This document shows, one piece after another, positions 1 through 64,000 of a DNA stretch of 64,000 nt. The DNA comes from Synechococcus sp. CCY 0621 (GTDB lineage Bacteria; Cyanobacteriota; Cyanobacteriia; PCC-6307; Cyanobiaceae). The notes beneath the pieces were generated by a model. The model worked only from the letters and a program-made list of their open reading frames with translations. It ran no database searches and was not told the DNA's origin. Numbering within the stretch: the stretch's first letter is position 1; each line of letters begins with the position of its first letter. The DNA lies in assembly GCF_019038465.1 (NCBI RefSeq), contig NZ_JAFKRH010000015.1, positions 1-64,000 on the forward strand. The letters run 5' to 3'. The translations under genes and the position numbers were made by a program.

Positions 1-21
1 ACCGACCAGAGGGCCGCGCGG

Positions 22-2283
22 ATGGCCTCCTACCCGGGGGCGGGGCAATCCGCAACGCCAGATCGTCGGTACGACGGAGGAACGGATCTCCCCATGGCCC
101 CACCCCCCTCCCCTTCACGCTGGCGCCAGCTGCTGCTGCTCGCCGCCATCGCCCTGGCGGTGGTCCTGTTCTTCGCGCTGGGCCTGCACCGCCAGCTCAC
201 CCTGGAGGCCCTGAAGGCGGCCCATGGCGCCCTGCTGGAACAGCGCCGCCAGGCCCCCCTGCTGGTGGCGGGCGCCTACCTGCTGCTCTACGTGCTGGTG
301 GCGGCCCTGTCGCTGCCGGGGGCCGCGGTGCTCACCCTGGCCGGGGGGGCGCTCTTCGGGGTCGGGCTGGGCACCCTGCTGGTGTCGTTCGCCTCCAGCA
401 TCGGCGCCCTGCTGGCCTTCCTGGTGGCCCGCACCCTGCTGCGGGAACCGGTGCGGCGGCGGTTCGCCCGCCAGCTGGCGCCGATCGAGGCGGGGGTGGC
501 GCACGATGGGGTGCTCTACCTGCTCAGCCTGCGGCTGGCGCCGGTGTTCCCCTTCTTCCTGGTGAACCTGCTGATGGCGCTGACGCCGATCCGGGCGGCC
601 AGCTTTTACTTCACCAGCCAGATCGGCATGCTTCCCGGCACGTTCGTCTACGTGAACGCCGGCACCCAGCTGGCCCAGCTGCGCGGGGTCGGCGGCATCC
701 TCAGCCCGCCGCTGCTGGGGTCGCTGCTGCTGCTGGCCCTGTTCCCCTGGCTGGCCAAGGCGGCCCTGGGCCGCTGGCAGACCTGGCGGCTCTACCGGCG
801 CTGGCGGTGGCCGCGCCGCTTCGATCGCAACCTGATCGTGATCGGCGCTGGCGCGGCGGGGCTGGTGACCGCCTACATCGCCGCCACGGTGAAGGCGCGG
901 GTGACCCTGGTGGAGCGCGGCGCCATGGGCGGCGACTGCCTCAACACCGGCTGCGTGCCCAGCAAGGCGCTGATCAGCTCGGCGCGGCTGGCGGCGCGCC
1001 TGCGCCGGGCCGACCGCTACGGACTTGAGCCGCTGGAACCGCGGCTGAGCGTGCGGCGGGTGCTGGAGCGGGTGGCCGCCAAAGTGGCGGCCGTGGCCCC
1101 CCACGACAGCGTCGAGCGCTACGAGGGCCTGGGGGTGGAGGTGCTGCGCGGCGAGGCCCGCCTGCTCGATCCCTGGACGGTGGCGATCCGCACCGACGCG
1201 GGCACCGAGCAGCGGCTCACCGCCCGGGCGATCGTGCTGGCCACCGGCGCCGAACCGGTGCAGCCCGACTGGCCGGGCAGCGAGGCGGTACCCCTGCTGA
1301 CCAGCGAGACCGTCTGGGGCTGGCTGGCCCAGTGCCCGCTGGAACGGCCGCGGCTGGCGGTGCTGGGGGGCGGGCCGATCGCCTGCGAACTGGCCCAGGC
1401 CCTGGCCCAGCTGGGTCTATCGATCACCCAGATCCAGCGCAGCGACCGCCTGCTGCGCAAGGAGGACGCCGATGTGGCCGCCGAGGTGCAGCAGGCCCTC
1501 GAGGAGGACGGCGTGACCCTGCACATGGACACCGAGGTGCTCGGCTTCGAGCGGGATCCCGCCCCCGGCGGGGCGGTGACGGTGCTGGTGCGGCAGGGGG
1601 AGCGGCGGGAGCGGATCGCCTGCGACGCCGTGCTCTGTGCCCTGGGCCGCCGTGCCCGGCTGCAGGGCTACGGCCTCGAGGAGCTGGGCATTCCCACCGG
1701 CGCCACGATCACCACCAACGCCTTCCTGCAGACGCTCTACCCCAACATCTACGCCGCCGGCGACGTGGCCGGGCCGTACCAGTTCACCCACACCGCCGCC
1801 CACCAGGCCTGGTATGCGGCGGTCAATGCCCTGTTCGGCCAGCTGCGCTCCTTCAAGGTGGACAACCGCGTCATCCCGCGCACCACCTTCACCGATCCGG
1901 AGGTGGCGACGGTGGGGCTCACCGAAGCCGAGGCGGCGGCCCGGGGGGTGGCGGTGGAGGTGACGCGATTCCCCCTGCACGAACTCGACCGTGCCATCGT
2001 CGAGAGCGCTGAACGCGGGTTCGTGAAAGTGCTCACCCCACCGGGCAGCGACCGGATCCTGGGCGCCACGATCGTGGCCGAGCACGCCGGCGAACTGCTG
2101 GCCGAGTTCGTGCTGGCCATGAAATGGGGCCTGGGACTAGGCAGGATCTTCGGGACGATCCACGCCTATCCCACTCTGGCCGAGGCCAACAAATACACCG
2201 CCGGTGTCTGGAAGAAGCAGCGGGTACCCCAGCACCTGCTGCCCTGGCTGCGCCGCTACCACGCCTGGCGGCGCCAAGGCTGA
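22..2283 (+). CDS. TVP38/DedA-like membrane domain fused to FAD-dependent pyridine nucleotide-disulfide oxidoreductase
   Basis: A 753-residue two-part protein. Residues ~35-245 hold several hydrophobic segments of the TVP38/TMEM64 (SNARE-associated, DedA-like) type. Residues ~270-750 are a class I flavoprotein disulfide reductase related to mercuric and lipoamide reductases. It has a GAGAAG dinucleotide fold near 275, the redox pair in GGDCLNTGCVPSK (C306, C311), a second nucleotide fold (GGGPIACE), a DVAGPYQ FAD motif and the C-terminal His in HAYPTLAEANK. The vicinal C-terminal cysteines and the heavy-metal N-domain of true MerA are absent, so mercury reduction is not supported. The fusion suggests membrane-attached electron transfer. 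The frame is open back to base 1, so the start could lie upstream; 22 (AGAGG nine bases before) and 94 are the visible ATGs. arsM follows 55 bp downstream. Confidence 0.85.
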   Translation: MASYPGAGQSATPDRRYDGGTDLPMAPPPSPSRWRQLLLLAAIALAVVLFFALGLHRQLTLEALKAAHGALLEQRRQAPLLVAGAYLLLYVLVAALSLPGAAVLTLAGGALFGVGLGTLLVSFASSIGALLAFLVARTLLREPVRRRFARQLAPIEAGVAHDGVLYLLSLRLAPVFPFFLVNLLMALTPIRAASFYFTSQIGMLPGTFVYVNAGTQLAQLRGVGGILSPPLLGSLLLLALFPWLAKAALGRWQTWRLYRRWRWPRRFDRNLIVIGAGAAGLVTAYIAATVKARVTLVERGAMGGDCLNTGCVPSKALISSARLAARLRRADRYGLEPLEPRLSVRRVLERVAAKVAAVAPHDSVERYEGLGVEVLRGEARLLDPWTVAIRTDAGTEQRLTARAIVLATGAEPVQPDWPGSEAVPLLTSETVWGWLAQCPLERPRLAVLGGGPIACELAQALAQLGLSITQIQRSDRLLRKEDADVAAEVQQALEEDGVTLHMDTEVLGFERDPAPGGAVTVLVRQGERRERIACDAVLCALGRRARLQGYGLEELGIPTGATITTNAFLQTLYPNIYAAGDVAGPYQFTHTAAHQAWYAAVNALFGQLRSFKVDNRVIPRTTFTDPEVATVGLTEAEAAARGVAVEVTRFPLHELDRAIVESAERGFVKVLTPPGSDRILGATIVAEHAGELLAEFVLAMKWGLGLGRIFGTIHAYPTLAEANKYTAGVWKKQRVPQHLLPWLRRYHAWRRQG

Positions 2284-2338
2284 GCCCCCGCGCACCGCGA
2301 CACACCGCTCCCACCCAACCCCCTGCGACCCCTCCCCG

Positions 2339-3427
2339 ATGACCAGCGCCGCCGATCTGCACCGCAGCGTTCAGGAGTACTACGGCTCCACCCTCAGCAG
2401 CAGCGCCGACCTGCGCACCAGCGCCTGCTGCGACGCCAGCAGCGTGCCGCCGGCGCTGCGGCCCCTGCTGGCCCGGATCCACCCCGAGGTGCTGAGCCGC
2501 TACTACGGCTGCGGCCTGGTGGCGCCGCCGCTGCTGGAGGGCCTGCGGGTGCTCGACCTGGGCTGCGGCAGCGGCCGCGACGTGTACCTGCTGGCCCAGC
2601 TGGTGGGGCCCGGCGGCGCGGTGGTGGGCGTTGACATGACGCCGGAGCAGCTGGCGGTGGCCCGGCGCCACGTCGACCACCACGCCGAGGTGTTCGGCTA
2701 CGCCAACGTGCAGTTTCTGGAGGGCCGCATCGAGCAGCTGGAGGCCCTGCCCCTGGAGCCCGGCAGCTTCGATCTGGTCATCTCCAACTGCGTGGTCAAC
2801 CTGTCGGCCGACAAGCTGGCGGTGCTCAACGGGGTGCGGCGGCTGCTGAAGCCCGGCGGGGAATTCTTCTTCGCCGACGTCTACGCCGACCGGCGCGTGC
2901 CCGAGGCCCTGCGCCACGACCCGGTGCTGCACGGCGAATGCCTCAGCGGCGCCCTCTACTGGAACGACTTCCTGCGGCTGGCCCGCCAGGCCGGCTTCGC
3001 CGATCCGCGCCTGGTGGGCGACCGGCCCCTGGAGATCACCGACCCGGAGCTGGCCGCCCGCACCGGAGCGATCCGCTTCTTCTCCGCCACCTACCGGCTG
3101 TTCCGGATCGGGGCCCTCGATGACGCCTGCGAGGACCACGGCCAGGCGGTGATCTACCGCGGCAGCATCGCCGGCCACCCCGACGCCCTGCCCTTCGACA
3201 AGCACCACCAGATCGAAACGGGGCGGGTGTTTCCGGTCTGCGGCAACACCTTCCGCATGCTGGCGGAGAGCCGGCTGGCGCCCCACTTCGAGTTCATCGG
3301 CGATTTCAGCCGCCACTACGGCCTGTTCGAGGGCTGCGGCAGCGCCATCCCCTTCGATGTTGCGCCCTCCTCTAGCGCCGACGGACCCGCGCCCCAGCCG
3401 ACCGCCGCCGGCGGCTCCTGCTGCTGA
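2339..3427 (+). CDS. arsM: Arsenite methyltransferase
   Basis: A 362-residue SAM-dependent methyltransferase. Motif I is VLDLGCGSGRD near residue 80, followed by an acidic VGVD strand. The ArsM-type cysteines are visible: the N-terminal SACCDASS pair, the Cys in ISNCVVNLS, and the Cys in HGECLSGA. The C-terminus ends GGSCC. The family adds methyl groups to trivalent arsenic, using thiols as reductant, in the cytoplasm. It lies 55 bp after a disulfide reductase fusion on the same strand, so the two may be cotranscribed; no ArsR-type regulator is adjacent. The 3' end overlaps the convergent gene at 3372-3926. Confidence 0.9.
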   Translation: MTSAADLHRSVQEYYGSTLSSSADLRTSACCDASSVPPALRPLLARIHPEVLSRYYGCGLVAPPLLEGLRVLDLGCGSGRDVYLLAQLVGPGGAVVGVDMTPEQLAVARRHVDHHAEVFGYANVQFLEGRIEQLEALPLEPGSFDLVISNCVVNLSADKLAVLNGVRRLLKPGGEFFFADVYADRRVPEALRHDPVLHGECLSGALYWNDFLRLARQAGFADPRLVGDRPLEITDPELAARTGAIRFFSATYRLFRIGALDDACEDHGQAVIYRGSIAGHPDALPFDKHHQIETGRVFPVCGNTFRMLAESRLAPHFEFIGDFSRHYGLFEGCGSAIPFDVAPSSSADGPAPQPTAAGGSCC

Positions 3428-3926
3428 GGCGACGGCCCACGGCTCGCAAGGGCCGCGGCAGCCGCGGGATCGGATCGCCGTCCTGGAGCAGATGCAGCCA
3501 GCTGCTGGCCTCCAGGCCCACGAAGGCCGCCAGCAGCAGGGGCCGCTGGGAGCCCCAGAGCTCCCGGCCCCGCTGCACCAGCTCGCCAGGCGCCGGGGCG
3601 CCCAGGGGCCCGAGGGCGGCGCAGGCGAGCAGCATCAGCGCCGCCAGCCACAGCAGCCGCAGGCTGGTGCCCAGCAGGGGGCTGTGGGAGAGCAGGGAGC
3701 GGTGGCTGAGCAGGCGCCGGTAGGGCCACCACAGCAGCCGCAGCGGCCCCCAGCGGCGGGTGGCGTTGGAGCGGGTGTCCAGGTCGGGGGAGAGCCAGAG
3801 GCCACCGAGCAGGAAGGCACCGGTGGCGACAGCCACTCCCACCGGCCCCAGAGCCGGCCACCAGAGCAGCCCGAACGGCAGAGCCAGCCGTCGGGTGGCG
3901 CGATCGTGGCTGCGGCCGCTGGCCAT
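3372..3926 (-). CDS. DUF2227-like putative metal-binding membrane protein
   Basis: A 184-residue protein with three hydrophobic segments. It has the conserved pattern of the DUF2227 family: LSPDLDTRSNATRRWGPLR, then LLSHRSLLSHSPLLG, and later SSWLHLLQDG. The Asp and His residues in these blocks resemble those of membrane metal-dependent hydrolases, which is why the family is called metal-binding; no reaction is known to me. Its basic C-terminal tail overlaps the 3' end of arsM by 56 bp on the opposite strand. The upstream side is 75 bp from the tRNA-Val gene. Confidence 0.75.
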   Translation of the reverse strand: MASGRSHDRATRRLALPFGLLWWPALGPVGVAVATGAFLLGGLWLSPDLDTRSNATRRWGPLRLLWWPYRRLLSHRSLLSHSPLLGTSLRLLWLAALMLLACAALGPLGAPAPGELVQRGRELWGSQRPLLLAAFVGLEASSWLHLLQDGDPIPRLPRPLRAVGRRLSSRSRRRRSAGARVRRR

Positions 3927-4001
3927 GGCCTGGGTCCGGACGCTGCCGGCAAGGTACCGGCCATCGGTGCGCGGCGCCCCTTCCGCCAGAATGCCGCCAT
4001 C

Positions 4002-4075
<74 letters not shown>

Positions 4076-4111
4076 TCTCTCAGAATCTCAGATCCCAGGC
4101 CAGAACCGCGT

Positions 4112-4211
4112 TTTACCAAGGGTTCTCGGCCAAGGCGCCCCGAGACAGGAGCGGACAGAATCGGACCGATTTAGTCCTTATGGGCTAGCTTTTTACCCAG
4201 GATTTACCAGG
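4112..4211 (+). other. Integrase arm-type sites, left side (three copies)
   Basis: Three direct copies of a short motif lie between the tRNA and the integrase: TTTACCAAGG at 4112-4121, TTTACCCAGG at 4192-4201 and TTTACCAGG at 4203-4211. Two more in the same orientation lie at 16762-16771 and 16773-16781, just inside the other att copy. In the excised circle these would flank the core as the P and P' arms of attP. This is inferred from position and sequence; binding is not shown. Confidence 0.6.
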
Positions 4212-4225
4212 GGCGAAAAACTGCG

Positions 4226-5404
4226 ATGGCCTGCCCTCCGTGGCAACACGATCTGAGCCGCGCTTTCAAGCGGCATCGGGCGGGCCGCAGCGGCTGGTAT
4301 CTCCAGGTTCATGGCGACCGCCTGCGGCTGGTGAGCAAGGAGTTTCCCCCCCGTCCTGGCGAGCAAGCCGCCGCTGGACCGAAGCAAAGGGCGCTCACCT
4401 TGTCCACTCCGCCAGGGCCCTCTACGGCCGCCACTGCCTTGGCCGAAGCCTGCGGGGTGTTCGATGCCGTCATGGCGGCCAGCTGGTCCTGGCCTCATCC
4501 CGATGCCACACCAGCGGCGGATGACCCTGGTCACTTACAGCCCAGCCACCTCCGCCGCCTGACCCGACAACTGCGCGAGCAGTTGGTTGGGGAACAGATG
4601 CAGGCCGGCACCTGGGAGCGGACCTGGCAGCCATACCTCAACCGGATAGCCACCACGGCGGAGGAGCGCAACTGGGCCGACGATGAGTCATTCCTGGCCG
4701 CCTTTCTGCGGGGCTGGCCGCCAAACAGCCGCAGCCGGCAGATGGCCTACGACCGTGCCCGCAGGCTGTGGAAGGAGGCCGGCTGGAACTGGCCGGAGGA
4801 GTTGAACTCGCTTCGAGGGAACGGGAAGGCTGTAGCGGCAGCGGAGGGGGTGAGGAGCTTCACCGATGACGAGATTGATCAACTGCGTGTGTCCATTCAG
4901 CAGAGCCGTCTGACTGCTGCTGACGCGGTGGCCTGGGACTGCATGATCGTGTTCGGTCTCCGCCCAAAGGAGCTACAGGGTTTGGAATTAGAATGGAGAG
5001 ATGGCCAACTAGTGGCGGTCGTTTCGCGCAGCAAGCGGTCCAGCCGGGGAAGCAGTGGTGCACGCGTCGTACCAGCGGTCCCTCCCGCTGGTTGGCAATC
5101 GGACTGCCATGGATTGCTTGCACGGTGGCGGCAAGAAGGGCTTCCGCAATCCTTGCTTTCGGCTAGATCACCTGGGCAAGTCCTGACACAGCAGCTGCGC
5201 CGGTTACATCTGCCTGAGGAGCTGACTTCTTATGGCCTCCGTCATGCCTTCGCACTCCGGTTGGGCCTGGACCTTGGGTTGCACGTCAGGGAAGCAGCCG
5301 AGCTGATGGGACACTCCCCAGCAGTACACCTGTGTACCTATGGGCGGCGATTAGACGCGCCGGGACTCCTTGCAAAGGTGGCGGCAATCTTAACGGCTCG
5401 ATAG
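4226..5404 (+). CDS. int: Tyrosine-type site-specific recombinase (integrase of the tRNA-Val element)
   Basis: A 392-residue integrase. The C-terminal catalytic domain carries R246 in FGLRPKEL, YGLRHAFA at 336-343 (Tyr replaces the usual first His of HxxR), H363 in LMGHSP and the nucleophile Y372 in TYGRR. Residues ~100-200 look like the core-binding SAM-like domain, and the N-terminal ~100 residues should bind the arm sites. It sits 152 bp inside the tRNA-Val core and is transcribed away from it, as in tRNA-targeting islands. It should catalyse integration and, with the excisionase-like protein at 16346-16567, excision. Confidence 0.88.
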   Translation: MACPPWQHDLSRAFKRHRAGRSGWYLQVHGDRLRLVSKEFPPRPGEQAAAGPKQRALTLSTPPGPSTAATALAEACGVFDAVMAASWSWPHPDATPAADDPGHLQPSHLRRLTRQLREQLVGEQMQAGTWERTWQPYLNRIATTAEERNWADDESFLAAFLRGWPPNSRSRQMAYDRARRLWKEAGWNWPEELNSLRGNGKAVAAAEGVRSFTDDEIDQLRVSIQQSRLTAADAVAWDCMIVFGLRPKELQGLELEWRDGQLVAVVSRSKRSSRGSSGARVVPAVPPAGWQSDCHGLLARWRQEGLPQSLLSARSPGQVLTQQLRRLHLPEELTSYGLRHAFALRLGLDLGLHVREAAELMGHSPAVHLCTYGRRLDAPGLLAKVAAILTAR

Positions 5405-5575
5405 CCGCTAGTTGCGAATGAGAACACATTGATGGCCAGCAAATAGTGGCATCTGGGCGAGACCGTGATAGCCTGCATCGCTTACTTGCGATTTCCCGAT
5501 AGATTATGTTAATCGAGTGGCGCTCATAATTCACTAATCCAGCTACTAAAGCCTAAGGAATCGCACGAGAGCCTG

Positions 5576-6010
5576 TCATGCTTTGCCGGAATTCACCATT
5601 TGGATGAATTTGGCAATTTGGGATGCGTTGTCCTGCAGAAGATTGGAGATGATTCTATGATTTTCATATGGGATATTCTGCTGTGGCGTAACTTCCCTAA
5701 TTGCCTTGGTTCCATTTTTGAGTGCATTCAACAATGGAAAGGCTACTTCACGCTGCTCTCCTTCATGCCCTAAAGTCACAGTGAGTGAGGCAATTCTATG
5801 GCTGTTTCTGCCGAAGCCAATTAGATCACTGGGATCTACCTTTAATGTCTTTGCTGGCTCATCAGAAATATATTGGAAACGCAGGGACAAGACCGAGGCT
5901 GAGGGATCAAAGCCAATAACACAGGCCTTAGGAATGTCGAATTGAGAGACACTTGTGTCTATAATTTCCTTGGAGAATTCCAAGGCAAATGGTCTTTCGG
6001 AAACTGCCAT
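5576..6010 (-). CDS. Unknown protein, second gene of the membrane GAF module
   Basis: A 144-residue protein that I do not recognise. It is soluble, with no signal peptide, cysteine motif or obvious catalytic signature. Alternating hydrophobic residues (VLSLRFQYI, IASLTVTLG) suggest a beta-rich core followed by a C-terminal helix. It starts 3 bp after the stop of the membrane GAF gene on the same strand, so the two are almost certainly cotranscribed. Base composition is clearly AT-richer than the flanking genes, which fits recent acquisition as element cargo. Confidence 0.6.
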   Translation of the reverse strand: MAVSERPFALEFSKEIIDTSVSQFDIPKACVIGFDPSASVLSLRFQYISDEPAKTLKVDPSDLIGFGRNSHRIASLTVTLGHEGEQREVAFPLLNALKNGTKAIREVTPQQNIPYENHRIISNLLQDNASQIAKFIQMVNSGKA

Positions 6011-6013
6011 GGC

Positions 6014-6865
6014 TTAGATTGTCCCTAGGATTGGTGAAATAGCAGAAATAAATACACGAAACGCATGTTTGTATGCATTATTCTTGGGAATGACAGTATT
6101 GGTACTGTCTAGAATTAAGACTCCCCATCGCTTCCCGTTTAGCTCTATGCTGATAGCCGCATATGCCTTCGCATTATAGTTCATTTCTATTGCCTTGTCT
6201 ACAGGGACCCTTACGAGATTGAAATAGTCTTGCTTCTCTTTGTCTGTCATGGTGGGATGAGGTGTTGGCACGTCTTTGATCTCCACCCATCGTCCATTCA
6301 TGCACCATGCCTGTCCAACCACACCCTCCATATCGTTCGGGTGGTCAGAAAATCTAAAGATGCTCCGGGTATTCTTGGTTACGGTTCCAGACCTTGCTAT
6401 GGGGACGAAATATTTGTGCCATGGCGGCTTGAGCATTGCGACACAGCCATATTGAACACGGTATATGGTTGCCCTGTGCTGATACTCAAAGTCGTTCTGA
6501 TGATCACGAGAGCTGTATACGGCTCTTGCGAACTCATCTAGGCATGACTGAATTGCCACCCATTTCCATGGAGTTGACGATCTTGCAAGTGCTTCAAGTA
6601 GTGGCAGAACTGTGCTAAGAATTGGAAGAACGACAGGCTGCCAAGGATTGGCCCAATTCGCCAGATCTGCAAGGAATGTGCCATGAGAAGCATTGCTAAT
6701 GAAGGGGATGGGGAGTGCCGAGGATCCATTTACGGCACCTAATAGGCCTGCACATGCGATATAGATCAATATAACAACCTGCAGCAATCGCGTGAACAGC
6801 CACCATTTTCTGCTGCCCGTGCGGTCGAGAGATACGTGGAGTTTGCCAATAATTGAACTAGGCAT
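6014..6865 (-). CDS. Membrane protein with C-terminal GAF-like sensor domain
   Basis: A 283-residue protein. It has two hydrophobic segments (about 23-46 and 72-93), then a helical linker and a GAF-like domain from ~130. The latter has the blocks GVVGQAWCMNGRW and ISIELNGKRWGVLILDSTN, typical of GAF strands and of the closing WGVLxLDS element. GAF domains bind small ligands or serve as dimeric sensors, but here no enzymatic output domain is attached. It is the first gene of a two-gene operon (3 bp to the next gene). The AT-rich composition and the position just inside an integrative element make it cargo, possibly defence or signalling. Its function is unknown. Confidence 0.6.
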   Translation of the reverse strand: MPSSIIGKLHVSLDRTGSRKWWLFTRLLQVVILIYIACAGLLGAVNGSSALPIPFISNASHGTFLADLANWANPWQPVVLPILSTVLPLLEALARSSTPWKWVAIQSCLDEFARAVYSSRDHQNDFEYQHRATIYRVQYGCVAMLKPPWHKYFVPIARSGTVTKNTRSIFRFSDHPNDMEGVVGQAWCMNGRWVEIKDVPTPHPTMTDKEKQDYFNLVRVPVDKAIEMNYNAKAYAAISIELNGKRWGVLILDSTNTVIPKNNAYKHAFRVFISAISPILGTI

Positions 6866-7139
6866 GCCTACGCTTTCGCAAAGAGTGACCTCGAGAACTG
6901 GCAGGAGTCGCAGCGCTCATGGTTGTCAGACAATTTCCCAAAAATCCTACATGTTGAGCGCAAAAAGATGTAAGTAATCGCGAACACAACAGGCTCATAA
7001 AGCAAGTTTGATAGGGTGAGACGATCTTAGCCTTATGCGTTGCATCAAGCCAGCGAGTTGATCATCTTTTCTGGGTGTTCCCGGCACCGTTGCACACTTG
7101 GACTAGAACTCGCCACTGCTTTTGCCGCCGTGCCCGTAC
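6866..7139. other. Intergenic stretch without a recognisable gene
   Basis: I see no supported coding frame here. It separates the start of the GAF operon, whose promoter should lie near 6866-6950, from the decayed gene at 7140-7383. Confidence 0.4.
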
Positions 7140-7383
7140 CTAGGAGCTCAGATCGGCAAGGGCCAGCCCGAGCTGGGCTAAAGTTGGGTTAGGGACTAGT
7201 CGCTTCTGATGCCGCCTCGGCACTGGCAGGCAGCTCCCGGCAGCGGTCACGAATGCCCTTGGTAAGCCCGGTGCCGGCGATTGCACCAGTGGGGACCTAC
7301 TAATTATCAATCTCGCGGAGCCGCCGCAGGATTTCGCGGAAGCCGGCGATGCCCATGATCTTGAAAAACATCCAGTTGATCAT
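7140..7383 (-). pseudogene. Decayed small gene with tandem amber codons and a frameshift
   Basis: An ATG at 7383, preceded by GAGGG, opens a 27-codon frame (MINWMFFKIMGIAGFREIL, then RRLREIDN). It ends with two consecutive TAG codons at about 7297-7302. The same frame then reads 34 further codon-like residues (including GLTKGIRDRCRELPASAEAA) to a TAA. A shifted frame continues with NPTLAQLGLALADLSS and a TAG at 7140. The residue composition looks like a former ~80-residue protein. Alternatively only the 27-residue amphipathic peptide is real. It follows the small recombinase on the same strand by 46 bp. Confidence 0.35.
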
Positions 7384-7429
7384 GTATCCCTCAAGCATTC
7401 AAGAGTGTCATCTGCCGATGTTAAGAGCG

Positions 7430-7996
7430 TCAGCCGCCGATTGCAGCCAGCACCTCGGCATCAGTGGCGCTCAGGTATTCACCGAGAGATCCTAGCGACT
7501 TGTGGCCGGTGAGCTTCTGGACGACGTGCAACGGCACCCCTCGGCCCACGGCAGATTGAGCCAGCGACCGGCGGAAAGAATGGGTGCTCACCCCCTGGAG
7601 ACCTAAGCGGGCGCAGGTGGCGCGAAGGGCCTTATCGGCAGCCTGCCGGGTCTGCGGTGTCGTTGTCGATCCGGCCGCCGGGAACAGGGCCTCGGTCGAC
7701 GCCGGGGGGTGACCATGCTCAGCCTCCCAGGCGGTGCGGTAGACGGCTAGGGCCTCCCGCAGGGCATGGACGATGGGAACTTGCCGGGTGGTCTTCGTTT
7801 TCGTGGAGGCCCGGCGGAAAGTCACCACGCCGTTGATGTCGGCCCAGGTGAGGGCGAGGGCCTCGGAGATGCGGGCGGCGGTCCAGCGCTGAATTGCCCA
7901 GAGGCAGGCGTAGCGGGGCGAGGGCGCAGCGGCCTGCAGAGCGTCGAGCTGGTCTTCGGTGAGGGCAGCGGCCTTGCCGTGGCGATCGTTCTTCAT
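7430..7996 (-). CDS. Minimal tyrosine recombinase (catalytic domain only)
   Basis: A 188-residue protein that is almost entirely the catalytic domain of the tyrosine recombinase family. R42 lies in ARISEAL, a Lys in the beta hairpin TKTKTTR, HSFR at 139-142, H165 in LTGHKS and the nucleophile Y174 in GEYL. It lacks the ~100-residue core-binding domain of normal integrases. Such short forms exist in mobile elements and act on dif-like or inverted sites. A perfect 11-bp inverted repeat lies 13 bp upstream of its start. It is a second recombinase in addition to the 392-residue integrase, so it may resolve or invert DNA rather than integrate the element. Confidence 0.8.
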   Translation of the reverse strand: MKNDRHGKAAALTEDQLDALQAAAPSPRYACLWAIQRWTAARISEALALTWADINGVVTFRRASTKTKTTRQVPIVHALREALAVYRTAWEAEHGHPPASTEALFPAAGSTTTPQTRQAADKALRATCARLGLQGVSTHSFRRSLAQSAVGRGVPLHVVQKLTGHKSLGSLGEYLSATDAEVLAAIGG

Positions 7997-8008
7997 GCCC
8001 TGATCCTA

Positions 8009-8033
8009 GTTGCTCTTTTGGTAAAAGAGCAAC
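8009..8033. promoter_or_regulatory. Perfect 11-bp inverted repeat upstream of the small recombinase
   Basis: Two 11-base arms (GTTGCTCTTTT and its complement) are separated by GGT. The site ends 13 bp upstream of the recombinase ATG on the minus strand. It could be an operator for autoregulation or a crossover site for the recombinase. It is AT-rich with no T tract at one side only, so it does not look like a terminator. Confidence 0.5.
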
Positions 8034-8114
8034 CGACTAGACAGGGAGACGGGAATGCAGAGATTGCCCTTGATCACGGGCTAAATCCTTCTTACTGAGT
8101 CTCAGCAAGGTCGC

Positions 8115-8306
8115 TTACTGCGAAAAGTCAGCCCCCTCCAGCTCCTCGCGCAGCGTCACCACCGACGCCAGCAGCAGGCCGTAACGATCCGCCAGTTCAT
8201 CCCGCTGCGGCGACCCCATCGGCGCCGCGTTGATCTGCTGGACTAGGGCCTCCAGCTGCTCGCGTAGCGCGGCGAGACGGACGCGGCGTGGATCAGGCTC
8301 AGGCAT
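8115..8306 (-). CDS. Small hypothetical protein, helical
   Basis: A 63-residue protein starting at MPEPDPRR (the frame is open further upstream to 8393, but that part is low quality). It is rich in Leu, Ala, Glu and Arg with heptad spacing (LAALREQLEALVQQI), so it is probably a short helical hairpin or coiled coil. No family is recognised. It lies between the recombinase and the small secreted-type protein at 8406, on the same strand. Confidence 0.4.
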   Translation of the reverse strand: MPEPDPRRVRLAALREQLEALVQQINAAPMGSPQRDELADRYGLLLASVVTLREELEGADFSQ

Positions 8307-8405
8307 CTCGGTTGGGCTTAGCACTCCCACGATGCCGTTAGCTGCATCCCGTTCGGGAGGGCAGCTGGTCGGATGGGTCCGGTGACCGGACAAGGGCAGT
8401 GAACG

Positions 8406-8918
8406 CTAGTTGCTGTTAATCACCTCACCAGTTGTGCAATGAAACACACCCCGAGTGGGTCCACCAAACCCATTCGTTGCAGTGAAGTCAATCAAACCGC
8501 CTGCGGTAGGAGTCTTGGCGTGAGTCTGAACGCTAGATGGATCGCGGGCGCGTTCCTTAAGCAGCACCTGACAGTTGATCATTTCTTCATCAGACAGCGT
8601 GCGCCCAGGATTTACCGCCCGTTGGGCCGCAGCGGCCTGGGCGGCTTGTCGTCGCACCAATTCGACCTTCTCATCAGCAACTTCCTTCCTCAACCGCGCC
8701 AGGTACTTTCCGCAAGTCGGATTGTCTGGCTTGGTAACATCTAAAACAGTCTTGCAAAAAGCCATACGCGCCTTCTCCTTTTCTTCTTCAGTGCTGGGCG
8801 CCTTCGGCCTAGATGTCGTCAAGGTGGGGGCAGCAGCAATGAGCAGAGTTATTCCAATCAGCGCTCCCGAATAGATCAGAAACTGAACAGGATGGCTGAA
8901 ATCAGTAATCTTCCTCAT
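8406..8918 (-). CDS. Hypothetical protein with N-terminal membrane anchor
   Basis: A 170-residue protein. A hydrophobic helix at ~12-32 is followed by a charged Ala/Arg/Glu-rich helix and a C-terminal domain (LLKERARDPSSVQTHAK, then NGFGGPTRGVFHCTTGEV). The last block resembles small periplasmic or phage-associated domains with an NxFGG motif and a terminal Cys near strand ends. Four cysteines are present (55, 69, 116, 160). It is probably exported but membrane-tethered. No function is known to me. It is element cargo on the same strand as its neighbours. Confidence 0.55.
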   Translation of the reverse strand: MRKITDFSHPVQFLIYSGALIGITLLIAAAPTLTTSRPKAPSTEEEKEKARMAFCKTVLDVTKPDNPTCGKYLARLRKEVADEKVELVRRQAAQAAAAQRAVNPGRTLSDEEMINCQVLLKERARDPSSVQTHAKTPTAGGLIDFTATNGFGGPTRGVFHCTTGEVINSN

Positions 8919-9077
8919 AGATCCAACAGCTTAGTCATCTGTGCCGAGCATCGCAGCAAACAGCTTTCAGCTGCAAGTCCGAGCCTTCCGGTCAAGAGCG
9001 ATCAGGGGCAACCGTCAGGGTGATGGAGCGGATCGCGACGATCACAAGCTGCCGGCGGATGCCTTAGGCAGCGGCGG
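8919..9077. other. Short gene-free stretch
   Basis: No supported frame. With the decayed HTH gene to its right it makes a ~380-bp interval (8919-9300) lacking an intact gene. Confidence 0.3.
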
Positions 9078-9234
9078 TCAGCTGGCAGTTAGCCAGACCC
9101 TGACACAGTGGCGGCTGATGTTCAGGCGTTGGGCGATCTGGCGTTCGTGGAAAGAACCCCCCCGTTTTTCCGTCATTTTTCTGCGCATTGCTGGCGGCCT
9201 GCTGATCCGCCGTAAAGCCGGGCACCCAGGGCAT
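9078..9234 (-). pseudogene. Small helix-turn-helix gene split at a G7 homopolymer
   Basis: From an ATG at 9234 the frame reads MPWVPGFTADQQAASNAQKN and onward to a run of seven G (complement of C at 9157-9163). After that run the sensible reading continues one frame over as SFHERQIAQRLNISRHCVRV, a resolvase/transposase-type HTH, ending in TGA at 9078. Removing one G would join both halves into a 51-residue HTH protein. Alternatives are a real 32-residue protein starting at 9176, slippage or phase variation, or a sequencing error. Confidence 0.4.
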
Positions 9235-9300
9235 CCCGGCACCGTTGAGGGCCGTTAAGCGTTAAGCCTTTTAGCCAGTCTTACGATTGCGTTATGTGCC

Positions 9301-9813
9301 TTACTCCTGACCCTCGTCCTCCACGGCAGCCAGCGCCAGGCCCTGCGCCCTGACGCGGAGCATGATCCGCTCCCGCTGCTCAGTTCGCAGGCTGGGCTCA
9401 GCCTCCAAGGCGGCCACGAACATGCCGACCACCTTCGCCACCTCCCTTCGAGCGTGGCTGGCCTCGCTCCAGTTGTCGCGCCAGCGGGGCGAATGACTCA
9501 GGAGCCAGGTTGCAGCGCGGGTGTCGCCCTTTTCGGCCATCTTGTGCAGTTGCTGCAGCAGCCGTTCCTCACCCTCAACCCGGCCACGTTGGATAGCGGC
9601 GGCTAGGGCGGCCTCCAGCTCGCTGGCGTCGGGCCTAAGACCAGCGGCGATCCATTCCCGCAGTGTGCAGCGGTTGACGCCTAGGGCCTGAGCGATGGAA
9701 AGCATTGGGAGGCCCAGGACGGTGAGTTCTCCCGCCCGTTTGACCCTTTCAACGGTGAGCTTCCTGCGGGGGGCTCCCCCTGATTGCTGAAGCAAATTGC
9801 AGTCAGTGGTCAT
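9301..9813 (-). CDS. Helix-turn-helix protein resembling phage terminase small subunit
   Basis: A 170-residue protein. The N-terminal HTH at ~25-60 (GLPMLSIAQALGVNRCTLRE) is followed by the layout seen in small terminase subunits: ELEAALAAAIQRGRVEGEE, LLQQLHKMAEKGDTRAATWL and LSHSPRWRDNW. Small terminases recognise the packaging site and feed DNA to the large ATPase subunit, which is not present here. In phage satellites a private small terminase redirects packaging of a helper phage. It starts 4 bp after the stop of the MuF-like gene, so they share a transcript. Family assignment is by pattern only; a generic HTH regulator remains possible. Confidence 0.55.
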   Translation of the reverse strand: MTTDCNLLQQSGGAPRRKLTVERVKRAGELTVLGLPMLSIAQALGVNRCTLREWIAAGLRPDASELEAALAAAIQRGRVEGEERLLQQLHKMAEKGDTRAATWLLSHSPRWRDNWSEASHARREVAKVVGMFVAALEAEPSLRTEQRERIMLRVRAQGLALAAVEDEGQE

Positions 9814-9817
9814 GGAT

Positions 9818-11020
9818 TTACCTGGGCTTCTTGGCAAGTTTCTTCTGGTATCGGGATATTCGTTTCGCCCAGTCTCCGCTCCAGCCAGCCTGAGCTACGT
9901 TCTCGCAGACTGCTATCGCATCAGAGTGACGGCCTTGCTTGTCGTAGATAATTGCCAATTGCTGAAAGGCCTTGACCAAAAACCCCTCAGTTTGCATTTC
10001 TGGAATGTATTGGTAACAATTCTCGGCCCATCCTGCAGGCCGCCCAGAAATCATCTTTGAGTAGTGGCGAAAAGAGGACTCGCAGCGAGAGTAAATCTCC
10101 TCAAGGATGGCCAGTGCGGCATCCAAGTTCTCTTTCTCGTCCCTTTTGGCGTAATGGTTCATCGCCTCTTCGTAAAGCCTGACATGCGTGGAGAGGTGGG
10201 CCAGGCTTTTGGTGTCACCGTCTCTAGCCCCGAACATATCAATCCACTCACTTACAGCGCTAGCAAAATCTATTTTCTGGACAGGCTTCCCTGAAGTTGG
10301 ACGGCCAAGCAGCCGATCTCCAATATCTTCACCAAAAATAGTGCGAGCAGTGCGAGGGTTCTTCAGGATCCACTCTCCACCTGTAACACTTAATGGGAGA
10401 CTCTTCTCCCCTCGGTCCCCGACAACAATCCTCTCCCCACCACGATCTCTCCACTGTTTAGGCATCATATAGCATCTACAATTCCATATCGGATCGATTT
10501 TCTTGTGTCCATCCCAATATGGGCCCGGCTTTCCGCGCTTGTATTGTTGCCCGTCTAGCCCTAGGCAGATTGGACGCGTTTCGGAGTCCAATGTAGCTGT
10601 CCATATCAGATCACCATCAGACCAAGCAGGGTCTGATTCAAGTGCACGAACAGCTCTTCCATACAGACTCTCCTCGTCAACGTCACTGCCTCCAATTTCA
10701 AGAGAAACTTGATTCTCCCCTGCTGGGGGATTAAGTCGAGACAGGAGACGGCTGAAAAGGCCTGGTTTGCGAGGCGCTGAGAGGGCATCATTTGACCTAT
10801 TCGCATTTCTCGACTGAGCGGAAGCCAGCTCCACCTCGCGCCTGAGATTCTTCAGGGGGATCCTATCAATAAGCTTGCCATCTACGGCGACGATGACAAA
10901 GGTTTCCGCAGTCAAGCGAGACTTGCTCTTGTCAACGTCAGACCTTGCATTTAGCTTCCCCTTTCTTAAGGCATATCTGATAGCCGCCTCAAAAAGATCT
11001 TCATCACTTTCGGCATTCAT
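9818..11020 (-). CDS. Protein with phage head-morphogenesis (MuF / SPP1 gp7-like) motif and TPR-like C-terminus
   Basis: A 400-residue protein. Residues ~138-188 carry the hallmark of the Mu F / SPP1 gp7 minor head family: WTATLDSETRPICLGLDG, a spacer, then PIWNCRCYMMP. The N-terminal ~70 residues form a small charged domain. The last ~130 residues are helical with a TPR-like unit (AFQQLAIIYDKQGRHSDAIA). In phages these proteins sit at the portal and enter the head, and MuF domains also occur fused to toxins. Here it stands without portal or capsid genes, but next to a terminase-small-like gene 4 bp downstream. It may be a packaged effector or a capsid-interference protein of a satellite; this is inference. 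Confidence 0.6.
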   Translation of the reverse strand: MNAESDEDLFEAAIRYALRKGKLNARSDVDKSKSRLTAETFVIVAVDGKLIDRIPLKNLRREVELASAQSRNANRSNDALSAPRKPGLFSRLLSRLNPPAGENQVSLEIGGSDVDEESLYGRAVRALESDPAWSDGDLIWTATLDSETRPICLGLDGQQYKRGKPGPYWDGHKKIDPIWNCRCYMMPKQWRDRGGERIVVGDRGEKSLPLSVTGGEWILKNPRTARTIFGEDIGDRLLGRPTSGKPVQKIDFASAVSEWIDMFGARDGDTKSLAHLSTHVRLYEEAMNHYAKRDEKENLDAALAILEEIYSRCESSFRHYSKMISGRPAGWAENCYQYIPEMQTEGFLVKAFQQLAIIYDKQGRHSDAIAVCENVAQAGWSGDWAKRISRYQKKLAKKPR

Positions 11021-11148
11021 CAGGCCATCTCCCGAGTCCTATACGGTTGGCACCTCAGCATGTTCGCAGGCTACCCCCGATCATGCAAAGCTCGGTTGAG
11101 TTGTGAACATGGATTGGGAGGGGTTCTCCTCAACGCTCCTAGGCTCGA

Positions 11149-11826
11149 TCAGCGCAGCCGCTCGCAGGCTTCGCCGTCACTGTCTCCATCGAGGTACGTG
11201 TGCCCCTCCCGCAGCAGCTGCTGGGCCCGCTCCCAGGAGCCGACATTTGCGCAATACCACCGCCGCCCTGGACTGGATGCGGGAGCTGTCCTGTCGTTAA
11301 TGATCGTCAGCGTCACCGGGCGCTGGGACGGCTGGCGTGGAGCGCCTCGGTTGGCGTCTCTCCAATCCCAAGGACGCTGGATCCCGCCGTCGAATCTCCA
11401 GACCCCTACGCGGTATCGCTGAGCCAGCCTCTCCCGATCGAGATAAGCCCATTCGTCGCACTGCTTCAGGTACTGGCGATAAGCAAAAGCATGGCCCTGC
11501 TGTACCAGCGCGAGGCCCGCATTGGTCCCGTTCTGGGTGAACACCTCAGCGACGGTCCTCCCATACCGATCCTTGGTCTGGGCTTTCAGCGTCACCGTGG
11601 AACCGACCGGAAGCAACTCCTGGAGCGCTTGCCTTGCCTGCTGCCCGTAGGGAGCCTGCGCCATCTCCGGGGCATCAATGCAGGCCACCCGGATTGTGAT
11701 GTTCTTCCCACGATCCTCGACCCGCAGGGTATCGCCATCGCCCACTGAGATCACCGTGGCGGCATCAACGGCGAGGGGGCTGAGCAGCGGGAGGGCCAGC
11801 AGGCTGGCAATTGGTGCGAGCCGCAT
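11149..11826 (-). CDS. Secreted thermonuclease-like nuclease with excalibur domain
   Basis: A 225-residue protein. A signal peptide (~1-22, ending VDAA) precedes a staphylococcal-nuclease fold: VISVGDGDTLRV, IRVACIDAPE (catalytic Arg and metal Asp) and TKDRYGRTVAEV (second catalytic Arg). A C-terminal excalibur-type calcium-binding motif follows, DGDSDGEACERL, with YCANVGSWERA before it. It would hydrolyse DNA or RNA in the periplasm or outside the cell. Carriage on an integrative element suggests a role in nutrient scavenging or in destroying competing DNA. It may share a transcript with the 57-residue gene ending 25 bp upstream. Confidence 0.85.
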   Translation of the reverse strand: MRLAPIASLLALPLLSPLAVDAATVISVGDGDTLRVEDRGKNITIRVACIDAPEMAQAPYGQQARQALQELLPVGSTVTLKAQTKDRYGRTVAEVFTQNGTNAGLALVQQGHAFAYRQYLKQCDEWAYLDRERLAQRYRVGVWRFDGGIQRPWDWRDANRGAPRQPSQRPVTLTIINDRTAPASSPGRRWYCANVGSWERAQQLLREGHTYLDGDSDGEACERLR

Positions 11827-11851
11827 CCGGTCTGGAAGTAGCGGTAATCCA

Positions 11852-12025
11852 TCATCGCCGCGGGCACCGCCTCAGCAGGGGCCCCTGCATCCTCTGCAGC
11901 CGGCAGCGGGGATGGGGTCTCCCCACCACTCGCGGCCGGAGTCGCCCGGTCAGCCGGCGGCTGGTGCTGGGGTTGGTGATGGCCTGCCAGAGCAGGTCAA
12001 GGGCAGCGTCATCGATGGGAGGCAT
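11852..12025 (-). CDS. Small hypothetical protein with a decayed paralogue nearby
   Basis: A 57-residue frame beginning MPPIDDAALDLLWQAITNPS, with a basic tail holding two Cys. A similar block (MAHLDETGLDLFW, then a 1-base deletion and PSTHGG-like residues) occurs on the same strand at about 12677-12742. Conservation of this block across two diverged copies argues that it was once coding. It lies 25 bp upstream of the secreted nuclease gene. No family is recognised. Confidence 0.35.
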   Translation of the reverse strand: MPPIDDAALDLLWQAITNPSTSRRLTGRLRPRVVGRPHPRCRLQRMQGPLLRRCPRR

Positions 12026-12106
12026 CGAGGGGCAGCGGGTGTCTTCAGTGTTCCCGCGGTCGGTCGGGGTGTGGCATGGTACGGAGACCAGCTGGAGGGT
12101 GGAGCG

Positions 12107-12625
12107 GTGAACAGCAGACCTAAACTCCACAATTCAATCAAGATTGCTCGACTCGACGGACAGAGCTTGGAGGAGGCTTACAAGGCTGATAAGCGCTTTT
12201 GGCGGCTCACCCGAGCTGAGCGAAGGGGGTTGCTCGCTTGGGCTAAAAAGGAAGACAGTCAATTGAACCAGCCACTACTCCCTTCCGAAATCCCAACACT
12301 GCCCTCTGAAACAGAATTTGTTATTCCTGAAGGGATGACGCCCGAAGAAGCCACTCGTGAAAAAATTAAACGTGATGCCGAGCTTTATCCAGTAACTCTA
12401 GTTACTCACTTGAAGGACCTGTCGGCACATGAGCCAGCAAGGCTAAAGAAATGGATGGGCCCGCCAGTCCCGCCAAGTCGCAGGCAAAAGCTCCGGGAGT
12501 ATCGGGATGCTTTACGTCGTAAAGCCATTGCTGTCAGAACTGTCTCCTATCGCTCTGGTCCACGGGGTGGAACGTACCAGCTGCGTCTGAGTAGAACCGG
12601 GAATCTTTATCGGCATTACGTGTAG
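12107..12625 (+). CDS. Hypothetical protein of the integrative element
   Basis: A 172-residue protein starting at GTG with GGAGGG seven bases before it. It is rich in Lys, Arg and Glu and largely helical in the first two thirds (SLEEAYKADKRFWRLTRAE). It ends with a beta-rich stretch (RSGPRGGTYQLRLSRTGNL) that resembles a small nucleic-acid-binding hairpin. It is the only cargo gene on the plus strand besides the integrase, divergent from the nuclease operon. AT content is higher than in the host genes. Unknown function. Confidence 0.6.
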   Translation: MNSRPKLHNSIKIARLDGQSLEEAYKADKRFWRLTRAERRGLLAWAKKEDSQLNQPLLPSEIPTLPSETEFVIPEGMTPEEATREKIKRDAELYPVTLVTHLKDLSAHEPARLKKWMGPPVPPSRRQKLREYRDALRRKAIAVRTVSYRSGPRGGTYQLRLSRTGNLYRHYV

Positions 12626-12984
12626 CCAGGCTCTTTTCTTTTTCGTACGGCAGCTACTGGCATCGACAGCGCCGCCGTGGGTGCTGGGGTCGGTCAGGGC
12701 GGCCAGAACAAGTCAAGGCCAGTTTCATCGAGGTGCGCCATCAAGGGGGTGCAGCGGCTGCACCAGAGCTCCCGGCTGCCGTCAGATGCGGTACTGGCGG
12801 GGGCCAGGCCATGGGGGCATGGGGCCTCGGGCGGCGCGGCACCCGTAGGCCCACCGAGCAGGAAGGATCCAAGCAGGCGCCCACGTCGGGCCGGTGATGA
12901 TCAGAACGCAAGAGCCGGCGGGAACCGTTTCCCCTTGCCACAACCGGGGTCTGGGGCCATGGCGAAAATGTCGCCGGAATGCGA
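12626..12984 (-). other. Gene-free stretch with a decayed zinc-ribbon-like ORF
   Basis: The minus strand reads LWCSRCTPLMAHLDETGLDL and FWPP before an early stop near 12695. The MAHLDETGLDLFW block matches the start of the small protein at 11852-12025, and a 1-base deletion explains the stop. No start codon upstream keeps a good frame, so I treat it as a remnant. Nothing else is seen. Confidence 0.3.
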
Positions 12985-13647
12985 TCAACGCCGCAAGGTG
13001 CGCGGGTCATGACCCGGCCGGCGCAGTGCCCAAGCCGTGGCCATGAGGATCGGGCGAGCTTTTGCTGCCAGCCGTTGGCCCTCGCCTTCCAGGAAGCCTG
13101 CCTTGGGCAGCAGGGAGCCCTCGGACAGGAAGGTCACCACGCGCAGGGTTTCAAGAGCGCTTAGACGAAGCATCAGGGCATCGCGGCGGACCCAGCTCAG
13201 GCGCGGGGCATCGGGACGGCGCTTGGCGTCCGCCAGATGGGAGAGCCCCCAGCAGAGTCGGCGGGGGGGCCACTGCTGCAGGCCCAGCAGATCGGCGATC
13301 CGCGACTGCTCCTGAGCGATACGCAGACGATCCCAGGCGGCGGGCTTGAGGCGGCCTGCACGGGCTCCTGGGCGGCGGTGCGATCGGTGGCTGACCGGCC
13401 GGCACTGGCAGCAGCCCCAACTCTGAGCAGGCGGCAGCCAGAGCACCCGGCAGGGGCGGGCGCAGGAGGGGCAGAGAAGCACCAGGGCCTTGCCTCCCTT
13501 GCCGCCGAAGCAGCCGCGGACCGCGCCCCAGCGGAGCTCCACCGGGGACCCATCGGTCAGAGTCGAGGAGACATCACCCGGTTGCACCTGGGCACGGATC
13601 GCGCCCGCCGTGATCCGGGAGCAATGCTCAGCGCGGGGGCGGTTCAT
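12985..13647 (-). CDS. Zinc-ribbon hypothetical protein of mobile elements
   Basis: A 220-residue protein. Residues ~59-81 form a four-Cys zinc ribbon (LCPSCARPCRVLWLPP, then CCQCRPVSHRS), a layout common in phage and island proteins of unknown role. Basic residues dominate the second half. It starts on the minus strand just beyond the intergenic region with inverted repeats. It may bind DNA or RNA, but this is inference from the zinc ribbon only. Confidence 0.6.
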   Translation of the reverse strand: MNRPRAEHCSRITAGAIRAQVQPGDVSSTLTDGSPVELRWGAVRGCFGGKGGKALVLLCPSCARPCRVLWLPPAQSWGCCQCRPVSHRSHRRPGARAGRLKPAAWDRLRIAQEQSRIADLLGLQQWPPRRLCWGLSHLADAKRRPDAPRLSWVRRDALMLRLSALETLRVVTFLSEGSLLPKAGFLEGEGQRLAAKARPILMATAWALRRPGHDPRTLRR

Positions 13648-14026
13648 GTCGCCATCACACCAATTCGCCCAGCGTCACCTCAGAGGCCCCCTGCCCGAGC
13701 TGCTCATCCTCCGGCGGTGGTTGCACCTCGATGGGCCGCCAGCGGACAGAGGCAGCGGGACGGGGCGACGGTGCAGGCGGGGCCGGGGCAACAGGTCGGG
13801 CGATGGAGGCCAGCGATCAACGGTCATGGCAGGCGATGCAAAGGACTTTTTCCCCCCTAAGCCCCCCCCTTACAAACACTCCCTTTGCCAAACAATCGCT
13901 GAAAAGCTCTGCAGTGGAACCGCTTTCAGGCATTGTTAGGTGCCTAATCATGCCAAATACCTTGAGAAGGGTTGCAGTGACTGGGGTTTCACGGATTGTT
14001 TGGCATGTGTGTGTATAGAGGGGGGG
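13648..14026. other. Intergenic region with 12-bp inverted repeat; possible regulatory or origin region
   Basis: TGCCAAACAATC at 13886-13897 recurs inverted as GATTGTTTGGCA at 13994-14005, and a third related ATGCCAAAT lies near 13949. Between them is another partial palindrome (ATTGTTAGGTGCCTAAT). The region lies directly behind the RepA-like gene and before the zinc-ribbon gene. A 54-codon frame on the minus strand (ending EDEQLGQGASEVTLGELV at 13655) lacks a normal start codon. Repeats next to a rep gene suggest a replication origin or an operator. Confidence 0.4.
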
Positions 14027-15301
14027 TCAGGCAGCTACATGGCGCTCGCCGCCTGGCGTGAGGGTGTACCCGTTTCCCTTTGATCGGATCAGCCGCTCCT
14101 GCCGGAGCCGTTTCAGCGAGCTGTAGATGCTCTGCCCCGTCTTGTTGGTGGCCTCGATCAATGCCGCCGGCTTGGTGGGAAGGCCAGCCGTACTGAGCCG
14201 CTGTATCAGCGCCAGCAGTTCGTCATCCACGTTTTCGTGGTAGTGCCCTTCCGCCAGCTGAAACTCACCGCTGCGCCAGTGGTAGGCGAACTCCCGGCGC
14301 GACTCACCACGGAGTTTCTCCACGATCCAGCGGTAAGGCTGATCGGTGCCTTTCTTCGGTGGTTCGATCCGATGGATCACGGAGGGCACCTCCTGCCAGG
14401 CAGGGTGGCCGCCGATGGACTTCAGACCCGTGCCGGATCGGTTGCTGTGCGTGTTGATCCACAGCACGGCATGGCGGCAAACGATCGCCTTCAGGAGCCG
14501 TAGGTACTGATCCACAGGCCCCACGTAGGGGCTTAGACCCGCCTGCTGAAAGACCGCGTTAGCAGTGTCGATGAACACTGCCAGCACGTCACCCTGCGCC
14601 ACCCTTAGGGCGAGTCGGTGAAGGTTGGGGAGCGTGATGCTCCAGCCCGCTTCGCTGCCGTCCTCCGCTTCGGCCCAGACCTCGATCAGCGCGCCACGGT
14701 CTGCAACCTGCAGTTCGTCGCAGTAGTCGCTGATCTGGTTGTAGGCAGTGGGGCCGCCATCTGTGGCGATGTAGAGGATCGTGCGCCGGCTGCCGCCACC
14801 TTTGCGGGGCGACTGGTGATCCATGAAACCGGCGGTGCCTAGGGACAGGATCGTGGCCAGCTCCAGCGTGAGCAGGGTCTTACCGGCGCCGGCATCGGCC
14901 ACCAGGAGGTGCAGGTCACGGTCCAGGACAAACCCTGGCTGTAGCTGCTGGATCCCTGCGCCGGGGTCTGCCTTGCCGATGATCCGGCCGCGGGCAGGCG
15001 GTGCCTGGCTGGATAGGTCGATGCCTTGGCTTTCAGCCCATCGCCGGAGCAGCTCTGCCTCGATCCGCTCACGGCTGACACCTTGCCGATAGATGCGGGC
15101 GAGGATCACATCCACGCGGCTGTGCTCCTGGGCGATGGTGGCCTCTAGGAGCTGGCGATAGTGCCAGTCAATGTCCTGTGCCTCGTTGGCGATAGCAACG
15201 GCCGGATCTTTTGCACTGGGGTGCTGCAGCACGTTGCCCGCCGCCTTCTCATCGAGGGCCGCCAGCCCCGCCTCGATGTCTCTGCGGTTCAAGCGGGTCA
15301 T
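14027..15301 (-). CDS. RepA-like AAA ATPase (RecA-fold, plasmid/phage replication family)
   Basis: A 424-residue protein. A RecA-type NTPase domain has Walker A DAGAGKT near residues 136-142. It is followed by ILYIATDGG, VLAVFIDTAN (Walker B strand) and VLWINTHSNRSG. This matches the AAA_25/RepA helicase-like family found in plasmids, phages and satellites. The C-terminal ~80 residues form a winged helix (KPAALIEATNKTGQSIYSSL). It should load at or unwind the element origin after excision. It is the last gene of a four-gene operon; its ATG overlaps the previous stop by 4 bp (15298-15301). Confidence 0.8.
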   Translation of the reverse strand: MTRLNRRDIEAGLAALDEKAAGNVLQHPSAKDPAVAIANEAQDIDWHYRQLLEATIAQEHSRVDVILARIYRQGVSRERIEAELLRRWAESQGIDLSSQAPPARGRIIGKADPGAGIQQLQPGFVLDRDLHLLVADAGAGKTLLTLELATILSLGTAGFMDHQSPRKGGGSRRTILYIATDGGPTAYNQISDYCDELQVADRGALIEVWAEAEDGSEAGWSITLPNLHRLALRVAQGDVLAVFIDTANAVFQQAGLSPYVGPVDQYLRLLKAIVCRHAVLWINTHSNRSGTGLKSIGGHPAWQEVPSVIHRIEPPKKGTDQPYRWIVEKLRGESRREFAYHWRSGEFQLAEGHYHENVDDELLALIQRLSTAGLPTKPAALIEATNKTGQSIYSSLKRLRQERLIRSKGNGYTLTPGGERHVAA

Positions 15302-16020
15302 GGCCGCGCCACCTGCTCACGGTGCAGCCCATGCAGCGCCAGCACGATCAGATCCCGTGGCTGGTATGGCCCCAGGTCCGGCGGTGGCAGCTCCGGCTCC
15401 TCCTCAGGCAGCACCGGCGACTCCGACCGGTACGTTGCCAGCCGGTAGTCCCAACTGGTGGCCCAGCGGTCAGCGTCCTCTGCCTGATACCGCAGCTCGC
15501 GGTGCTGCAGTCCCAGCAGGTCCAGCAGCCGCCTCAGGGCCACGTCATTGCCTGCGATGGCCGCCAGCCGGGGGAGCAGCTTCGTGGTCTCCTCCACGGC
15601 CAGCTGGATCAGCTGATGCACCTCCCGGAACTGGTCATCCCTGAGGTGCTCGAAGGGCTCGACCGCCAGGGCCTCGGCGATCAACGGCGTCAGTAACCGG
15701 AGCTTCCCGGCGACGATCTCGGCCTCTGACCGCTCCAGCTTCCGCCGTGCGGCCCCTGGCAGGTGCTGCCGTTCCTGATGCGGTCGCAGCACCGTGCTGT
15801 TGCCGCCGAACCCGCCCCGGACGCTGACCACGGCCCAGGGCTGCCCCTCGACTGTGACCACCTCCCCAACTCTCAGATCAGGCGGGTGAAACGACGAACC
15901 GTGCCAGCAGGAGATCCATCCGGGTCCTCGCCGGCATTTGTCATCAGTGACGCGGCCGCACAATTTGCACGGACTACCCCTTCCGCTGGAGGACAAGCGG
16001 GATGCGTTAGTGGCCACCAT
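15298..16020 (-). CDS. Zinc-finger replication-associated protein
   Basis: A 240-residue protein. Near residues 18-39 it has a Cys/His cluster (CKLCGRVTDDKCRR, then ISCWHG) like the zinc finger of phage primases. An SH3-like strand region (VGEVVTVEGQPWAVVSVRGG) and long helices follow. It lacks primase catalytic motifs. It sits between a ribbon-helix-helix regulator and the RepA-like ATPase with 1-bp and 4-bp overlaps, so it is probably a partner in replication initiation. Confidence 0.65.
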   Translation of the reverse strand: MVATNASRLSSSGRGSPCKLCGRVTDDKCRRGPGWISCWHGSSFHPPDLRVGEVVTVEGQPWAVVSVRGGFGGNSTVLRPHQERQHLPGAARRKLERSEAEIVAGKLRLLTPLIAEALAVEPFEHLRDDQFREVHQLIQLAVEETTKLLPRLAAIAGNDVALRRLLDLLGLQHRELRYQAEDADRWATSWDYRLATYRSESPVLPEEEPELPPPDLGPYQPRDLIVLALHGLHREQVARP

Positions 16021-16346
16021 CAGCGCTGCCCTCGGCCAACCTTGTCCTTGAGGAGTGCTCGCAGGCCGTAGACCATCGCCAGCCGCATGAGAGCGGATCG
16101 ACTCGCTCCCAGCTCTTCTGCAACTGCAGAAATCTGCTCCAGCTCCTCCGTGGTGAGCCGCACTGTTATGGGCCGGCCAAGTCCACGCGGCAGTAGATCA
16201 AGCGGCGAAAACATTTGTCTGCGGGCCGTACTCGCTAGCTTGCCGACGAACGGAGAGCTGGCATCAGCGCCGTTGTACACAGGCCCGGACGGCCGCAAGG
16301 ATGAAGCGTGGCTGGGAGTTCCAGCGGCTTGAGTTGATGCCTTCAT
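16020..16346 (-). CDS. Ribbon-helix-helix DNA-binding protein
   Basis: A 108-residue protein starting MKASTQAAG. The C-terminal ~50 residues read PITVRLTTEELEQISAVAEE followed by LGASRSALMRLAMVYGLRAL, the strand-helix-helix of MetJ/Arc-type (RHH) regulators. The first 55 residues are disordered. Its ATG overlaps the stop of the excisionase-like gene by one base and its stop overlaps the next ATG. It probably autoregulates the replication operon. Confidence 0.7.
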   Translation of the reverse strand: MKASTQAAGTPSHASSLRPSGPVYNGADASSPFVGKLASTARRQMFSPLDLLPRGLGRPITVRLTTEELEQISAVAEELGASRSALMRLAMVYGLRALLKDKVGRGQR

Positions 16347-16567
16347 CAGCTCACACCCATGCGTTTGGTGCGCACTTTCAGTGCGTCCTGCACAGAGGCC
16401 GGATCCCATCGGAGCCTCGGCCGAATGGAACCCGTGCCCACGGCGACAAAGTGCTTGCCAGGGCGAAAGAAACCCTCAGCTCGAAGCCGCTGAAGAGTCT
16501 TTGTACTGACCCGCAGAAGACCTGCGAGCTCTGCTGTAGACGAAGAAAACTGAAGTTGGATCTCCAC
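16346..16567 (-). CDS. Excisionase-like winged-helix protein
   Basis: A 73-residue protein with a MerR/AlpA-type helix-turn-helix (STAELAGLLRVSTKTLQRLR). A wing follows, with GKHFVAVGTGSIRPRLRWDP and the final helix. Such proteins act as recombination directionality factors or operon activators in integrative elements. It is the first gene of the leftward operon xis-rhh-znf-rep, near the right-hand att site. Confidence 0.7.
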   Translation of the reverse strand: MEIQLQFSSSTAELAGLLRVSTKTLQRLRAEGFFRPGKHFVAVGTGSIRPRLRWDPASVQDALKVRTKRMGVS

Positions 16568-16835
16568 GGGAACTAATTGCCCGCCGAAGCGAGCGATCCC
16601 CCGCGTGGGGCAGCGACTGGAGTCAGGTGGCTGTCATACGGGGCTTTAACCCGTGCCGCGTGCGTACCCCGTAGGGCATTGGCGCTCCATGAAAGACCGT
16701 AGAGACCCCTTGACAAGACGTCAAGAGCCAAGATCGGACAGAGAGGCCGCGAGGATGCAGTTTTACCGCAGCTTTACCAGGCGACTGATCGGTCAGCCAT
16801 AAATGACTGCAGCACAAGCAGTTTCAGCAGCAGAT
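16568..16835. other. Right-end control region with two arm-type sites
   Basis: This stretch has no gene. It should hold the promoter of the leftward operon. It contains TTTACCGCAG at 16762-16771 and TTTACCAGG at 16773-16781, matching the three sites at 4112-4211. An inverted stretch, TTGACAAGACGTCAAG, lies near 16720. Confidence 0.5.
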
Positions 16836-16885
16836 GCCTGCCTTACAAGCAGGATGTCGCTGGTTCGAAACCGGCATCGGGCATC
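16836..16885 (+). repeat. attR core: 50-bp copy of the tRNA-Val 3' part
   Basis: Identical over 50 bases to 4026-4075. It marks the right end of a ~12.8-kb element. The acceptor 5' arm and D arm are missing, so this is not a tRNA gene. Confidence 0.9.
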
Positions 16886-16898
16886 GGGGGAGGGGGCG

Positions 16899-17129
16899 AT
16901 GGCCCAACGATCCCGCCGAAAGATGGTCATCGAGATGACCATCTCCTTGCGACAGGACACGGTGGCGGAGGCCAAAGCCCAGCTGTCGAGCCTGCTCGAC
17001 GCGATGGCGCAAGGCCAGGCGGTGGTCATCCCCCAACGCGGCAAAGCCATCGCTGAGCTGGTTCCCCGGCATGCCGTGAGCGATCTCCTACCCCAGCTCC
17101 AGGCTCTGCGGGTTGACGTCAGCTCCTGA
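16899..17129 (+). CDS. Phd/YefM-type antitoxin
   Basis: A 76-residue protein. The core TISLRQDTVAEAKAQLSSLL, with VVIPQRGKAIAELVP after it, is the Phd/YefM DNA-binding fold that represses its own operon. The C-terminal tail (LLPQLQALRVDVSS) would wrap the toxin. It starts 14 bp after the second att copy, with GGAGG shortly upstream, and its TGA overlaps the toxin ATG (TGATG). The partner toxin is broken. A decayed copy of its 3' end lies at 20329. Confidence 0.7.
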   Translation: MAQRSRRKMVIEMTISLRQDTVAEAKAQLSSLLDAMAQGQAVVIPQRGKAIAELVPRHAVSDLLPQLQALRVDVSS

Positions 17130-17528
17130 TGCTGTCTGTCGACACCGGCGTGCTGCTGGCGGCCCTAACACCGGAGGCCCACTCCGGCGCCGGGGCAATC
17201 AGCCCCTGGAGTGCCACCGAGCTCCATTCCGCTCTCGGTCTCAAAGTGCGCACCAAGGCCCTGAGCCCGTCGCAGGCCGAAGCGGTGCTGCAGGTCTTTG
17301 AACGCAGCCTGAGCCCGGGTTTTCTGATGCAGGAGGTGGAACTCCAGGACTTCCTTCCGTAATGCCAAAGTCTGTCTGCGCGTCTGGACAACGGCCCTGT
17401 GGGCGGCCGCTGCGCTGCACCTGGCGATCGCCTCCGGATGGGAAGCCACCCTTGGCAGCCTGGATGCGCCGTTTGTGAAGGCAGCCCGGCAACTGGGGCT
17501 CGAGGCCCAGCTGATCGGGGCTGACTGA
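17129..17528 (+). pseudogene. VapC-type PIN-domain toxin, disrupted
   Basis: The N-terminal PIN start is present (MLSVDTGVLLAALTPEAHSG with the first acidic Asp), then SPWSATELHSALGLKVRT. A duplicated TTCC at about 17353 shifts the frame and gives a stop at 17362. The remaining C-terminus (AALHLAIASGWEATLGSLD) continues in another frame to TGA at 17528. About ten residues of the usual region after the first helix are also missing. The related copy at 20520 has the unduplicated TTCC. VapC toxins are Mg-dependent RNases; this one should be inactive. Confidence 0.7.
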
Positions 17529-17641
17529 CGCGCGACTGGCGGATGGCCAGGACCATGGGGATCGGCAGGCTTGTTAAAGGAAATGCCGGTTCGCTTGAAT
17601 TACGCTGACGCTTATTCAAGGTTGGGCCTCCACCAAAGGAG

Positions 17642-18802
17642 ATGAAACGGGAAGCCACAGGGCACTACGACATAACCAGCACCGCCGGAGAGACCGTCAG
17701 AGCCTTCGTGCCGGAGCCTCTGCCACCCCATCCCCCGCTCGACTTGGTCGGGCTGGGGCAGGCCCTGAAGGATCGCGCCCTCCTGGCCTGTGGGCGCCTC
17801 GATGGCGTGTCGGCCCTGCTTCCTGATCCAGACCTGTTTCTATACGCCTACGTCCGTCGGGAGGCCCTGCTCTCGTCCCAGATCGAGGGAACCCAGTCGT
17901 CTCTGTCAGACCTGCTGTTGTTCGAGCTTGAAGAGGCTCCTGGGGTTCCCTTTGACGATGTCGTTGAGGTATCGAGCTACGTAGCGGCCCTCGAACACGG
18001 CCTGGCCCGGATGGCCAGTGGTTTCCCCCTCTCCTCCCGCTTGCTGAGGGAAATCCACGAAGTGCTGTTGGCCCGTGGGCGTGGTGCCGATCGAATGCCG
18101 GGCCAGTTCCGGCGCAGCCAGAACTGGATCGGCGGCACCCGGCCGGGCAATGCCCGCTTTGTGCCACCACCTCCTGGGCTGGTGGAGGGCTGTATGGCCG
18201 AGCTGGAGCGGTTCATCCATGCCGACGACGATCTGCACGTACTGGTGAAGGCCGCCCTCGCCCACGTGCAGTTCGAGACGATCCACCCATTCCTGGATGG
18301 CAATGGCCGCCTAGGACGACTGCTGATCGTGCTGATGCTGGTGGATGGAGGCATCCTGCGCCAGCCCCTGCTTTATCTCAGCCTGTTTTTCAAACAGCAC
18401 CGCAGCCGCTACTACGAACTCCTCGATGAGGTGCGCCAGCAGGGTGACTGGGAGGCGTGGATAGCGTTCTTTCTGGAGGGTGTGGAGAGCACCGCTGCTG
18501 CCGCTGTGGACTCGGCCCACCGCTTGCTGGACCTGTTCCGGAGCGACGAGATGAAGCTCACAGGATTGGGCCGATCGGGCACCAGCCTGAGGCAGGTCTA
18601 CGCGTCGCTCAGGCAACGGCCCTTGATAGGAATTCCCCAGCTCGCGGCCAGGGCGCAGGTGAGCTTCCCCACCGCAGCCAAGGCCATGGAGCGCTTGGTG
18701 GCTCTGGGAATCGCCAGAGAAGTCACCGGAGGCCGGCGCAACCGGGTATTTGCCTACGACGCCTACCTCGCCATCCTGGGTGAAGGGGCTGAACCGCTCT
18801 GA
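17642..18802 (+). CDS. Fic family protein (putative AMP transferase)
   Basis: A 386-residue protein with the complete Fic motif HPFLDGNGRLGR at 215-226 (catalytic His215). It has a class II style N-terminal inhibitory helix, SSQIEGTQ (Ser79, Glu82), and a C-terminal winged helix (IPQLAARAQVSFPTAAKAME) typical of this widespread form. Fic proteins transfer AMP or other nucleotide parts to target hydroxyls, and the Glu of the inhibitory helix blocks ATP positioning. AAAGGAG lies just before the ATG. It sits between two att copies behind a broken toxin-antitoxin pair, so it may act as a stabilising or defence cargo. Confidence 0.88.
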   Translation: MKREATGHYDITSTAGETVRAFVPEPLPPHPPLDLVGLGQALKDRALLACGRLDGVSALLPDPDLFLYAYVRREALLSSQIEGTQSSLSDLLLFELEEAPGVPFDDVVEVSSYVAALEHGLARMASGFPLSSRLLREIHEVLLARGRGADRMPGQFRRSQNWIGGTRPGNARFVPPPPGLVEGCMAELERFIHADDDLHVLVKAALAHVQFETIHPFLDGNGRLGRLLIVLMLVDGGILRQPLLYLSLFFKQHRSRYYELLDEVRQQGDWEAWIAFFLEGVESTAAAAVDSAHRLLDLFRSDEMKLTGLGRSGTSLRQVYASLRQRPLIGIPQLAARAQVSFPTAAKAMERLVALGIAREVTGGRRNRVFAYDAYLAILGEGAEPL

Positions 18803-18914
18803 GTGAAAGACGGGATGTTCCCCCAACCACGGACATCGGGGCAATTCTGCGCATGATTGTGCGCACCGATTCGTAGTAATGGCCCAAATGCCTTGCCGCA
18901 TCAGGAATTGCTAT

Positions 18915-18962
18915 CTGCCTTAGAAGCAGGATGTCGCTGGTTCGAAACCGGCATCGGGCATC
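18915..18962 (+). repeat. Third att-like copy of the tRNA-Val 3' part
   Basis: Matches the tRNA 3' core from the anticodon stem onwards, with a single change (TTACAA to TTAGAA). It continues TCGGGG as in the second copy. It delimits a 2.1-kb segment (phd, broken vapC, fic) behind the main element, the trace of an earlier integration or a tandem insertion. Confidence 0.8.
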
Positions 18963-19041
18963 GGGGCAGAACCACGCCAGGCAGGGCGATTGAGGCCGTC
19001 CCGCGCAACATGGAGGCGGCTGGGGCCGATCAGATCGCCGT

Positions 19042-19245
19042 TTGCTCCGCCCTCCAAAGCAACTGGCAGCTGTACGGTTCTGGCGTGATCGCTCGGGTCA
19101 GATTCGACGCCAACTGCTCGCCGGTCCTGGCCAGCGAAACCCGGGTGAGGTCGTGCTGGTCACGCACGACACCTCGGTGGCCCAGAACTGCGGGCGGATC
19201 AACCAGATCCAGGACGGGCAGATCAACAGAAGCGCCGCCGGATGA
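19042..19245 (+). pseudogene. 3' remnant of an ABC transporter ATPase gene
   Basis: The last ~35 codons read GEVVLVTHDTSVAQNCGRIN and QIQDGQINRS, the H-loop and terminal segment of LolD/DevA-type ATPases. Everything upstream (Walker A, signature, Walker B) is missing and the first codons are unrelated. This is a truncated leftover, close to the third att copy. Confidence 0.6.
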
Positions 19246-19319
19246 TGGGGGCGGCCTGAGCCGGTTGTCTGTCAGCCGAATTCCATGCCAGGACATCCCA
19301 TGGGTGGTGGGCCTGGCCC

Positions 19320-20288
19320 CTACGCAGGCTCAGGGCCCTGGAAGAGGACGACCCGGTCCTTCTCGCCTTTCGCCTCATACATCGCCAGATCGGCATTGTT
19401 GAGAAGGGTTGCGGCGGAAGATCCATGGGCGGGGAAGATCGCAATACCGATACTGACCCGCACCCTGAGAACGTCCCCGTGAAGAACACAGGATTCAGCG
19501 ATGCACTCCACCATCTCCTTGGCCATGCGCATGACATCGGCCTGATCCCCAACTTCCAGCAACAGGCAGACAAATTCATCGCCGCCCCAGCGACTGACCA
19601 TGTCATCCTCACACAGGAAAGGCGTTAAGCGTGTCGCCACCATCTGCAAGACCTCATCACCCAGATCGTGACCATAGGAATCATTGATGCTTGTGAATTG
19701 ATCCACATCAATGGACAAGATCGCAAGCCCCCACCCAAGCCGCCTCGCCTGGGACAGGCCGTGCTCAAGGCGTTGGCCAAAGGCCGAGCGATTGGGCACA
19801 TTCGTGAGTGGGTCCTTGATGGCGCTCTGCCGGGCTTCATCCCTCTGCTGACGCGCCTCCGCCACGTGACCGCGCGCTCCATCCAGCTCGGCATTTGCTT
19901 TAACAAGGTCAGATTCAAGGGTTGTCCGCTACACAACCCCATCAGCAACACTTTGATTCACCAGCTTGATCTCGACGGCGGCAGTCGCAACCTATTCTTC
20001 TGTTGCTTGATTCTGGGAGTGGGCGTCCAGAAGATCTTCCACAGGAACATCTTCTTGGTTGAGAGCCTCATTGACCGCTGCGGGCTCTGTGGCAGCCTCC
20101 TCAACATCTCCCTTGATCGTCTGATTCTGATTCAACGGACTTCCAAGTGATGAATCCCTGGCCGATGGCTGCCTGCTGGCCTTTTCGGACGTCATCCCCT
20201 TGTCCACCACCACTTCTTTGAGCTTCTCAAGGCGAAGCGAACTCTGGGTACGGCATGCCGCCAGAGTGCTGCGCCACCGCAGCGCCAA
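19320..20288 (-). pseudogene. Diguanylate cyclase gene with two in-frame amber stops
   Basis: One continuous frame runs from ~20288 to 19320 but is broken by TAG codons near 19992-19994 and 19935-19939. Residues between the stops (VATAAVEIKLVNQSVADGVV) and after them (LESDLVKANAELDGARGHVA) form an unbroken coiled-coil-like helix leading to a GGDEF domain. That domain has DPLTNVPNR, SIDVDQFTSIND, the active-site loop RWGGDEF and SIGIAIFP. The I-site RxxD is absent (CEDD). It would have made cyclic di-GMP. The C-terminal 182 residues could still be translated from a GTG at 19865, so a truncated active domain is possible. Confidence 0.65.
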
Positions 20289-20328
20289 CGCTTCGGGGAG
20301 GGTGCCCAGCAGCGCCGCTGGTGATGTA

Positions 20329-20690
20329 TTAGGGCCTGCCGTACGCGATCTCCTGCCCCAGCTCCAGGATCTGCGGGACTCCCTGCCCCATCAGGCCACC
20401 AGCGGCGTGGAGACGATGCGCACCCTGCGGGATGACGTCGGCTCCTGATGCTGTATGCGACACCTGCGTGCTGCTGGGCTTGGAACCCCGCCTGGCCCCA
20501 GGGTTCCTGATGCTGGAGGTGGAAGCCCAGGACTTCCGGAATGCCAACGCCTGTCTGCGCGGCTGGACCACGGCCCTGCGGGCGGCCGATGCGAAGAATT
20601 TGGCCTGAGCGATGCGGTAGGGATCCGCCATGTCGACAATCGGCAGGCTTCCTAAAGGAAGTGCCGGTTCACTTGAACACGCCGTTTCTT
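20329..20690 (+). pseudogene. Second, more decayed phd-vapC copy
   Basis: The antitoxin tail (AVRDLLPQLQDL, then LRDDVGS) and stop at 20449, the overlapping toxin start (ATGCTGTATGCGACACC) and the later toxin part (GFLMLEVEAQDFRNANACLR) can all be followed. Most of the toxin middle is deleted and the end is lost near 20606. The 3' flank (ATCGGCAGGCTT and AAGGAANTGCCGGTTC) also matches the flank of the first copy at ~17555-17600, so a whole locus was duplicated. Confidence 0.55.
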
Positions 20691-20739
20691 TATTCAAGGA
20701 ATGGCGCCAGGAGCGCCGTGGAGCGCTGAGCAGCCTCAG

Positions 20740-20919
20740 GCCCTCCAGCCGGGCCTGCACCAGCAGCAGACGGTCGAAGGGGTCGCGGTGGATCCAGGGC
20801 AGGTGCTGCACCGCCAGCGCCTGCTCGGCGCGGACGGGGAGTTCGCGGCATCCCTGCCCCAGCAGGCCCAGGCGCAGGGCGGCGGCCTCCACCTGGAAGT
20901 CGGCCCGGTTCGATGGCAC
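20740..20919 (-). pseudogene. C-terminal fragment of a PIN-domain (VapC-like) toxin
   Basis: On the minus strand the frame reads LGLLGQGCRELPVRAEQALA, then LPWIHRDPFDRLLLVQARLE and GLRLLS. This is the conserved C-terminal half of a PilT/VapC PIN toxin of the HRDPFDR type. The N-terminal half is gone and the sequence after LLS is unrelated, so the gene is a fragment of a third toxin locus in this scar zone. Confidence 0.6.
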
Positions 20920-20941
20920 ACCGGCGCCGGCAATCCCCGGG

Positions 20942-21584
20942 GGGCCCTATGGGGCCGATCGGCTGGTGGAGGGCCTGGACTACGCCACGGCCCTGCTCGA
21001 TGCCATGGAGGCGGCCGGCCTGCCCTGGCTGCAATGCCATCCGGAGTACGGCGCCAGCCAGTTCGAGCTGTCGCTGGCGCCGGGCACCCCCCTGGAGGCC
21101 GCCGACAGGATGGTGCACGCCAAGTGGCTGATCCAACGGCTGACGCGCCGCTTCGGCTGGCGCTGCAGCTTCAGCCACAAGCCCAGCCTGGAGCGGGTGG
21201 GCAACGGCGGCCACCTGCACCTGAGCATGCGGCGCGACGGGGTGCTGGTCGGCGCCCTTCCAGGTGTGGGGCGTGGAGAACCGGGAGGCGGCCGTGCTGC
21301 TGGGGGCCGCGGCGGCCGTGGTGGCCGATGGCCTGGAGCAGGCCCGCCCGCTGCCGCCGCCGGTGGTTGGGGATCCAGCCGGGTTGCCCGCAGGTACGGC
21401 GGCGCGCCTGCCCGCCAGCCTGGCCGAGGCCTCGGCCGCCTTCGCCGCCAGCAGCCTGCTGCGCCAGGCCCTGGGTGAAGCGCTGCACGGCTCCCTGCTC
21501 GACAGCCAGGCGGCGGAGCGCTGCAGTGAGGCGGAGCTGGCGGCTGCGGACGCCTGGTGGCCGTTGGCAGGGGGGATCGGCTGA
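20942..21584 (+). pseudogene. Glutamine synthetase family gene remnant
   Basis: Catalytic-domain residues are clear: LPWLQCHPEYGASQFELSL, CSFSHKPSLERVGNGGHLHL (the His-Leu-His metal block). After ~21250 the frame shifts and continues with RLPASLAEASAAFAASSLLR and the typical end. The whole N-terminal beta-grasp domain is missing. It resembles the cyanobacterial GS-like (gamma-glutamyl amide ligase) proteins more than core GlnA. It should be non-functional. Confidence 0.6.
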
Positions 21585-21615
21585 GCGGCCATCTGCCCCG
21601 TCGTGGTCGCGACGC

Positions 21616-22440
21616 TCAGCCCGCCACCATCACCCGGTTGCGCCCGGCGGCCTTGGCCGCATAGAGGGCGCCGTCGGCGCTGCGCAGGCCGTTCTCCAGC
21701 GCGGCCAGACCCAGCCCCTGCACCGGCGCCAGGCCGGCCGAAAGCGTGACGCTCCTCTCCGGTGCTCCGGGGTGGGGGACCATCGCCGCCGCCGCCCGCA
21801 GCCGCTCGAGCAGGGGTCGGGCAGCCTCGGTATCCACGCCGAGCAGCAGCAGGGCGAACTCCTCGCCGCCGACGCGAGCCAGCACATCACCTGGGCGCAG
21901 CGCACGACGCATGGCCGTGGCCACCTCCCGCAGCACCGCATCACCCGCCGCGTGGCCCCAGCCGTCGTTGATGGCCTTGAAGTGGTCGATGTCGAGCATG
22001 GCGCCCACCACCGGCCGGCCGTCGCGCGCCACGGCGGCGAGGACCGCGCTGGCCGCCTCGGTGAAGCCCGTGCGGTTGGGCAGGCCGGTCAGCGGGTCGT
22101 GCCGGGCGGCGGCGGCCAGTTCGGCCTCCAGCCGGTCGCGCTGGCGCAGGGTGGCCAGCGCCGCGATCACCTGGGCGGGGATGAACAGATCCAGCAGCAC
22201 CCACACCCAACTGCGCCAACCGATCGGTTCACCCGGCTGGCCCAGCGCCACGTGCAGCCCGTCCTCGAAGGCAAACACCCCCAGAGCCAGCATCACCACC
22301 GCCGCAAGACCCGCCCGCCAGCGTCGCTGCCGAGGTTGGCCAGGCAATCGGGACCGACGCAGCGCGCCTCGAGCGGCCAGGGCGCAGAGGATGGCCGTCG
22401 CGCCACGCAGCAACAGGAAAGCGAGATCGGCGGTGGTCAC
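21616..22440 (-). CDS. Membrane diguanylate cyclase (GGDEF)
   Basis: A 274-residue protein. Two or three hydrophobic segments in the first ~90 residues (LAFLLLRGATAILCALAARG, LAAVVMLALGVFAF, WVWVLLDLFIPAQVIAAL) lead into a short helix and a GGDEF domain. That domain has DPLTGLPNRTGF, LDIDHFKAINDGWGH, active-site RVGGEEF and the inhibitory I-site RPGD five residues before it. It should make cyclic di-GMP from two GTP at the membrane, with product inhibition. It is monocistronic. Confidence 0.88.
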   Translation of the reverse strand: MTTADLAFLLLRGATAILCALAARGALRRSRLPGQPRQRRWRAGLAAVVMLALGVFAFEDGLHVALGQPGEPIGWRSWVWVLLDLFIPAQVIAALATLRQRDRLEAELAAAARHDPLTGLPNRTGFTEAASAVLAAVARDGRPVVGAMLDIDHFKAINDGWGHAAGDAVLREVATAMRRALRPGDVLARVGGEEFALLLLGVDTEAARPLLERLRAAAAMVPHPGAPERSVTLSAGLAPVQGLGLAALENGLRSADGALYAAKAAGRNRVMVAG

Positions 22441-22612
22441 AGGGTCAGGATCTCGGTCACCCCTAGGGCCGGTGCTCGGAGGCTGCTTGGCATGACGCTA
22501 GGGAAGCAGTGGAATAGCGCCATGGGCGGCGGCCCCCGGCGCTCCCAGGGTGCCGATCCCCAGCCAGACTCCCCCCAACGCAGTCCAGTCGCACGATGGC
22601 GTCCTTCCGCCC

Positions 22613-23032
22613 ATGACCTTCGCGGTGGCGCTGGGGATGCTCGAGCGGGATGGCCAGTGGCTGCTGCAGCTGCGGGACGACATCGAGGGGATCGTCCATC
22701 CGGGCTGCTGGGGCCTGTTCGGCGGCCACCTGGATCCAGGGGAGCGGCCGGAGCAGGCGGTCCTGCGGGAGCTGCAGGAGGAGATCGGCTGGGGGGCACC
22801 GTCGCTGCCGCTCTGGTTCGAGCACCACGACACCCAGCTCAGCGCCTACTACTTCCGTGGCCCGCTCACGGTGCCCCTGGAGGCGCTGCAATTGAACGAA
22901 GGACAAGACATGGTGCTGGCCGGCCTTGAGGCGCTGCAGAGCGGCCAGATCTGGAGCCCCCGGCGGCGGGAGTGGCGCGGGCTGGCGCCCTCCCTGGAGC
23001 GGGCCGTGCGGCGACTGGGGGCGAAGAACTAA
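22613..23032 (+). CDS. Nudix hydrolase
   Basis: A 139-residue protein starting MTFAVALGML. The Nudix box GHLDPGERPEQAVLRELQEE (ending IGW) fits GX5EX7REUXEEXGU exactly, with the metal-binding Glu residues present. It hydrolyses a nucleoside diphosphate linked to another group; the substrate cannot be read from sequence. An earlier ATG at 22550 would add 21 residues of low-complexity sequence, so the later start is preferred. Confidence 0.85.
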   Translation: MTFAVALGMLERDGQWLLQLRDDIEGIVHPGCWGLFGGHLDPGERPEQAVLRELQEEIGWGAPSLPLWFEHHDTQLSAYYFRGPLTVPLEALQLNEGQDMVLAGLEALQSGQIWSPRRREWRGLAPSLERAVRRLGAKN

Positions 23033-23087
23033 GAATTGGTGAGTGATGCCTTAAGATCTGAGGTGTCAGACGGCTCTCCTGCGTCTC

Positions 23088-23258
23088 ATGGTCGATGAGG
23101 ATGCGCTTCCCGGCAAGATTCGCGACAATTCCCTCGGAGCTCTCGCACAGAGGCTTTACCAGCAGCCCGATCTCCATGGCGCCATCAGGGCTGCCTTCCC
23201 GACCCGATGTCCTCCCATGAGACGCGCCTTGAAGGCCCCCCCCGGGGGGCAGCGATGA
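23088..23258 (+). CDS. Possible small upstream ORF coupled to the Mrr-like gene
   Basis: A 56-residue frame (MVDEDALPGKIRDNSLGALA, then QRLYQQPDLHGAIRAAF). Its TGA overlaps the ATG at 23255 as ATGA, the arrangement of translationally coupled genes. The composition of the first 40 residues is protein-like; the last 15 are poor. It could be a small partner of the nuclease-like protein or chance. Confidence 0.3.
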   Translation: MVDEDALPGKIRDNSLGALAQRLYQQPDLHGAIRAAFPTRCPPMRRALKAPPGGQR

Positions 23259-24274
23259 CCAACGTCTGGTGCGTGCGCGAGGGAGGAGGCATGTATGCGG
23301 ACAATTTCCTCAGGGGCGGTTTCGTCGGCATCGGCTGGCGGGAGATCAGCGAGGATCTCGGCCCCGTCCAGACCCGGGATCAGCTCTACGCGGTGGTGCG
23401 TCGCTACTTCCCGGACATCCAGAGCGCGATCCAACTCTCCAATTACGTCAATGAGATCCATCGCTTTCTGTTTGAGATCCAGCCCAACGACCACGTCATC
23501 ATTCCGTCGGCGGACACCGACCTTCTGATCCATGGCGTCGTGGACGCGGGCACGCCCTATTACGACGCCAGCGGAGACGACGGCTGCCCCCTGCGGCACC
23601 GGCGTCCCGTCACCTGGGCGGCAGAACCGATCCGGCTGGACGTTTTCTCCGCGCCGTTCCGGGATTCGATCCGCACCCTCCTCGACGTTCCGGCCCACAC
23701 CCGGATGCGGTCACTGCTGACCGTCTTCATGGTGGAGCACAAGGTGGAATTCATCCGGGCCATCGGCCGGCCCGAGATGGCGGCTTCTGCCCAGCCGACC
23801 GCCAGGGAGGAGTCACACCGCATCGTGCTGGAACAGTTGATGCAGCTGACCCCGCCCGACTTCGAGCGGCTCGTGGTTCATCTGCTCGATGCCCTCGGCT
23901 TCGAGGACTGGGAGCGCGCCGAGCACCACGGGGCGCTGCGCGATGTCTTCGATGCCTTCGGCGAGATCAGACTGCCGCTCCTGGCACGCATCCGCCTCCA
24001 TGCCCGGTTTCACCGTGGCAACCTTGGGGCGCGCATCGGTGCCGACGCCGTGCGGGAACTGCGTCAGTTCATCCCCTTCGGCGGCCATGGCGTCTACATC
24101 ACCACCGCCGATTTCCAGCCGGCGGCGGCGGCGGCAGCCGCAGAGGAGGGCTTCGCCAGGATCAGCCTGGTCAATGGCCAGCAGCTGGCCGACCTGATCG
24201 CCAGCAACTGGACCCACCTCCCCGGTGAGCTCCGGGATCGTCTGTCGCTCGAACAGGCACTGGTGAGGAACTGA
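23255..24274 (+). CDS. Mrr-like restriction endonuclease family protein with altered active site
   Basis: A 339-residue protein from MTNVWCVREGG. Residues ~1-110 match the N-terminal domain often found before Mrr-type nucleases (WCVREGGGMYADNFLRGGFV, then GIGW). Residues ~205-320 match Mrr_cat (LTPPDFERLVVHLLDALGFE, then FGGHGVYITTADFQPAA). The usual QxK of the PD-(D/E)xK core appears as RIRLHAR, and the Gly-rich stretch before the catalytic Asp reads HGALRDVFDAFGE. It may therefore be catalytically inactive or specialised for binding modified DNA. An in-frame ATG at 23207 is a less likely start. Confidence 0.65.
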   Translation: MTNVWCVREGGGMYADNFLRGGFVGIGWREISEDLGPVQTRDQLYAVVRRYFPDIQSAIQLSNYVNEIHRFLFEIQPNDHVIIPSADTDLLIHGVVDAGTPYYDASGDDGCPLRHRRPVTWAAEPIRLDVFSAPFRDSIRTLLDVPAHTRMRSLLTVFMVEHKVEFIRAIGRPEMAASAQPTAREESHRIVLEQLMQLTPPDFERLVVHLLDALGFEDWERAEHHGALRDVFDAFGEIRLPLLARIRLHARFHRGNLGARIGADAVRELRQFIPFGGHGVYITTADFQPAAAAAAAEEGFARISLVNGQQLADLIASNWTHLPGELRDRLSLEQALVRN

Positions 24275-24278
24275 AGCC

Positions 24279-24452
24279 ATGCCCCCGCGATCCCGCCGCC
24301 AGCCGCCCAAGCCCGGCCAGTCCAGGCCCGCCAACCTCGCCAATGGGCCCGGCGGTCTGCGCCAGCGCCTGCAGATCCTGGCGGGTTTCCTGTTGCCGCT
24401 GCTGGTGCTGAGCCTCTGGCTCAACTCCCGCGGCTTCTTCGGCAGCCCCTGA
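24279..24452 (+). CDS. Small single-span membrane protein
   Basis: A 57-residue protein that starts 4 bp after the Mrr-like stop. It has a basic, Pro-rich N-terminus (MPPRSRRQPPKPGQSRP) and one transmembrane helix (ILAGFLLPLLVLSLWL). Such short anchored proteins are common in Cyanobium-like genomes. No function is known. Confidence 0.5.
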   Translation: MPPRSRRQPPKPGQSRPANLANGPGGLRQRLQILAGFLLPLLVLSLWLNSRGFFGSP

Positions 24453-24454
24453 GC

Positions 24455-24868
24455 TCAGGGAAACGTGGGGCCGCTGCCCAACAGCTCCACCTCCGGATCG
24501 TCCCGGAAGATGGCCAGCAGCTCGCCGTGCAGGGCCTCCGCCCAGGGCCCCGTGTCGATCCAGCTGAACGTTCGCCAGCTCCAGATCCGCTCGGCGCTGG
24601 CCCCGTCGGTGCAGCAGAACTCAGCCACCTCACCGTCGCTGGAGAGGCTGTAGACGCAGACCCCGAAGCGAAACGGGGCTCCGGCCAGCTCCACCCACCA
24701 GCCCCAGTCTTCGCAGCAGACGAAGGGCACCTCCCGGCCCAGGCGCCGCAGCTTCTCCTGCAGGTAGAGGGCCAGGGCTTTGCCCACCAGGCCCTCGTTC
24801 ACCATCTCCTCGGCTTCGCCGGGCAGCAGCGGAAACCGGGCCGACCTCAGGTGGATGAATCCCTTCAT
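24455..24868 (-). CDS. Conserved hypothetical protein
   Basis: A 137-residue protein from MKGFIHLRSARFPLLPGEAE. Trp-rich strands (EDWGWWVELAGAPFRFGVCV, IWSWRTFSWIDTGPWAE) suggest a small alpha/beta domain. It is soluble, with no recognisable catalytic motif. It is convergent with the small membrane protein (2 bp apart) and divergent from the MOSC gene. I do not recognise the family. Confidence 0.65.
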   Translation of the reverse strand: MKGFIHLRSARFPLLPGEAEEMVNEGLVGKALALYLQEKLRRLGREVPFVCCEDWGWWVELAGAPFRFGVCVYSLSSDGEVAEFCCTDGASAERIWSWRTFSWIDTGPWAEALHGELLAIFRDDPEVELLGSGPTFP

Positions 24869-24974
24869 GGTCGCGGCAGCCGAATCCAGGCGAACCCTGG
24901 GCGGACGGTAGGTCCTGCTACCGGAGCTGGCCCGCTCGGGCCCGCAGAATGGGTCGTCAACAAGGGTCTTGGGC

Positions 24975-25823
24975 GTGCAGGAGCTGGTGGGCACGGTGCA
25001 GACGCTCTGGCGTTACCCGGTCAAATCGATGCTCGGGGACTCGCCCCAGCGGCTGGATGTGGAGGCCCACGGCATCCGGGGCGATCGGGCCTATGCCCTG
25101 TGGGACCACGCCAGCGGCCGGGTGGCCAGCGCCAAGAACCCAAGCCTCTGGAGGGATCTGCTCGACTACCGCGCCCGCTTCCGGGAGGAGCCGGCGCCGT
25201 CGGCGCCCCTGCCTCCGGTACTGATCGGCCCCCGCCAGGACGACGGCACCGCCGAGCTCTGCAGCGATGCCGCCGATGTCGGCGCCTTCTTCAGCGCGCT
25301 GTTCGGCCGCCGGGTGAGCCTGCTCGACACCCCACCCGAAGGCGCCAGCCTCGACCAGTACTGGCCGCCGGTGGAAGGCCGCGCCTTCCAGGACGAAACC
25401 AACGCCCTGGAATTGCCCGCGGGCACCTTCTTCGATGCCTGCCCCATCCACGCCATCACCACCGCCACCCTGGAGCGGCTGCGGCAGCTCGAGCCCCAGC
25501 TCGACTTCGCCGTGGAGCGGTTCCGCCCCAACCTGCTGATCGAGACGCCGGAGGGGGCCGAAGGCTTCGTGGAGGGAGCCTGGGACGGCGCCTGCCTGCA
25601 GATCGGCGAGCAGCTGCTGCTGCGGGTCGACGGCGGCTGCCCCCGCTGCGTCGTCACCACCCTGGCCCAGGGCGCCCTGGGCGAAGACCTGGAGATCCTG
25701 CGGGCCACCGCCCGCCACAACGGCGTGGTGGCCGGGATCCGCCTCAGTGTGCTGACCCCCGGCCCGGTGGCCGTAGGCGATCCGGTGCGGCTGCTGAAGC
25801 CAGACCAGCCGCCAGGCGATTGA
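24975..25823 (+). CDS. MOSC domain-containing protein
   Basis: A 282-residue protein. The N-terminal MOSC beta barrel (LWRYPVKSMLGDSPQRLDVE, then GIRGDRAYALWD) precedes a MOSC domain with RPNLLIET, WDGACLQIG, a conserved Cys in GGCPRCVVTTL and RHNGVVAGIRLSVL. MOSC proteins relate to Mo-cofactor sulfurase C-domains and the mARC/YcbX reductases, which bind Mo cofactor and reduce N-hydroxylated compounds. The start is GTG 24975 or TTG 24969. The last 80 bp overlap the convergent aminotransferase gene. Confidence 0.82.
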   Translation: MQELVGTVQTLWRYPVKSMLGDSPQRLDVEAHGIRGDRAYALWDHASGRVASAKNPSLWRDLLDYRARFREEPAPSAPLPPVLIGPRQDDGTAELCSDAADVGAFFSALFGRRVSLLDTPPEGASLDQYWPPVEGRAFQDETNALELPAGTFFDACPIHAITTATLERLRQLEPQLDFAVERFRPNLLIETPEGAEGFVEGAWDGACLQIGEQLLLRVDGGCPRCVVTTLAQGALGEDLEILRATARHNGVVAGIRLSVLTPGPVAVGDPVRLLKPDQPPGD

Positions 25824-26976
25824 GGCCCTCCGCCAGCAAGGCCTCGGAGGTGGCGAAACTCAGCCGCAGGTGACCCGCCGCCCCAGGGCCGAACCAGCGG
25901 GGGCTCCCCGGCACCACCGCCACCCCGTGCTCCCGCCGCAGCCGCTCCACCAGCTCTTCGACGCTCTCGTGCAGCGGCGGCAGGCCGACGAAGAGCACAA
26001 AGGTGGCCGCAGGTGGATGCACCCGCAGGCCGGGGATCGCCGCCAGTCGGGTGACGGCCTGGTCGCGACGGGCCTGGAGGTGGCGCAGGAACGCCGCCAG
26101 CCAGGCCAGGCCCTCGGGGCCATAGGCCGCCGTGGCCGCCACCTGGCTGAGGGTGGCGACGCCATCGACGGTGGAGGGCAGCTCGCTGTCGGCCAGGAGC
26201 CGGGCGGCCGCCTCCGGATCCGCCATCGCCACGTAGCCCACCCGCAACCCGGCCAGGCCGAAGGACTTGGAGAAGCCATGCACCACCGCCCCGAGGCCGG
26301 CCAGTTCCGGAGCCATGGCCAGCCAACTGGTGAAGGTGGCCGGCGGGTAGACCACATCACTCCACACCTCATCGCTCAGCACCCGCAGACCGCGCTCCAG
26401 GCAGAAGCGTCCCAGGGCTTCGAGTTCGTCGCGGCGAAAGCAGCGGCCCAGGGGATTGTGGGGATTGCACAGGCAGAGCACCCGGGTGCGGCTGGTCACC
26501 AGCGCCTCCAGCGCCGCCAGATCCAGGGGGGCCTGGGGATCGATCCGCCACAGCACCGGCACCCCCCCGGCACTGCGGACGGTGTGGGCGAACAGGAAGT
26601 CGACCGGATCCAACACGATCGCCTCGTCGCCGGGCGAGAGCCAGTGGCGGGCCACCAGGGCCAGGCCGGCGGCCGCACTGTTCACCGCCACCACCCCCGC
26701 GGCCGAAACGGGCGCCCCCCGCTGGCGCAGATAACGGGCCACCGACTCCCGGAAGGACGGCAGCCCACCGGCGGGGCCGTAGCTGAAAACGCCCGAGCGG
26801 GCGTAGTCAGCGATGGCGTCGCGGATGGCCGGTGCCGCCGGGAAATCCGGATCGGCGGCGGTGAGCGGGATCACGCCGGGGGCCTGCTCGGCCCAGCGCA
26901 GGTTGTAGGCCCGCTGGCACAGCAGCTGGAGGGGGACGGCCTCGTTCAGGAAGCTGTCGGCGAAGCGATCGCTCAT
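25744..26976 (-). CDS. PLP-dependent class I/II aminotransferase
   Basis: A 410-residue fold type I aminotransferase. Visible are PDFPAAPAIRDAI near the start, CNPHNPLGR (substrate-side Asn), DEVWSD (Asp for the PLP nitrogen), HGFSKSFGLAGLRVGY with the Schiff-base Lys, and a C-terminal Arg in GHLRLSFA. It most resembles the MalY/PatB or aspartate-type branch. The substrate is unknown. It starts within the stop of the FAD monooxygenase gene (ATGA, 26973-26976), so both are one operon. The 3' end overlaps the MOSC gene antisense. Confidence 0.87.
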   Translation of the reverse strand: MSDRFADSFLNEAVPLQLLCQRAYNLRWAEQAPGVIPLTAADPDFPAAPAIRDAIADYARSGVFSYGPAGGLPSFRESVARYLRQRGAPVSAAGVVAVNSAAAGLALVARHWLSPGDEAIVLDPVDFLFAHTVRSAGGVPVLWRIDPQAPLDLAALEALVTSRTRVLCLCNPHNPLGRCFRRDELEALGRFCLERGLRVLSDEVWSDVVYPPATFTSWLAMAPELAGLGAVVHGFSKSFGLAGLRVGYVAMADPEAAARLLADSELPSTVDGVATLSQVAATAAYGPEGLAWLAAFLRHLQARRDQAVTRLAAIPGLRVHPPAATFVLFVGLPPLHESVEELVERLRREHGVAVVPGSPRWFGPGAAGHLRLSFATSEALLAEGLNRLAAGLASAAAPDRLRPPGRGSAH

Positions 26977-28049
26977 GCCATCAGTGGCATCTGGAACCGG
27001 CTGGACGACGGCTGGACGAACGCCCTGGCCATCTGGCGACCGGCTTCCACACACCCCTGGAGCGACGGCCTCCGCTGGCGTTCGTAGGCAGTGAGCAGGT
27101 CCGGAAGATCCGCAGCATCGCGACAGTCCAGCAGCAGACCGCTCAGCAAAACCGCATCCTCCAAGGCGGCGTTGACCCCCTGGCTGGTGAACGGCAGCAA
27201 CGGGTGAGCCGCGTCCCCCGCCAGGGCCACATTCCCCTTGCTCCATCGGGTCGCCGGCTCCTCATCCACCGTGTGCCACACGTGGGCGCGGGCCGGATCG
27301 GTGGCGCCCAGCACATGGCGCACCACGGCGGGGAACCCCCGGAAGTGTTCCTCGAGGAAGGCCCCCACCTCAGAGGGCTGCGGGGCGATGAATCGCTCAC
27401 TGTCGAACTGCACGAACCACACCAACCGGTCATCGCCCAGGGGAACAAGGCCGGCCGCCAGCCCCCCGGAGGGATCCAGGACCTTGAGAAAACGATGGCC
27501 CAGCTCGGCGGCCACCAGGGGCTGGCGCACATGGGCCACGATCTCCTTGACCCGGCCGGGATTGGTCATCGCTCCACATCCCAGGGACAACCGGCAGCTG
27601 GAACGCACCCCATCGGCAGCGATGAAGGCATCGGCCTCATGGGCCTGGCCGTTCTGGAAACACACAGCCCTGGCCCGGTCGCGGTGCCAGTCGAAGCGAA
27701 CGAACTGGTGGTTGTAATGCACCAGATGGTCCGGGGCCCCGCGCAGCAGAACGTTGAGCAGCTGGTGACGCAGCATCGCCACCGCCCCCTCAAGCGGGTG
27801 CTCCACCAGCACCCGCCCCGAACGACAGAGGATCCTCACCGAGGTGATCGGATGGCCAAGGGTGCCATCCGGGTCGCAGCCGAGACGACGCAGGGCCGCG
27901 CGGCCATTGGCCAGAAGGAGAAATCCGTGGCCATTCAGCTGCGACGCCATGGCCCGCTCGTAGACACGCACGGGGCGACCGTGCTGCCAGAGCCCCCTGG
28001 CCAGAGCCAGCCCGCAGGCTCCACCTCCGACGACAGCTGTATGGATCAC
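26973..28049 (-). CDS. FAD-dependent monooxygenase
   Basis: A 358-residue flavoprotein hydroxylase of the PHBH/UbiH family. The FAD fold GGGACGLALARGL lies at the N-terminus, the second FAD motif is ALAGDAAHPLLPFTSQGVN, and ADGVRSSCR is the DG-type motif. The start is GTG 28049, which begins the first strand directly; the open frame goes further upstream without a good start. It is coupled to the aminotransferase, suggesting a short pathway that modifies an amino acid or aromatic compound. Confidence 0.85.
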   Translation of the reverse strand: MIHTAVVGGGACGLALARGLWQHGRPVRVYERAMASQLNGHGFLLLANGRAALRRLGCDPDGTLGHPITSVRILCRSGRVLVEHPLEGAVAMLRHQLLNVLLRGAPDHLVHYNHQFVRFDWHRDRARAVCFQNGQAHEADAFIAADGVRSSCRLSLGCGAMTNPGRVKEIVAHVRQPLVAAELGHRFLKVLDPSGGLAAGLVPLGDDRLVWFVQFDSERFIAPQPSEVGAFLEEHFRGFPAVVRHVLGATDPARAHVWHTVDEEPATRWSKGNVALAGDAAHPLLPFTSQGVNAALEDAVLLSGLLLDCRDAADLPDLLTAYERQRRPSLQGCVEAGRQMARAFVQPSSSRFQMPLMA

Positions 28050-28470
28050 CGTTGAAGATCCAGCAACAGGATGAGGACATGTCCGAGCATCAAACAGGAA
28101 TCTGCTGACACAACCGGTGGATTCTTGATCCGTGCGGAGCCCACGACCTGCAAGGAATACATGCTCGCGAATGTTAGAGGTGGAAGCAATCCTTTGGACG
28201 TCGCCATCGGCACGTTCGACCAATGAGTAGATGACTGAGTTTTCTTTGAAAGCCGGTGAGGAAATGCAAGAGAAAGAAGTGCTCAGGAGATCATCGAACC
28301 GCCACGAGGTTGCCTGAATGGGCAGTAGCCGGCATCACGCCCCATGCCGCCCTGGTGGGCGGGATAACCTCGGGCGATGGCCAGGGAGATCTGCACAGGG
28401 GAAGCCGTGCCTGGAGTCCAGGAGGCGCCCACGCCACTGGTGGCTATGGTGAGGATGGCGATGGAGGAAC
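28050..28470. other. Intergenic region between divergent genes
   Basis: About 420 bp that should carry promoters for the leftward monooxygenase operon and the rightward cyclic di-GMP gene. A 68-codon minus-strand frame (28283-28489) has some protein-like residues, but it overlaps the start of the large gene and has no supporting family, so I did not call it. No RNA gene is seen. Confidence 0.4.
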
Positions 28471-31400
28471 ATGCGCCGACCCACCACACGGGTGATCATC
28501 AGCGGAGCGCTTCTTTCAGGCACCTCTCTTCTGATCTTCACGCCTCTCCTTGATCAGCGCAATTCCGACGACTTCCACCGTCACAATGATCGCCTCGCCC
28601 TGCGGCTGTGCATGACCCTGCAAGGTGTCGAGCGCTTCCTCGCCAACCCATCCCCGCAGGCAGGATCCAGCCTCCCGGAGAGGCCATGGCAGACGACGTC
28701 CCTCCTGGGCCTGCGGCGCTGCTCCGATTCGGGCCTGGCGGTCACGCCCGTTCAGACGGTGATTCGAGAATGGACGCCGTCCCTGAAGGGCATTCCACTG
28801 ATCGGCACCAGACCGTCCTCCCAGCTTCCTCTGGGGATGGCGATCGAACCAACCCAGACCAAACGGTTGGTCATCACCGCCCGCCACGATCAACAAGAGG
28901 ATAACGAAATCAGGCCCATCAGCAGCCACCTGGTCGTCGCCGATCCGGACGGTGACTGGCCGAGCCGCACAATCCCATCGAGACGCATGCAGACGCATGG
29001 GGAACACGTCGCTGCGTCCTACCGGATCGGCTTCGGGGACCAGGTGGTCGGTCTGAAGCTGGCACCGGCGTTGCCGGCGCAGACGGATCATGGACGCGCG
29101 CTGGTCCTGAGCCTGGGACTGCTCGGGATCGGACTGAGCAGCGTGATCGCTTGCCGTTCCGGACAGAGCAAGAAGAAGGATCAACAGACGATCGGAACCT
29201 TCCGAATGGATGGGAAGACGTCCTTCCTCACGCACTATGCCCTGGCGAAGGATCTTGAGGCTGCGATGCTCAGGAAGCACGCAGAACGTGGAGAAGCCGG
29301 CTTCCTGGTGACGATCGACTTTCGCTATCTGGAGCGGCAACGCGGTTATCTCAGTGACACGGAGATCAACGACATCCTCTCGAAAGCATGTCGCGCAATC
29401 GACAAGGGATGGGCCTTGCATCCCAGCTTTAGCTTCTATCATATTTCGACAAACAAAATTGCCCTAATCGTCAGGGCATCTGGGGCCATTCCGATCGATA
29501 ACAACGTCGCCTGCGAAGCACTCCTGGCACGACTACTAGAGATCGTTTCCAGTTCGATTCAGACCTCCAGTGATTCGGTGCTCACCTGGGATGATGTGAT
29601 CATCACCGGGCAGCGATTCCTGCTGGATTCACCACCTGAGTCCTTGTTGGCAATGCAAGCGTTTGGCGAGATGCTGGCTGCCGAAGACAGGAGGTCGTAC
29701 CGACTTGTCACAAGCGTTGATGATCTACTGGTCAAGGACAAAGGCGAGATCAGAAGTCAACTTACTTCGCTGAAAGCCAGTGATCTGGAGCTTCGCTTTC
29801 AACCGATTCTTCAGCTCTGCAATCCAGGCTATTTTGGTCTCGAACTGTTGATCAGGTTTCGACCTCCTGCACTCAGGGTACTCGGTACGGGGAAGGTGAT
29901 TCAGCTGGCCCATAATATCGGCATAGCCCACAAGATCGATGCACTGGTTGTCAGCAGACTGACCGAAATACAGCAGGAGATCACGGCATCTGAATTTCTG
30001 CGTCACCGGATCGAGTACGTTTCGGTCAACATCAGCTCTGATTCGGTAGCTACCGATCAACAACTGAATCAGCTGATCAGTCTCTTCAAGCACCATGCCA
30101 TCGACAGTTCCATCTTCTGCATCGAGATCACGGAGATGGCTGCAACGGACATCCTGGCCGGATCAGAGGGCGTGACAACGGCGTCAGAGCGACTGATGCG
30201 GGAGCTGAACTTCAGGATCTTCATCGACGACTTCGGATCCGGGCTTTCGAACTACAGACGCATTAGTGAGGCCTGGTATGACGCCATCAAGCTCGATATT
30301 GACTTGATCAAGGGGATTGATCGCTCCTTCAGGCTGCAGCACTATGTGGGGTCGTTCATTGACACGGTCCATGCGCTCGGAAAAACCGTGGTGTGTGAAG
30401 GTGTCGAAACTCACAATGAACTCAGCGCCGTCATCCGACTGGGAGCCGATGCCCTGCAGGGGTTCCTTATCTCGCCTCCCATCTCGCTGGCGGAGGTGGA
30501 ACCCTTCATTCGATCCTCCGAATGGGCTGATCGCGATTCTGTGCAACAAACCCTGGAGACGATCCGTGCCGCCTCCAGGCTGCGGGATACCGGGCATAGC
30601 GAGAAGTTCAAGAGATCCGAAAAGAGAATTCCTCTGGAGCGCTACATCATCGACAACTGGTCAAGGCTGCGAAGCTTTGAGGAGTTCGTACTTCTTTTCG
30701 TCAACGAATTGAAGTCCTGGGGATTGGAGATTTACCGCTTCTCGCTGGCCTTTCTCCCCGATCAGGATGACATCGATTGCAGTCAGTACGTCTGGGTCAA
30801 CTCCAGGCCTGGCCTGGTGGCGACCTTGCGCATGGAACGGGACTTCCTGGAGCAGGATGAGCACCTGCGCAGCCCACTCCACTTCATCGCCACACGCAGC
30901 AAAGTGTTTCGGCAGCAGCTGACATCAGCAAAGGATTACGGCTTCCCATTCCTGGACTCTCTGCAGCAGGTGGGTTGTAGCGATTACCTCGGCATTCGCA
31001 TGGATTCGCGCGGCGTCTCCATACCGGTCCTCACGATTGCCCTCCATGAAGGGAGCGTCTTCAGCGACCTGGAGGTGCAACGCATCGAAGCCATGAGCAG
31101 CCTGTTGAGTCTGCTGTTCTATGCCTTCGAGAGCGAACGGTCGAAGCGGCTTGCCATGCTGGATCCCCTGACCCAGCTGGGCAATCGCCGCAGCTTTGAT
31201 TCCTTCCTGAAAGGCAATGTCTCGGCCTCAAAAGTCGCACAGACCCATCTTTCCCTGGCATTGATCGATATTGACCAGTTCAAGGCGGTGAACGATGTGC
31301 TTGGCCACGCCTATGGCGACAGATGCCTCAAGGACATCGCCGATGCCCTCCGGGCTTGCCTGCGCAGAAAAAGCGACTTTGTGGCCCGGTTGGGGGGGGA

Positions 31401-31689
31401 GGAATTTGCCATCATCCTGCCCAAGACAGATGCCGAGTCTTCCTTGCGTCTGTGCGAGAAGCTTCGCCAGTCGATCCAGGACAAGGGGATCCACCATCCT
31501 GCTGCTGCGACAGGGAACATCGTCACCGTCAGCATTGGCATTGCGGTGTGGGATCCGCTCTCCATGGCCGACTACGACGCCGACCGCCTGCTGCAACTGG
31601 CCGACGATTGTCTCTACGAGGCCAAACGTCATGGCCGCAATCGGGTGGTGTGCCAGTCCCTGCTCTCCCAGGTCGGCCTCTCCACCTGA
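28471..31689 (+). CDS. GGDEF-EAL-GGDEF cyclic di-GMP signalling protein
   Basis: A 1072-residue protein. A helix near 8-25 and another near 208-226 enclose a ~180-residue likely periplasmic sensor. Residues ~250-390 look like a degenerate GGDEF without the signature. An EAL domain spans ~435-685, with ELL in place of EAL (458-460), NISSDS, EITE at 552-555, DDFGSG at 586-591 and EGVET near 644. Residues ~730-890 resemble a GAF-like sensor seen before cyclase domains. The C-terminal GGDEF (~895-1060) has RLGGEEF and an I-site RKSD. It can plausibly both make and degrade cyclic di-GMP. AGGA precedes the ATG. Confidence 0.88.
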   Translation: MRRPTTRVIISGALLSGTSLLIFTPLLDQRNSDDFHRHNDRLALRLCMTLQGVERFLANPSPQAGSSLPERPWQTTSLLGLRRCSDSGLAVTPVQTVIREWTPSLKGIPLIGTRPSSQLPLGMAIEPTQTKRLVITARHDQQEDNEIRPISSHLVVADPDGDWPSRTIPSRRMQTHGEHVAASYRIGFGDQVVGLKLAPALPAQTDHGRALVLSLGLLGIGLSSVIACRSGQSKKKDQQTIGTFRMDGKTSFLTHYALAKDLEAAMLRKHAERGEAGFLVTIDFRYLERQRGYLSDTEINDILSKACRAIDKGWALHPSFSFYHISTNKIALIVRASGAIPIDNNVACEALLARLLEIVSSSIQTSSDSVLTWDDVIITGQRFLLDSPPESLLAMQAFGEMLAAEDRRSYRLVTSVDDLLVKDKGEIRSQLTSLKASDLELRFQPILQLCNPGYFGLELLIRFRPPALRVLGTGKVIQLAHNIGIAHKIDALVVSRLTEIQQEITASEFLRHRIEYVSVNISSDSVATDQQLNQLISLFKHHAIDSSIFCIEITEMAATDILAGSEGVTTASERLMRELNFRIFIDDFGSGLSNYRRISEAWYDAIKLDIDLIKGIDRSFRLQHYVGSFIDTVHALGKTVVCEGVETHNELSAVIRLGADALQGFLISPPISLAEVEPFIRSSEWADRDSVQQTLETIRAASRLRDTGHSEKFKRSEKRIPLERYIIDNWSRLRSFEEFVLLFVNELKSWGLEIYRFSLAFLPDQDDIDCSQYVWVNSRPGLVATLRMERDFLEQDEHLRSPLHFIATRSKVFRQQLTSAKDYGFPFLDSLQQVGCSDYLGIRMDSRGVSIPVLTIALHEGSVFSDLEVQRIEAMSSLLSLLFYAFESERSKRLAMLDPLTQLGNRRSFDSFLKGNVSASKVAQTHLSLALIDIDQFKAVNDVLGHAYGDRCLKDIADALRACLRRKSDFVARLGGEEFAIILPKTDAESSLRLCEKLRQSIQDKGIHHPAAATGNIVTVSIGIAVWDPLSMADYDADRLLQLADDCLYEAKRHGRNRVVCQSLLSQVGLST

Positions 31690-31824
31690 GGTGCACCTGG
31701 GCCGGTGGCCTCGCCGGGGCCGCCCCTGCCGCCGTCGCGGCAGCGATCCTTGAGCAGACTGCCTCTGATCGCTTCCTACGCCGCCGTCCCCGCCATGCCG
31801 CAGGCCCAGTCCACGCAGACCCCG

Positions 31825-32100
31825 ATGACGCAGCAGGCCGGCACCGTGGTGAGGGTACGGCTGTTCGCCGCCCTGCGGGAACGGGCCGGATGGGGCGAAC
31901 GCCTGATCCGCCTCGACGCCGGCACCGCCACCCCTGTGGCTCTCTGGCGGCAGCTCGCCCTGGAAGTCAGCCCCAACAGCCACGCCACTGACCTGCCGCC
32001 CAGCATCCGCGTGGCCATCAACCAGGCCTTCGCTACCGCCGACACCCCCCTGCGGCCAGGCGACGAGGTGGCCTTCCTGCCCCCAATCACCGGAGGCTGA
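31825..32100 (+). CDS. moaD: Molybdopterin synthase small subunit MoaD
   Basis: A 91-residue ubiquitin-like protein ending in the required Gly-Gly (FLPPITGG). VVRVRLFAALRERAGW at the front is typical of MoaD. The C-terminal Gly is activated and thiocarboxylated, then delivers sulfur to precursor Z within the MoaD-MoaE complex. It lies 3 bp before moaE. An alternative start is 31795. Confidence 0.87.
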   Translation: MTQQAGTVVRVRLFAALRERAGWGERLIRLDAGTATPVALWRQLALEVSPNSHATDLPPSIRVAINQAFATADTPLRPGDEVAFLPPITGG

Positions 32101-32103
32101 GCG

Positions 32104-32565
32104 ATGCCGACCCGCCACCCAGAACGCCCAATCGTGATCAAGCTCCTGGAGGCACCGTTCGAGCCGCTGGAGCTGCTGGCCGCCTGGCAGCGGAGCCTTG
32201 GCGCCGCAGGGACGGCCGCCGAAAGCCACTTCATCGGCCGCGTGCGCGGCAGCACCGCCAGCGGCGCCCCCCTGGAGGCCTTGGAGCTGGAGCATTACCC
32301 CGGCATGAGCGAGGCCCAGCTGCGGACCATCGCCGAGGCCTGCGCGGCGCACCACGGTGCGGGCGCGGTGCTGGTGGCGCACCGGGTTGGGCGGATCGCA
32401 CCGGGGGAGGCGATCGTGCTGGTGGCCGTCCAGGCCGACCGCCGCGGCCCCGCCCAGCGCTGCCTCCAGGAGCTGCTGGAGGATCTCAAGCACCACGCCC
32501 CCTTCTGGAAACGGGAGTGGAGCGGCGGCAGCGGCACCTGGGTGGCCGGCAACACCCCCCTCTGA
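32104..32565 (+). CDS. moaE: Molybdopterin synthase catalytic subunit MoaE
   Basis: A 153-residue MoaE. Family blocks are FIGRVRGS, LELEHYPGMSEAQL, AHRVGRIAPGE and the active-site Lys region HHAPFWKREW. It transfers sulfur from MoaD to cyclic pyranopterin to build the dithiolene of molybdopterin. It is directly downstream of moaD and 18 bp before a flavin-binding gene. Confidence 0.93.
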   Translation: MPTRHPERPIVIKLLEAPFEPLELLAAWQRSLGAAGTAAESHFIGRVRGSTASGAPLEALELEHYPGMSEAQLRTIAEACAAHHGAGAVLVAHRVGRIAPGEAIVLVAVQADRRGPAQRCLQELLEDLKHHAPFWKREWSGGSGTWVAGNTPL

Positions 32566-32583
32566 ATCCATCGCCCCCCTCCC

Positions 32584-33165
32584 ATGGGCCAGTCCAGCGA
32601 CGCCCTCACGGCTGACCAGATCAGCTTCATCGCCGCCCAGAAGCTCTTCTTCGTCGGCACCGCCACCGCGGACAGCACGGTGAACGTGTCCCCCAAGGGA
32701 CGGGATGCCTTGCGGGTGCTCGACGAACGCCGCGTGATCTGGCTCAACCTCACCGGCAGCGGCAACGAAACCGCCGCCCATGTGCAGGCCTGTCCGCGCA
32801 TGACGCTGATGTTCTGCGCCTTCGAGGGCCCGCCCCAGATCCTGCGGCTCTACGGCACCGCCTGCACCATCCAGTGCGGCGAGGAGTGCGGCGAGGATGG
32901 CTGGGAGGCGCTCTACGGCCTGTTCGAGCCCCTGGCGGGCGCCCGTCAGATCTTCGATCTGGCCATCGACAGGGTCCAGACGTCCTGCGGCATGGCGGTG
33001 CCCAGGTACGCCTACGCCGGCGATCGCACCGCCCTCGACAGCTGGGCCCGCCGCAAGGGCACCGAAGGGCTGGAGCGCTACTGGCAGCGCAAGAACCGCC
33101 GCAGCATCGACGGCCTCCCCGCCCCGATCCCCGCCCCCCGGCCAACCGGCGACGGGGCGACCTGA
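32584..33165 (+). CDS. Pyridoxamine 5'-phosphate oxidase family (FMN-binding split barrel) protein
   Basis: A 193-residue protein. The split-barrel start (LTADQISFIAAQKLFFVGTA, then NVSPKG) and VIWLNLTGSGNETAAH match the PNPOx-like family that binds FMN. It is not the vitamin B6 enzyme PdxH itself. It follows moaE by 18 bp and converges on moeA with one base between stops, so it may be cotranscribed with moaDE. Confidence 0.8.
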   Translation: MGQSSDALTADQISFIAAQKLFFVGTATADSTVNVSPKGRDALRVLDERRVIWLNLTGSGNETAAHVQACPRMTLMFCAFEGPPQILRLYGTACTIQCGEECGEDGWEALYGLFEPLAGARQIFDLAIDRVQTSCGMAVPRYAYAGDRTALDSWARRKGTEGLERYWQRKNRRSIDGLPAPIPAPRPTGDGAT

Positions 33166-33166
33166 C

Positions 33167-34408
33167 TCAGAGCAGCGGCAGCCGCAGCATCTGGGCCCAC
33201 AGCTCCGCGCCGGCCTCCAGGGCGCCCGTCTCTGCGGGAATCTCCAGCAGCAGGTCGGCCCCCTGCAGCGAGCCGATGCGGGAGGAGGCCTGGCTGCCCT
33301 CCACCTGCGCCAGCAGGGCGCCATCGCCATCCACCTGCAGCCGGGCCCGGGCCAGTTCGGGCCGGCCGGCGCCCCGTTTCAGTGCCGAGGCCAGGCGCAC
33401 CTTCAGCCGCGGCAGCAGCACCACCTCGCCCCCCTCCAGCTGTTGCAGGGCCGGCCACAGCAGCTGCAGGGCCGTGATCGCCGCGGCCACCGGGTTGCCG
33501 GGCAGGCCGAAGAAGGGTCGCGTCCCCAGCCGGCCGAAGGCGAAGGGCCGGCCGGGCTTGAGGAACAGCTTCCAGAAGCCCACCTCCCCCAGTTCGGCCA
33601 GCAGGGGCCGGATCCAGTCGCTGTCGCCGGCCGACACCCCGCCGGTGCTCACCACCACGTCGCAGCCGCTGGCCAGCTCCCGCAACGCCCGGCGCAGGGC
33701 CTGCGGATCGTCGGCCACCACCCGCTGCTCGCTGACCCCGTAGCCCAGCCGCTCCAGCAGCGCCCGCAGCAGCGTGCCGTTGCTCTCCCAGATCTGGCCC
33801 GGCCCCCGCGCTGCGCCGGCCGCCACCAGCTCATCGCCGCTGATCAGCAGCCCCACCCGCGGCTGGGGGCTCACCAGCAGCGTCGCCACACCGCAGCTGG
33901 CCAGCCGCCCCAGGGCTGCTGCCCCCAGGCGCACGCCCGCCGGCAGCAGCTCGTCGCCGGCGGCGGCCTCCTCCTCAGGAGAGCGGATCCAGGGGTTGGG
34001 GCCCACCTCGCCGGTGAGCAGCAGGCTGTCGGCGGCGGGATCGGGCGTCACCAGCTCCTGGGGCAGCACCCGCTCCGCCCCCTCCGGCAGGGGAGCGCCG
34101 GTGAGGATCCGAATCGCTTCTCCCGCCGCCAGTACCGTCGCGTAGGGGGCCCCGGGGGCGGAACGGCCCACCAGGGACCAGCGGCGGCCAGGGCTGGGGG
34201 CTTCGGCTTCGGCGATGGCGTAGCCGTCCATGATCGAAGCCCGGAATCCCGGCACGGCCTCGGGCGCCCGCACCGGCTCGGCACTCACCCGGCCCAGGCA
34301 CAGCCCCAGCGGCAGTCGCTCGGCACCCTGCAGTGGGGTGATCGCCGCCAGCACCCGCCTCCGCGCCTCCTCCAGGGGCAGGCCTTCGCGGGGGAACGGT
34401 TCAGCCAT
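33167..34408 (-). CDS. moeA: Molybdopterin molybdenumtransferase MoeA
   Basis: A 413-residue MoeA. Visible are SIMDGYAI (domain III), [15 protein letters not shown], the MPT-binding domain with [13 protein letters not shown], and [10 protein letters not shown]. It inserts molybdate into adenylylated molybdopterin to give Mo cofactor for NarB. The ATG at 34408 overlaps the moaC stop by 8 bp. Confidence 0.93.
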
Positions 34409-34961
34409 CGGTCTGCCCGGCCGGGCCCGGGACATCGGGATGTTGCCAGGGGCCCCGGCGCCCCCCTTCCTTGCGCAGCAGCCGCACCGGGCCAATGGTC
34501 ATCGCCGGATCGGCCGACTTGACCATGTCGTAGAGGGTGAGCAGGCCCACCTGCACCGCCGTGAGCGCCTCCATCTCCACCCCGGTGGCGCCGTTGGTGC
34601 GGGCGCTGGCCTGCAGCCGCAGGCCGCTGCCGTCGGCGGTCGGCTCGATCAGCACCTCCAGGCCCGTGAGGGCGATCGGGTGGCACAGGGGAATCAGCTC
34701 CCAGGTGCGCTTGGCGCCCTGGATCGCCGCCACCCGGGCCACCGCCAGCACGTCGCCCTTGGCCGCCCGACCCTCCAGCACCAGGGCCAGCACCTCGGGC
34801 GCCATGGCGATGTAGCCCTCGGCCACGGCGCGGCGGTCGCTGGCGGGCCGGTCGCCCACCTCCACCATGTGCACCTGGCCGGCGGCGTTGAGGTGGGAGA
34901 GGCCGGGCTGGCTCATGCCGGAGCGAAGGCGTCGGAGCGGTGCACCCAGCATGGCGCTCAT
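34401..34961 (-). CDS. moaC: Cyclic pyranopterin monophosphate synthase MoaC
   Basis: A 186-residue MoaC. Family blocks are [47 protein letters not shown] and [20 protein letters not shown] with the KSAD block. It completes the GTP-derived pyranopterin after MoaA, which is not in this window. The first ATG overlaps the modBC stop (ATGA, 34958-34961); a start at 34916 (MSQPGLSH) gives a more typical N-terminus. Confidence 0.93.
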
Positions 34962-36775
34962 CGGAGCGTCAGCAGGCAGCCCACGGGCAGGGAGAGCACC
35001 AGGTGGCCGGCGACGGCCGGACCCAGGGCGTCCCAGGCCCGTCGGCGCAGTTCCACCAGGATCGGCTCCACGGGGCTGGCCTGCGGCACCACCGAGACGG
35101 TGATGTGCCGCGGACCCTCACTCACCCGCACCACCCGGCAGGTCCAGTGGTGGGCGGCCCCGGGCATGGGCGCAGCGGCCAGCTCGAGATGGTGGGCCCG
35201 CATCCCCACATGGCTGACGGCCGCCTCCAGGGGCTCCGGCAGCTCCAGGTCCAGGCCCCAGGCCAGGGCCCGCAGCCGGGTGGGCCCGAGCCGCTGAACC
35301 GCCGAGATGTTCCTGCAGCCCGTGAGCCGCGCCACCGCCACCGCCCCGGGGTGCGCGAACACCTCCCGGCGGGGGCCGTGGCGCAGCAGCACCCCCTGGT
35401 CGATCACCAGCAACTCCTCGCCCAGCCGGTAGGCCTCCTCCATGTCGTGGGTCACCAGCAGGGTGGGCACCCCGGAGCGGGCCGTCAGGTCCTCCATCAG
35501 CTGCTGCAGGTGCTGGCGGCGGTGGGTGTCCTGGGAGGAGAGAGGTTCATCCAGCAGCAGCAGGTCCGGGTCGGTGACCAGGGCCCGCGCCAGGGCCGTG
35601 CGCTGCTGCTGGCCCCCCGAGAGCTGGGCGGGGAACAGCCGCGCCTGCTCCTGCAGCCCCACCGCCGCCAGCTGGGCCGCCACCCGGGCGTGGCGTTCGG
35701 CCGGCGGCAGGTGCGCCAGGCCGAAGCCCACGTTGCCGGCCACGCTCAGGTGGGGGAAGAGGGCATCGTTCTGAAGCATCACGGCGATGCGGCGCCGCTC
35801 CGGCGGCAGGTCGATGCCCCGCTCCGCATCGAACAGCACCCGGCCGTTGAGCTCGATCCGGCCGGCCCGGGGACGCTCCAGCCCGGCCAGCAGGCGCAGC
35901 AGCAGGCTCTTGCCCGCTCCGGAAGGGCCAAGGATCGCCAGCCGGCGGCAGGCGGTGTCGAGGGCCAGCTCGAAGCGGAAGTCACCGTGGCACTGCTGGA
36001 GCCCGAAGCAGAGGGCGAAGGGGCGGGCGGGCGCCAGCGGGGGCGACGGAGGGCCGGGCAGAGGCGGCTTGGGCAGGGCCGTGGCGGGCGCCGCGCCGGT
36101 GATGCGCGGCCGCCGGGAGCGGCTCAGGAACAGCTGCACCAGCCCCAGGCAGAGACCGTTCAGCAGCAGAACCTGGCCGGTCCACACCCAGGCCAGGGGC
36201 AGGTCACCGGCATCGACGGCCGCGAAGATCGCCAGGGGCAGGGTCTGGGTGCGGCCCGGGATGTTGCCTGCCAGCATCAGGGTGGTGCCGAACTCCCCCA
36301 GGGCCCTGGCGTAGCCAAGGCTGAGGCCCGCCCCCAGCCCCGGCAGCACCAGGGGCAGGGTGATCCGCCGCCACACCCGCCACGGCCCCGCCCCCAGGCT
36401 GCGGGCCACCCCCTCCAGACCAGGATCCAGCTGCTCCAGCGACGCCAGCAGGGTGCGGTACATCAGCGGGAAGGCCACCACTGCCGCGCTCAGCACCGTG
36501 GCGGGCCAGCTGAACACCAGCTCCAGCCCCAGCCGCGCCAGGGGTTCCCCCAGGGGGCCGTAGCGGCCCAGCAGCTGCAGCAGCACGAACCCCAGCACCG
36601 TGGGCGGCAGCACCAGGGGCGAAAGCAGCAGCAGGTCGGCCGTGGCGCGCCGCGCGCCCCGCCAGCGCCGCACCCGATCGGCGGCGAGGAACCCGGCCGG
36701 GGCCACCAGCAGCACCGCCAGGGTGGCGCTGCGCAGGGACAGCACCAGGGGCGACAGGCCCGGGGCAGGCTCCAT
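34958..36775 (-). CDS. modBC: Molybdate ABC transporter permease-ATPase fusion (ModB-ModC)
   Basis: A 605-residue fusion. Residues ~1-220 are the ModB permease with about five membrane spans and the EAA loop ([19 protein letters not shown]). A Pro-rich linker (~221-252) joins the ModC ATPase, with Walker A GPSGAGKS at 283-290, signature LSGGQQQR at 385-392 and Walker B LLLLDEP at 405-411. A C-terminal regulatory (TOBE-like) region follows. It imports molybdate with ModA. It starts inside the modA stop (TGATG), and moaC and moeA follow with overlaps, so uptake and cofactor synthesis share an operon. Confidence 0.93.
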
Positions 36776-37593
36776 CAGGGGGACCGGTCGGGCAGGGTCT
36801 CGAAGCCCTCGCGGCGGAACAGGGCCCGGGCGGCGGGACGGCCCAGGGATCGCAGGTAGGCGCGGGCCAGCTGGGGCTGGCGGCTGCTGCGCAGCACCGC
36901 CCCGCTGTAGCGGATCGGGGCGTGGCTGGTGAGCGGGGCGGTGGCCACCACCCGCAGGCCCCCCAGCTGCACCGCATCGCTGCGGTAGACGAAGCCGGCG
37001 TCCACGTTGCCGTCAGCCACCGCCCGGGCCACGGCCCGCACCGACCCCTGGGGCACCAGCTTCGGGACCACGGCAGCCGTGAGTCCGTAGTGGTTCAGCA
37101 CCTGGCGGGCATAGTCGCCGGCCGGCACGGTGCCGTCACCGATGGCGATGCGCCGCACCCCGGGCCCCGCCAGGCCCTGGATCGCCAGGGGTCGCCGCGG
37201 CGACCGGGCCGGCACCACCAGCACCAGCCGGTTGCCGAGCACGTCCCGGCGGCTGCCGGCCAGCAACAGGCCAGCCTTCTCCAGGCTGTCCATCGGCCGG
37301 GCACCGGCGGAGAGGAACACATCCGCCGGCGCCCCCTGCTGGATCTGCTGCTGCAGCAGCCCGGAGGCGCCGAAGTTGAACTGGGGCAGAGCCGCCCCCT
37401 GGGCCCTGGCGAAGGGAACCGCCAGGGCCTGCAGCGGCCCCGAAAGGCTGGCCGCCGCACTCACCAGCAGCGGCGGGGCCGCGGCCCTGGCCTCCCCCTG
37501 GCGGCCGCCCGCCGCGACCACCAGGGCACCGGCAAGCAGAGGTCCGGCCAGCAGAAAGGCAACCGCTGCGCCCCGGGGCAGGGGGGTGGCCAT
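36775..37593 (-). CDS. modA: Molybdate-binding periplasmic protein ModA
   Basis: A 272-residue solute-binding protein. A signal peptide (~1-38) precedes VSAAASLSGPLQAL, FGASGLLQQQIQQGAPADVF and GDGTVPAGDYARQVL, which contain the Ser and backbone sites that hold the tetrahedral oxyanion. It delivers molybdate to ModBC. It is the first gene of the leftward mod-moa-moe operon; cobA ends 20 bp upstream on the same strand. Confidence 0.93.
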   Translation of the reverse strand: MATPLPRGAAVAFLLAGPLLAGALVVAAGGRQGEARAAAPPLLVSAAASLSGPLQALAVPFARAQGAALPQFNFGASGLLQQQIQQGAPADVFLSAGARPMDSLEKAGLLLAGSRRDVLGNRLVLVVPARSPRRPLAIQGLAGPGVRRIAIGDGTVPAGDYARQVLNHYGLTAAVVPKLVPQGSVRAVARAVADGNVDAGFVYRSDAVQLGGLRVVATAPLTSHAPIRYSGAVLRSSRQPQLARAYLRSLGRPAARALFRREGFETLPDRSP

Positions 37594-37613
37594 CGGCGGC
37601 GTAGTCGGCGGCC

Positions 37614-38423
37614 TCAGAAGGGTATCGGCATCGCCACATCGGCGGGCGACGGGGCGCAGGACGGCACCCGCTCCTGCACCACCGCGCCGACCACGACGAT
37701 CGAGGGGGAGGCGAAGGCCTCGGCCTCCACCCGGTCAGCCAGCTCGGCCAGGGTGGCCACCAGCTGGCGCTGGCCCCGCACGGTGCCCTGCTGGATCACG
37801 GCGGCGGGGGTGGTGGGGGCCAGACCCCCCGCGATCAGCTCCGCGATGATGTGGCGCAGGTTGTGCAGCCCCATGTAGATCACCAGGCCGTCGCTGCTGC
37901 GAGCCAGGCCGCGCCAGTCGACGCCGGGGCGGCGCTTGTCGATCTCCTCGTGGCCGGTCACGAAGGTGACGCTCGATCCCGCCCGCCGGTGGGTGACCGG
38001 AATGCCGGCGTAGGCGGGGGCGGCGATGCCGGCCGTCACCCCCGGCACCACCTGCACCGGGATCCCGTGGGCCGCCAGGTGGGCCGCCTCCTCGCCGCCG
38101 CGGCCGAACAGGAATGGATCGCCGCCCTTGAGGCGCACGATCAGCCGGCGGCGGCCGGCCAGCTCCCGCAGCACGGCGTTGGTGCTGGGCTGGGGCACCG
38201 AATGGTGGCCGCGGCGCTTGCCCACGAAGTGCCGCTCACAGCCCTCAGGCACAAGGTCCAGCAGGGCGCTGGGCACCAGCGAGTCGTAGACGAGGGCGTC
38301 GCACTGCTGCAACAGCCGGTGGGCCCGCAGGGTGAGCAGGTCAGGATCACCGGGGCCCGCCCCCACCAGGTACACGGTCCCGGGGCCGTCATCGACGCTG
38401 GGGGCCAGGGTCTCGTCGGTCAT
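37614..38423 (-). CDS. cobA: Uroporphyrinogen-III C-methyltransferase
   Basis: A 269-residue SUMT. Blocks include VYLVGAGPGDPDLLTLRAHR, VPQPSTNAVL, RLKGGDPFLFGRGGEEA, VVPGVTAGIAAPAYAGIPVT and YMGLHNL. It methylates uroporphyrinogen III to precorrin-2, the branch point to siroheme and cobalamin. Here it supplies siroheme for NirA. A CbiX-like chelatase gene lies 7 bp upstream on the same strand. Confidence 0.94.
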   Translation of the reverse strand: MTDETLAPSVDDGPGTVYLVGAGPGDPDLLTLRAHRLLQQCDALVYDSLVPSALLDLVPEGCERHFVGKRRGHHSVPQPSTNAVLRELAGRRRLIVRLKGGDPFLFGRGGEEAAHLAAHGIPVQVVPGVTAGIAAPAYAGIPVTHRRAGSSVTFVTGHEEIDKRRPGVDWRGLARSSDGLVIYMGLHNLRHIIAELIAGGLAPTTPAAVIQQGTVRGQRQLVATLAELADRVEAEAFASPSIVVVGAVVQERVPSCAPSPADVAMPIPF

Positions 38424-38430
38424 GGCTCCG

Positions 38431-39066
38431 TCATGGCAACGCCATCAGGGCCTCCAGCACCACGGCCCGGAACCGGGGCCGCTGCAGCAGGGGCAGGCCC
38501 AGCGACGGCGGCAGGGCGTCGGTGAGCCGGTTGGCCGCCAGGGCCAGGGGCAGGGCGGGACCAGACAGGGGCAGCGGAGCATCCGCGGAGTTGGGGGCAC
38601 TGTATGGAGTGGCGCGGCAACGGCCACCGGTGACGGCCTCGAGGTGGGCCAGGAACGCCGCCCCCAGGGGCCCCTCCAGGGGGTGATGCAGCAGCCACGG
38701 CCTCGCCTCAGCCTGGGCCTTCAGGGCCGCCAGCTCGGCAGCCAGGGCGCCCTGCCAGGAGGGCCAGGAGCCCAGGAACGGCAGGCGCCGCAGCGGCCCT
38801 CGTTGACGGCAACGCGCGGCGATCTGCGGCACGTCCCGGCGCACATGGCTGCCGGGCAGGAGAAACAGGGGCACCAGCAGCAGGGGGGCCGCGGTGCTGC
38901 CGGCCGGGGGGGCCGGGGGTTCGCTTGCGGTGAGGGCCTCCAGTGCCACGGGGGCCCCACGGCCCTCTTGCAGCTGGCGGGCCAGGTCCTCCAGCTCGGC
39001 GGGGATCACCCCACCGGCACGGCCATGAACCACCAGCAGCAGAGGGCTTGCGATGATCCGGCGCAT
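38431..39066 (-). CDS. CbiX-like sirohydrochlorin chelatase
   Basis: A 211-residue protein. LLLVVHGR at the start gives the metal-ligand His of the small class II chelatases. LLLVPLFLLPGSHVRRDVPQ is the second conserved block with the other His. This family inserts iron or cobalt into sirohydrochlorin. With cobA beside it, ferrochelation for siroheme is likely. The start is ATG 39066; it is divergent from the TrpD2-like gene. Confidence 0.8.
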   Translation of the reverse strand: MRRIIASPLLLVVHGRAGGVIPAELEDLARQLQEGRGAPVALEALTASEPPAPPAGSTAAPLLLVPLFLLPGSHVRRDVPQIAARCRQRGPLRRLPFLGSWPSWQGALAAELAALKAQAEARPWLLHHPLEGPLGAAFLAHLEAVTGGRCRATPYSAPNSADAPLPLSGPALPLALAANRLTDALPPSLGLPLLQRPRFRAVVLEALMALP

Positions 39067-39106
39067 ACCCCTCACCCTAGGGATCACCCTATGGAGGCCG
39101 CCGCGC

Positions 39107-40261
39107 ATGTCGACGCCGAGCTCCCGTGAGGCCTGGACGCCGCAGCGGCGTCAGCAGCAGGGCGACACCCTGGGGGCCGACCGCTGCCGCTGCCGCGAGC
39201 TGGTCGCCGCCCTGGGCAGCGGCGAACGCAGCGGCCGGGCCCTGAGCCGGGCCGAGGCCGGCGAAGCCCTCGATCTCCTGCTCGACGGTCGCTGCAGCGA
39301 CGCCCAGGCCGGGGCCTTCCTGATCGCCCACCGCCTGCGGCGTCCGGAACCCCAGGAGCTGGCTGGTCTGTTGGACAGCTACCGGCGGCGGGGACCCCGG
39401 CTGGCGGCAACGCCGCGCCGGGTGCTCAGCTTCGGGGTGCCCTTCGATGGCCGCAGCCGTTCCGCCCCGCTGCTGCCCCTGGTGGCCCTGCTGCTGGTGA
39501 CGGCCGGCGTCGGGGTGGTGCTTCACGGCGGTGGTCCGATGCCGGTGAAGTACGGCTTCACCACGGCCGAGGCCCTGGCCGCCCTCGATCTCGACCGCCG
39601 CGACCTTCCCTGGAGCACGGTGAACCGCCACTTCACCCAGGAAGGGATGGCCCTGATGCACCAGCCGGCCCACTTCCCGGCCGCCGAGCGGCTGGTGCCT
39701 GTGCGGGAGCAGATCGGCAAGCGCCCGCCGATCGCCACCCTCGAACTGCTGTGGAGCTGCCACGACGGCCCCCACCTGCAGGTCAGCGGCTTCGTTCATG
39801 CCCCCACCGAACGGCTGGCCCGCCTGGCCCTGGCCGCCACCGGCCAGGACGAGCTGCTGTTGATCAAGGGGATGGAGGGGGGCGTGGAGCTGCCCACCAA
39901 CCGGGTGGCGATCGCCTCCCAGCGGCAGGCGGGAGACTCTGAGCGGCTGATCCTGCGGGCCCGGGACCACGGCCTGGGGGCGCCCGAGGTGCCACTGGAG
40001 AGCGTGGGGCAGTGGCAGGGCCAGGCCCGGGACGCCCTGAACGCTTCGGGGCCACTGGCGGCTGGGCTGGTCTGGAACGGTGGCTTTCTGCTCTGGCGCG
40101 CCGGGATCAGCGAGAGCCTCCAGGCGGGGCTGACCCTGGCGGAGCGGCTGCTGGAGGATGGGGCGGTGGAGCACCGCCGCCGCCAGCTGGCCGACGGGCT
40201 GGCCCTCACAGCAGGGGATAGCCCCCCAGCAGGTCAGCGACCCGATCCAGCAGGTTGTTGA
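39107..40261 (+). CDS. TrpD2-like glycosyltransferase family 3 protein (copy 1)
   Basis: A 384-residue protein of the anthranilate phosphoribosyltransferase superfamily. The N-terminal helical domain reads DAQAGAFLIAHRLRRPEPQE. The core carries FGVPFDGRSRSAPLLPLVAL, VLHGGGPMPVKYGFTTAE and LLIKGMEGGVELP. The PRPP signature GTGGD of real TrpD is absent, as in the TrpD2/YbiB branch, which binds nucleic acids rather than anthranilate. A second copy lies at 49427-50572 beside nirA. The 3' end overlaps the amidotransferase gene by 56 bp. Confidence 0.8.
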   Translation: MSTPSSREAWTPQRRQQQGDTLGADRCRCRELVAALGSGERSGRALSRAEAGEALDLLLDGRCSDAQAGAFLIAHRLRRPEPQELAGLLDSYRRRGPRLAATPRRVLSFGVPFDGRSRSAPLLPLVALLLVTAGVGVVLHGGGPMPVKYGFTTAEALAALDLDRRDLPWSTVNRHFTQEGMALMHQPAHFPAAERLVPVREQIGKRPPIATLELLWSCHDGPHLQVSGFVHAPTERLARLALAATGQDELLLIKGMEGGVELPTNRVAIASQRQAGDSERLILRARDHGLGAPEVPLESVGQWQGQARDALNASGPLAAGLVWNGGFLLWRAGISESLQAGLTLAERLLEDGAVEHRRRQLADGLALTAGDSPPAGQRPDPAGC

Positions 40262-40964
40262 TCAGCCGGCGCCCCTGGCGCTCCCCCTCCTCGCCCCAGC
40301 GGACGTGGCCGGCCCGCAACAGCTCGACCCCATCCGGCCCGAGGGCCATCCGCACATAGTCGCCGTCTTCCTCGAGCCAGGTCTGCAGGGCGGGCTCCGT
40401 CACCTCGACGTGGAACTGGAGCCCGTGGGCATGGTGGCCGATCCGGAACATCTGCTCGGCGCAGAGGGGCGTGGACCCCAGCAGGGTGGCCGCGGCCGGC
40501 AGCTGGATCCGGTCCCCATGCCAGTGCAGCGCCGGCATGGCCTCTCCGAGCCCGGCGAGCACCGGTTCCTGCCCCTGGGCTGGGGTCCAGGCCACCGGCC
40601 CCCAGCCCACCTCGTAGGCCCGCACGGGCGGCTCCCCCGCCATCAGCGGCACCACCTGGCCCCCGGCGGCGAAGGCCAGCAGCTGGGCCCCCAGGCACAG
40701 GCCGATCACCGGGCGCTCGCACTCCAGGCACTCCCGCAGCAGGGCCACCTCCCCCTCCAGCCAGGGGAACGACGGCGCACCGATGTCAGCGACACCCATG
40801 GGTCCACCCAGCACCAGCAGGGCCTGGTCGGGTCCGAGCCGGGGCCAGGGCTCCCCCCGGTCGGGCCGGCACACCGTCACCGCCCAGCCCCGGCGTCGGG
40901 CCTCCTCGGCGAAGCGCCCCGGGCCTTCCCGCTCCAGGTGCTGGAGCACCACCAGGTGGGTCAT
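40206..40964 (-). CDS. Class I glutamine amidotransferase-like protein
   Basis: A 252-residue stand-alone GATase1. LVLGGPMGVAD, the nucleophile elbow IGLCLGAQLLA and the catalytic LQFHVEVTEP (His-x-Glu) are all present, so it should be active on glutamine or a gamma-glutamyl compound. Related proteins are annotated as GMP synthase-like or gamma-glutamyl hydrolases. The start is ATG 40964. It is convergent with the TrpD2-like gene. Confidence 0.82.
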   Translation of the reverse strand: MTHLVVLQHLEREGPGRFAEEARRRGWAVTVCRPDRGEPWPRLGPDQALLVLGGPMGVADIGAPSFPWLEGEVALLRECLECERPVIGLCLGAQLLAFAAGGQVVPLMAGEPPVRAYEVGWGPVAWTPAQGQEPVLAGLGEAMPALHWHGDRIQLPAAATLLGSTPLCAEQMFRIGHHAHGLQFHVEVTEPALQTWLEEDGDYVRMALGPDGVELLRAGHVRWGEEGERQGRRLINNLLDRVADLLGGYPLL

Positions 40965-41027
40965 GGGTGGGCAGGACAGCGATGGGAGCCCCAGCATGGG
41001 GGCGTCCGTCGGTCCAGGCCAGGATCC

Positions 41028-41249
41028 ATGCGCCGTGATCCGAGCATCGGCCAGCTGTTGGCGCTGTTGATCAGCTCGGTTGGTCTGGGTTACACGATCT
41101 ACGGCAAGAAGCAGGACCAAGCCGTGGCCCTGTGTTGCGGGGTGCTGCTGATGGTGGTCCCCTACGTCCTCAGCAACCTTGCCGTCCTGCTGATCGTGGC
41201 GCTGACGCTGTTGGTGCTTCCCTTTCTTCTGCACCGTTGCTTCGCCTGA
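41028..41249 (+). CDS. Small two-span membrane protein
   Basis: A 73-residue protein with hydrophobic helices (SIGQLLALLISSVGLGYTIY, then VALCCGVLLMVVPYVLSNLA and VLLIVALTLLVLPFLL) separated by a basic turn. It resembles small amino-acid-transport-type proteins of unknown role. It lies 3 bp before the DUF924 gene, so both are likely cotranscribed. Confidence 0.65.
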   Translation: MRRDPSIGQLLALLISSVGLGYTIYGKKQDQAVALCCGVLLMVVPYVLSNLAVLLIVALTLLVLPFLLHRCFA

Positions 41250-41252
41250 GCC

Positions 41253-41798
41253 ATGCCGACCCCGGAGGAGGTGCTGCGCTTCTGGTTCGAGGAGATCCCC
41301 CCCTCCGCCTGGTTCCGGCCAGGCGCCGAGGGCGACCGGGCCGTGCGGGAACGCTTCGGGGAGCTCACCGCCCAGGCCCTGGCCGGCGGCCTGGCCCCCT
41401 GGGGCGAGACCGCCCATGACGCCCTCGCCCTGCTGCTGGTGCTCGACCAGTTCCCCCGTCAGATCTGGCGCGACCAGGCCCGTGCCTTCGCCGGGGACGG
41501 GCAGGCCCAGGCCCTCACCCTGCGTGCCCTGAAGTCCGGCTGGGTGGAAGCGGAGCCGGCAGCGGAACGGCGGCCGTTCTGGCTGATGCCCCTGATGCAC
41601 AGCGAGGAGATGGCCCTGCAGCAGCTGGGTCTGCCCCTGTTCGAGCGCCACACCGATGCCCGCACCGCGGAGTTCGCCCGCCGCCACCAGGCGGTGATCG
41701 CCCGCTTCGGTCGCTTTCCCCATCGCAACCAGGCCCTCGGCCGTCCCAGCACCAGCGAGGAGGTGGCCTTCCTGCTGCAGCCCGGCTCCCGTTTCTGA
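41253..41798 (+). CDS. DUF924 family protein
   Basis: A 181-residue protein. The blocks EVLRFWFEEIPPSAWF, LVLDQFPRQIWR, FWLMPLMHSEE and RFPHRNQALGR are diagnostic of DUF924. It is an all-helical TPR-like fold. No biochemical role is established. Confidence 0.88.
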   Translation: MPTPEEVLRFWFEEIPPSAWFRPGAEGDRAVRERFGELTAQALAGGLAPWGETAHDALALLLVLDQFPRQIWRDQARAFAGDGQAQALTLRALKSGWVEAEPAAERRPFWLMPLMHSEEMALQQLGLPLFERHTDARTAEFARRHQAVIARFGRFPHRNQALGRPSTSEEVAFLLQPGSRF

Positions 41799-41808
41799 CC
41801 CCCGCCCG

Positions 41809-42855
41809 ATGCACTCCCCCACCGACCCCCCAGGCGCCGCCGCAGCCACCGCCCATCGCCTGGCGGGAGAGCTGTTCTCCTGGGACCTCACCCGGGCCCT
41901 GGAACTGGCCCTGCTCAAGACCTTCTGTGTGCCCTCCATCTCCGGGCTGCTGGCCCGCACCGGGGAATTCGAGCGCCGGCCCCGCAAGCGCTACGACGAC
42001 ACCGGGCTGATGGTGGCCGAACTGCTGCGCCATGGCCCAGACAGCCCGGCCGGGACTGCGGTGATCGAGCGCATGAATCGCATCCATGGCCACTACGCGA
42101 TCAGCAACGACGATTTCCTCTATGTGCTCTCCACCTTCGTGGCCGAGCCGATCCGCTGGCTGGCCCGCTACGGGTGGCGGCCGCTGACGCCCCTGGAGCA
42201 GGAGCACCTGTTCCGCTTCTGGTGCGGGGTGGGCGAGCGGATGGGCATCGCGGCCCTGCCGGGCAGCCTCGAGGCGCTGCTGGCCCTGAACGAACGGGTG
42301 GAGCGGGAGGCCTTCGCCCCGGCAGCCACCAACCGGCGCATCGCCGAGGCCACCCTGGCCATGCTGCTGGCCGACTGGCCCGCGCTCCTGCGCCCCGCCC
42401 TGCGGCGAGGTCTGCTGGGCCTGCTGGATCGCCAGACCTGCGAGGCCCTGGGCTGGAGCACGTCGCCCGACTGGCTGCAGACGCTGGTGTTGCAGGCCCT
42501 GCGGACCCGCAGCCGGGCCGCCGCCCTGGTGGCCAGCACCCGCCGCCGCCTGGGCCGACCCGCCGCCGCCCGCTTCTATTCCCAGCAGCCCACTCCCAGC
42601 TACGGCGCCACGTTCCGGCTCGAGCAGCTGGGCCCACCGCCGCTGCTGGCGGATCTGGCTAAGCAGGAGGTACCGCTCCCTTCCCCCCAGCCCATGGTCG
42701 CCCCCTTCCAGTCCCCCCACTTCGCCGTCGCGCGCACGGAGGACGGCTGGATCATCGAGGCCCGCGTCACCAAGGATCAGCAGGGCGACTGGCTGCTGAG
42801 CCGCCACGAACTGGAGGAGCTCCAGGCCCTGCTGGAACGGGTGATCGCCTCCTGA
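41809..42855 (+). CDS. DUF2236 / MpaB-like oxygenase family protein
   Basis: A 348-residue protein. MNRIHGHYAISNDDFLYVLS, then FVAEPIRWLARYGWRPLT and FWCGVGERMGI match the DUF2236 (MpaB, latex-clearing-protein-like) family. Its His residues bind a b-type heme, and members oxidise terpenoid or hydrocarbon chains. The substrate is unknown here. It starts 10 bp after the DUF924 gene and is followed 23 bp later by an amino-acid permease, all on one strand. Confidence 0.75.
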   Translation: MHSPTDPPGAAAATAHRLAGELFSWDLTRALELALLKTFCVPSISGLLARTGEFERRPRKRYDDTGLMVAELLRHGPDSPAGTAVIERMNRIHGHYAISNDDFLYVLSTFVAEPIRWLARYGWRPLTPLEQEHLFRFWCGVGERMGIAALPGSLEALLALNERVEREAFAPAATNRRIAEATLAMLLADWPALLRPALRRGLLGLLDRQTCEALGWSTSPDWLQTLVLQALRTRSRAAALVASTRRRLGRPAAARFYSQQPTPSYGATFRLEQLGPPPLLADLAKQEVPLPSPQPMVAPFQSPHFAVARTEDGWIIEARVTKDQQGDWLLSRHELEELQALLERVIAS

Positions 42856-42878
42856 CCCGCTCCGCTCCCCCCGATCCG

Positions 42879-44243
42879 GTGAACCCGGAGCTGGAGTCGC
42901 CGGGCCGCCTGCTCAACGTGCTGGGGGTGACCTTCGGCATCGCCGGCGCCGTGGGCGGCACCCTCGGCGCCGGCATCCTGCGCACCCCCGGCCTGGTGGC
43001 CGCTCAGATGGGCAGTGGCCCCTGGGTGGTGGCGGCCTGGCTGGCCGGCGGCCTCTTTGCCCTGCTCGGCGCCATCGCCGTGGCGGAGCTGGGGGCCAGC
43101 CTGCCCCTGGCCGGCGGCTGGTACGTCTACGCCCGGCGCTGCTTCGGGGATGCCGCCGGCTTCACCGTGGGCTGGATGGACTGGATCGGCCACTGCACCG
43201 GCATCGCCTGGGTGGCGGTCACGATCGGCGACTACGCGCTGTTCCTGGTGCCGGGCCTGGAGCTGCCTGGAAAGCTGCTGGGGCTGGGGGTGGTGGCCCT
43301 GTTCACCCTCATCCAGCTGCTGGGGGTGGAGGCCGGCAGCGGCAGCCAGAAGCTGCTGAGCCTGGCCAAGGCGACCGCCTTCCTGGCGGTGGTGGCGGCC
43401 TGCTTTCTCCTGGGCGGCCCCGACAGCCGCGCCGCCGCCAGCGCAGCGATCCCCACCACGGCGACGGCCCTGGCCACCCCCTCGGGCTGGACGGGGATGG
43501 CGGTGGCGCTGGTGTTCTCCCTGCAGGCGATCGTCACCACCTATGACGGCTGGCACAGCCCCATCTACTTCTCCGAGGAGTTCAGCGAGCCGCAGGAGGA
43601 CCTGCCCCGCTCCCTGATCGGCGGGGTGCTGGCCGTGATCGCCATTTACACCCTGTTCAACCTGGCCCTGCTGCGGGTGCTGCCCCTGAAGGTGATCGCC
43701 GTCTCCAGCCTGCCTGTTGCGGATGCGGCTGCCCTGCTGTTCGGCGCCTTCGGCGGCCAGGCGATCACCGTGCTGGCGCTGGTGTCCCTGGCGGGCCTGA
43801 TCAACGCCTCGATCATGGGCGCCCCCCGCATCCTCTACGGCCTCAGCCGCGACAAGCTGTTCAGCCCCCTGGTCGACCGGGTCAACCGGGGCGGCACCCC
43901 CACCGTGGCCCTGGTGCTCACCAGCCTGGCCTCGGCCCTGCTGGTGCTTGCCGGCGACTTCACCATCCTGCTCGGGCTGGCGGCGTTCCTCTACGTGAGC
44001 CTCTACCTGGTGGGGATCGTCTGCCTGTTCGTGCTGCGCCGGCGGGAGCCGGAGCGCCCAAGGCCGTTCAAGGCCTGGGGCCACCCGTGGAGCACCGCCA
44101 TCGTGCTCGTGGGATCCATCGCCTTCCTGGTCGGCGCCCTGCTCAACGACACCGCCAACAGCGGCTGGGCCCTGCTGCTGATCGGCGTCAGCGTGCCGGT
44201 GTTCCAGGCCACCCGGGCCCTGATGCCGGCCGAGGCACCATGA
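42879..44243 (+). CDS. APC family amino-acid permease
   Basis: A 454-residue protein with about 12 membrane helices. The first helix region, GAVGGTLGAGILRTPGLVA, holds the GxG(I/V)xR-like substrate loop, and the helix 8 area (LINASIMGAPRILYGLSRDK) is typical. It starts at GTG. Its stop overlaps the next ATG (ATGA, 44240-44243), so it is coupled to an osmoprotectant transporter gene, hinting at a compatible-solute or amino-acid substrate. Confidence 0.87.
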   Translation: MNPELESPGRLLNVLGVTFGIAGAVGGTLGAGILRTPGLVAAQMGSGPWVVAAWLAGGLFALLGAIAVAELGASLPLAGGWYVYARRCFGDAAGFTVGWMDWIGHCTGIAWVAVTIGDYALFLVPGLELPGKLLGLGVVALFTLIQLLGVEAGSGSQKLLSLAKATAFLAVVAACFLLGGPDSRAAASAAIPTTATALATPSGWTGMAVALVFSLQAIVTTYDGWHSPIYFSEEFSEPQEDLPRSLIGGVLAVIAIYTLFNLALLRVLPLKVIAVSSLPVADAAALLFGAFGGQAITVLALVSLAGLINASIMGAPRILYGLSRDKLFSPLVDRVNRGGTPTVALVLTSLASALLVLAGDFTILLGLAAFLYVSLYLVGIVCLFVLRRREPERPRPFKAWGHPWSTAIVLVGSIAFLVGALLNDTANSGWALLLIGVSVPVFQATRALMPAEAP

Positions 44244-45835
44244 CCTCGCGCTGGCCGCCGGCCTGGTGGGACGGCGCCCTGGCGGGGGAGATCCTGCAGC
44301 GCAGCGGCGAACACCTGCTGCTGGTGGGCAGCGCCATCGGCCTGGCCCTGGCGATCAGCCTGCCGCTGGGCCTGTGGATCAGCCGCCGGCCCCGCTGGGC
44401 CGGGCCGGTGCTGGCCCTGGCCAGCACGGTGCAGACGGTGCCGAGCCTGGCGATCTTCGGCCTGCTGCTCACTGTGCCGCTGCTGGGGGGCATCGGCACC
44501 ACACCGGCGATCGTGGCCCTCACCCTCTACGCCCTGCTGCCCCTGCTGCGGGGTCTGGTCACCGGCCTGGCCCAGGTACCTCCGGGGCTGAAGCAGGCCG
44601 GGCAGGCCCTCGGACTCAGCGGCCGCCAGGTGCTGCTGCGGGTGGAGTTGCCCCTGGCCCTGCCCACCCTGATGGCCGGCCTCCGGGTCGCCACGGTGAT
44701 CGGCGTCGGGGTGGCCACGATCGCCGCCGCCATCGGCGCCGGCGGCCTGGGGGTGTTCATCTTCCGGGGCATCGCCACGGTGAACAACGGCTTGATCCTG
44801 GCCGGGGCCCTGCCGGCGGCCGCCATCGCCCTGCTGGCCGACGGCGGCCTGGGGTTGCTGGAACGGCGGCTGGCCCAGCCCCGCGCCAAGGGTCCCAGCG
44901 GCGGGCGGCGACGGCTGCTGCGGCTCGCCTGGGCTCTGGCGGGCCTGGCCCTGGGGGCCGTGCTGGCGCTGCGGCTGCTGCCGCCCGCCAACACAGGCAC
45001 GGTGCGGATCGGCAGCAAGAGCTTCACCGAGCAGCTGATCCTGGGGGAACTGCTGGCCCAGCAGATCGAGGCCGCCACCCCGTTGAAGGTGCAGCGCGAC
45101 TTCGGCCTGGGGGGCACCGGCCTGATCCACGCCGCCGTGCGCAGCGGCCGCATCGACGGCTATGTGGAGTACACCGGCACCGCCTGGACCACCCTGCTGG
45201 ACCAGCCCCCGCCACCACCGGACACGCCCGATCCGGCGCGGCGGGTGTTTGAGGAAACGCGCCGGCTCTATGGCGAACGCTTCGGGCTCACCGTGTTCCC
45301 CTCGCTGGGCTTCGAGAACAGCTTCGCGATCCTGGTGCGCCGCGCCGAAGCCCGGCGGCTGGGGATCACCACGATCAGCGAAGCGGCCCCCCACACCCCC
45401 AGCTGGCGGGCTGGCTTCGGCTACGAATTCCTCAACCGGCCGGATGGCTTCAGCGGCCTGGCCCGGCGCTATGGGCTGCGCTTCGCCCAGCCGCCCGAGG
45501 CCATGGATCTGGGTCTCACCTACCGGGCCCTGGCCGAGGGGCGCGTCGACCTGATCGCCGGCGACACCACCAACGGTCTGATCCCCGCCCTCGACCTGCA
45601 GCAGCTCCGGGACGACCGCCACTACTTCCCGCCCTACGACGCGGTGCCGGTGTTCAACGCCGCCAGCCTGCAGCGGCGCCCGGAGCTGGTGCCCGTGATC
45701 GACGCCCTGGCCGGCCGGATCTCCGCCGCCACGATACAGCGCCTCAATGCCCAGGTCGACCTCGACGGCCTGGGCGTCGCCGAGGTGGTGCGCCGCTGGC
45801 GGCTTCAGCAGGCCGGGGCGACCGGGGCCGGCTGA
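44240..45835 (+). CDS. Osmoprotectant ABC transporter permease-substrate-binding fusion (OpuB-type)
   Basis: A 531-residue fusion. Residues ~20-215 are the permease, with five to six spans and the EAA-like loop (LKQAGQALGLSGRQVLLRVE, then PLALPTLMAGLR). Residues ~255-525 are an OpuAC/OsmF-type binding domain (RIGSKSFTEQLILGELLAQQ, then YVEYTGTAWTTLL and LTYRALAEGRVDLIAGDTTN) anchored by the helix just before it. It would bind a quaternary amine such as glycine betaine or choline. No cognate ATPase gene is in this window. Confidence 0.87.
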   Translation: MTSRWPPAWWDGALAGEILQRSGEHLLLVGSAIGLALAISLPLGLWISRRPRWAGPVLALASTVQTVPSLAIFGLLLTVPLLGGIGTTPAIVALTLYALLPLLRGLVTGLAQVPPGLKQAGQALGLSGRQVLLRVELPLALPTLMAGLRVATVIGVGVATIAAAIGAGGLGVFIFRGIATVNNGLILAGALPAAAIALLADGGLGLLERRLAQPRAKGPSGGRRRLLRLAWALAGLALGAVLALRLLPPANTGTVRIGSKSFTEQLILGELLAQQIEAATPLKVQRDFGLGGTGLIHAAVRSGRIDGYVEYTGTAWTTLLDQPPPPPDTPDPARRVFEETRRLYGERFGLTVFPSLGFENSFAILVRRAEARRLGITTISEAAPHTPSWRAGFGYEFLNRPDGFSGLARRYGLRFAQPPEAMDLGLTYRALAEGRVDLIAGDTTNGLIPALDLQQLRDDRHYFPPYDAVPVFNAASLQRRPELVPVIDALAGRISAATIQRLNAQVDLDGLGVAEVVRRWRLQQAGATGAG

Positions 45836-46323
45836 ACCTCCTGATCGTTGCCGGCGGCGGGCCCGGGGCGCCGAAACACCAGCACGGGCAGGTCGGTGTG
45901 GGTCAGCACCTGCTGGGTCTCGCTGCCCAGCAGCAGCCCGGCCAGGCCGCGGCGGCCGTGGGAGGCCATGAAGATCAGGTCGCAGCCGTGGCGGTTGGCG
46001 GCCTCGATGATCGCCTCGTAGACGACCGGGTGATTGCCGACGGCCGTGTCGCAGTCGACGCCGGCCTCCTCCGCCATCCCCCGGGCCCGCTCCAGCAGCG
46101 CGGCCGCGTAAGCCCGCTCCGCCTTGCCGAACTGCTCCACCACGGCGGGGTCGAGCAACACCGGATCACCGTAGATCGACGCCTGCGGCGGCATCGCCAG
46201 GTTGGCGAGGGCGTGGAAGAAGGTGATGGTGGCCCCGGTCTCGCGGGCGTAGCTCACCGCCCGGCGGATGGTGCCATCGGAGAGATCGGAGCCGTCGGTG
46301 GGCACCAGCAGGTGACGGAACAT
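45805..46323 (-). CDS. Universal stress protein (UspA family)
   Basis: A 172-residue protein. LLVPTDGSDLSDGTIRRAVS opens the Rossmann-like fold. LIFMASHGRRGLAGLLLGSE with TQQVLTHTDLPVLVFR gives the ATP-binding G2xG9GS-type motif, so it is probably of the ATP-binding class. The start is ATG 46323. The tail overlaps the OpuB-type gene by 31 bp antisense. Confidence 0.9.
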   Translation of the reverse strand: MFRHLLVPTDGSDLSDGTIRRAVSYARETGATITFFHALANLAMPPQASIYGDPVLLDPAVVEQFGKAERAYAAALLERARGMAEEAGVDCDTAVGNHPVVYEAIIEAANRHGCDLIFMASHGRRGLAGLLLGSETQQVLTHTDLPVLVFRRPGPAAGNDQEVQPAPVAPAC

Positions 46324-46333
46324 CGGCCTCGCC

Positions 46334-47083
46334 TCATGCGCGCTGGGGTGACCTCCATGATCGCCCGGCAGCCATGACCACACCCGCCCCGGCGAGGCGC
46401 CGCTCCACCCGTCGCGCCAGCTCCGGGGCCAACCGGCCCCGATCGAGGCCGGCCAGGTCCGTCAATCCCTCCGGCAGACGGGCCAGCAGATCCACGGCCG
46501 TCGCCGCCAGAGCGGGATCGAGATCTCCGATGAGGTGGCGCAGGGTCTGCCGTAGGGGAGCCGCCGGCCAGGCGGCGAGCCCCACCGCCAGCCCCTCAAG
46601 GGCCGCGCGGCGCTGCTGCAGCGGCAGGGGGGCCAGGACCCGTTGGCGCAACAGCTGGAAATCCTCGGGATCGCGCTGGTGGCCCAGCAGCGGCAACAGA
46701 ACAGCCATCCTGTCGATGGACCCATTCCCAGCGGCCACCGGCGCGTCAGTGACCTCCCCTGGCAAGGGGAGGGCCTGCCGCAGCAAGGCCCTGCAGCGTC
46801 GGTCACGGATCCGGCCGATCAGGCTCAGCAAGGCGGGATCCGCCTCCGGTTCGGCCAGCCACCAGGCCAGTAATCGGCTCGCCGCGGCGCCATCGAGCCG
46901 CCCGGCCAGCGCCGCGAGCAGATCGGCATCGGGCACCAGGCCGTGGCCCTCGATCGCCTCCAGCCAGGGCTCCAGATCGAGGCCGTCCTGACCGCGCAGA
47001 CGCCGCAGCCAGGGCCAGCGATCGGGGCTGCCGGCTGGAGGCAGGTGCTGGGGCAGGGCCAGGAAAGGAGGCTGCCGGGTCAA
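46334..47083 (-). CDS. HEAT-repeat-like protein near nirA
   Basis: A 249-residue helical protein with repeated Leu/Ala/Arg-rich helices (ALLRQALPLPGEV, ALEGLAVGLAAWPAAPLRQT, ATAVDLLARLPEGL), like HEAT or armadillo repeats that mediate protein contacts. The start is chosen at TTG 47083, with GGAGG seven bases upstream; the frame continues further without a better start. It is on the nirA strand, but a plus-strand gene lies between. No enzyme motif is seen. Confidence 0.6.
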   Translation of the reverse strand: MTRQPPFLALPQHLPPAGSPDRWPWLRRLRGQDGLDLEPWLEAIEGHGLVPDADLLAALAGRLDGAAASRLLAWWLAEPEADPALLSLIGRIRDRRCRALLRQALPLPGEVTDAPVAAGNGSIDRMAVLLPLLGHQRDPEDFQLLRQRVLAPLPLQQRRAALEGLAVGLAAWPAAPLRQTLRHLIGDLDPALAATAVDLLARLPEGLTDLAGLDRGRLAPELARRVERRLAGAGVVMAAGRSWRSPQRA

Positions 47084-47260
47084 GGATGAACCTCCCGGGA
47101 CCACCGCGAGCCGCCAGCAGCTCCGCCCGATCCACCGGCTTGCCGGGCAGGGCCAGCCTCCCCATGAACGGTCGCCATTGATACGTTTAATGCCCCAGTC
47201 CAGGGGTGTGGAGGCCCCAGGGCTACAACGAAGGCAGTCCATTCGCAGGGCAGGCGTCCC

Positions 47261-47692
47261 ATGGCCTTCAGCGGAACCGATGCCATCTCCCACCCCCCCA
47301 GCCGACGGCAACGGGCCGAGACGCGGCGATGGGGCCGGCCCAGCGAGACGCCGCGAACGCTCGGGCCTGTTGAGCAGAAAGAACGCCAGCTGCTGCTGAC
47401 ACTGGTGGCCCAGTTGGCCGACGCCCAGTTCATCAGGGCCGACAGGGATCGGGCGGCCCAGCTCTGGCAGGAAGTGGCGGCCCTGGAGATTGATCCCGAA
47501 CGGGTCATCCGGCTTCTTTACGGAGGGCAGGATCTGAAGGACAGGGCCACGCTGGCCATGCTGGACCGTGGCTGGCACCCGGAGGTTCCCCGGGGCAGGC
47601 GTTTCCCCTGGGGCAGCCGAGCCCTCAGGCGAGGGTCGTCCGCCGCCGGGCGCCGAAACGTTCCACCAGCAGCGCTTCCAGCACGTCGCTGA
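47261..47692 (+). CDS. Hypothetical protein overlapping the 3' end of nirA
   Basis: A 143-residue protein. Residues ~37-90 are convincing (LGPVEQKERQLLLTLVAQLA, then FIRADRDRAAQLWQEVAALE), a helical bundle. The last 23 codons run antisense into the nirA 3' end. The family is not recognised, though the acidic-basic helix pattern and clean frame argue for a real gene. Confidence 0.5.
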   Translation: MAFSGTDAISHPPSRRQRAETRRWGRPSETPRTLGPVEQKERQLLLTLVAQLADAQFIRADRDRAAQLWQEVAALEIDPERVIRLLYGGQDLKDRATLAMLDRGWHPEVPRGRRFPWGSRALRRGSSAAGRRNVPPAALPARR

Positions 47693-49217
47693 GCTCACTG
47701 AGAGGAACACCCTTCTCGTGCAGTTCGGCCAGCCGTGGCTCCTGGCCCATCGACCCGCCCAGGAAGATCTTCGCCGCCTCCACCATCAGACCGTCCTGGC
47801 GGGCCTTGGCGCCCATCAGGCCGATCTGGCCCATGTAGGGCTGGCCGCAGGCATTGGGACAGCCGGTCCAGTGGGTACGCACCGCCTGGGGAAGCTCCAG
47901 GCGACGCTCCAGCTCATCGATCACGGCCTGGGCGGTGCTCTTGGTGGGGATCAGGGCGAAGCTGCAGTAGCGGCTGCCCGTGCAGCTGACCGCTTCAGCC
48001 TGAAGGGGCCCCGGCTCGAGCCGGAAACGCTGCAGCAGGGGCTCGGCCCGCAGGGCCCCCAGCCGGTGGTCCGGGACATCGACGATCAGCACGTTCTGGG
48101 CTTCGGTGAAGCGCAGCTCGCCGCTGCCGTAATCGCGGGCCAGGCGCGCCAGTTCCAGCATCTGCTCCGCATCCAGGCGCCCCATCGGCACGTGCAGGCC
48201 CGCCCAGTGGCATCCCTCCTGCTTCTGGGCCTGCAGGCCCAGGCCATCGCGGGGCGCCCGGCTCACCAGATGGCGGCCATCGTGGGGCAGCACCGCTGAG
48301 GCCGGCACCCCGGCCAGCCGGGCATAGCCCTCGATCACGGCGGTGCGATAGGGCTCCAGCCCCAGGCTGTCGATCAGATACATCAGCCGGCTCTTGTTGC
48401 GCTGCACCCGGTTGCCATGGATCTCGTAGTGCTGCAGGAGGGCCAGGGTGAAATCGGCCAGCTGATCGCCCCGCAGCCACACCCCCAGGGGAATCGCCAG
48501 TTCGTTGCGCTGGGCCGAGAAGAAGCCGCCCACCATCACCGTGAAGCCGAGCGGCGCTGCCGGGTCCTGCGGGTGGGGCGCGGGCAGGAAGGCGAGGTCG
48601 TTGTGCAACAGGAAACTGTCGGGAGCGCCACCCACGGCCACGTTGAACTTGCGCGGCAGGTTGCGGGGCCCGTCAACGGCCAGCAGGCGCGCCTGGATGG
48701 CCGTCACCAGGGGACGGGTATCGAGAAATTCCTCCGGATCAATGCCCGCCAGGGGGTTGCCGGTGATGTTGCGGGGGTTGTCGTGGCCGGACTGGCGGCT
48801 GGTGAGCCCGACCTGCTCCAGGGCCTCCATCAGGGGGGCCATGTCCTCCAGCAACAACCCGCGCAGCTGCAGGTTCTGGCGGGTGGTGATGTCGGCGCTG
48901 CCGTGGTCGCCGCAGCGATCCACCACATCGGCCAGCACCTCCAGCTGGTCGGAGCGGATCACCCCGTTGGGCAAGCGCAGCCGCACCATGAAGCGCCCGG
49001 GGGTGACCGGTCGGAAGAAGATGCCCAGCCATTTGAGACGGATGGTGAGGGTGGCCTCGTCGAGGGATTCCCAACCCTGGGCGGCCAGTGCGGCCAGCCG
49101 GGGCTCCAGATCCAGGCCGCAGAGGTCAGCCTTGGCCTGCTCGACCTTGCTGAGGCTGGCCGCTGGCGGGGTGGAGAGCTCGGAACTGGTGCCGGTGCTG
49201 GTGTCGGGGCTGTTCAT
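47625..49217 (-). CDS. nirA: Ferredoxin-nitrite reductase
   Basis: A 530-residue NirA. Two nitrite/sulfite reductase ferredoxin-like half domains (LKWLGIFFRPVTPGRFMVRL) alternate with 4Fe-4S/siroheme domains (DITTRQNLQLRG, then ASGV-like ITGNPLAGID). The cluster cysteines are C412, C418, C453 and C457 (SCTGSRYC and TGCPNACG). It reduces nitrite to ammonium with six electrons from ferredoxin. The start is ATG 49217. It is divergent from the TrpD2-like copy 2 with 209 bp between starts; I saw no perfect GTA-N8-TAC NtcA site there. Confidence 0.96.
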   Translation of the reverse strand: MNSPDTSTGTSSELSTPPAASLSKVEQAKADLCGLDLEPRLAALAAQGWESLDEATLTIRLKWLGIFFRPVTPGRFMVRLRLPNGVIRSDQLEVLADVVDRCGDHGSADITTRQNLQLRGLLLEDMAPLMEALEQVGLTSRQSGHDNPRNITGNPLAGIDPEEFLDTRPLVTAIQARLLAVDGPRNLPRKFNVAVGGAPDSFLLHNDLAFLPAPHPQDPAAPLGFTVMVGGFFSAQRNELAIPLGVWLRGDQLADFTLALLQHYEIHGNRVQRNKSRLMYLIDSLGLEPYRTAVIEGYARLAGVPASAVLPHDGRHLVSRAPRDGLGLQAQKQEGCHWAGLHVPMGRLDAEQMLELARLARDYGSGELRFTEAQNVLIVDVPDHRLGALRAEPLLQRFRLEPGPLQAEAVSCTGSRYCSFALIPTKSTAQAVIDELERRLELPQAVRTHWTGCPNACGQPYMGQIGLMGAKARQDGLMVEAAKIFLGGSMGQEPRLAELHEKGVPLSELSDVLEALLVERFGARRRTTLA

Positions 49218-49426
49218 GTCATGCGAAAACGGCGGTCCGCATGGCCGGCCACACGGAGAATCCCTGCCTGGCAGGAGGACGCAAGCAACCTTGGGGGGTG
49301 GCCTGAAGCCGGGACGCCGATGAGAGCTGCGTCGTCGGAAAGGATCGACTGTTGGGGAGCGCCGAAGGAAGCTGCGCGGACCCACCGACCAACACGCGTT
49401 AGTTTCTTGCATGGAACCGCCCTCCC

Positions 49427-50572
49427 ATGTCGTCACTGCTACCAGAACCGACAAGCCTGGGACCCGACGCTGCATTTCAGGAGGGAACGGTGCCGGCAGG
49501 GGACGCCGCGGAAGAGCGGCGCCAGGTGCGCCTGCGGGCGCTCGGCCCGGAGCGGGCCCGCTTCCGTGAGCTGATCGGCAAAGTGGGCAGCGGCGAACAC
49601 ACCAGCACCGGCCTGGATCGGCAGGAAGCCCGTGAAGCCATGGACCTGATGCTTCAGGGCCTGGTCGATGACGCCCAGATGGGAGCCTTCCTGATCGCCC
49701 ATCGCATCCGTCGCCCCCACCCCACCGAGCTCGCCGGCATGCTCGACAGCTACCGCCAGTTCGGGCCGGTGCTGGAGACACCGGGTCGCCGACCCCTCTG
49801 TTTCGGGGTGCCCTACGACGGCCGCAGCCGGACCGCCCCCCTGCTGCCCCTGGTGGCCCTGGTGCTGGCCAGCGACGACCTGCCAGTGGTGCTGCATGGC
49901 GGGGACCCCATGCCGGTGAAGTTCGGGATCACCCTGGCCGAGCTGTTCGAGGCGATCGGCATCACCTGGAGCGGCCTGCCACTCAGCATGGTCCAGCAAC
50001 GCCTCGATCGCCATGGGCTGGCCCTGACCCACCAGCCCGACCATTTCCCCTGGGCCGAGCGGCTGGTGCCGGTGAGGGATGCCATCGGCAAACGCCCGCC
50101 GGTGGCGAGCCTCGAGCTGCTGTGGACACCGCACCGGGGTGATCACCTGCTGGTGAGCGGCTTTGTGCACCCACCCACGGAGACCCGCGCCTGGCAGGCC
50201 CTGCAGGACGGTGGGGAAGCCGACCTGCTGACGGTGAAAGGACTGGAGGGCTCCACCGACCTGCCCACCTCCCGCGCCGGCATCACCGCCCGGGTGCGCC
50301 AGGGCGTGCCCGAACGGATCCTGCTCCACCCGCGCGACCATGGCATCGCCACTGCCGAGGTGGCCTGGGAGAACCTGGAGATGTGGCGGGCGCAGGCGAT
50401 GGCCGCGCTCTGCGGGGAAGGACCCCTGGCACCGGCGTTGCGCTGGAACGTGGCGGCCTACCTGTGGTTCGCCGGGCGCTGCGAGCGCCTCGAGGAGGCC
50501 CTGGAACGGGCCACGGGCCTGCTTCTGGCCGGCAGCGGCGAACGCCTGCGCCGGCAACTTCCGAATCGGTAA
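49427..50572 (+). CDS. TrpD2-like glycosyltransferase family 3 protein (copy 2)
   Basis: A 381-residue paralogue of the protein at 39107-40261. Shared blocks include QMGAFLIAHRIRRPHP, FGVPYDGRSRTAPLLPLVAL, VLHGGDPMPVKFGITLAE and AERLVPVRDAIGKRPPVASL. It lacks the GTGGD PRPP loop. Its place between nirA (divergent) and nrtA suggests a role linked to nitrate or nitrite use, but no reaction is known; a nucleic-acid-binding or regulatory role, as for TrpD2, is possible. Confidence 0.82.
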   Translation: MSSLLPEPTSLGPDAAFQEGTVPAGDAAEERRQVRLRALGPERARFRELIGKVGSGEHTSTGLDRQEAREAMDLMLQGLVDDAQMGAFLIAHRIRRPHPTELAGMLDSYRQFGPVLETPGRRPLCFGVPYDGRSRTAPLLPLVALVLASDDLPVVLHGGDPMPVKFGITLAELFEAIGITWSGLPLSMVQQRLDRHGLALTHQPDHFPWAERLVPVRDAIGKRPPVASLELLWTPHRGDHLLVSGFVHPPTETRAWQALQDGGEADLLTVKGLEGSTDLPTSRAGITARVRQGVPERILLHPRDHGIATAEVAWENLEMWRAQAMAALCGEGPLAPALRWNVAAYLWFAGRCERLEEALERATGLLLAGSGERLRRQLPNR

Positions 50573-50697
50573 CCGACGCGACTCTTGAGGGGGCTGTTGG
50601 CGTGGTCTCTTTATCTGTGGTTGGTCAGCCTGCGCGCCAGCTCTTCAACTCTTCGCCAGCGCGGTGCCCTTTGTTGTGAGGCCCGTCCTGAGAAAAC

Positions 50698-50715
50698 ATG
50701 CACCTGAAGGTGCAT
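50698..50715. promoter_or_regulatory. Palindrome in the nrtA leader
   Basis: ATGCACCT and AGGTGCAT face each other across GA, 34 bp before the nrtA ATG. In RNA this would be a 7-bp stem with a TGAA loop; in DNA it is a good dimer-binding operator. The 177-bp leader shows no perfect GTA-N8-TAC NtcA box. Confidence 0.45.
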
Positions 50716-50749
50716 TCCTCCGGTCCTCTCTGGCTCTCCCTCCGGCTTC

Positions 50750-52063
50750 ATGTCGAATCTTTCCCGTCGTCAATTTCTGATCACCGCCGCCGGCACCACG
50801 GCCGGAGCCATCTGGCTGAGTGCCTGTGGCAGCAAGCCATCCAGCACCAGTTCGGCCCCTGCCGCCTCCGACGCCGGCGGCGACACTGAGGTGAAGGGTG
50901 CCACCCTTGGCTTCATCGCCCTGACGGATGCCTCACCCCTGATCATCGCCAAGGAAAAGGGCTTCTTTGCCAAGCACGGCATGCCCGATGTGAAGGTCAT
51001 CAAGCAGACCTCCTGGGCCGCCACCCGCGACAACCTGGAACTAGGCGCCGAACGCGGTGGCATCGATGGGGCTCACATTCTCACCCCAATGCCCTATCTG
51101 CTCACGGCAGGGACGATCACCAAGAGCTCCCAGCCATTGCCGATGTACATCCTGGCGCGGCTCAATGTGAATGGTCAGGGACTTTCCCTCTCCAATGAAT
51201 TTCTCAAGGAGAAAGTCACCATCAGCGATCCCAAGATCAAGGCGATCGCTGATCGCAAGAAAGCCGGCGGCAAGCTGCTCAAAGCAGCCGTGACGTTCCC
51301 TGGGGGCACCCACGACCTCTGGATGCGTTATTGGCTGTCCGCCAACGGCGTCGACCCCAACACCGAAGCCGACTTGGTGGTGGTACCTCCGGCCCAGATG
51401 ATCGCCAACCTGCAGACGGGCACCATGGACACCTTCTGCGTGGGAGAACCCTGGAATCAGCGGGCTGTCAACAAGAAGATCGGCTACACCGGCGCCATCA
51501 CGGGCGAGCTCTGGAAGGATCATCCCGAGAAAGCCTTCTCGATCCGCGCCGACTGGGCAGACAAGAACCCAAAGGCCACCATGGCCATGTTGAAGGCCGT
51601 GCAGGAAGCCCAGATCTGGTGCCAAGACCCGGCCAACCTGGATGAACTCTGTGAGATCACCTCAAAGGATAAATACTTCAAAACAAGTGTCGAAGACATC
51701 AAACCACGCCTGGCCGGCACCTTTGACTACGGAGATGGTCGCAGCGTTACCGATTCGCCACTGCGGATGCACTTCTGGCAGGACACCAACTCCCACTCTT
51801 TCCCCTACAAGAGCCATGATCTCTGGTTCCTCACAGAAGATATCCGCTGGGGTTACCTACCACAAAACACTGATACCAAAGCGCTGATCGACAAGGTCAA
51901 CCGATCGGATCTCTGGAAAGAAGCCGCCAAGGCCATCGGTCAGGAAAAAGCCATTCCCGCCAGCGACTCACGCGGCAAGGAAACCTTCTTCGATGGAGTT
52001 GTTTTCGACCCCGAGGATCCCAAGGCCTATCTCGCCAGCCTGAAGATCAAAGCGCTGAAGTAA
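50750..52063 (+). CDS. nrtA: Nitrate/nitrite-binding lipoprotein NrtA
   Basis: A 437-residue lipoprotein. A twin-Arg-like start (SRRQFLITAAG) and lipobox LSAC, with acylated C26, place it on the outer face of the inner membrane. The binding domain shows TLGFIALTDASPLIIAKEKG, FPGGTHDLWMRYWLSANGV and GTMDTFCVGEPWN, as in NrtA/CmpA. It captures nitrate and nitrite for NrtBCD. The leader carries a palindrome 34 bp upstream. Confidence 0.95.
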   Translation: MSNLSRRQFLITAAGTTAGAIWLSACGSKPSSTSSAPAASDAGGDTEVKGATLGFIALTDASPLIIAKEKGFFAKHGMPDVKVIKQTSWAATRDNLELGAERGGIDGAHILTPMPYLLTAGTITKSSQPLPMYILARLNVNGQGLSLSNEFLKEKVTISDPKIKAIADRKKAGGKLLKAAVTFPGGTHDLWMRYWLSANGVDPNTEADLVVVPPAQMIANLQTGTMDTFCVGEPWNQRAVNKKIGYTGAITGELWKDHPEKAFSIRADWADKNPKATMAMLKAVQEAQIWCQDPANLDELCEITSKDKYFKTSVEDIKPRLAGTFDYGDGRSVTDSPLRMHFWQDTNSHSFPYKSHDLWFLTEDIRWGYLPQNTDTKALIDKVNRSDLWKEAAKAIGQEKAIPASDSRGKETFFDGVVFDPEDPKAYLASLKIKALK

Positions 52064-52106
52064 GCCTACATTCCACTTTGTTCACTTTCAGACCTAGCCT
52101 TTCATC

Positions 52107-52940
52107 ATGAGTGTTGCAACGTCCAGAGGCCTACAGGCCCGCAAGGCTCCCTGGGCACCATTGGCCAAAAGGGCCACTCCCTACATCGTTTGTGTGGGCG
52201 GTTTTCTGATTGCCTGGCAGATTCTCTCGGTCATCCTCGGTGAAGCCCGGCTTCCCGGCCCGATTAACGTGGTCGTGCAGACATGGGACCCTTACATCAG
52301 CCAGCCGTTCTACGACGACGGCGGGACCAGCAAGGGACTGGGCTGGCAGATTCTGATCTCTCTACAGCGTGTGGCAATTGGCTACAGCCTCTCTGCCGTC
52401 GTAGGCATCGCGATCGGTGGGATGCTCGGCATGAGTCGTTTCATTGGCACGGGCTTTGATCCCGTGGTTCAAGTGCTGCGGACGGTTCCACCCCTGGCCT
52501 GGTTCCCCATTTCTTTGATGGTCTTTCAGGATGCCAATACCTCCGCCGTTTTTGTGATTTTCATCACAGCCATCTGGCCCATCATTATCAACACAGCCGT
52601 TGGCATACGCGAGATTCCGCAAGATTACACCAACGTTGCCCGTGTATTGAAATTGCGCAAAGGTGCTTACATCAGAGAGATTGTCATTCCCGCCACAGTC
52701 CCCTACGTCTTTACCGGTCTGCGCATTGCCGTAGGTCTGGCATGGCTGGCCATCGTTGCCGCCGAGATGCTCAAGGCTGATGGGGGGATTGGCTACTTTA
52801 TCTGGGATGCCTACAACGCTGGTGGAGATTCCAGCTCCAGCCAGATCGTTCTTGCCATTATCTATGTAGGCATCGTTGGCCTGCTCCTCGATCGCCTTGT
52901 AGCCTTCGCCGGGCGCAAGTTCAGCAAAGGAGCCGCCTGA
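52107..52940 (+). CDS. nrtB: Nitrate ABC transporter permease NrtB
   Basis: A 277-residue permease with about six spans. The EAA motif region is YTNVARVLKLRKGAYIREIV with PATVPYVFTGLRI, and LRTVPPLAWFPISLMVF is typical of the SsuC/TauC/NrtB group. It forms the channel with NrtC and NrtD. It starts 43 bp after nrtA and ends 2 bp before nrtC. Confidence 0.95.
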   Translation: MSVATSRGLQARKAPWAPLAKRATPYIVCVGGFLIAWQILSVILGEARLPGPINVVVQTWDPYISQPFYDDGGTSKGLGWQILISLQRVAIGYSLSAVVGIAIGGMLGMSRFIGTGFDPVVQVLRTVPPLAWFPISLMVFQDANTSAVFVIFITAIWPIIINTAVGIREIPQDYTNVARVLKLRKGAYIREIVIPATVPYVFTGLRIAVGLAWLAIVAAEMLKADGGIGYFIWDAYNAGGDSSSSQIVLAIIYVGIVGLLLDRLVAFAGRKFSKGAA

Positions 52941-52942
52941 GC

Positions 52943-54940
52943 ATGGCCTCCCTGTTCACCGTTGACCACGTCACCCAGACCTTTAAACTGCCTGGCGGCG
53001 GGGCCTATGTAGCCCTCCGAGATATTTTTCTCACTATTGCCGAAGGCGAGTTCATCTCGCTCGTCGGCCACTCTGGCTGCGGGAAATCCACACTCCTCAA
53101 CCTTCTCGCAGGTCTCACCAGTGCCACCCAGGGTGGCATTCTGATGAACGGCAGAGAAGTCACCGATCCAGGCCCCGATCGGATGGTGGTTTTCCAGAAT
53201 TACTCCCTGCTGCCATGGCTCACGGTTCGAGAGAACATAGCCCTTGGCGTGGACAACGTGATCGCCTCCAAGGATCGTCGGGAACGGGACTCGATCATTG
53301 AGCACCACATCCAGTTGGTGGGGCTGAAGGCCGCCGCCGATAAGTATCCCAGGGAAATCTCAGGAGGGATGAAACAACGGGTCGCCATCGCCCGTGCCCT
53401 GGCCCTGAGGCCGAAGCTCCTGCTGCTTGATGAGCCCTTTGGAGCGCTCGACGCCCTGACAAGGGGCAATCTTCAGGAACAGCTGATGCAGATCTGCCAG
53501 GAGGCGAAGGTCACCTCCTTGATGGTCACCCACGACGTGGACGAAGCTTTGCTGCTCTCCGACCGGGTGGTGCTGATGACCAATGGGCCCGAAGCCCACA
53601 TCGATCAGATCATCGAGGTGCCCCTGCCCCGGCCCCGCACCCAGCTGAATGTGGTGGAGCATCCCCGCTACTACGCCCTGCGCGCGGAGATCGTGGGATT
53701 CCTGTCGGAACAGCGCCGGGCCAGGCAGACGCGCCTCAAGCCCGCGGATCCCATCGCCAGCAACGGCCTGGAGAAGGTGAATCTGGAGCTCGGCTTCATC
53801 CCTCTCACCGACTGCCTCCCCCTGGTGGTGGCCCAGGAGATGGGGTTCTTCGCCAGGCATGGCCTGAGCCAGGTGCGCCTGCGGCGCGAAAGCAACTGGA
53901 AAACCCTGGAGACCCACGTCCGCCAGAACGTTCTCGATGGGGCCCTGATGGTGGCCGGGATGCCCATCGCCATGACCCTCGGCTTCAACGACCAGGAGCC
54001 CCTGCCGATGGTGAGTGCCCTCACCTTGAGCTGCAACGGCAATGCCATCACCCTGCACCGCCGTTTTCACGAGGCCGGGGTGACCACCCTGGCCGAGTTC
54101 AAAGACTGGATCGACGCCCACCCGAACACCAAGCCGGTGCTCGCCATGGTGCATCCGGCCTCCATGCACAATTTGATCCTGCGCGCCTGGCTGGCCTCGG
54201 CGGGGATCCATCCCGAACGCGACGTGGAGCTGCTGGTGATCCCACCGCCCCAGATGGTGGCCGCCCTGAAGGCGGGCACCATTGATGGCTACTGCGTCGG
54301 CGAACCCTGGAACTCCCGCGCCGTGCTGGAAGGCCTCGGCACGGTGATCGCCACCGATGTGGAGCTCTGGAATGGCCATTGCGAGAAGGTGCTGGGGGTG
54401 AGAGAGGCCTGGGCGGCCGCCTACCCCCGCACCCACCAGGCCCTGGTGCAGGCGCTGCTGGAGGCCTGCCGCTACTGCGACGACCCGGCCCACCGCGACG
54501 AACTGGCCGAGCTGCTGTCCCAGAGCCAGTACGTGGGCACCGATGTGGCGACGATCCGGCCGGGTCTCATCGATGCCTACGACCGCGGCACCGGCGCACC
54601 CACGGTCATGCCGTCGTTCAACCGCTTCTTCGGCCCCGAGGTCAACGAACCCAACCCGGCTGATGCGGTCTGGATCCTGAGCCAGCTTGGGCGCTGGGGC
54701 CTGACCAGCTTCCCCAGCAACTGGCAGGAGGTGGCTGATCGGGTGCAGGACCGCGCCCTGTTCCGCAGCGCCGCCGCCGCCCTGGGGTTGCCGACCACAG
54801 CGCAGCCCCCCTCACCGGTTGCGGCCTTCAACGGTGATCGCCTCGACCCGGTCGATCCCCTGGGTTACCTCGACCTCTTGGCCGTCAAGGGCCAGGTGAC
54901 GGTGGCCCCGGCGCCACTGTCCGCACCGGCCAGCCGCTGA
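52943..54940 (+). CDS. nrtC: Nitrate ABC transporter ATPase with NrtA-like regulatory domain NrtC
   Basis: A 665-residue two-domain protein. The ATPase (~1-255) has Walker A GHSGCGKS, signature SGGMKQRVAIARAL and Walker B LLLLDEPFGALD. The C-terminal half (~278-655) resembles NrtA (LGFIPLTDCLPLVVAQEMGF, then GTIDGYCVGEPWN) and acts as the regulatory domain that senses nitrogen status in NrtC/CmpC proteins. The length matches cyanobacterial NrtC. Confidence 0.96.
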   Translation: MASLFTVDHVTQTFKLPGGGAYVALRDIFLTIAEGEFISLVGHSGCGKSTLLNLLAGLTSATQGGILMNGREVTDPGPDRMVVFQNYSLLPWLTVRENIALGVDNVIASKDRRERDSIIEHHIQLVGLKAAADKYPREISGGMKQRVAIARALALRPKLLLLDEPFGALDALTRGNLQEQLMQICQEAKVTSLMVTHDVDEALLLSDRVVLMTNGPEAHIDQIIEVPLPRPRTQLNVVEHPRYYALRAEIVGFLSEQRRARQTRLKPADPIASNGLEKVNLELGFIPLTDCLPLVVAQEMGFFARHGLSQVRLRRESNWKTLETHVRQNVLDGALMVAGMPIAMTLGFNDQEPLPMVSALTLSCNGNAITLHRRFHEAGVTTLAEFKDWIDAHPNTKPVLAMVHPASMHNLILRAWLASAGIHPERDVELLVIPPPQMVAALKAGTIDGYCVGEPWNSRAVLEGLGTVIATDVELWNGHCEKVLGVREAWAAAYPRTHQALVQALLEACRYCDDPAHRDELAELLSQSQYVGTDVATIRPGLIDAYDRGTGAPTVMPSFNRFFGPEVNEPNPADAVWILSQLGRWGLTSFPSNWQEVADRVQDRALFRSAAAALGLPTTAQPPSPVAAFNGDRLDPVDPLGYLDLLAVKGQVTVAPAPLSAPASR

Positions 54941-54973
54941 CAGCCCCTCGCTTCCCCTTCCCCCTTCGCCTGC

Positions 54974-55807
54974 ATGCAGACCCTGACGTCGGCCCCATCC
55001 AGCCAAGCCGTTTCCAATGAACCGTTCCTGGTGATCGATGGGGTCAGCAAGGTGTACCCCACCCCGAAGGGGCCCTACACCGTGCTCGACAACATCAGCC
55101 TGGAGGTGGCGGAGGGGGAATTCATCTGTGTGATCGGCCATTCCGGTTGCGGCAAATCCACCCTGCTCGATCTGGTGTCCGGCTTCGGCCAGCCCACCCG
55201 CGGAGAGGTGAGGCTGGAGTCGGTGCCGATCCGCGAACCCGGTCCCGACCGGATGGTGGTGTTTCAGAACTATTCGCTGCTGCCCTGGATGTCGGCAGCG
55301 GAGAACGTCGCCCTGGCCGTGAACAACGTGTTCCCACATCTCAAGCGCAACGGCGGTGCCCGCACCATCGTCGACAGCCACCTGGCCATGGTGGGGCTCA
55401 GTGAGGCGGCCGATAAGAAACCGGGCAGTCTGTCGGGGGGAATGAAGCAACGGGTCTCGATCGCCCGGGCCCTGGCCCTGCAGCCCAAGGTGCTGATCCT
55501 CGATGAGCCCTTCGGGGCCCTTGATCCGATCACCAAGGAGGAGCTGCAGGAAGAGCTGCTCAAGATCTGGCAGGAGCACAAGGTGACCGTGCTGATGATC
55601 ACCCACTCGATCGATGAGGCCCTGTTCCTTGCTGACCGGGTCGTGATGATGACCAACGGCCCGGCGGCGACGATCGGCGAGATCCTCGAGCTGCCCTTCC
55701 CCCGGCCCCGGCAGCGGTCCCAGCTGATGGAGATGCCGGAGTACTACGACTACCGCAACCGCGCCCTGGACTTCCTTTACCGCCGTTTCGCCCATGATGA
55801 CCAGTGA
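54974..55807 (+). CDS. nrtD: Nitrate ABC transporter ATPase NrtD
   Basis: A 277-residue ATPase with Walker A GHSGCGKS, QNYSLLPWM Q-loop, signature SGGMKQRVSIARAL and Walker B LILDEPFGALD. It is the second ATPase of the asymmetric NrtCD pair. Its TGA overlaps the GTG of the Crp-type regulator (GTGA, 55804-55807). Confidence 0.95.
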   Translation: MQTLTSAPSSQAVSNEPFLVIDGVSKVYPTPKGPYTVLDNISLEVAEGEFICVIGHSGCGKSTLLDLVSGFGQPTRGEVRLESVPIREPGPDRMVVFQNYSLLPWMSAAENVALAVNNVFPHLKRNGGARTIVDSHLAMVGLSEAADKKPGSLSGGMKQRVSIARALALQPKVLILDEPFGALDPITKEELQEELLKIWQEHKVTVLMITHSIDEALFLADRVVMMTNGPAATIGEILELPFPRPRQRSQLMEMPEYYDYRNRALDFLYRRFAHDDQ

Positions 55808-56409
55808 GGCTGGAACGCCATGACGGGCTGACCATCGCCGAAGGCCACACCCTGCTGCTGGAACCTGCCCATCAGGATGGGGCCCGTTGTTTCCTGATCG
55901 AGCAAGGGCTGCTGAAGGTGTCGTTATCCGCGACCGACGGCCAGCCCATCACCCTGGGATTCCTCCAGGCCGGTGATCAGCTGCCCCTGGAGTTTCAGCG
56001 GAGAGCCACCATGCACCTGGAAGCCATCACCTCCGTTCTGCTGAGCGATTGCGGCGCGGAAGCCCCCCAGCCAGGGCAGCACAGCCTCAACGACTGGGCC
56101 GTGGATCTGCTGCTGATCCGCCGTCTGACCACGGCAGAGCAACGACTCACGGCCCTGCTGCGATTGCTGGCCGAACGCATCGGCCGTCGGCAGAAGGACT
56201 GGTATGTGCTGCCCATCCAGCTCACCCACGCCCAGATCGCCGATCTGATCGGACACACAAGAGTGACGGTCACACAGCAGTTTTCAAATCTCCGCCGTGC
56301 CCGGTTGATCGAAACCTGCCGTGGCCCCACCGGTGACCTGCGGTTGGCGCCGGGACTGGTGGAGCCGATAGCCACCGACTTAGTGGCTGGGCTGGGGCCG
56401 ATCGGCTGA
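55804..56409 (+). CDS. Crp/Fnr-family transcriptional regulator
   Basis: A 201-residue protein. A cupin-like N-terminal sensor (FLIEQGLLKVSLSATDGQPI) and dimer helix precede a Crp-type winged helix (LTHAQIADLIGHTRVTVTQQ, then FSNLRRARLI). It is in the same superfamily as NtcA but is clearly not NtcA: its sensor is shorter and its recognition helix differs. Translational coupling to nrtD makes it a likely local regulator of nitrate uptake or of the narB gene that it overlaps by 30 bp. Confidence 0.82.
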   Translation: MRLERHDGLTIAEGHTLLLEPAHQDGARCFLIEQGLLKVSLSATDGQPITLGFLQAGDQLPLEFQRRATMHLEAITSVLLSDCGAEAPQPGQHSLNDWAVDLLLIRRLTTAEQRLTALLRLLAERIGRRQKDWYVLPIQLTHAQIADLIGHTRVTVTQQFSNLRRARLIETCRGPTGDLRLAPGLVEPIATDLVAGLGPIG

Positions 56410-58614
56410 GGGGTCACTGGCGGCCGACGGCTGCGCCATTGAAGACGCCGCCACCGTCGAAGACCCCACGATCGGCTTCAGCGTCACGGCGGCGGCCTTG
56501 AGTTCCGGTTGCTGGGAGATCGGGCAGCCCAGTTCATGCATCAGTCGGTTGGCCTCACAGGCCTGTTCCTGGGCCGCTCCCCAGTGCATCGGCAGAAACA
56601 CCGTGCCCTGCCGGATGCGGTCGGTGATTCGCACTTTTGCCGTCACGGCCCCCCGGCGGGAGCGCACCTCCGCCCTGCCGCCATCGACCAATCCATGCCG
56701 CCGGGCGTCAGCGGGGTTCACCTCCAGCAGCGGCTCGGGATGGGGCCGCAGCAACCGCTCGACGTGGGCGGTGCGGGTCATGGTGTGCCACTGCTCCAGG
56801 TAGCGGCCGACGGTGAGCACCAGGGGGTAGTCGCCATCGGGGGGTTCGCCCAGGCCCATGGGCTGCTCGCTGATCAACCGGGCCCGACCGGAGGCTGTGG
56901 GGAAACGGCCGGAGGTGTGCAGGCGCGGGGCACCCCCACCCGGGCAGGTGCCAGTGGAGAACGGCCATTGCTGGGGGCCGTGCTCCTGAAGCAGGCCATG
57001 GCTCAGCCCACTCAGATCGCACACCCGGTCCCTGGTGATGGCGACGAACTCGGCAAACACGTCCGCCGAGGAGCCATAGCTGAACTGGTCCTGGAAGCCC
57101 AGGCGCCGGCCCAGCTCGGCGAAGATCGCCCAGTCGGGTCGGGCCTCCCCAGGGGGCGCACGAAAGGCCGGGCAGTACGTGACGCGGCGCTCGGAATTGG
57201 TCATCACCCCGGCCTTCTCACTCCACTGCGCCGCCGGCAACACCAGGTGGGCGATGGCGGCCGTCTCGGTGCCGGCGTAGGCCTCGTTGAGCACCACCAT
57301 CGGGCAGCGGGCCACGGCGGCCCGCACCCGATCGAGCCAGGGCAGGCTCACCAGCGGATTGGTGGCCGCCACCCACCAGAGCCCCAGGGCATCCCGCTCC
57401 ATCGCCTCGATCTGCTCCCACACGGTGAGCCCCGATTCCGGTGCAATGGCCCCGGGGGCCAGGCCCCAGTGCTGTTCCAGCTCGGCGCGGTGCCCGGCAT
57501 CGGTGACATAGCGGTAGCCCGGCAGCAGCCGGGCCAGGCCACCGGCTTCCCGGCCCCCCATGGCATTGGGCTGGCCGGTGAGCGAAAAGGGCCCCGCACC
57601 GGGCCGGCCGATCTGGCCGCTGACCAGATGCAGGTTGATGATCCCGGCCACGGTGGCGGTGCCCTCCACGCTCTGGTTCACCCCCATCGACCAGAGACTG
57701 AGGACCGCACGGCTCTCGGCCCAGCGGGCCGCGAGTTGGCGCAGCTGCTGCTCTTCGATGCCACAGAACCGGCTCACCCGCTCGGGCGTCCAGCCCGCCC
57801 AGAGCTCCTGCAGCGCCTCGAAACCCTCGGTGGACGCCTGCACATAGGTCCGGTCCACCCCGCCCCGCTCCAGCAGCAGGTGGCCGAGGCCGTGCAGCAG
57901 GGCCAGATCGGTGCCGGGACGGATCGCCAGATGCAGGTCGGCCGCGTCGCTGGTGGCCGTGGCGCGCGGATCCACCACCACGATCTGCAGGGCCTGCTTC
58001 TGCTTGCGCTTGCGCTTCAGCAGGCGCTGGAACAGCACCGGATGGCACTCGGCCGTGTTGGTGCCGATCAACAGCACCGTGTCGGCCTGATCCAGATCGT
58101 CGTAGCAACAGGGGGGGCCATCGGAGCCGAAACTGCGCACATAGCCCGACACGGCCGAACTCATGCACAGGCGCGAGTTGGCATCGAAGTTGTTGCTGCC
58201 GAGCGCCCCCTTGATCAGTTTGTTGGCGACGTAATAGTCCTCGGTCAGGAACTGCCCGGAGCCATACATCGCGAGTCCGGAGGGGCCCTTCTCGGCCAGG
58301 GTGCGGCGCACCTGGGCCTCCAGCAGCTCAAAGGCCCGATCCCAGCTGATCGGCGCGAAGGACTGGTCGGTGCGCTGCCGATAGAGGGGGGTGGTGAGCC
58401 GGTTGCGGTGCAGGGTCTCGCCCACGGTGGCCCCCTTGACGCAGACCTGCCCCAGGGAGGAGGGGTGGTGGCGGTCGCCCCGGGCCGTCCAGGTCGCCCC
58501 ACCTCCCGCCGCCGCCGGGGGCTTCATCTCCAGACCGCAGCCCACACCGCAGTAGGGGCACTGGGCCCGGGCCGGGCCGTCGGAGGGGGAGGGAGACGTG
58601 GCGGGTTGGCTCAA
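56380..58614 (-). CDS. narB: Ferredoxin-dependent assimilatory nitrate reductase
   Basis: A 744-residue molybdopterin oxidoreductase. The N-terminal 4Fe-4S ligands are C19, C22, C26 and C58 (CPYCGVGC and GQVCVKG). The Mo ligand is C150 in SRLCMSSA. The MGD-binding blocks are SMGVNQSVEGTATVAGIINL, LTGQPNAMGGREAGG and the C-terminal dinucleotide domain (GRYLEQWHTMTRT). It reduces nitrate to nitrite with ferredoxin electrons in the cytoplasm. It runs opposite to nrtABCD, unlike the nirA-nrtABCD-narB operon order of model strains. Confidence 0.96.
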   Translation of the reverse strand: MSQPATSPSPSDGPARAQCPYCGVGCGLEMKPPAAAGGGATWTARGDRHHPSSLGQVCVKGATVGETLHRNRLTTPLYRQRTDQSFAPISWDRAFELLEAQVRRTLAEKGPSGLAMYGSGQFLTEDYYVANKLIKGALGSNNFDANSRLCMSSAVSGYVRSFGSDGPPCCYDDLDQADTVLLIGTNTAECHPVLFQRLLKRKRKQKQALQIVVVDPRATATSDAADLHLAIRPGTDLALLHGLGHLLLERGGVDRTYVQASTEGFEALQELWAGWTPERVSRFCGIEEQQLRQLAARWAESRAVLSLWSMGVNQSVEGTATVAGIINLHLVSGQIGRPGAGPFSLTGQPNAMGGREAGGLARLLPGYRYVTDAGHRAELEQHWGLAPGAIAPESGLTVWEQIEAMERDALGLWWVAATNPLVSLPWLDRVRAAVARCPMVVLNEAYAGTETAAIAHLVLPAAQWSEKAGVMTNSERRVTYCPAFRAPPGEARPDWAIFAELGRRLGFQDQFSYGSSADVFAEFVAITRDRVCDLSGLSHGLLQEHGPQQWPFSTGTCPGGGAPRLHTSGRFPTASGRARLISEQPMGLGEPPDGDYPLVLTVGRYLEQWHTMTRTAHVERLLRPHPEPLLEVNPADARRHGLVDGGRAEVRSRRGAVTAKVRITDRIRQGTVFLPMHWGAAQEQACEANRLMHELGCPISQQPELKAAAVTLKPIVGSSTVAASSMAQPSAASDPSADRPQPSH

Positions 58615-58678
58615 GACGGCGTTCGGGCGTCAGCGGCGGCCGCCACCATCACCACCCTGGCTGGAATGACGAGCTTAA

Positions 58679-59347
58679 GTGAGCGTCACGACGTCTTCCC
58701 GTGAGAGCCCTGCCGTGACAACGCTTCAGAACGGCCCCACCGCCATCCCCACCGGCACCGCCGAGGTGGTGCTGATTCGCCACGGCGAAACGGCATGGAG
58801 CCTCTCGGGCCAGCACACCGGCAGCACCGACATCCCCCTCACCGCGCGGGGGGAGGCGGCCGCCCGCGGGCTGGCGCCGCTCCTGGCGGTGAGCCCCTTC
58901 TCCCTGGTGCTGTCCAGCCCTCTGCAACGGGCCCGCCGCACCTGCGAGCTGGCGGGCCTGGCCGGACAGGCCTGCCTGGAGCCCGATCTGGTCGAATGGA
59001 ACTACGGGGCCTACGAAGGTCTGACGAACAGGGAGATTCAGCGGGATCGGCCGGGCTGGATGGTGTTCCGTGATGGCTGTCCCGACGGGGAGAGTCCCGC
59101 CCAGGTGGGGGAACGGGTCGACAGGGTGATCCGGCGCCTGCAGCAGAGCGGCGGCCGGGTGGCCCTGTTCGCCCACGGGCATCTGCTGCGGGTGTTCGTG
59201 GCCCGCTGGATCGGGCTGCCGCCCGGCCACGGCGCCCACTTCCTGCTCGACACCGCCACGCTCACGGTCCTCTCCGACTACCGCGGCCTGCCGGCCGTGA
59301 AGTGCTGGAACGCCCCCACATCCGGGCCGTGGATGTCGGATTCCTGA
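58679..59347 (+). CDS. Histidine phosphatase family protein
   Basis: A 222-residue protein. The catalytic RHGE lies in VLIRHGETAWSLSGQHTGST, the second His is in FAHGHLLRVFVARWIG, and SSPLQRARRTCELAG and WNYGAYEGL fit the branch 1 acid phosphatase/phosphoglycerate mutase fold. The substrate is unknown. GTG starts at 58679 or 58715 are possible. It is divergent from narB, 64 bp apart. Confidence 0.88.
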   Translation: MSVTTSSRESPAVTTLQNGPTAIPTGTAEVVLIRHGETAWSLSGQHTGSTDIPLTARGEAAARGLAPLLAVSPFSLVLSSPLQRARRTCELAGLAGQACLEPDLVEWNYGAYEGLTNREIQRDRPGWMVFRDGCPDGESPAQVGERVDRVIRRLQQSGGRVALFAHGHLLRVFVARWIGLPPGHGAHFLLDTATLTVLSDYRGLPAVKCWNAPTSGPWMSDS

Positions 59348-59424
59348 CCCCCCCGGAGCAGAGCCGTTGATTTACCAACTTTTTAACGAGGGCAGGCGAA
59401 AGTTGAACTCACAGCCCCCTGCAT

Positions 59425-61863
59425 GTGACGGCCATGACCATCTCGACGATGGCCCCCTTTGAGGCCCTGGCCATGACGCCGGAACTGGAGCAGGAGCTGT
59501 CCCTGATCGATGCCTGGTGGCGCGCCGCCAACTATCTGGCCGTTGGAATGATCTATCTGCGGGACAACCCGTTGCTCGCCCAGCCGCTGCGCCATGAGCA
59601 CGTCAAGGCACGGCTGCTGGGGCACTGGGGCTCCTCCCCCGGCCAGGCCTTCCTCTGGGCCCATGCCAACCGGGTGATCCGCCGCCACGACCTCGACATG
59701 ATCTACCTGTCGGGACCGGGGCACGGCGCCCCGGGGGTGCTTGGCCCCACCTATCTCGATGGCAGCTACAGCGAGGTGTATCCGGACAAAAGCCAGGACG
59801 CTGAAGGGATGCGGCGCTTCTTCAAGCAGTTTTCCTTCCCCGGCCACATCGGCAGCCACTGCACCCCGGAAACCCCCGGTTCGATCCACGAAGGCGGCGA
59901 ACTCGGCTACGTGCTCTCGCACGCCTGCGGGGCGGTGTTCGACAACCCCAACCTGATCGCCCTGGCCTGCGTGGGTGATGGCGAAGCCGAGACCGGCCCC
60001 CTGGCCACCTCCTGGCACATCAACAAGTTCCTCAATCCGATCGGCGACGGGGCGGTGCTGCCGGTGTTGCACCTGAACGGCTACAAGATCGCCAACCCCA
60101 CCCTGCTGGCCCGCATTCCCCACGAGGAACTGGCCAGCCTGATGCGCGGTTACGGCTGGGAGCCGATCTTCGTCGAGGGGCACGAGCCGATGGCCATGCA
60201 CCGGGCCATGGCCGCCGCCATGGACCAGGCGACCGGGCGCATCCTGCAGATCCGCGCCGAGGCCCGCGCCAGCGGCGAGGCGGTCCGCCCTGCCTGGCCG
60301 ATGATCGTGCTGCGCTCGCCCAAGGGCTGGACCGGACCGGCCTCCCTGCACGGCAAGAAGCTGGAGGGGTTCTGGCGCTCCCACCAGGTACCCCTGGCCG
60401 TGCCGAACACCGATCCGGAACAGCTGCAGCTGCTGGAGGAGTGGCTCAGGAGCTACCGGCCAGAGGAGCTGTTCGACGCGCACGGCACCCTGCGGCCTGA
60501 CCTGCAGGCGCTCTCTCCGCAGGGGAACCGGCGGATGGGCTCCAACCCCCACGCCAACGGCGGCCTGCTCCGCCGCAAGCTGCAGTTCCCACCCCTGGAG
60601 GACTACGCGGTGCAGGTGGTGGCCCCCGGCGCCACGGAGGAGGAGAACACCTACCCCCTCGGCGAACTGCTGCGCGACATCATCCGCGCCAATCCCACCT
60701 CCATGCGGGTGTTCGGCCCCGACGAAACCGCCTCCAACCGTCTGCAGGCCATCTACGAGGTCAGCAAGAAGGTGTGGATGGAGGAGTTCCTCCCTGAAGA
60801 CCTCAACGGCAGCGAACTGGCCCGCAGCGGACGGGTGGTGGAGATGCTCAGCGAGCACACCCTGGTGGGAATGATGGAGGGCTACCTGCTCACGGGGCGC
60901 TACGGCTTCTTCCACACCTACGAGGCCTTCGCCCATGTGATCGCCTCGATGTTCAACCAGCACGCCAAATGGTTGGAATCCTGCCTGCTGCATGCCACCT
61001 GGCGGGCCCCGATCGGCCCCTGGAACTGCCTGATCTCCTCCACGGTGTGGCGGCAGGACCACAACGGTTTCACCCACCAGGACCCCGGCTTCATCGACCT
61101 GGCCGGCAACAAGAGCGGTGACGTGGTGCGGGTGTACCTGCCGGCCGATGCCAACTGCCTGCTGGCGGTGGCGGAGGAGGCCCTGCAGGAAACCAATGTC
61201 TGCAACATCATCGTCTCCGACAAGCAGAAGCACCTGCAGTACTTCACCCTGGAGCAGGCCCGGCGCCATGTGGCCAAGGGGGTCAGCATCGTCGGCTGGG
61301 CCAGCAACGACGACTGCGGCGCCACTCCGGATGAGCCGGATGTGGTGATGGCCTGCGCCGGCGACATCCCCACCAAGGAGACGCTGGCGGCGGTGGAGAT
61401 CCTGCACCGGGAGATCCCCAGCCTGCGGATCCGGGTGATCAACGTGGTCAAGCTGTTCGCCCTCACCGAGCCGAACGAACATCCCCACGGCCTCAGCGAC
61501 CGGGACTTCGACACCCTGTTCACCACCGACCGGCCGGTGATCTTCAACTTCCACGGCTACCCCTGGCTGATCCACCGTCTCACCTACCGCCGCACCAACC
61601 ACGCCAACATCCATGTGCGCGGGTACAAGGAGAAGGGCAACATCAACACGCCCCTGGAACTGGCGATGAACAACCAGATCGACCGCTTCAATCTGGTCAT
61701 CGACGTCGTCAACCGGGTGCCCTTCCTGCGCTCCCGCGCCGCCCACGTCAAGGAACGGATGCAGGACGCGATCCTGTCCCACCGGGCCTACGCCCACACC
61801 CACGGCACCGATGCCCCGGAAGTGACCGACTGGCGCTGGAACCCGCCCGCCGCCACGCACTGA
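59425..61863 (+). CDS. xfp: Xylulose-5-phosphate/fructose-6-phosphate phosphoketolase
   Basis: An 812-residue thiamine diphosphate enzyme. Blocks include [60 protein letters not shown] and [20 protein letters not shown]. Xfp cleaves xylulose 5-phosphate or fructose 6-phosphate with phosphate to acetyl phosphate plus a triose or erythrose phosphate. The start is GTG 59425 or ATG 59434. Its TGA overlaps the ackA ATG (TGATG), so acetyl phosphate goes straight to acetate kinase. Confidence 0.95.
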
Positions 61864-62963
61864 TGGCGCCCCCCCCCTCCGCGGACTCGCCGGCGGCGGG
61901 GGAGGTGCTGGTGCTGAACGCCGGCAGCTCCAGCCTCAAAGTGTCGGTGCACGGGCGCGGCGGGGATCGCCTCTGGAGCGACCAGCGCAGCTGGAGCGTC
62001 GCCGCCGCCGAAGACACTGAGGCGGTGCTGGACGCCTGGCTGCCAGAAGCCCTGGCCGCGTGGGGGGATGGGCTGATCCGCGCCGGCCACCGGGTGGTCC
62101 ATGGTGGCGAGCGCTTCACCGCCCCCATCCGGCTGGATGCGGCGGTGCTGGAGGTGCTGGAGGGACTGGTGCCCCTGGCTCCCTTGCACAACGGTCCGGC
62201 CCTGCGGGTGATGCGCTGGCTGAGCGGCTGGAAGCCCGCGATCGAGCAGTGGGCCTGCTTCGACACGGCCTTCCACAGCACCCTGCCGCCGGAGGCCCGC
62301 ACCTACGCGATCCCGGCCCGCTGGCGCAGCGAGGGCCTGCGCCGCTTCGGTTTCCACGGCCTCAACCATCAGCACGTGGCCGAAACCGTGGCCCGCCGCG
62401 CTCAAGCCGAGGGCCGCCCCGATGCCCCCGGCGGCGAAGCCCTGCGGCTGATCAGCTGCCACCTCGGCGCCGGCTGCTCCCTCTGCGCCATCCGGGGCGG
62501 GCGCAGCATCGCCACCACGATGGGCTACACCCCAATGGAGGGCCTGGTGATGGCCACCCGCAGCGGTTCGGTGGATCCGGGGCTGTTGCTGCACCGGCTG
62601 CGCCGGGGGGCCACGGTGGAGGGGCTCGCCCAGGACCTGCAGCAGGAGAGCGGCCTGCTGGGCCTCTCGGAGCTGAGTCCGAGCATGAAGGACCTGCGCC
62701 TGGCCGCCGCCGACGGTCATGGCGGGGCCCAGCTCGCCATCGCGGTGTTCCGCCACCAGCTGCTGCAGGGGATCGGGGCCATGGCCGCCAGCCTGGGGGG
62801 GGTCGACGTGGTGGCCCTCACCGGCGGCATCGGTCAACACGATGGCGCGCTGAAGCAGGAGCTGGAGCAGGCGCTCACCTGGCTGGGGCCCTTCGAGCTG
62901 GTGCAGGTCGCGGCCGATGAGGAGGGTGTGATCGCCCGCCACTGCGCTGCGGCGGACGCCTGA
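61863..62963 (+). CDS. ackA: Acetate kinase
   Basis: A 366-residue acetokinase. VLVLNAGSSSLKVSV, GHRVVHGGERF, LAPLHNGPAL, FDTAFHSTLPPEA, FGFHGLNHQHV and ALTGGIGQHD are the family signatures. It converts acetyl phosphate and ADP to acetate and ATP. It is about 30 residues shorter than common AckA. Coupling to xfp makes a two-step energy-yielding route used in the dark or under carbon excess. Confidence 0.94.
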   Translation: MAPPPSADSPAAGEVLVLNAGSSSLKVSVHGRGGDRLWSDQRSWSVAAAEDTEAVLDAWLPEALAAWGDGLIRAGHRVVHGGERFTAPIRLDAAVLEVLEGLVPLAPLHNGPALRVMRWLSGWKPAIEQWACFDTAFHSTLPPEARTYAIPARWRSEGLRRFGFHGLNHQHVAETVARRAQAEGRPDAPGGEALRLISCHLGAGCSLCAIRGGRSIATTMGYTPMEGLVMATRSGSVDPGLLLHRLRRGATVEGLAQDLQQESGLLGLSELSPSMKDLRLAAADGHGGAQLAIAVFRHQLLQGIGAMAASLGGVDVVALTGGIGQHDGALKQELEQALTWLGPFELVQVAADEEGVIARHCAAADA

Positions 62964-62967
62964 CGCT

Positions 62968-63711
62968 TCAGTTCCGCCGCCAGGATTCGCGGTGCATCCA
63001 GCTGATCCAGACAGCGGAGATCTGCTTGGGGCAGGTGGCTTCGCATTCCAGGTGGCTGCTGCAGCTGCCGAAGCCTTCGCTGACCATCTGCGCCTGCATC
63101 ACCCGGGCCCGGTGCTGCCGCTCCGGCTGGCCCTGGGGCAACTGGCCCAGGTGCGCCAGCTTGGCCGCGACGAACAGGCTGGCGGAGGCGTTGCGGCAGC
63201 TGGCCACGCAGGCACCGCAGCCGATACAGGCCGCCGTGTCAAAGGCCTGGGCCGCCTGCTCGCGCCCGATCAACAGGGCGTTCGCTTCCGGCGCACTGCC
63301 GGTGTTGATCGAGCAATACCCACCGGCGGCGATGATCCGGTCCAAGGCGGAGCGGTCGACGGCCAGATCCTGCAGGATGGGAAAGGCACGGGCGCGGAAG
63401 GGTTCCAGGGTCAGCACCTCGCCGTCACGGAACTGGCGCAGATAGAGCTGGCAGACGCTGGTGGCCCGCTGGGGCCCCTGGGCCTGGCCATTGACAAGGA
63501 ACCCACAGGAGCCGCAGATGCCTTCACGGCAGTCGTGCTCAAACCCCACGGGACGCACTCCGGCGGCAATCAGCCGTTCGTTGAGCAGGTCAAGGGCCTC
63601 CAGCAGGGAGAGGTCTGTGGAGACCGCGTCCAGGCGATGGACCTCAAAAGCCCCGCTGTCCTGGGAACCTGCCTGACGCCAGATCCTCAGGGTGAGCGAA
63701 ACGGCGGTCAT
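62968..63711 (-). CDS. sdhB: Succinate dehydrogenase/fumarate reductase iron-sulfur subunit
   Basis: A 247-residue protein. The 2Fe-2S ligands lie in CREGICGSCGFLVNG plus a later Cys (SVCQLYL). The 4Fe-4S and 3Fe-4S clusters use CIGCGACVASC and the LECEATCPKQI block with CSS before it. It passes electrons from the flavoprotein subunit to quinone at the thylakoid or plasma membrane. No sdhA is next to it, which is usual in cyanobacteria. It converges on ackA with 4 bp between. Confidence 0.92.
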   Translation of the reverse strand: MTAVSLTLRIWRQAGSQDSGAFEVHRLDAVSTDLSLLEALDLLNERLIAAGVRPVGFEHDCREGICGSCGFLVNGQAQGPQRATSVCQLYLRQFRDGEVLTLEPFRARAFPILQDLAVDRSALDRIIAAGGYCSINTGSAPEANALLIGREQAAQAFDTAACIGCGACVASCRNASASLFVAAKLAHLGQLPQGQPERQHRARVMQAQMVSEGFGSCSSHLECEATCPKQISAVWISWMHRESWRRN

Positions 63712-63909
63712 CGGTACAGCTTTGGCATGGGTGTCACCGTTGACAGGAACCGGAAGTCGCCAGGCTCGATTCGGATTCTGCCGGTCCTGAGGCGGGGATG
63801 TTGTCGTTCCGCGTCATGCACGCGCGATCACGAAGGAAAAGATGCAAGACTCAGAAAATTTTCAGTATTGCTTAGTCAACCCCATGCCCCTCCGGGTCCC
63901 TGCCGCCGC

Positions 63910-64000
63910 GTGAACGACCAACGCAAGCTGGTGGTGGAGCTGCGCCGGTCGATGGGGCGGCTGGAGGCAGCGCTGGGCACCATCAGCGATGCCCTCGTGA
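63910..64000 (+). CDS. Start of an unidentified gene cut by the window edge
   Basis: A GTG at 63910 opens a frame (MNDQRKLVVELRRSMGRLEA, then ALGTISDALV) that stays open to the last base. The helical charged start looks protein-like. Divergent from sdhB, with ~200 bp between starts for both promoters. Function cannot be judged from 30 codons. Confidence 0.45.
   Translation, partial: MNDQRKLVVELRRSMGRLEAALGTISDALV

Follow-up and report, generated by a model that had tools for sequence, protein, structure and literature searches.

The window analysed here, a stretch of 64,000 nucleotides from Synechococcus sp. CCY 0621, contains a 12.8-kb integrative element at a tRNA-Val gene (anticodon tac; 4002..4073, plus strand). 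The element resembles a phage satellite and carries two genes, A and B, as cargo. It is bounded by a perfect 50-bp repeat, with a left copy at 4026..4075 (plus) that includes the 3' part of the tRNA and a right copy at 16836..16885 (plus). In the relatives G999 and G1425 the site is empty, such that the left flank adjoins the near right flank with one copy of the repeat between them; the near right flank is matched in pieces out to 742 bases in G999 and over 277 bases in G1425. A tyrosine integrase lies at 4226..5404 on the plus strand (Pfam Phage_integrase E 1.6e-4, below the Pfam cut-off; no match among solved structures). Beyond the pair, on the minus strand, are a second, short tyrosine recombinase of 188 aa (7430..7996; Pfam Phage_integrase E 1.1e-23), a terminase-small-subunit-like protein that is possibly a prophage remnant (9301..9837; phrog_309 E 1.2e-8), a protein combining a head-morphogenesis-like segment with TPR repeats (9818..11020; phrog_241 E 1e-5, with Pfam Phage_Mu_F at E 0.0013 and TPR_7 at E 4e-4, both below cut-off), an AAA_25 ATPase that we guess to be of replication type (14027..15301; Pfam E 3.4e-8), and a ribbon-helix-helix regulator (16020..16409; Pfam RHH_1 E 8e-5). 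A thermonuclease (SNase) gene is located at 11149-11826.

Protein A (6014..6865, minus; 283 aa) is composed of predicted membrane helices followed by a C-terminal GAF domain, as identified from its relatives and an AlphaFold model. Protein B (5576..6010, minus; 144 aa), known from its family alignment, has a predicted beta-rich first half and helical second half. B follows A after 3 nt and is separated from the integrase end at 5404 by 172 bp. GC content falls from 0.73 in the left flank and 0.60 in the element to 0.46 in the pair; at 16 of 17 loci measured the pair is lower in GC than its flanks. The first-pass annotation had described two open reading frames of foreign composition forming cargo next to the integrase, and both frames, the compositional contrast and the placement are borne out; that both recur in the same order in unrelated bacteria establishes them as real genes.

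In each of the seven relatives whose tRNA-Val regions were fetched, the repeat occurs again 5-12 kb from the first copy at the same tRNA-Val, and in four of these the element encodes an integrase 58-86% identical to that of the window. Neither A nor B was found in any of the seven elements at E 1e-5, and the pair therefore looks like swappable cargo beside the integrase. The features by which an integrated satellite is recognised – integrase, tRNA target, att repeats and an empty site – are all present, and the terminase-small-subunit-like gene suggests that the element may be a phage satellite.

Several other features of this region and its relatives are of note. The tRNA-Val is an integration hotspot in the genus, with a second repeat copy about 5-12 kb away in G979, G1073, G1063, G1099, G1422, G1116 and G1052, and about 45 kb away in G270; cargo differs among the elements fetched. 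A third near-perfect tRNA-Val repeat is present in the window at 18915-18962, and a second small insertion, with a Phd-like ORF (16803-17129) and a Fic-like ORF (17642-18802; both by eye), may thus lie in tandem behind the first, in the region 16836-18969. A stretch of about 60 residues close to the N-terminus of the head-morphogenesis/TPR protein is found again, with 40-50% identity, at a similar place early in otherwise unrelated-looking ORFs of two relatives' elements (L075 2383-2919 and L077 4666-5298), which suggests a swapped N-terminal module. The SNase is 87% identical to one in a relative's tRNA-Val element (L076 10767-11393), and an SNase gene is also found upstream of the pair in prophage L014 (8068-8742; by eye). 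The 188-residue recombinase (7430-7996) comprises little beyond the catalytic domain, and a 43% identical counterpart is encoded in the relative L074. Elsewhere in the window, a cluster of nitrate-transporter and nitrate-reductase genes is seen by eye at 50750-58614.

The first predicted membrane helix of A spans residues 17-45 (6731..6817, minus; AlphaFold with low pLDDT, overlapping a hydropathy segment at 21-51), and the second, residues 73-95 (6581..6649, minus; AlphaFold). They are joined to the GAF domain by a linker, residues 98-129 (6479..6574, minus), modelled by AlphaFold as two helices, 98-117 and 120-129. Under a strict hydropathy cut at least one segment is found in 15 of 17 family members; the window copy has one N-terminal segment, its second helix falling below the cut, and two separate segments are resolved in only three of the 17 (L006, L008 and L034). 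The two-span topology proposed in the first-pass annotation thus agrees with the model, and because hydropathy separates two segments so rarely we grade it as likely rather than proved. Among the 16 members whose start is intact, 15 have an N-terminal tail of net positive charge, and the inter-helix loop has a net charge of +1 or lower in all 17, a pattern suggesting that the N-terminus and the GAF domain are cytosolic; positive charge in the stretch after the second helix is not clear.

The GAF domain itself occupies residues 130-283 (6017..6478, minus) and is identified by Pfam, Foldseek, VIA and the family alignment. The window copy matches Pfam GAF (PF01590) with E 0.044, below the Pfam cut-off, and all nine A members scanned match the same family at E up to 1, the best at 1.7e-6. 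The AlphaFold model (mean pLDDT 69) matches GAF structures with Foldseek E 2e-5, and VIA aligns it with 4mn7 (Z 13.1, rmsd 2.9 over 136 residues) and 1ykd (Z 14.0, rmsd 6.6 over 164 residues). Fold and profile together place A in the GAF superfamily, as had been proposed from the window sequence. Its structural neighbours include the nitrate-binding NreA, free methionine sulfoxide reductases, phytochromes and cyclic-nucleotide GAFs. Fourteen positions (L109, R131, T133, R158, S159, F170, E180, P200, Y214, W247, G248, D253, S254 and L280) are invariant in an alignment of 16 members that excludes L047, L082 and L083; by eye, E180 is absent from A of L082 and L083. GAF domains that bind cyclic nucleotides carry an NKFDE motif, which is missing at the homologous place from all 17 A proteins, the NK being replaced by D-S in every one; a loose whole-protein scan finds the motif in one of 17 (L009), at a non-homologous position. 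A was consequently rejected as a cyclic-nucleotide-binding GAF protein of this kind. We note that the shortest intact A proteins are the Nitrospinae copies, with 226-228 aa (L006 9770-10456 and L048 472-1152).

B belongs to an unnamed family. It has a motif S22-x4-P27 (5930..5947, minus; family consensus SPxDVP), and S22, P27, Y47 and G67 are conserved in 16 of 16 aligned members and F45 and E51 in 15 of 16. The AlphaFold model is of low confidence (pLDDT 65) and with it Foldseek returned no match under E 0.001; the best VIA match is 4cwc (Z 5.1, rmsd 3.8 over 97 residues), with all others at Z 3.1 or lower. RexA is not among these fold matches, an absence that, given the low confidence of the model, excludes nothing. 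A profile of B finds no solved structure better than E 0.26, and searches of Pfam, PHROGs, PADLOC and NCBIfam yield isolated weak matches only. Membership of either protein in a named PADLOC, NCBIfam or PHROGs family, and for B also in a Pfam family, was rejected, since the matches are weak and all but one are restricted to a single member. Two candidate identities for B were dismissed as chance: PDDEXK_9, matched by two of nine B proteins with a best E of 0.13, and PADLOC MTase_I, matched by one of nine at E 5.6e-4, the best single match. The nine B proteins scanned match 12 Pfam families at E up to 1, and DUF4747 is not one of them. The mCpol-type synthases have a GGDD-like motif, and none of 17 B proteins contains one.

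Relatives of A were recovered by tblastn and profile searches from Pseudomonas phage LPPA36, two Vibrio plasmids, an Aliivibrio contig and seven IMG/VR contigs, and further from Phycisphaera and Nitrospinae MAGs and other genomes. At each of the 19 loci to which A led (the window, L002-L009, L013, L014, L030-L034, L048, L082 and L083), which span the host of the window, Phycisphaera-type, Nitrospinae and Vibrionaceae genomes, a plasmid, and phages, B is the next gene after A; L014 is near-identical to L013 by eye, and A of L031 is cut at a contig edge. The second Vibrio plasmid, whose A is 99.6% identical to the query from the first, stands outside this count. The window proteins share only about 15-27% identity with their counterparts in unrelated bacteria, and the gene order is the same. 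At 17 measured loci the distance between A and B ranges from -20 to +29 nt, with the genes overlapping in nine. Pairwise distances among A proteins correlate with those among B proteins (16 pairs, L013 left out; r 0.848, with none of 2000 label permutations as high), and since common descent alone can produce such a correlation this reflects co-inheritance, not contact. It had been proposed in advance that the idea of a functional pair should be given up if the two genes failed to occur together, and no such failure was found.

A reverse search with a B profile of 242 genomes of the Phycisphaera phylum matched six: four already known to carry A, a 20th locus (L047) in which the end of an A-like GAF protein is recognised by eye immediately ahead of B, and G1260. 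The G1260 locus (L046) has B without A, the single such case; the best match of two A queries across a 20-kb stretch at L046 has E 0.38, and G1260 has no match in the A profile search of the Phycisphaera phylum. A without B was never found.

The pair is rare. A is present in 1 of 292 genomes of the host phylum (single-protein query), 3 of 300 of the host family (profile) and 2 of 42 of the host genus, in 1 of 369 genomes of the class of Aliivibrio and 1 of 247 of its family, and in 2 of 18 genomes of the Nitrospinae phylum, while matches were found in 7 of 246 genomes of the phylum of Phycisphaera, four of which were accepted; some genomes are counted in more than one of these sets, and every set contains the genome that prompted it. 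The three not accepted (G1376, G1258 and G1194) were dropped as presumed other GAF proteins, with E values of 4e-4 to 8e-4 over 44-45 profile positions within frames of 622-664 residues. A DNA-level search of E. coli genomes with the L007 pair found none, and viral scans with single A, A7 and A13 as queries likewise found none.

The genomic neighbourhoods of the pair are varied. Eight loci are carried by phages (LPPA36 and seven IMG/VR contigs), all from phage-only or virus-only collections, so that carriage by phages is demonstrated, not enrichment in them. In prophage L007 the stop codon of a CI-type repressor gene (phrog_4, E 6e-42) is followed after 2 nt by the start of A, and in prophage L008 a single ORF intervenes between a CI-type repressor gene (phrog_4, E 1.7e-47) and the A-B pair behind it; a repressor-linked position is seen at only these two of the eight phage loci. 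Small regulators lie upstream of the pair at L009, L013 and L014 (in the last two by eye), separated from it by ORFs, and at L009 a tail gene is located beyond B (phrog_52, E 4e-156). In LPPA36, where the surrounding genes are on the plus strand, an AT-rich minus-strand block is made up of the pair (GC 0.43 versus 0.59) and one ORF upstream of it, and a tail gene is found in one flank. On the plasmid L003 the pair lies between a recombinase and a Tn3 transposase, with a Fic gene near. At L030, HsdM- and Methylase_S-type genes are one ORF from the pair and an MNT/HEPN pair is about 6 kb away; L005 has a transposase-like gene adjoining, L031 a RelE-like/HTH pair near, and L082 a DNA-methyltransferase-like ORF after the pair (all three by eye). 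No conserved third gene was seen beside the pair. The ORF next after B in L030 (15117-15761) has by eye His-Gly and Cys motifs resembling those of a caspase-type protease and no Pfam match at E up to 0.1.

The first-pass annotation had reasoned that homologues found mainly in core, non-mobile contexts would speak against a role as defence or competition cargo. Among the 11 loci outside the phage and plasmid collections the evidence is divided: four (the window, L005, L030 and L031) have a mobile or defence-type neighbour, at four (L006, L048, L033 and L034) none was seen, and three (L004, L032 and L047) were placed in neither group. By eye, the pair at L033 lies behind a bL27-like gene and at L034 near ribosomal genes. 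The two Nitrospinae MAGs, L006 and L048, have the gene after B in common, and this branch of the pair thus looks vertically kept.

What might such a pair do? The reading we prefer, to which we give about an even chance, is that A and B form a mobile phage-exclusion or abortive-infection module in which B restrains A, infection relieves the restraint, and A disturbs the membrane. A would be an inner-membrane protein whose N-terminus and GAF domain face the cytosol. B, probably a product of coupled translation, would bind A, most likely on the GAF side, and while bound would keep A quiet. Infection would either change a small ligand or remove or alter B; the GAF domain would read that change and the linker helices would relay it to the membrane helices; these would then assemble, disturb the membrane and stop the invading phage. 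In favour of this reading we count the constant A-B order with its short or overlapping spacing, the correlated distances, the mobile element at a site where relatives have other cargo, the positions near repressors, small regulators and phage tail genes, the methylase, specificity and MNT/HEPN genes in the neighbourhood of the L030 copy, and the methyltransferase-like ORF at L082. That A is never found alone and B once is (at L046) fits a role for B as a brake on A, an argument that depends on one locus. What the data show is that the pair is conserved in order and co-inherited, that A has a GAF fold, that the window copy belongs to a mobile element and that two prophages place the pair close to a repressor gene; the anti-phage purpose, the contact between A and B, the restraint by B and the membrane disruption are inferred. 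Counting against this reading are the four chromosomal loci with neither a mobile nor a defence neighbour and the rarity of the pair (for example, 3 of 300 family genomes), which is also typical of niche cargo. So do the separation of two helices by hydropathy in only 3 of 17 members, the lack of clear positive charge after the second helix, and the loss by eye of the otherwise invariant E180 in L082 and L083.

Of the other explanations, that A and B are chance neighbours or spurious ORFs has almost nothing to commend it; the window copy of A reaches Pfam GAF only at E 0.044 by itself, but a pair whose order is kept at 19 of 19 A-found loci in distant bacteria refutes this reading. A two-gene toxin-antitoxin or element-stabilising pair, with A as membrane toxin and B as protein antitoxin making the carrier hard to lose, is unlikely on balance, even though much of the same evidence would suit it: the tight two-gene order with overlap in 9 of 17, the occurrence of B alone but never of A, the presence of the pair on a plasmid, a satellite-like element and prophages, and the MNT/HEPN pair some 6 kb from the L030 copy. 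A whole GAF domain with an invariant set of polar residues would, however, be superfluous in a simple membrane toxin. Toxin-antitoxin pairs can also act in phage defence, and this explanation therefore overlaps with the exclusion or abortive-infection reading.

GAF domains are classic sensors of small ligands, and A could accordingly sense a metabolite, a nitrogen oxide or light, with B carrying the signal, as cargo for niche adaptation. The structural neighbours listed above for the domain and the chromosomal copies without mobile marks are consistent with such a role; but A has no output domain, no conserved third gene was seen beside the pair, and the pair is also found in a Pseudomonas phage and beside a CI-type repressor, and we consider a stress or small-molecule sensor rather improbable. 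Regulation of the lifestyle of the prophage or element, in which A and B would tune lysogeny or induction according to the state of the cell and take no part in defence, is suggested by the proximity of a CI-type repressor in L007, where A comes straight after it, and in L008, where one ORF intervenes; since chromosomes and a plasmid carry the pair with no phage repressor seen beside it, we regard this as very unlikely.

Returning to the exclusion or abortive-infection reading, the membrane components of known anti-phage systems are regarded, according to PMC9122126, as effectors that cause the cell to kill itself. The first-pass annotation knew of no named defence system with this pair, and none was found in PADLOC 2.0.0 (2023) or in the open-access literature, where searches on GAF domains combined with anti-phage, prophage or superinfection, two-gene and CBASS terms yielded no paper on the pair; the term GAF is missing from the main texts of PMC9122126 and PMC9519451. 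The pair may thus be an undescribed anti-phage system. A bolder and doubtful version is that it represents a new kind of defence that kills through the membrane: the two-helix effector would carry GAF where others have their nucleotide-sensing domain, B would be a resident brake, and loss of B or of a ligand during infection would open the membrane, the whole being a moron spread by temperate phages, satellites and plasmids across several phyla. If the pair does protect against phages, GAF would join the beta-barrel, CARF and SAVED domains as sensors known or predicted to control two-helix membrane effectors, B would be a newly named family that none of the libraries used convincingly recognises, and the cargo of a cyanobacterial element would be tied to a module of a Pseudomonas phage and a Vibrio plasmid, testable in easy laboratory hosts. 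If it does not, there is still a conserved orphan pair with a testable question as to its GAF ligand.

Several known systems bear comparison with the pair and its element. No CBASS or Pycsar cyclase was recognised among the neighbour genes scanned or in PADLOC searches for A and B, and the GAF domains of cyclic-nucleotide cyclases and phosphodiesterases (such as 1ykd) share the fold with A but not the NK of NKFDE. B is not an mCpol-type synthase of the kind found in Panoptes, with no GGDD-like motif in 17 proteins and no convincing Pfam family in nine. The element resembles P4-like satellites and the P2/P4 defence hotspots (PMC9122126) in its tRNA-targeting integrase, att repeats, putative terminase-small-like gene and cargo beside the integrase. 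It differs in that no helper phage is known for it, and in host and element family. The same four features are found in PICIs, to which the window element has the same likeness.

The pair itself resembles RexAB and its relatives, RexABpp of P. putida (PMC12894663) and gp30/gp31 of mycobacteriophage Sbash (PMC6426596), in that a soluble and a membrane protein form a two-gene unit carried by prophages. Lambda rexAB lies just downstream of cI, and A-B is similarly placed at two of the eight phage loci only, following a CI-type repressor gene by 2 nt in L007 and with a single ORF intervening in L008. RexB-type proteins have four predicted membrane helices, whereas A has about two and a GAF domain; RexA-type proteins bind DNA or contain DUF4747, whereas the B proteins scanned have no DUF4747 match; and the gene order differs, the membrane protein being encoded first in the A-B pair. 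Neither a soluble RexA/DUF4747 partner nor a four-helix RexB-type partner is therefore present. Panoptes OptSE and Cap15/S-2TM-beta (PMC12657218) likewise have a two-gene operon, and their membrane protein links two helices to a soluble domain that binds a ligand. In Panoptes-type operons that domain is a beta-barrel, CARF or SAVED; the soluble domain of A is a GAF domain, not a beta-barrel. Because the defining parts of RexAB and Panoptes are absent, membership in either was rejected and the pair is filed under neither. By analogy, these two systems, in which a partner gene controls a membrane protein, may nevertheless offer the closest working models for how A and B could act together.
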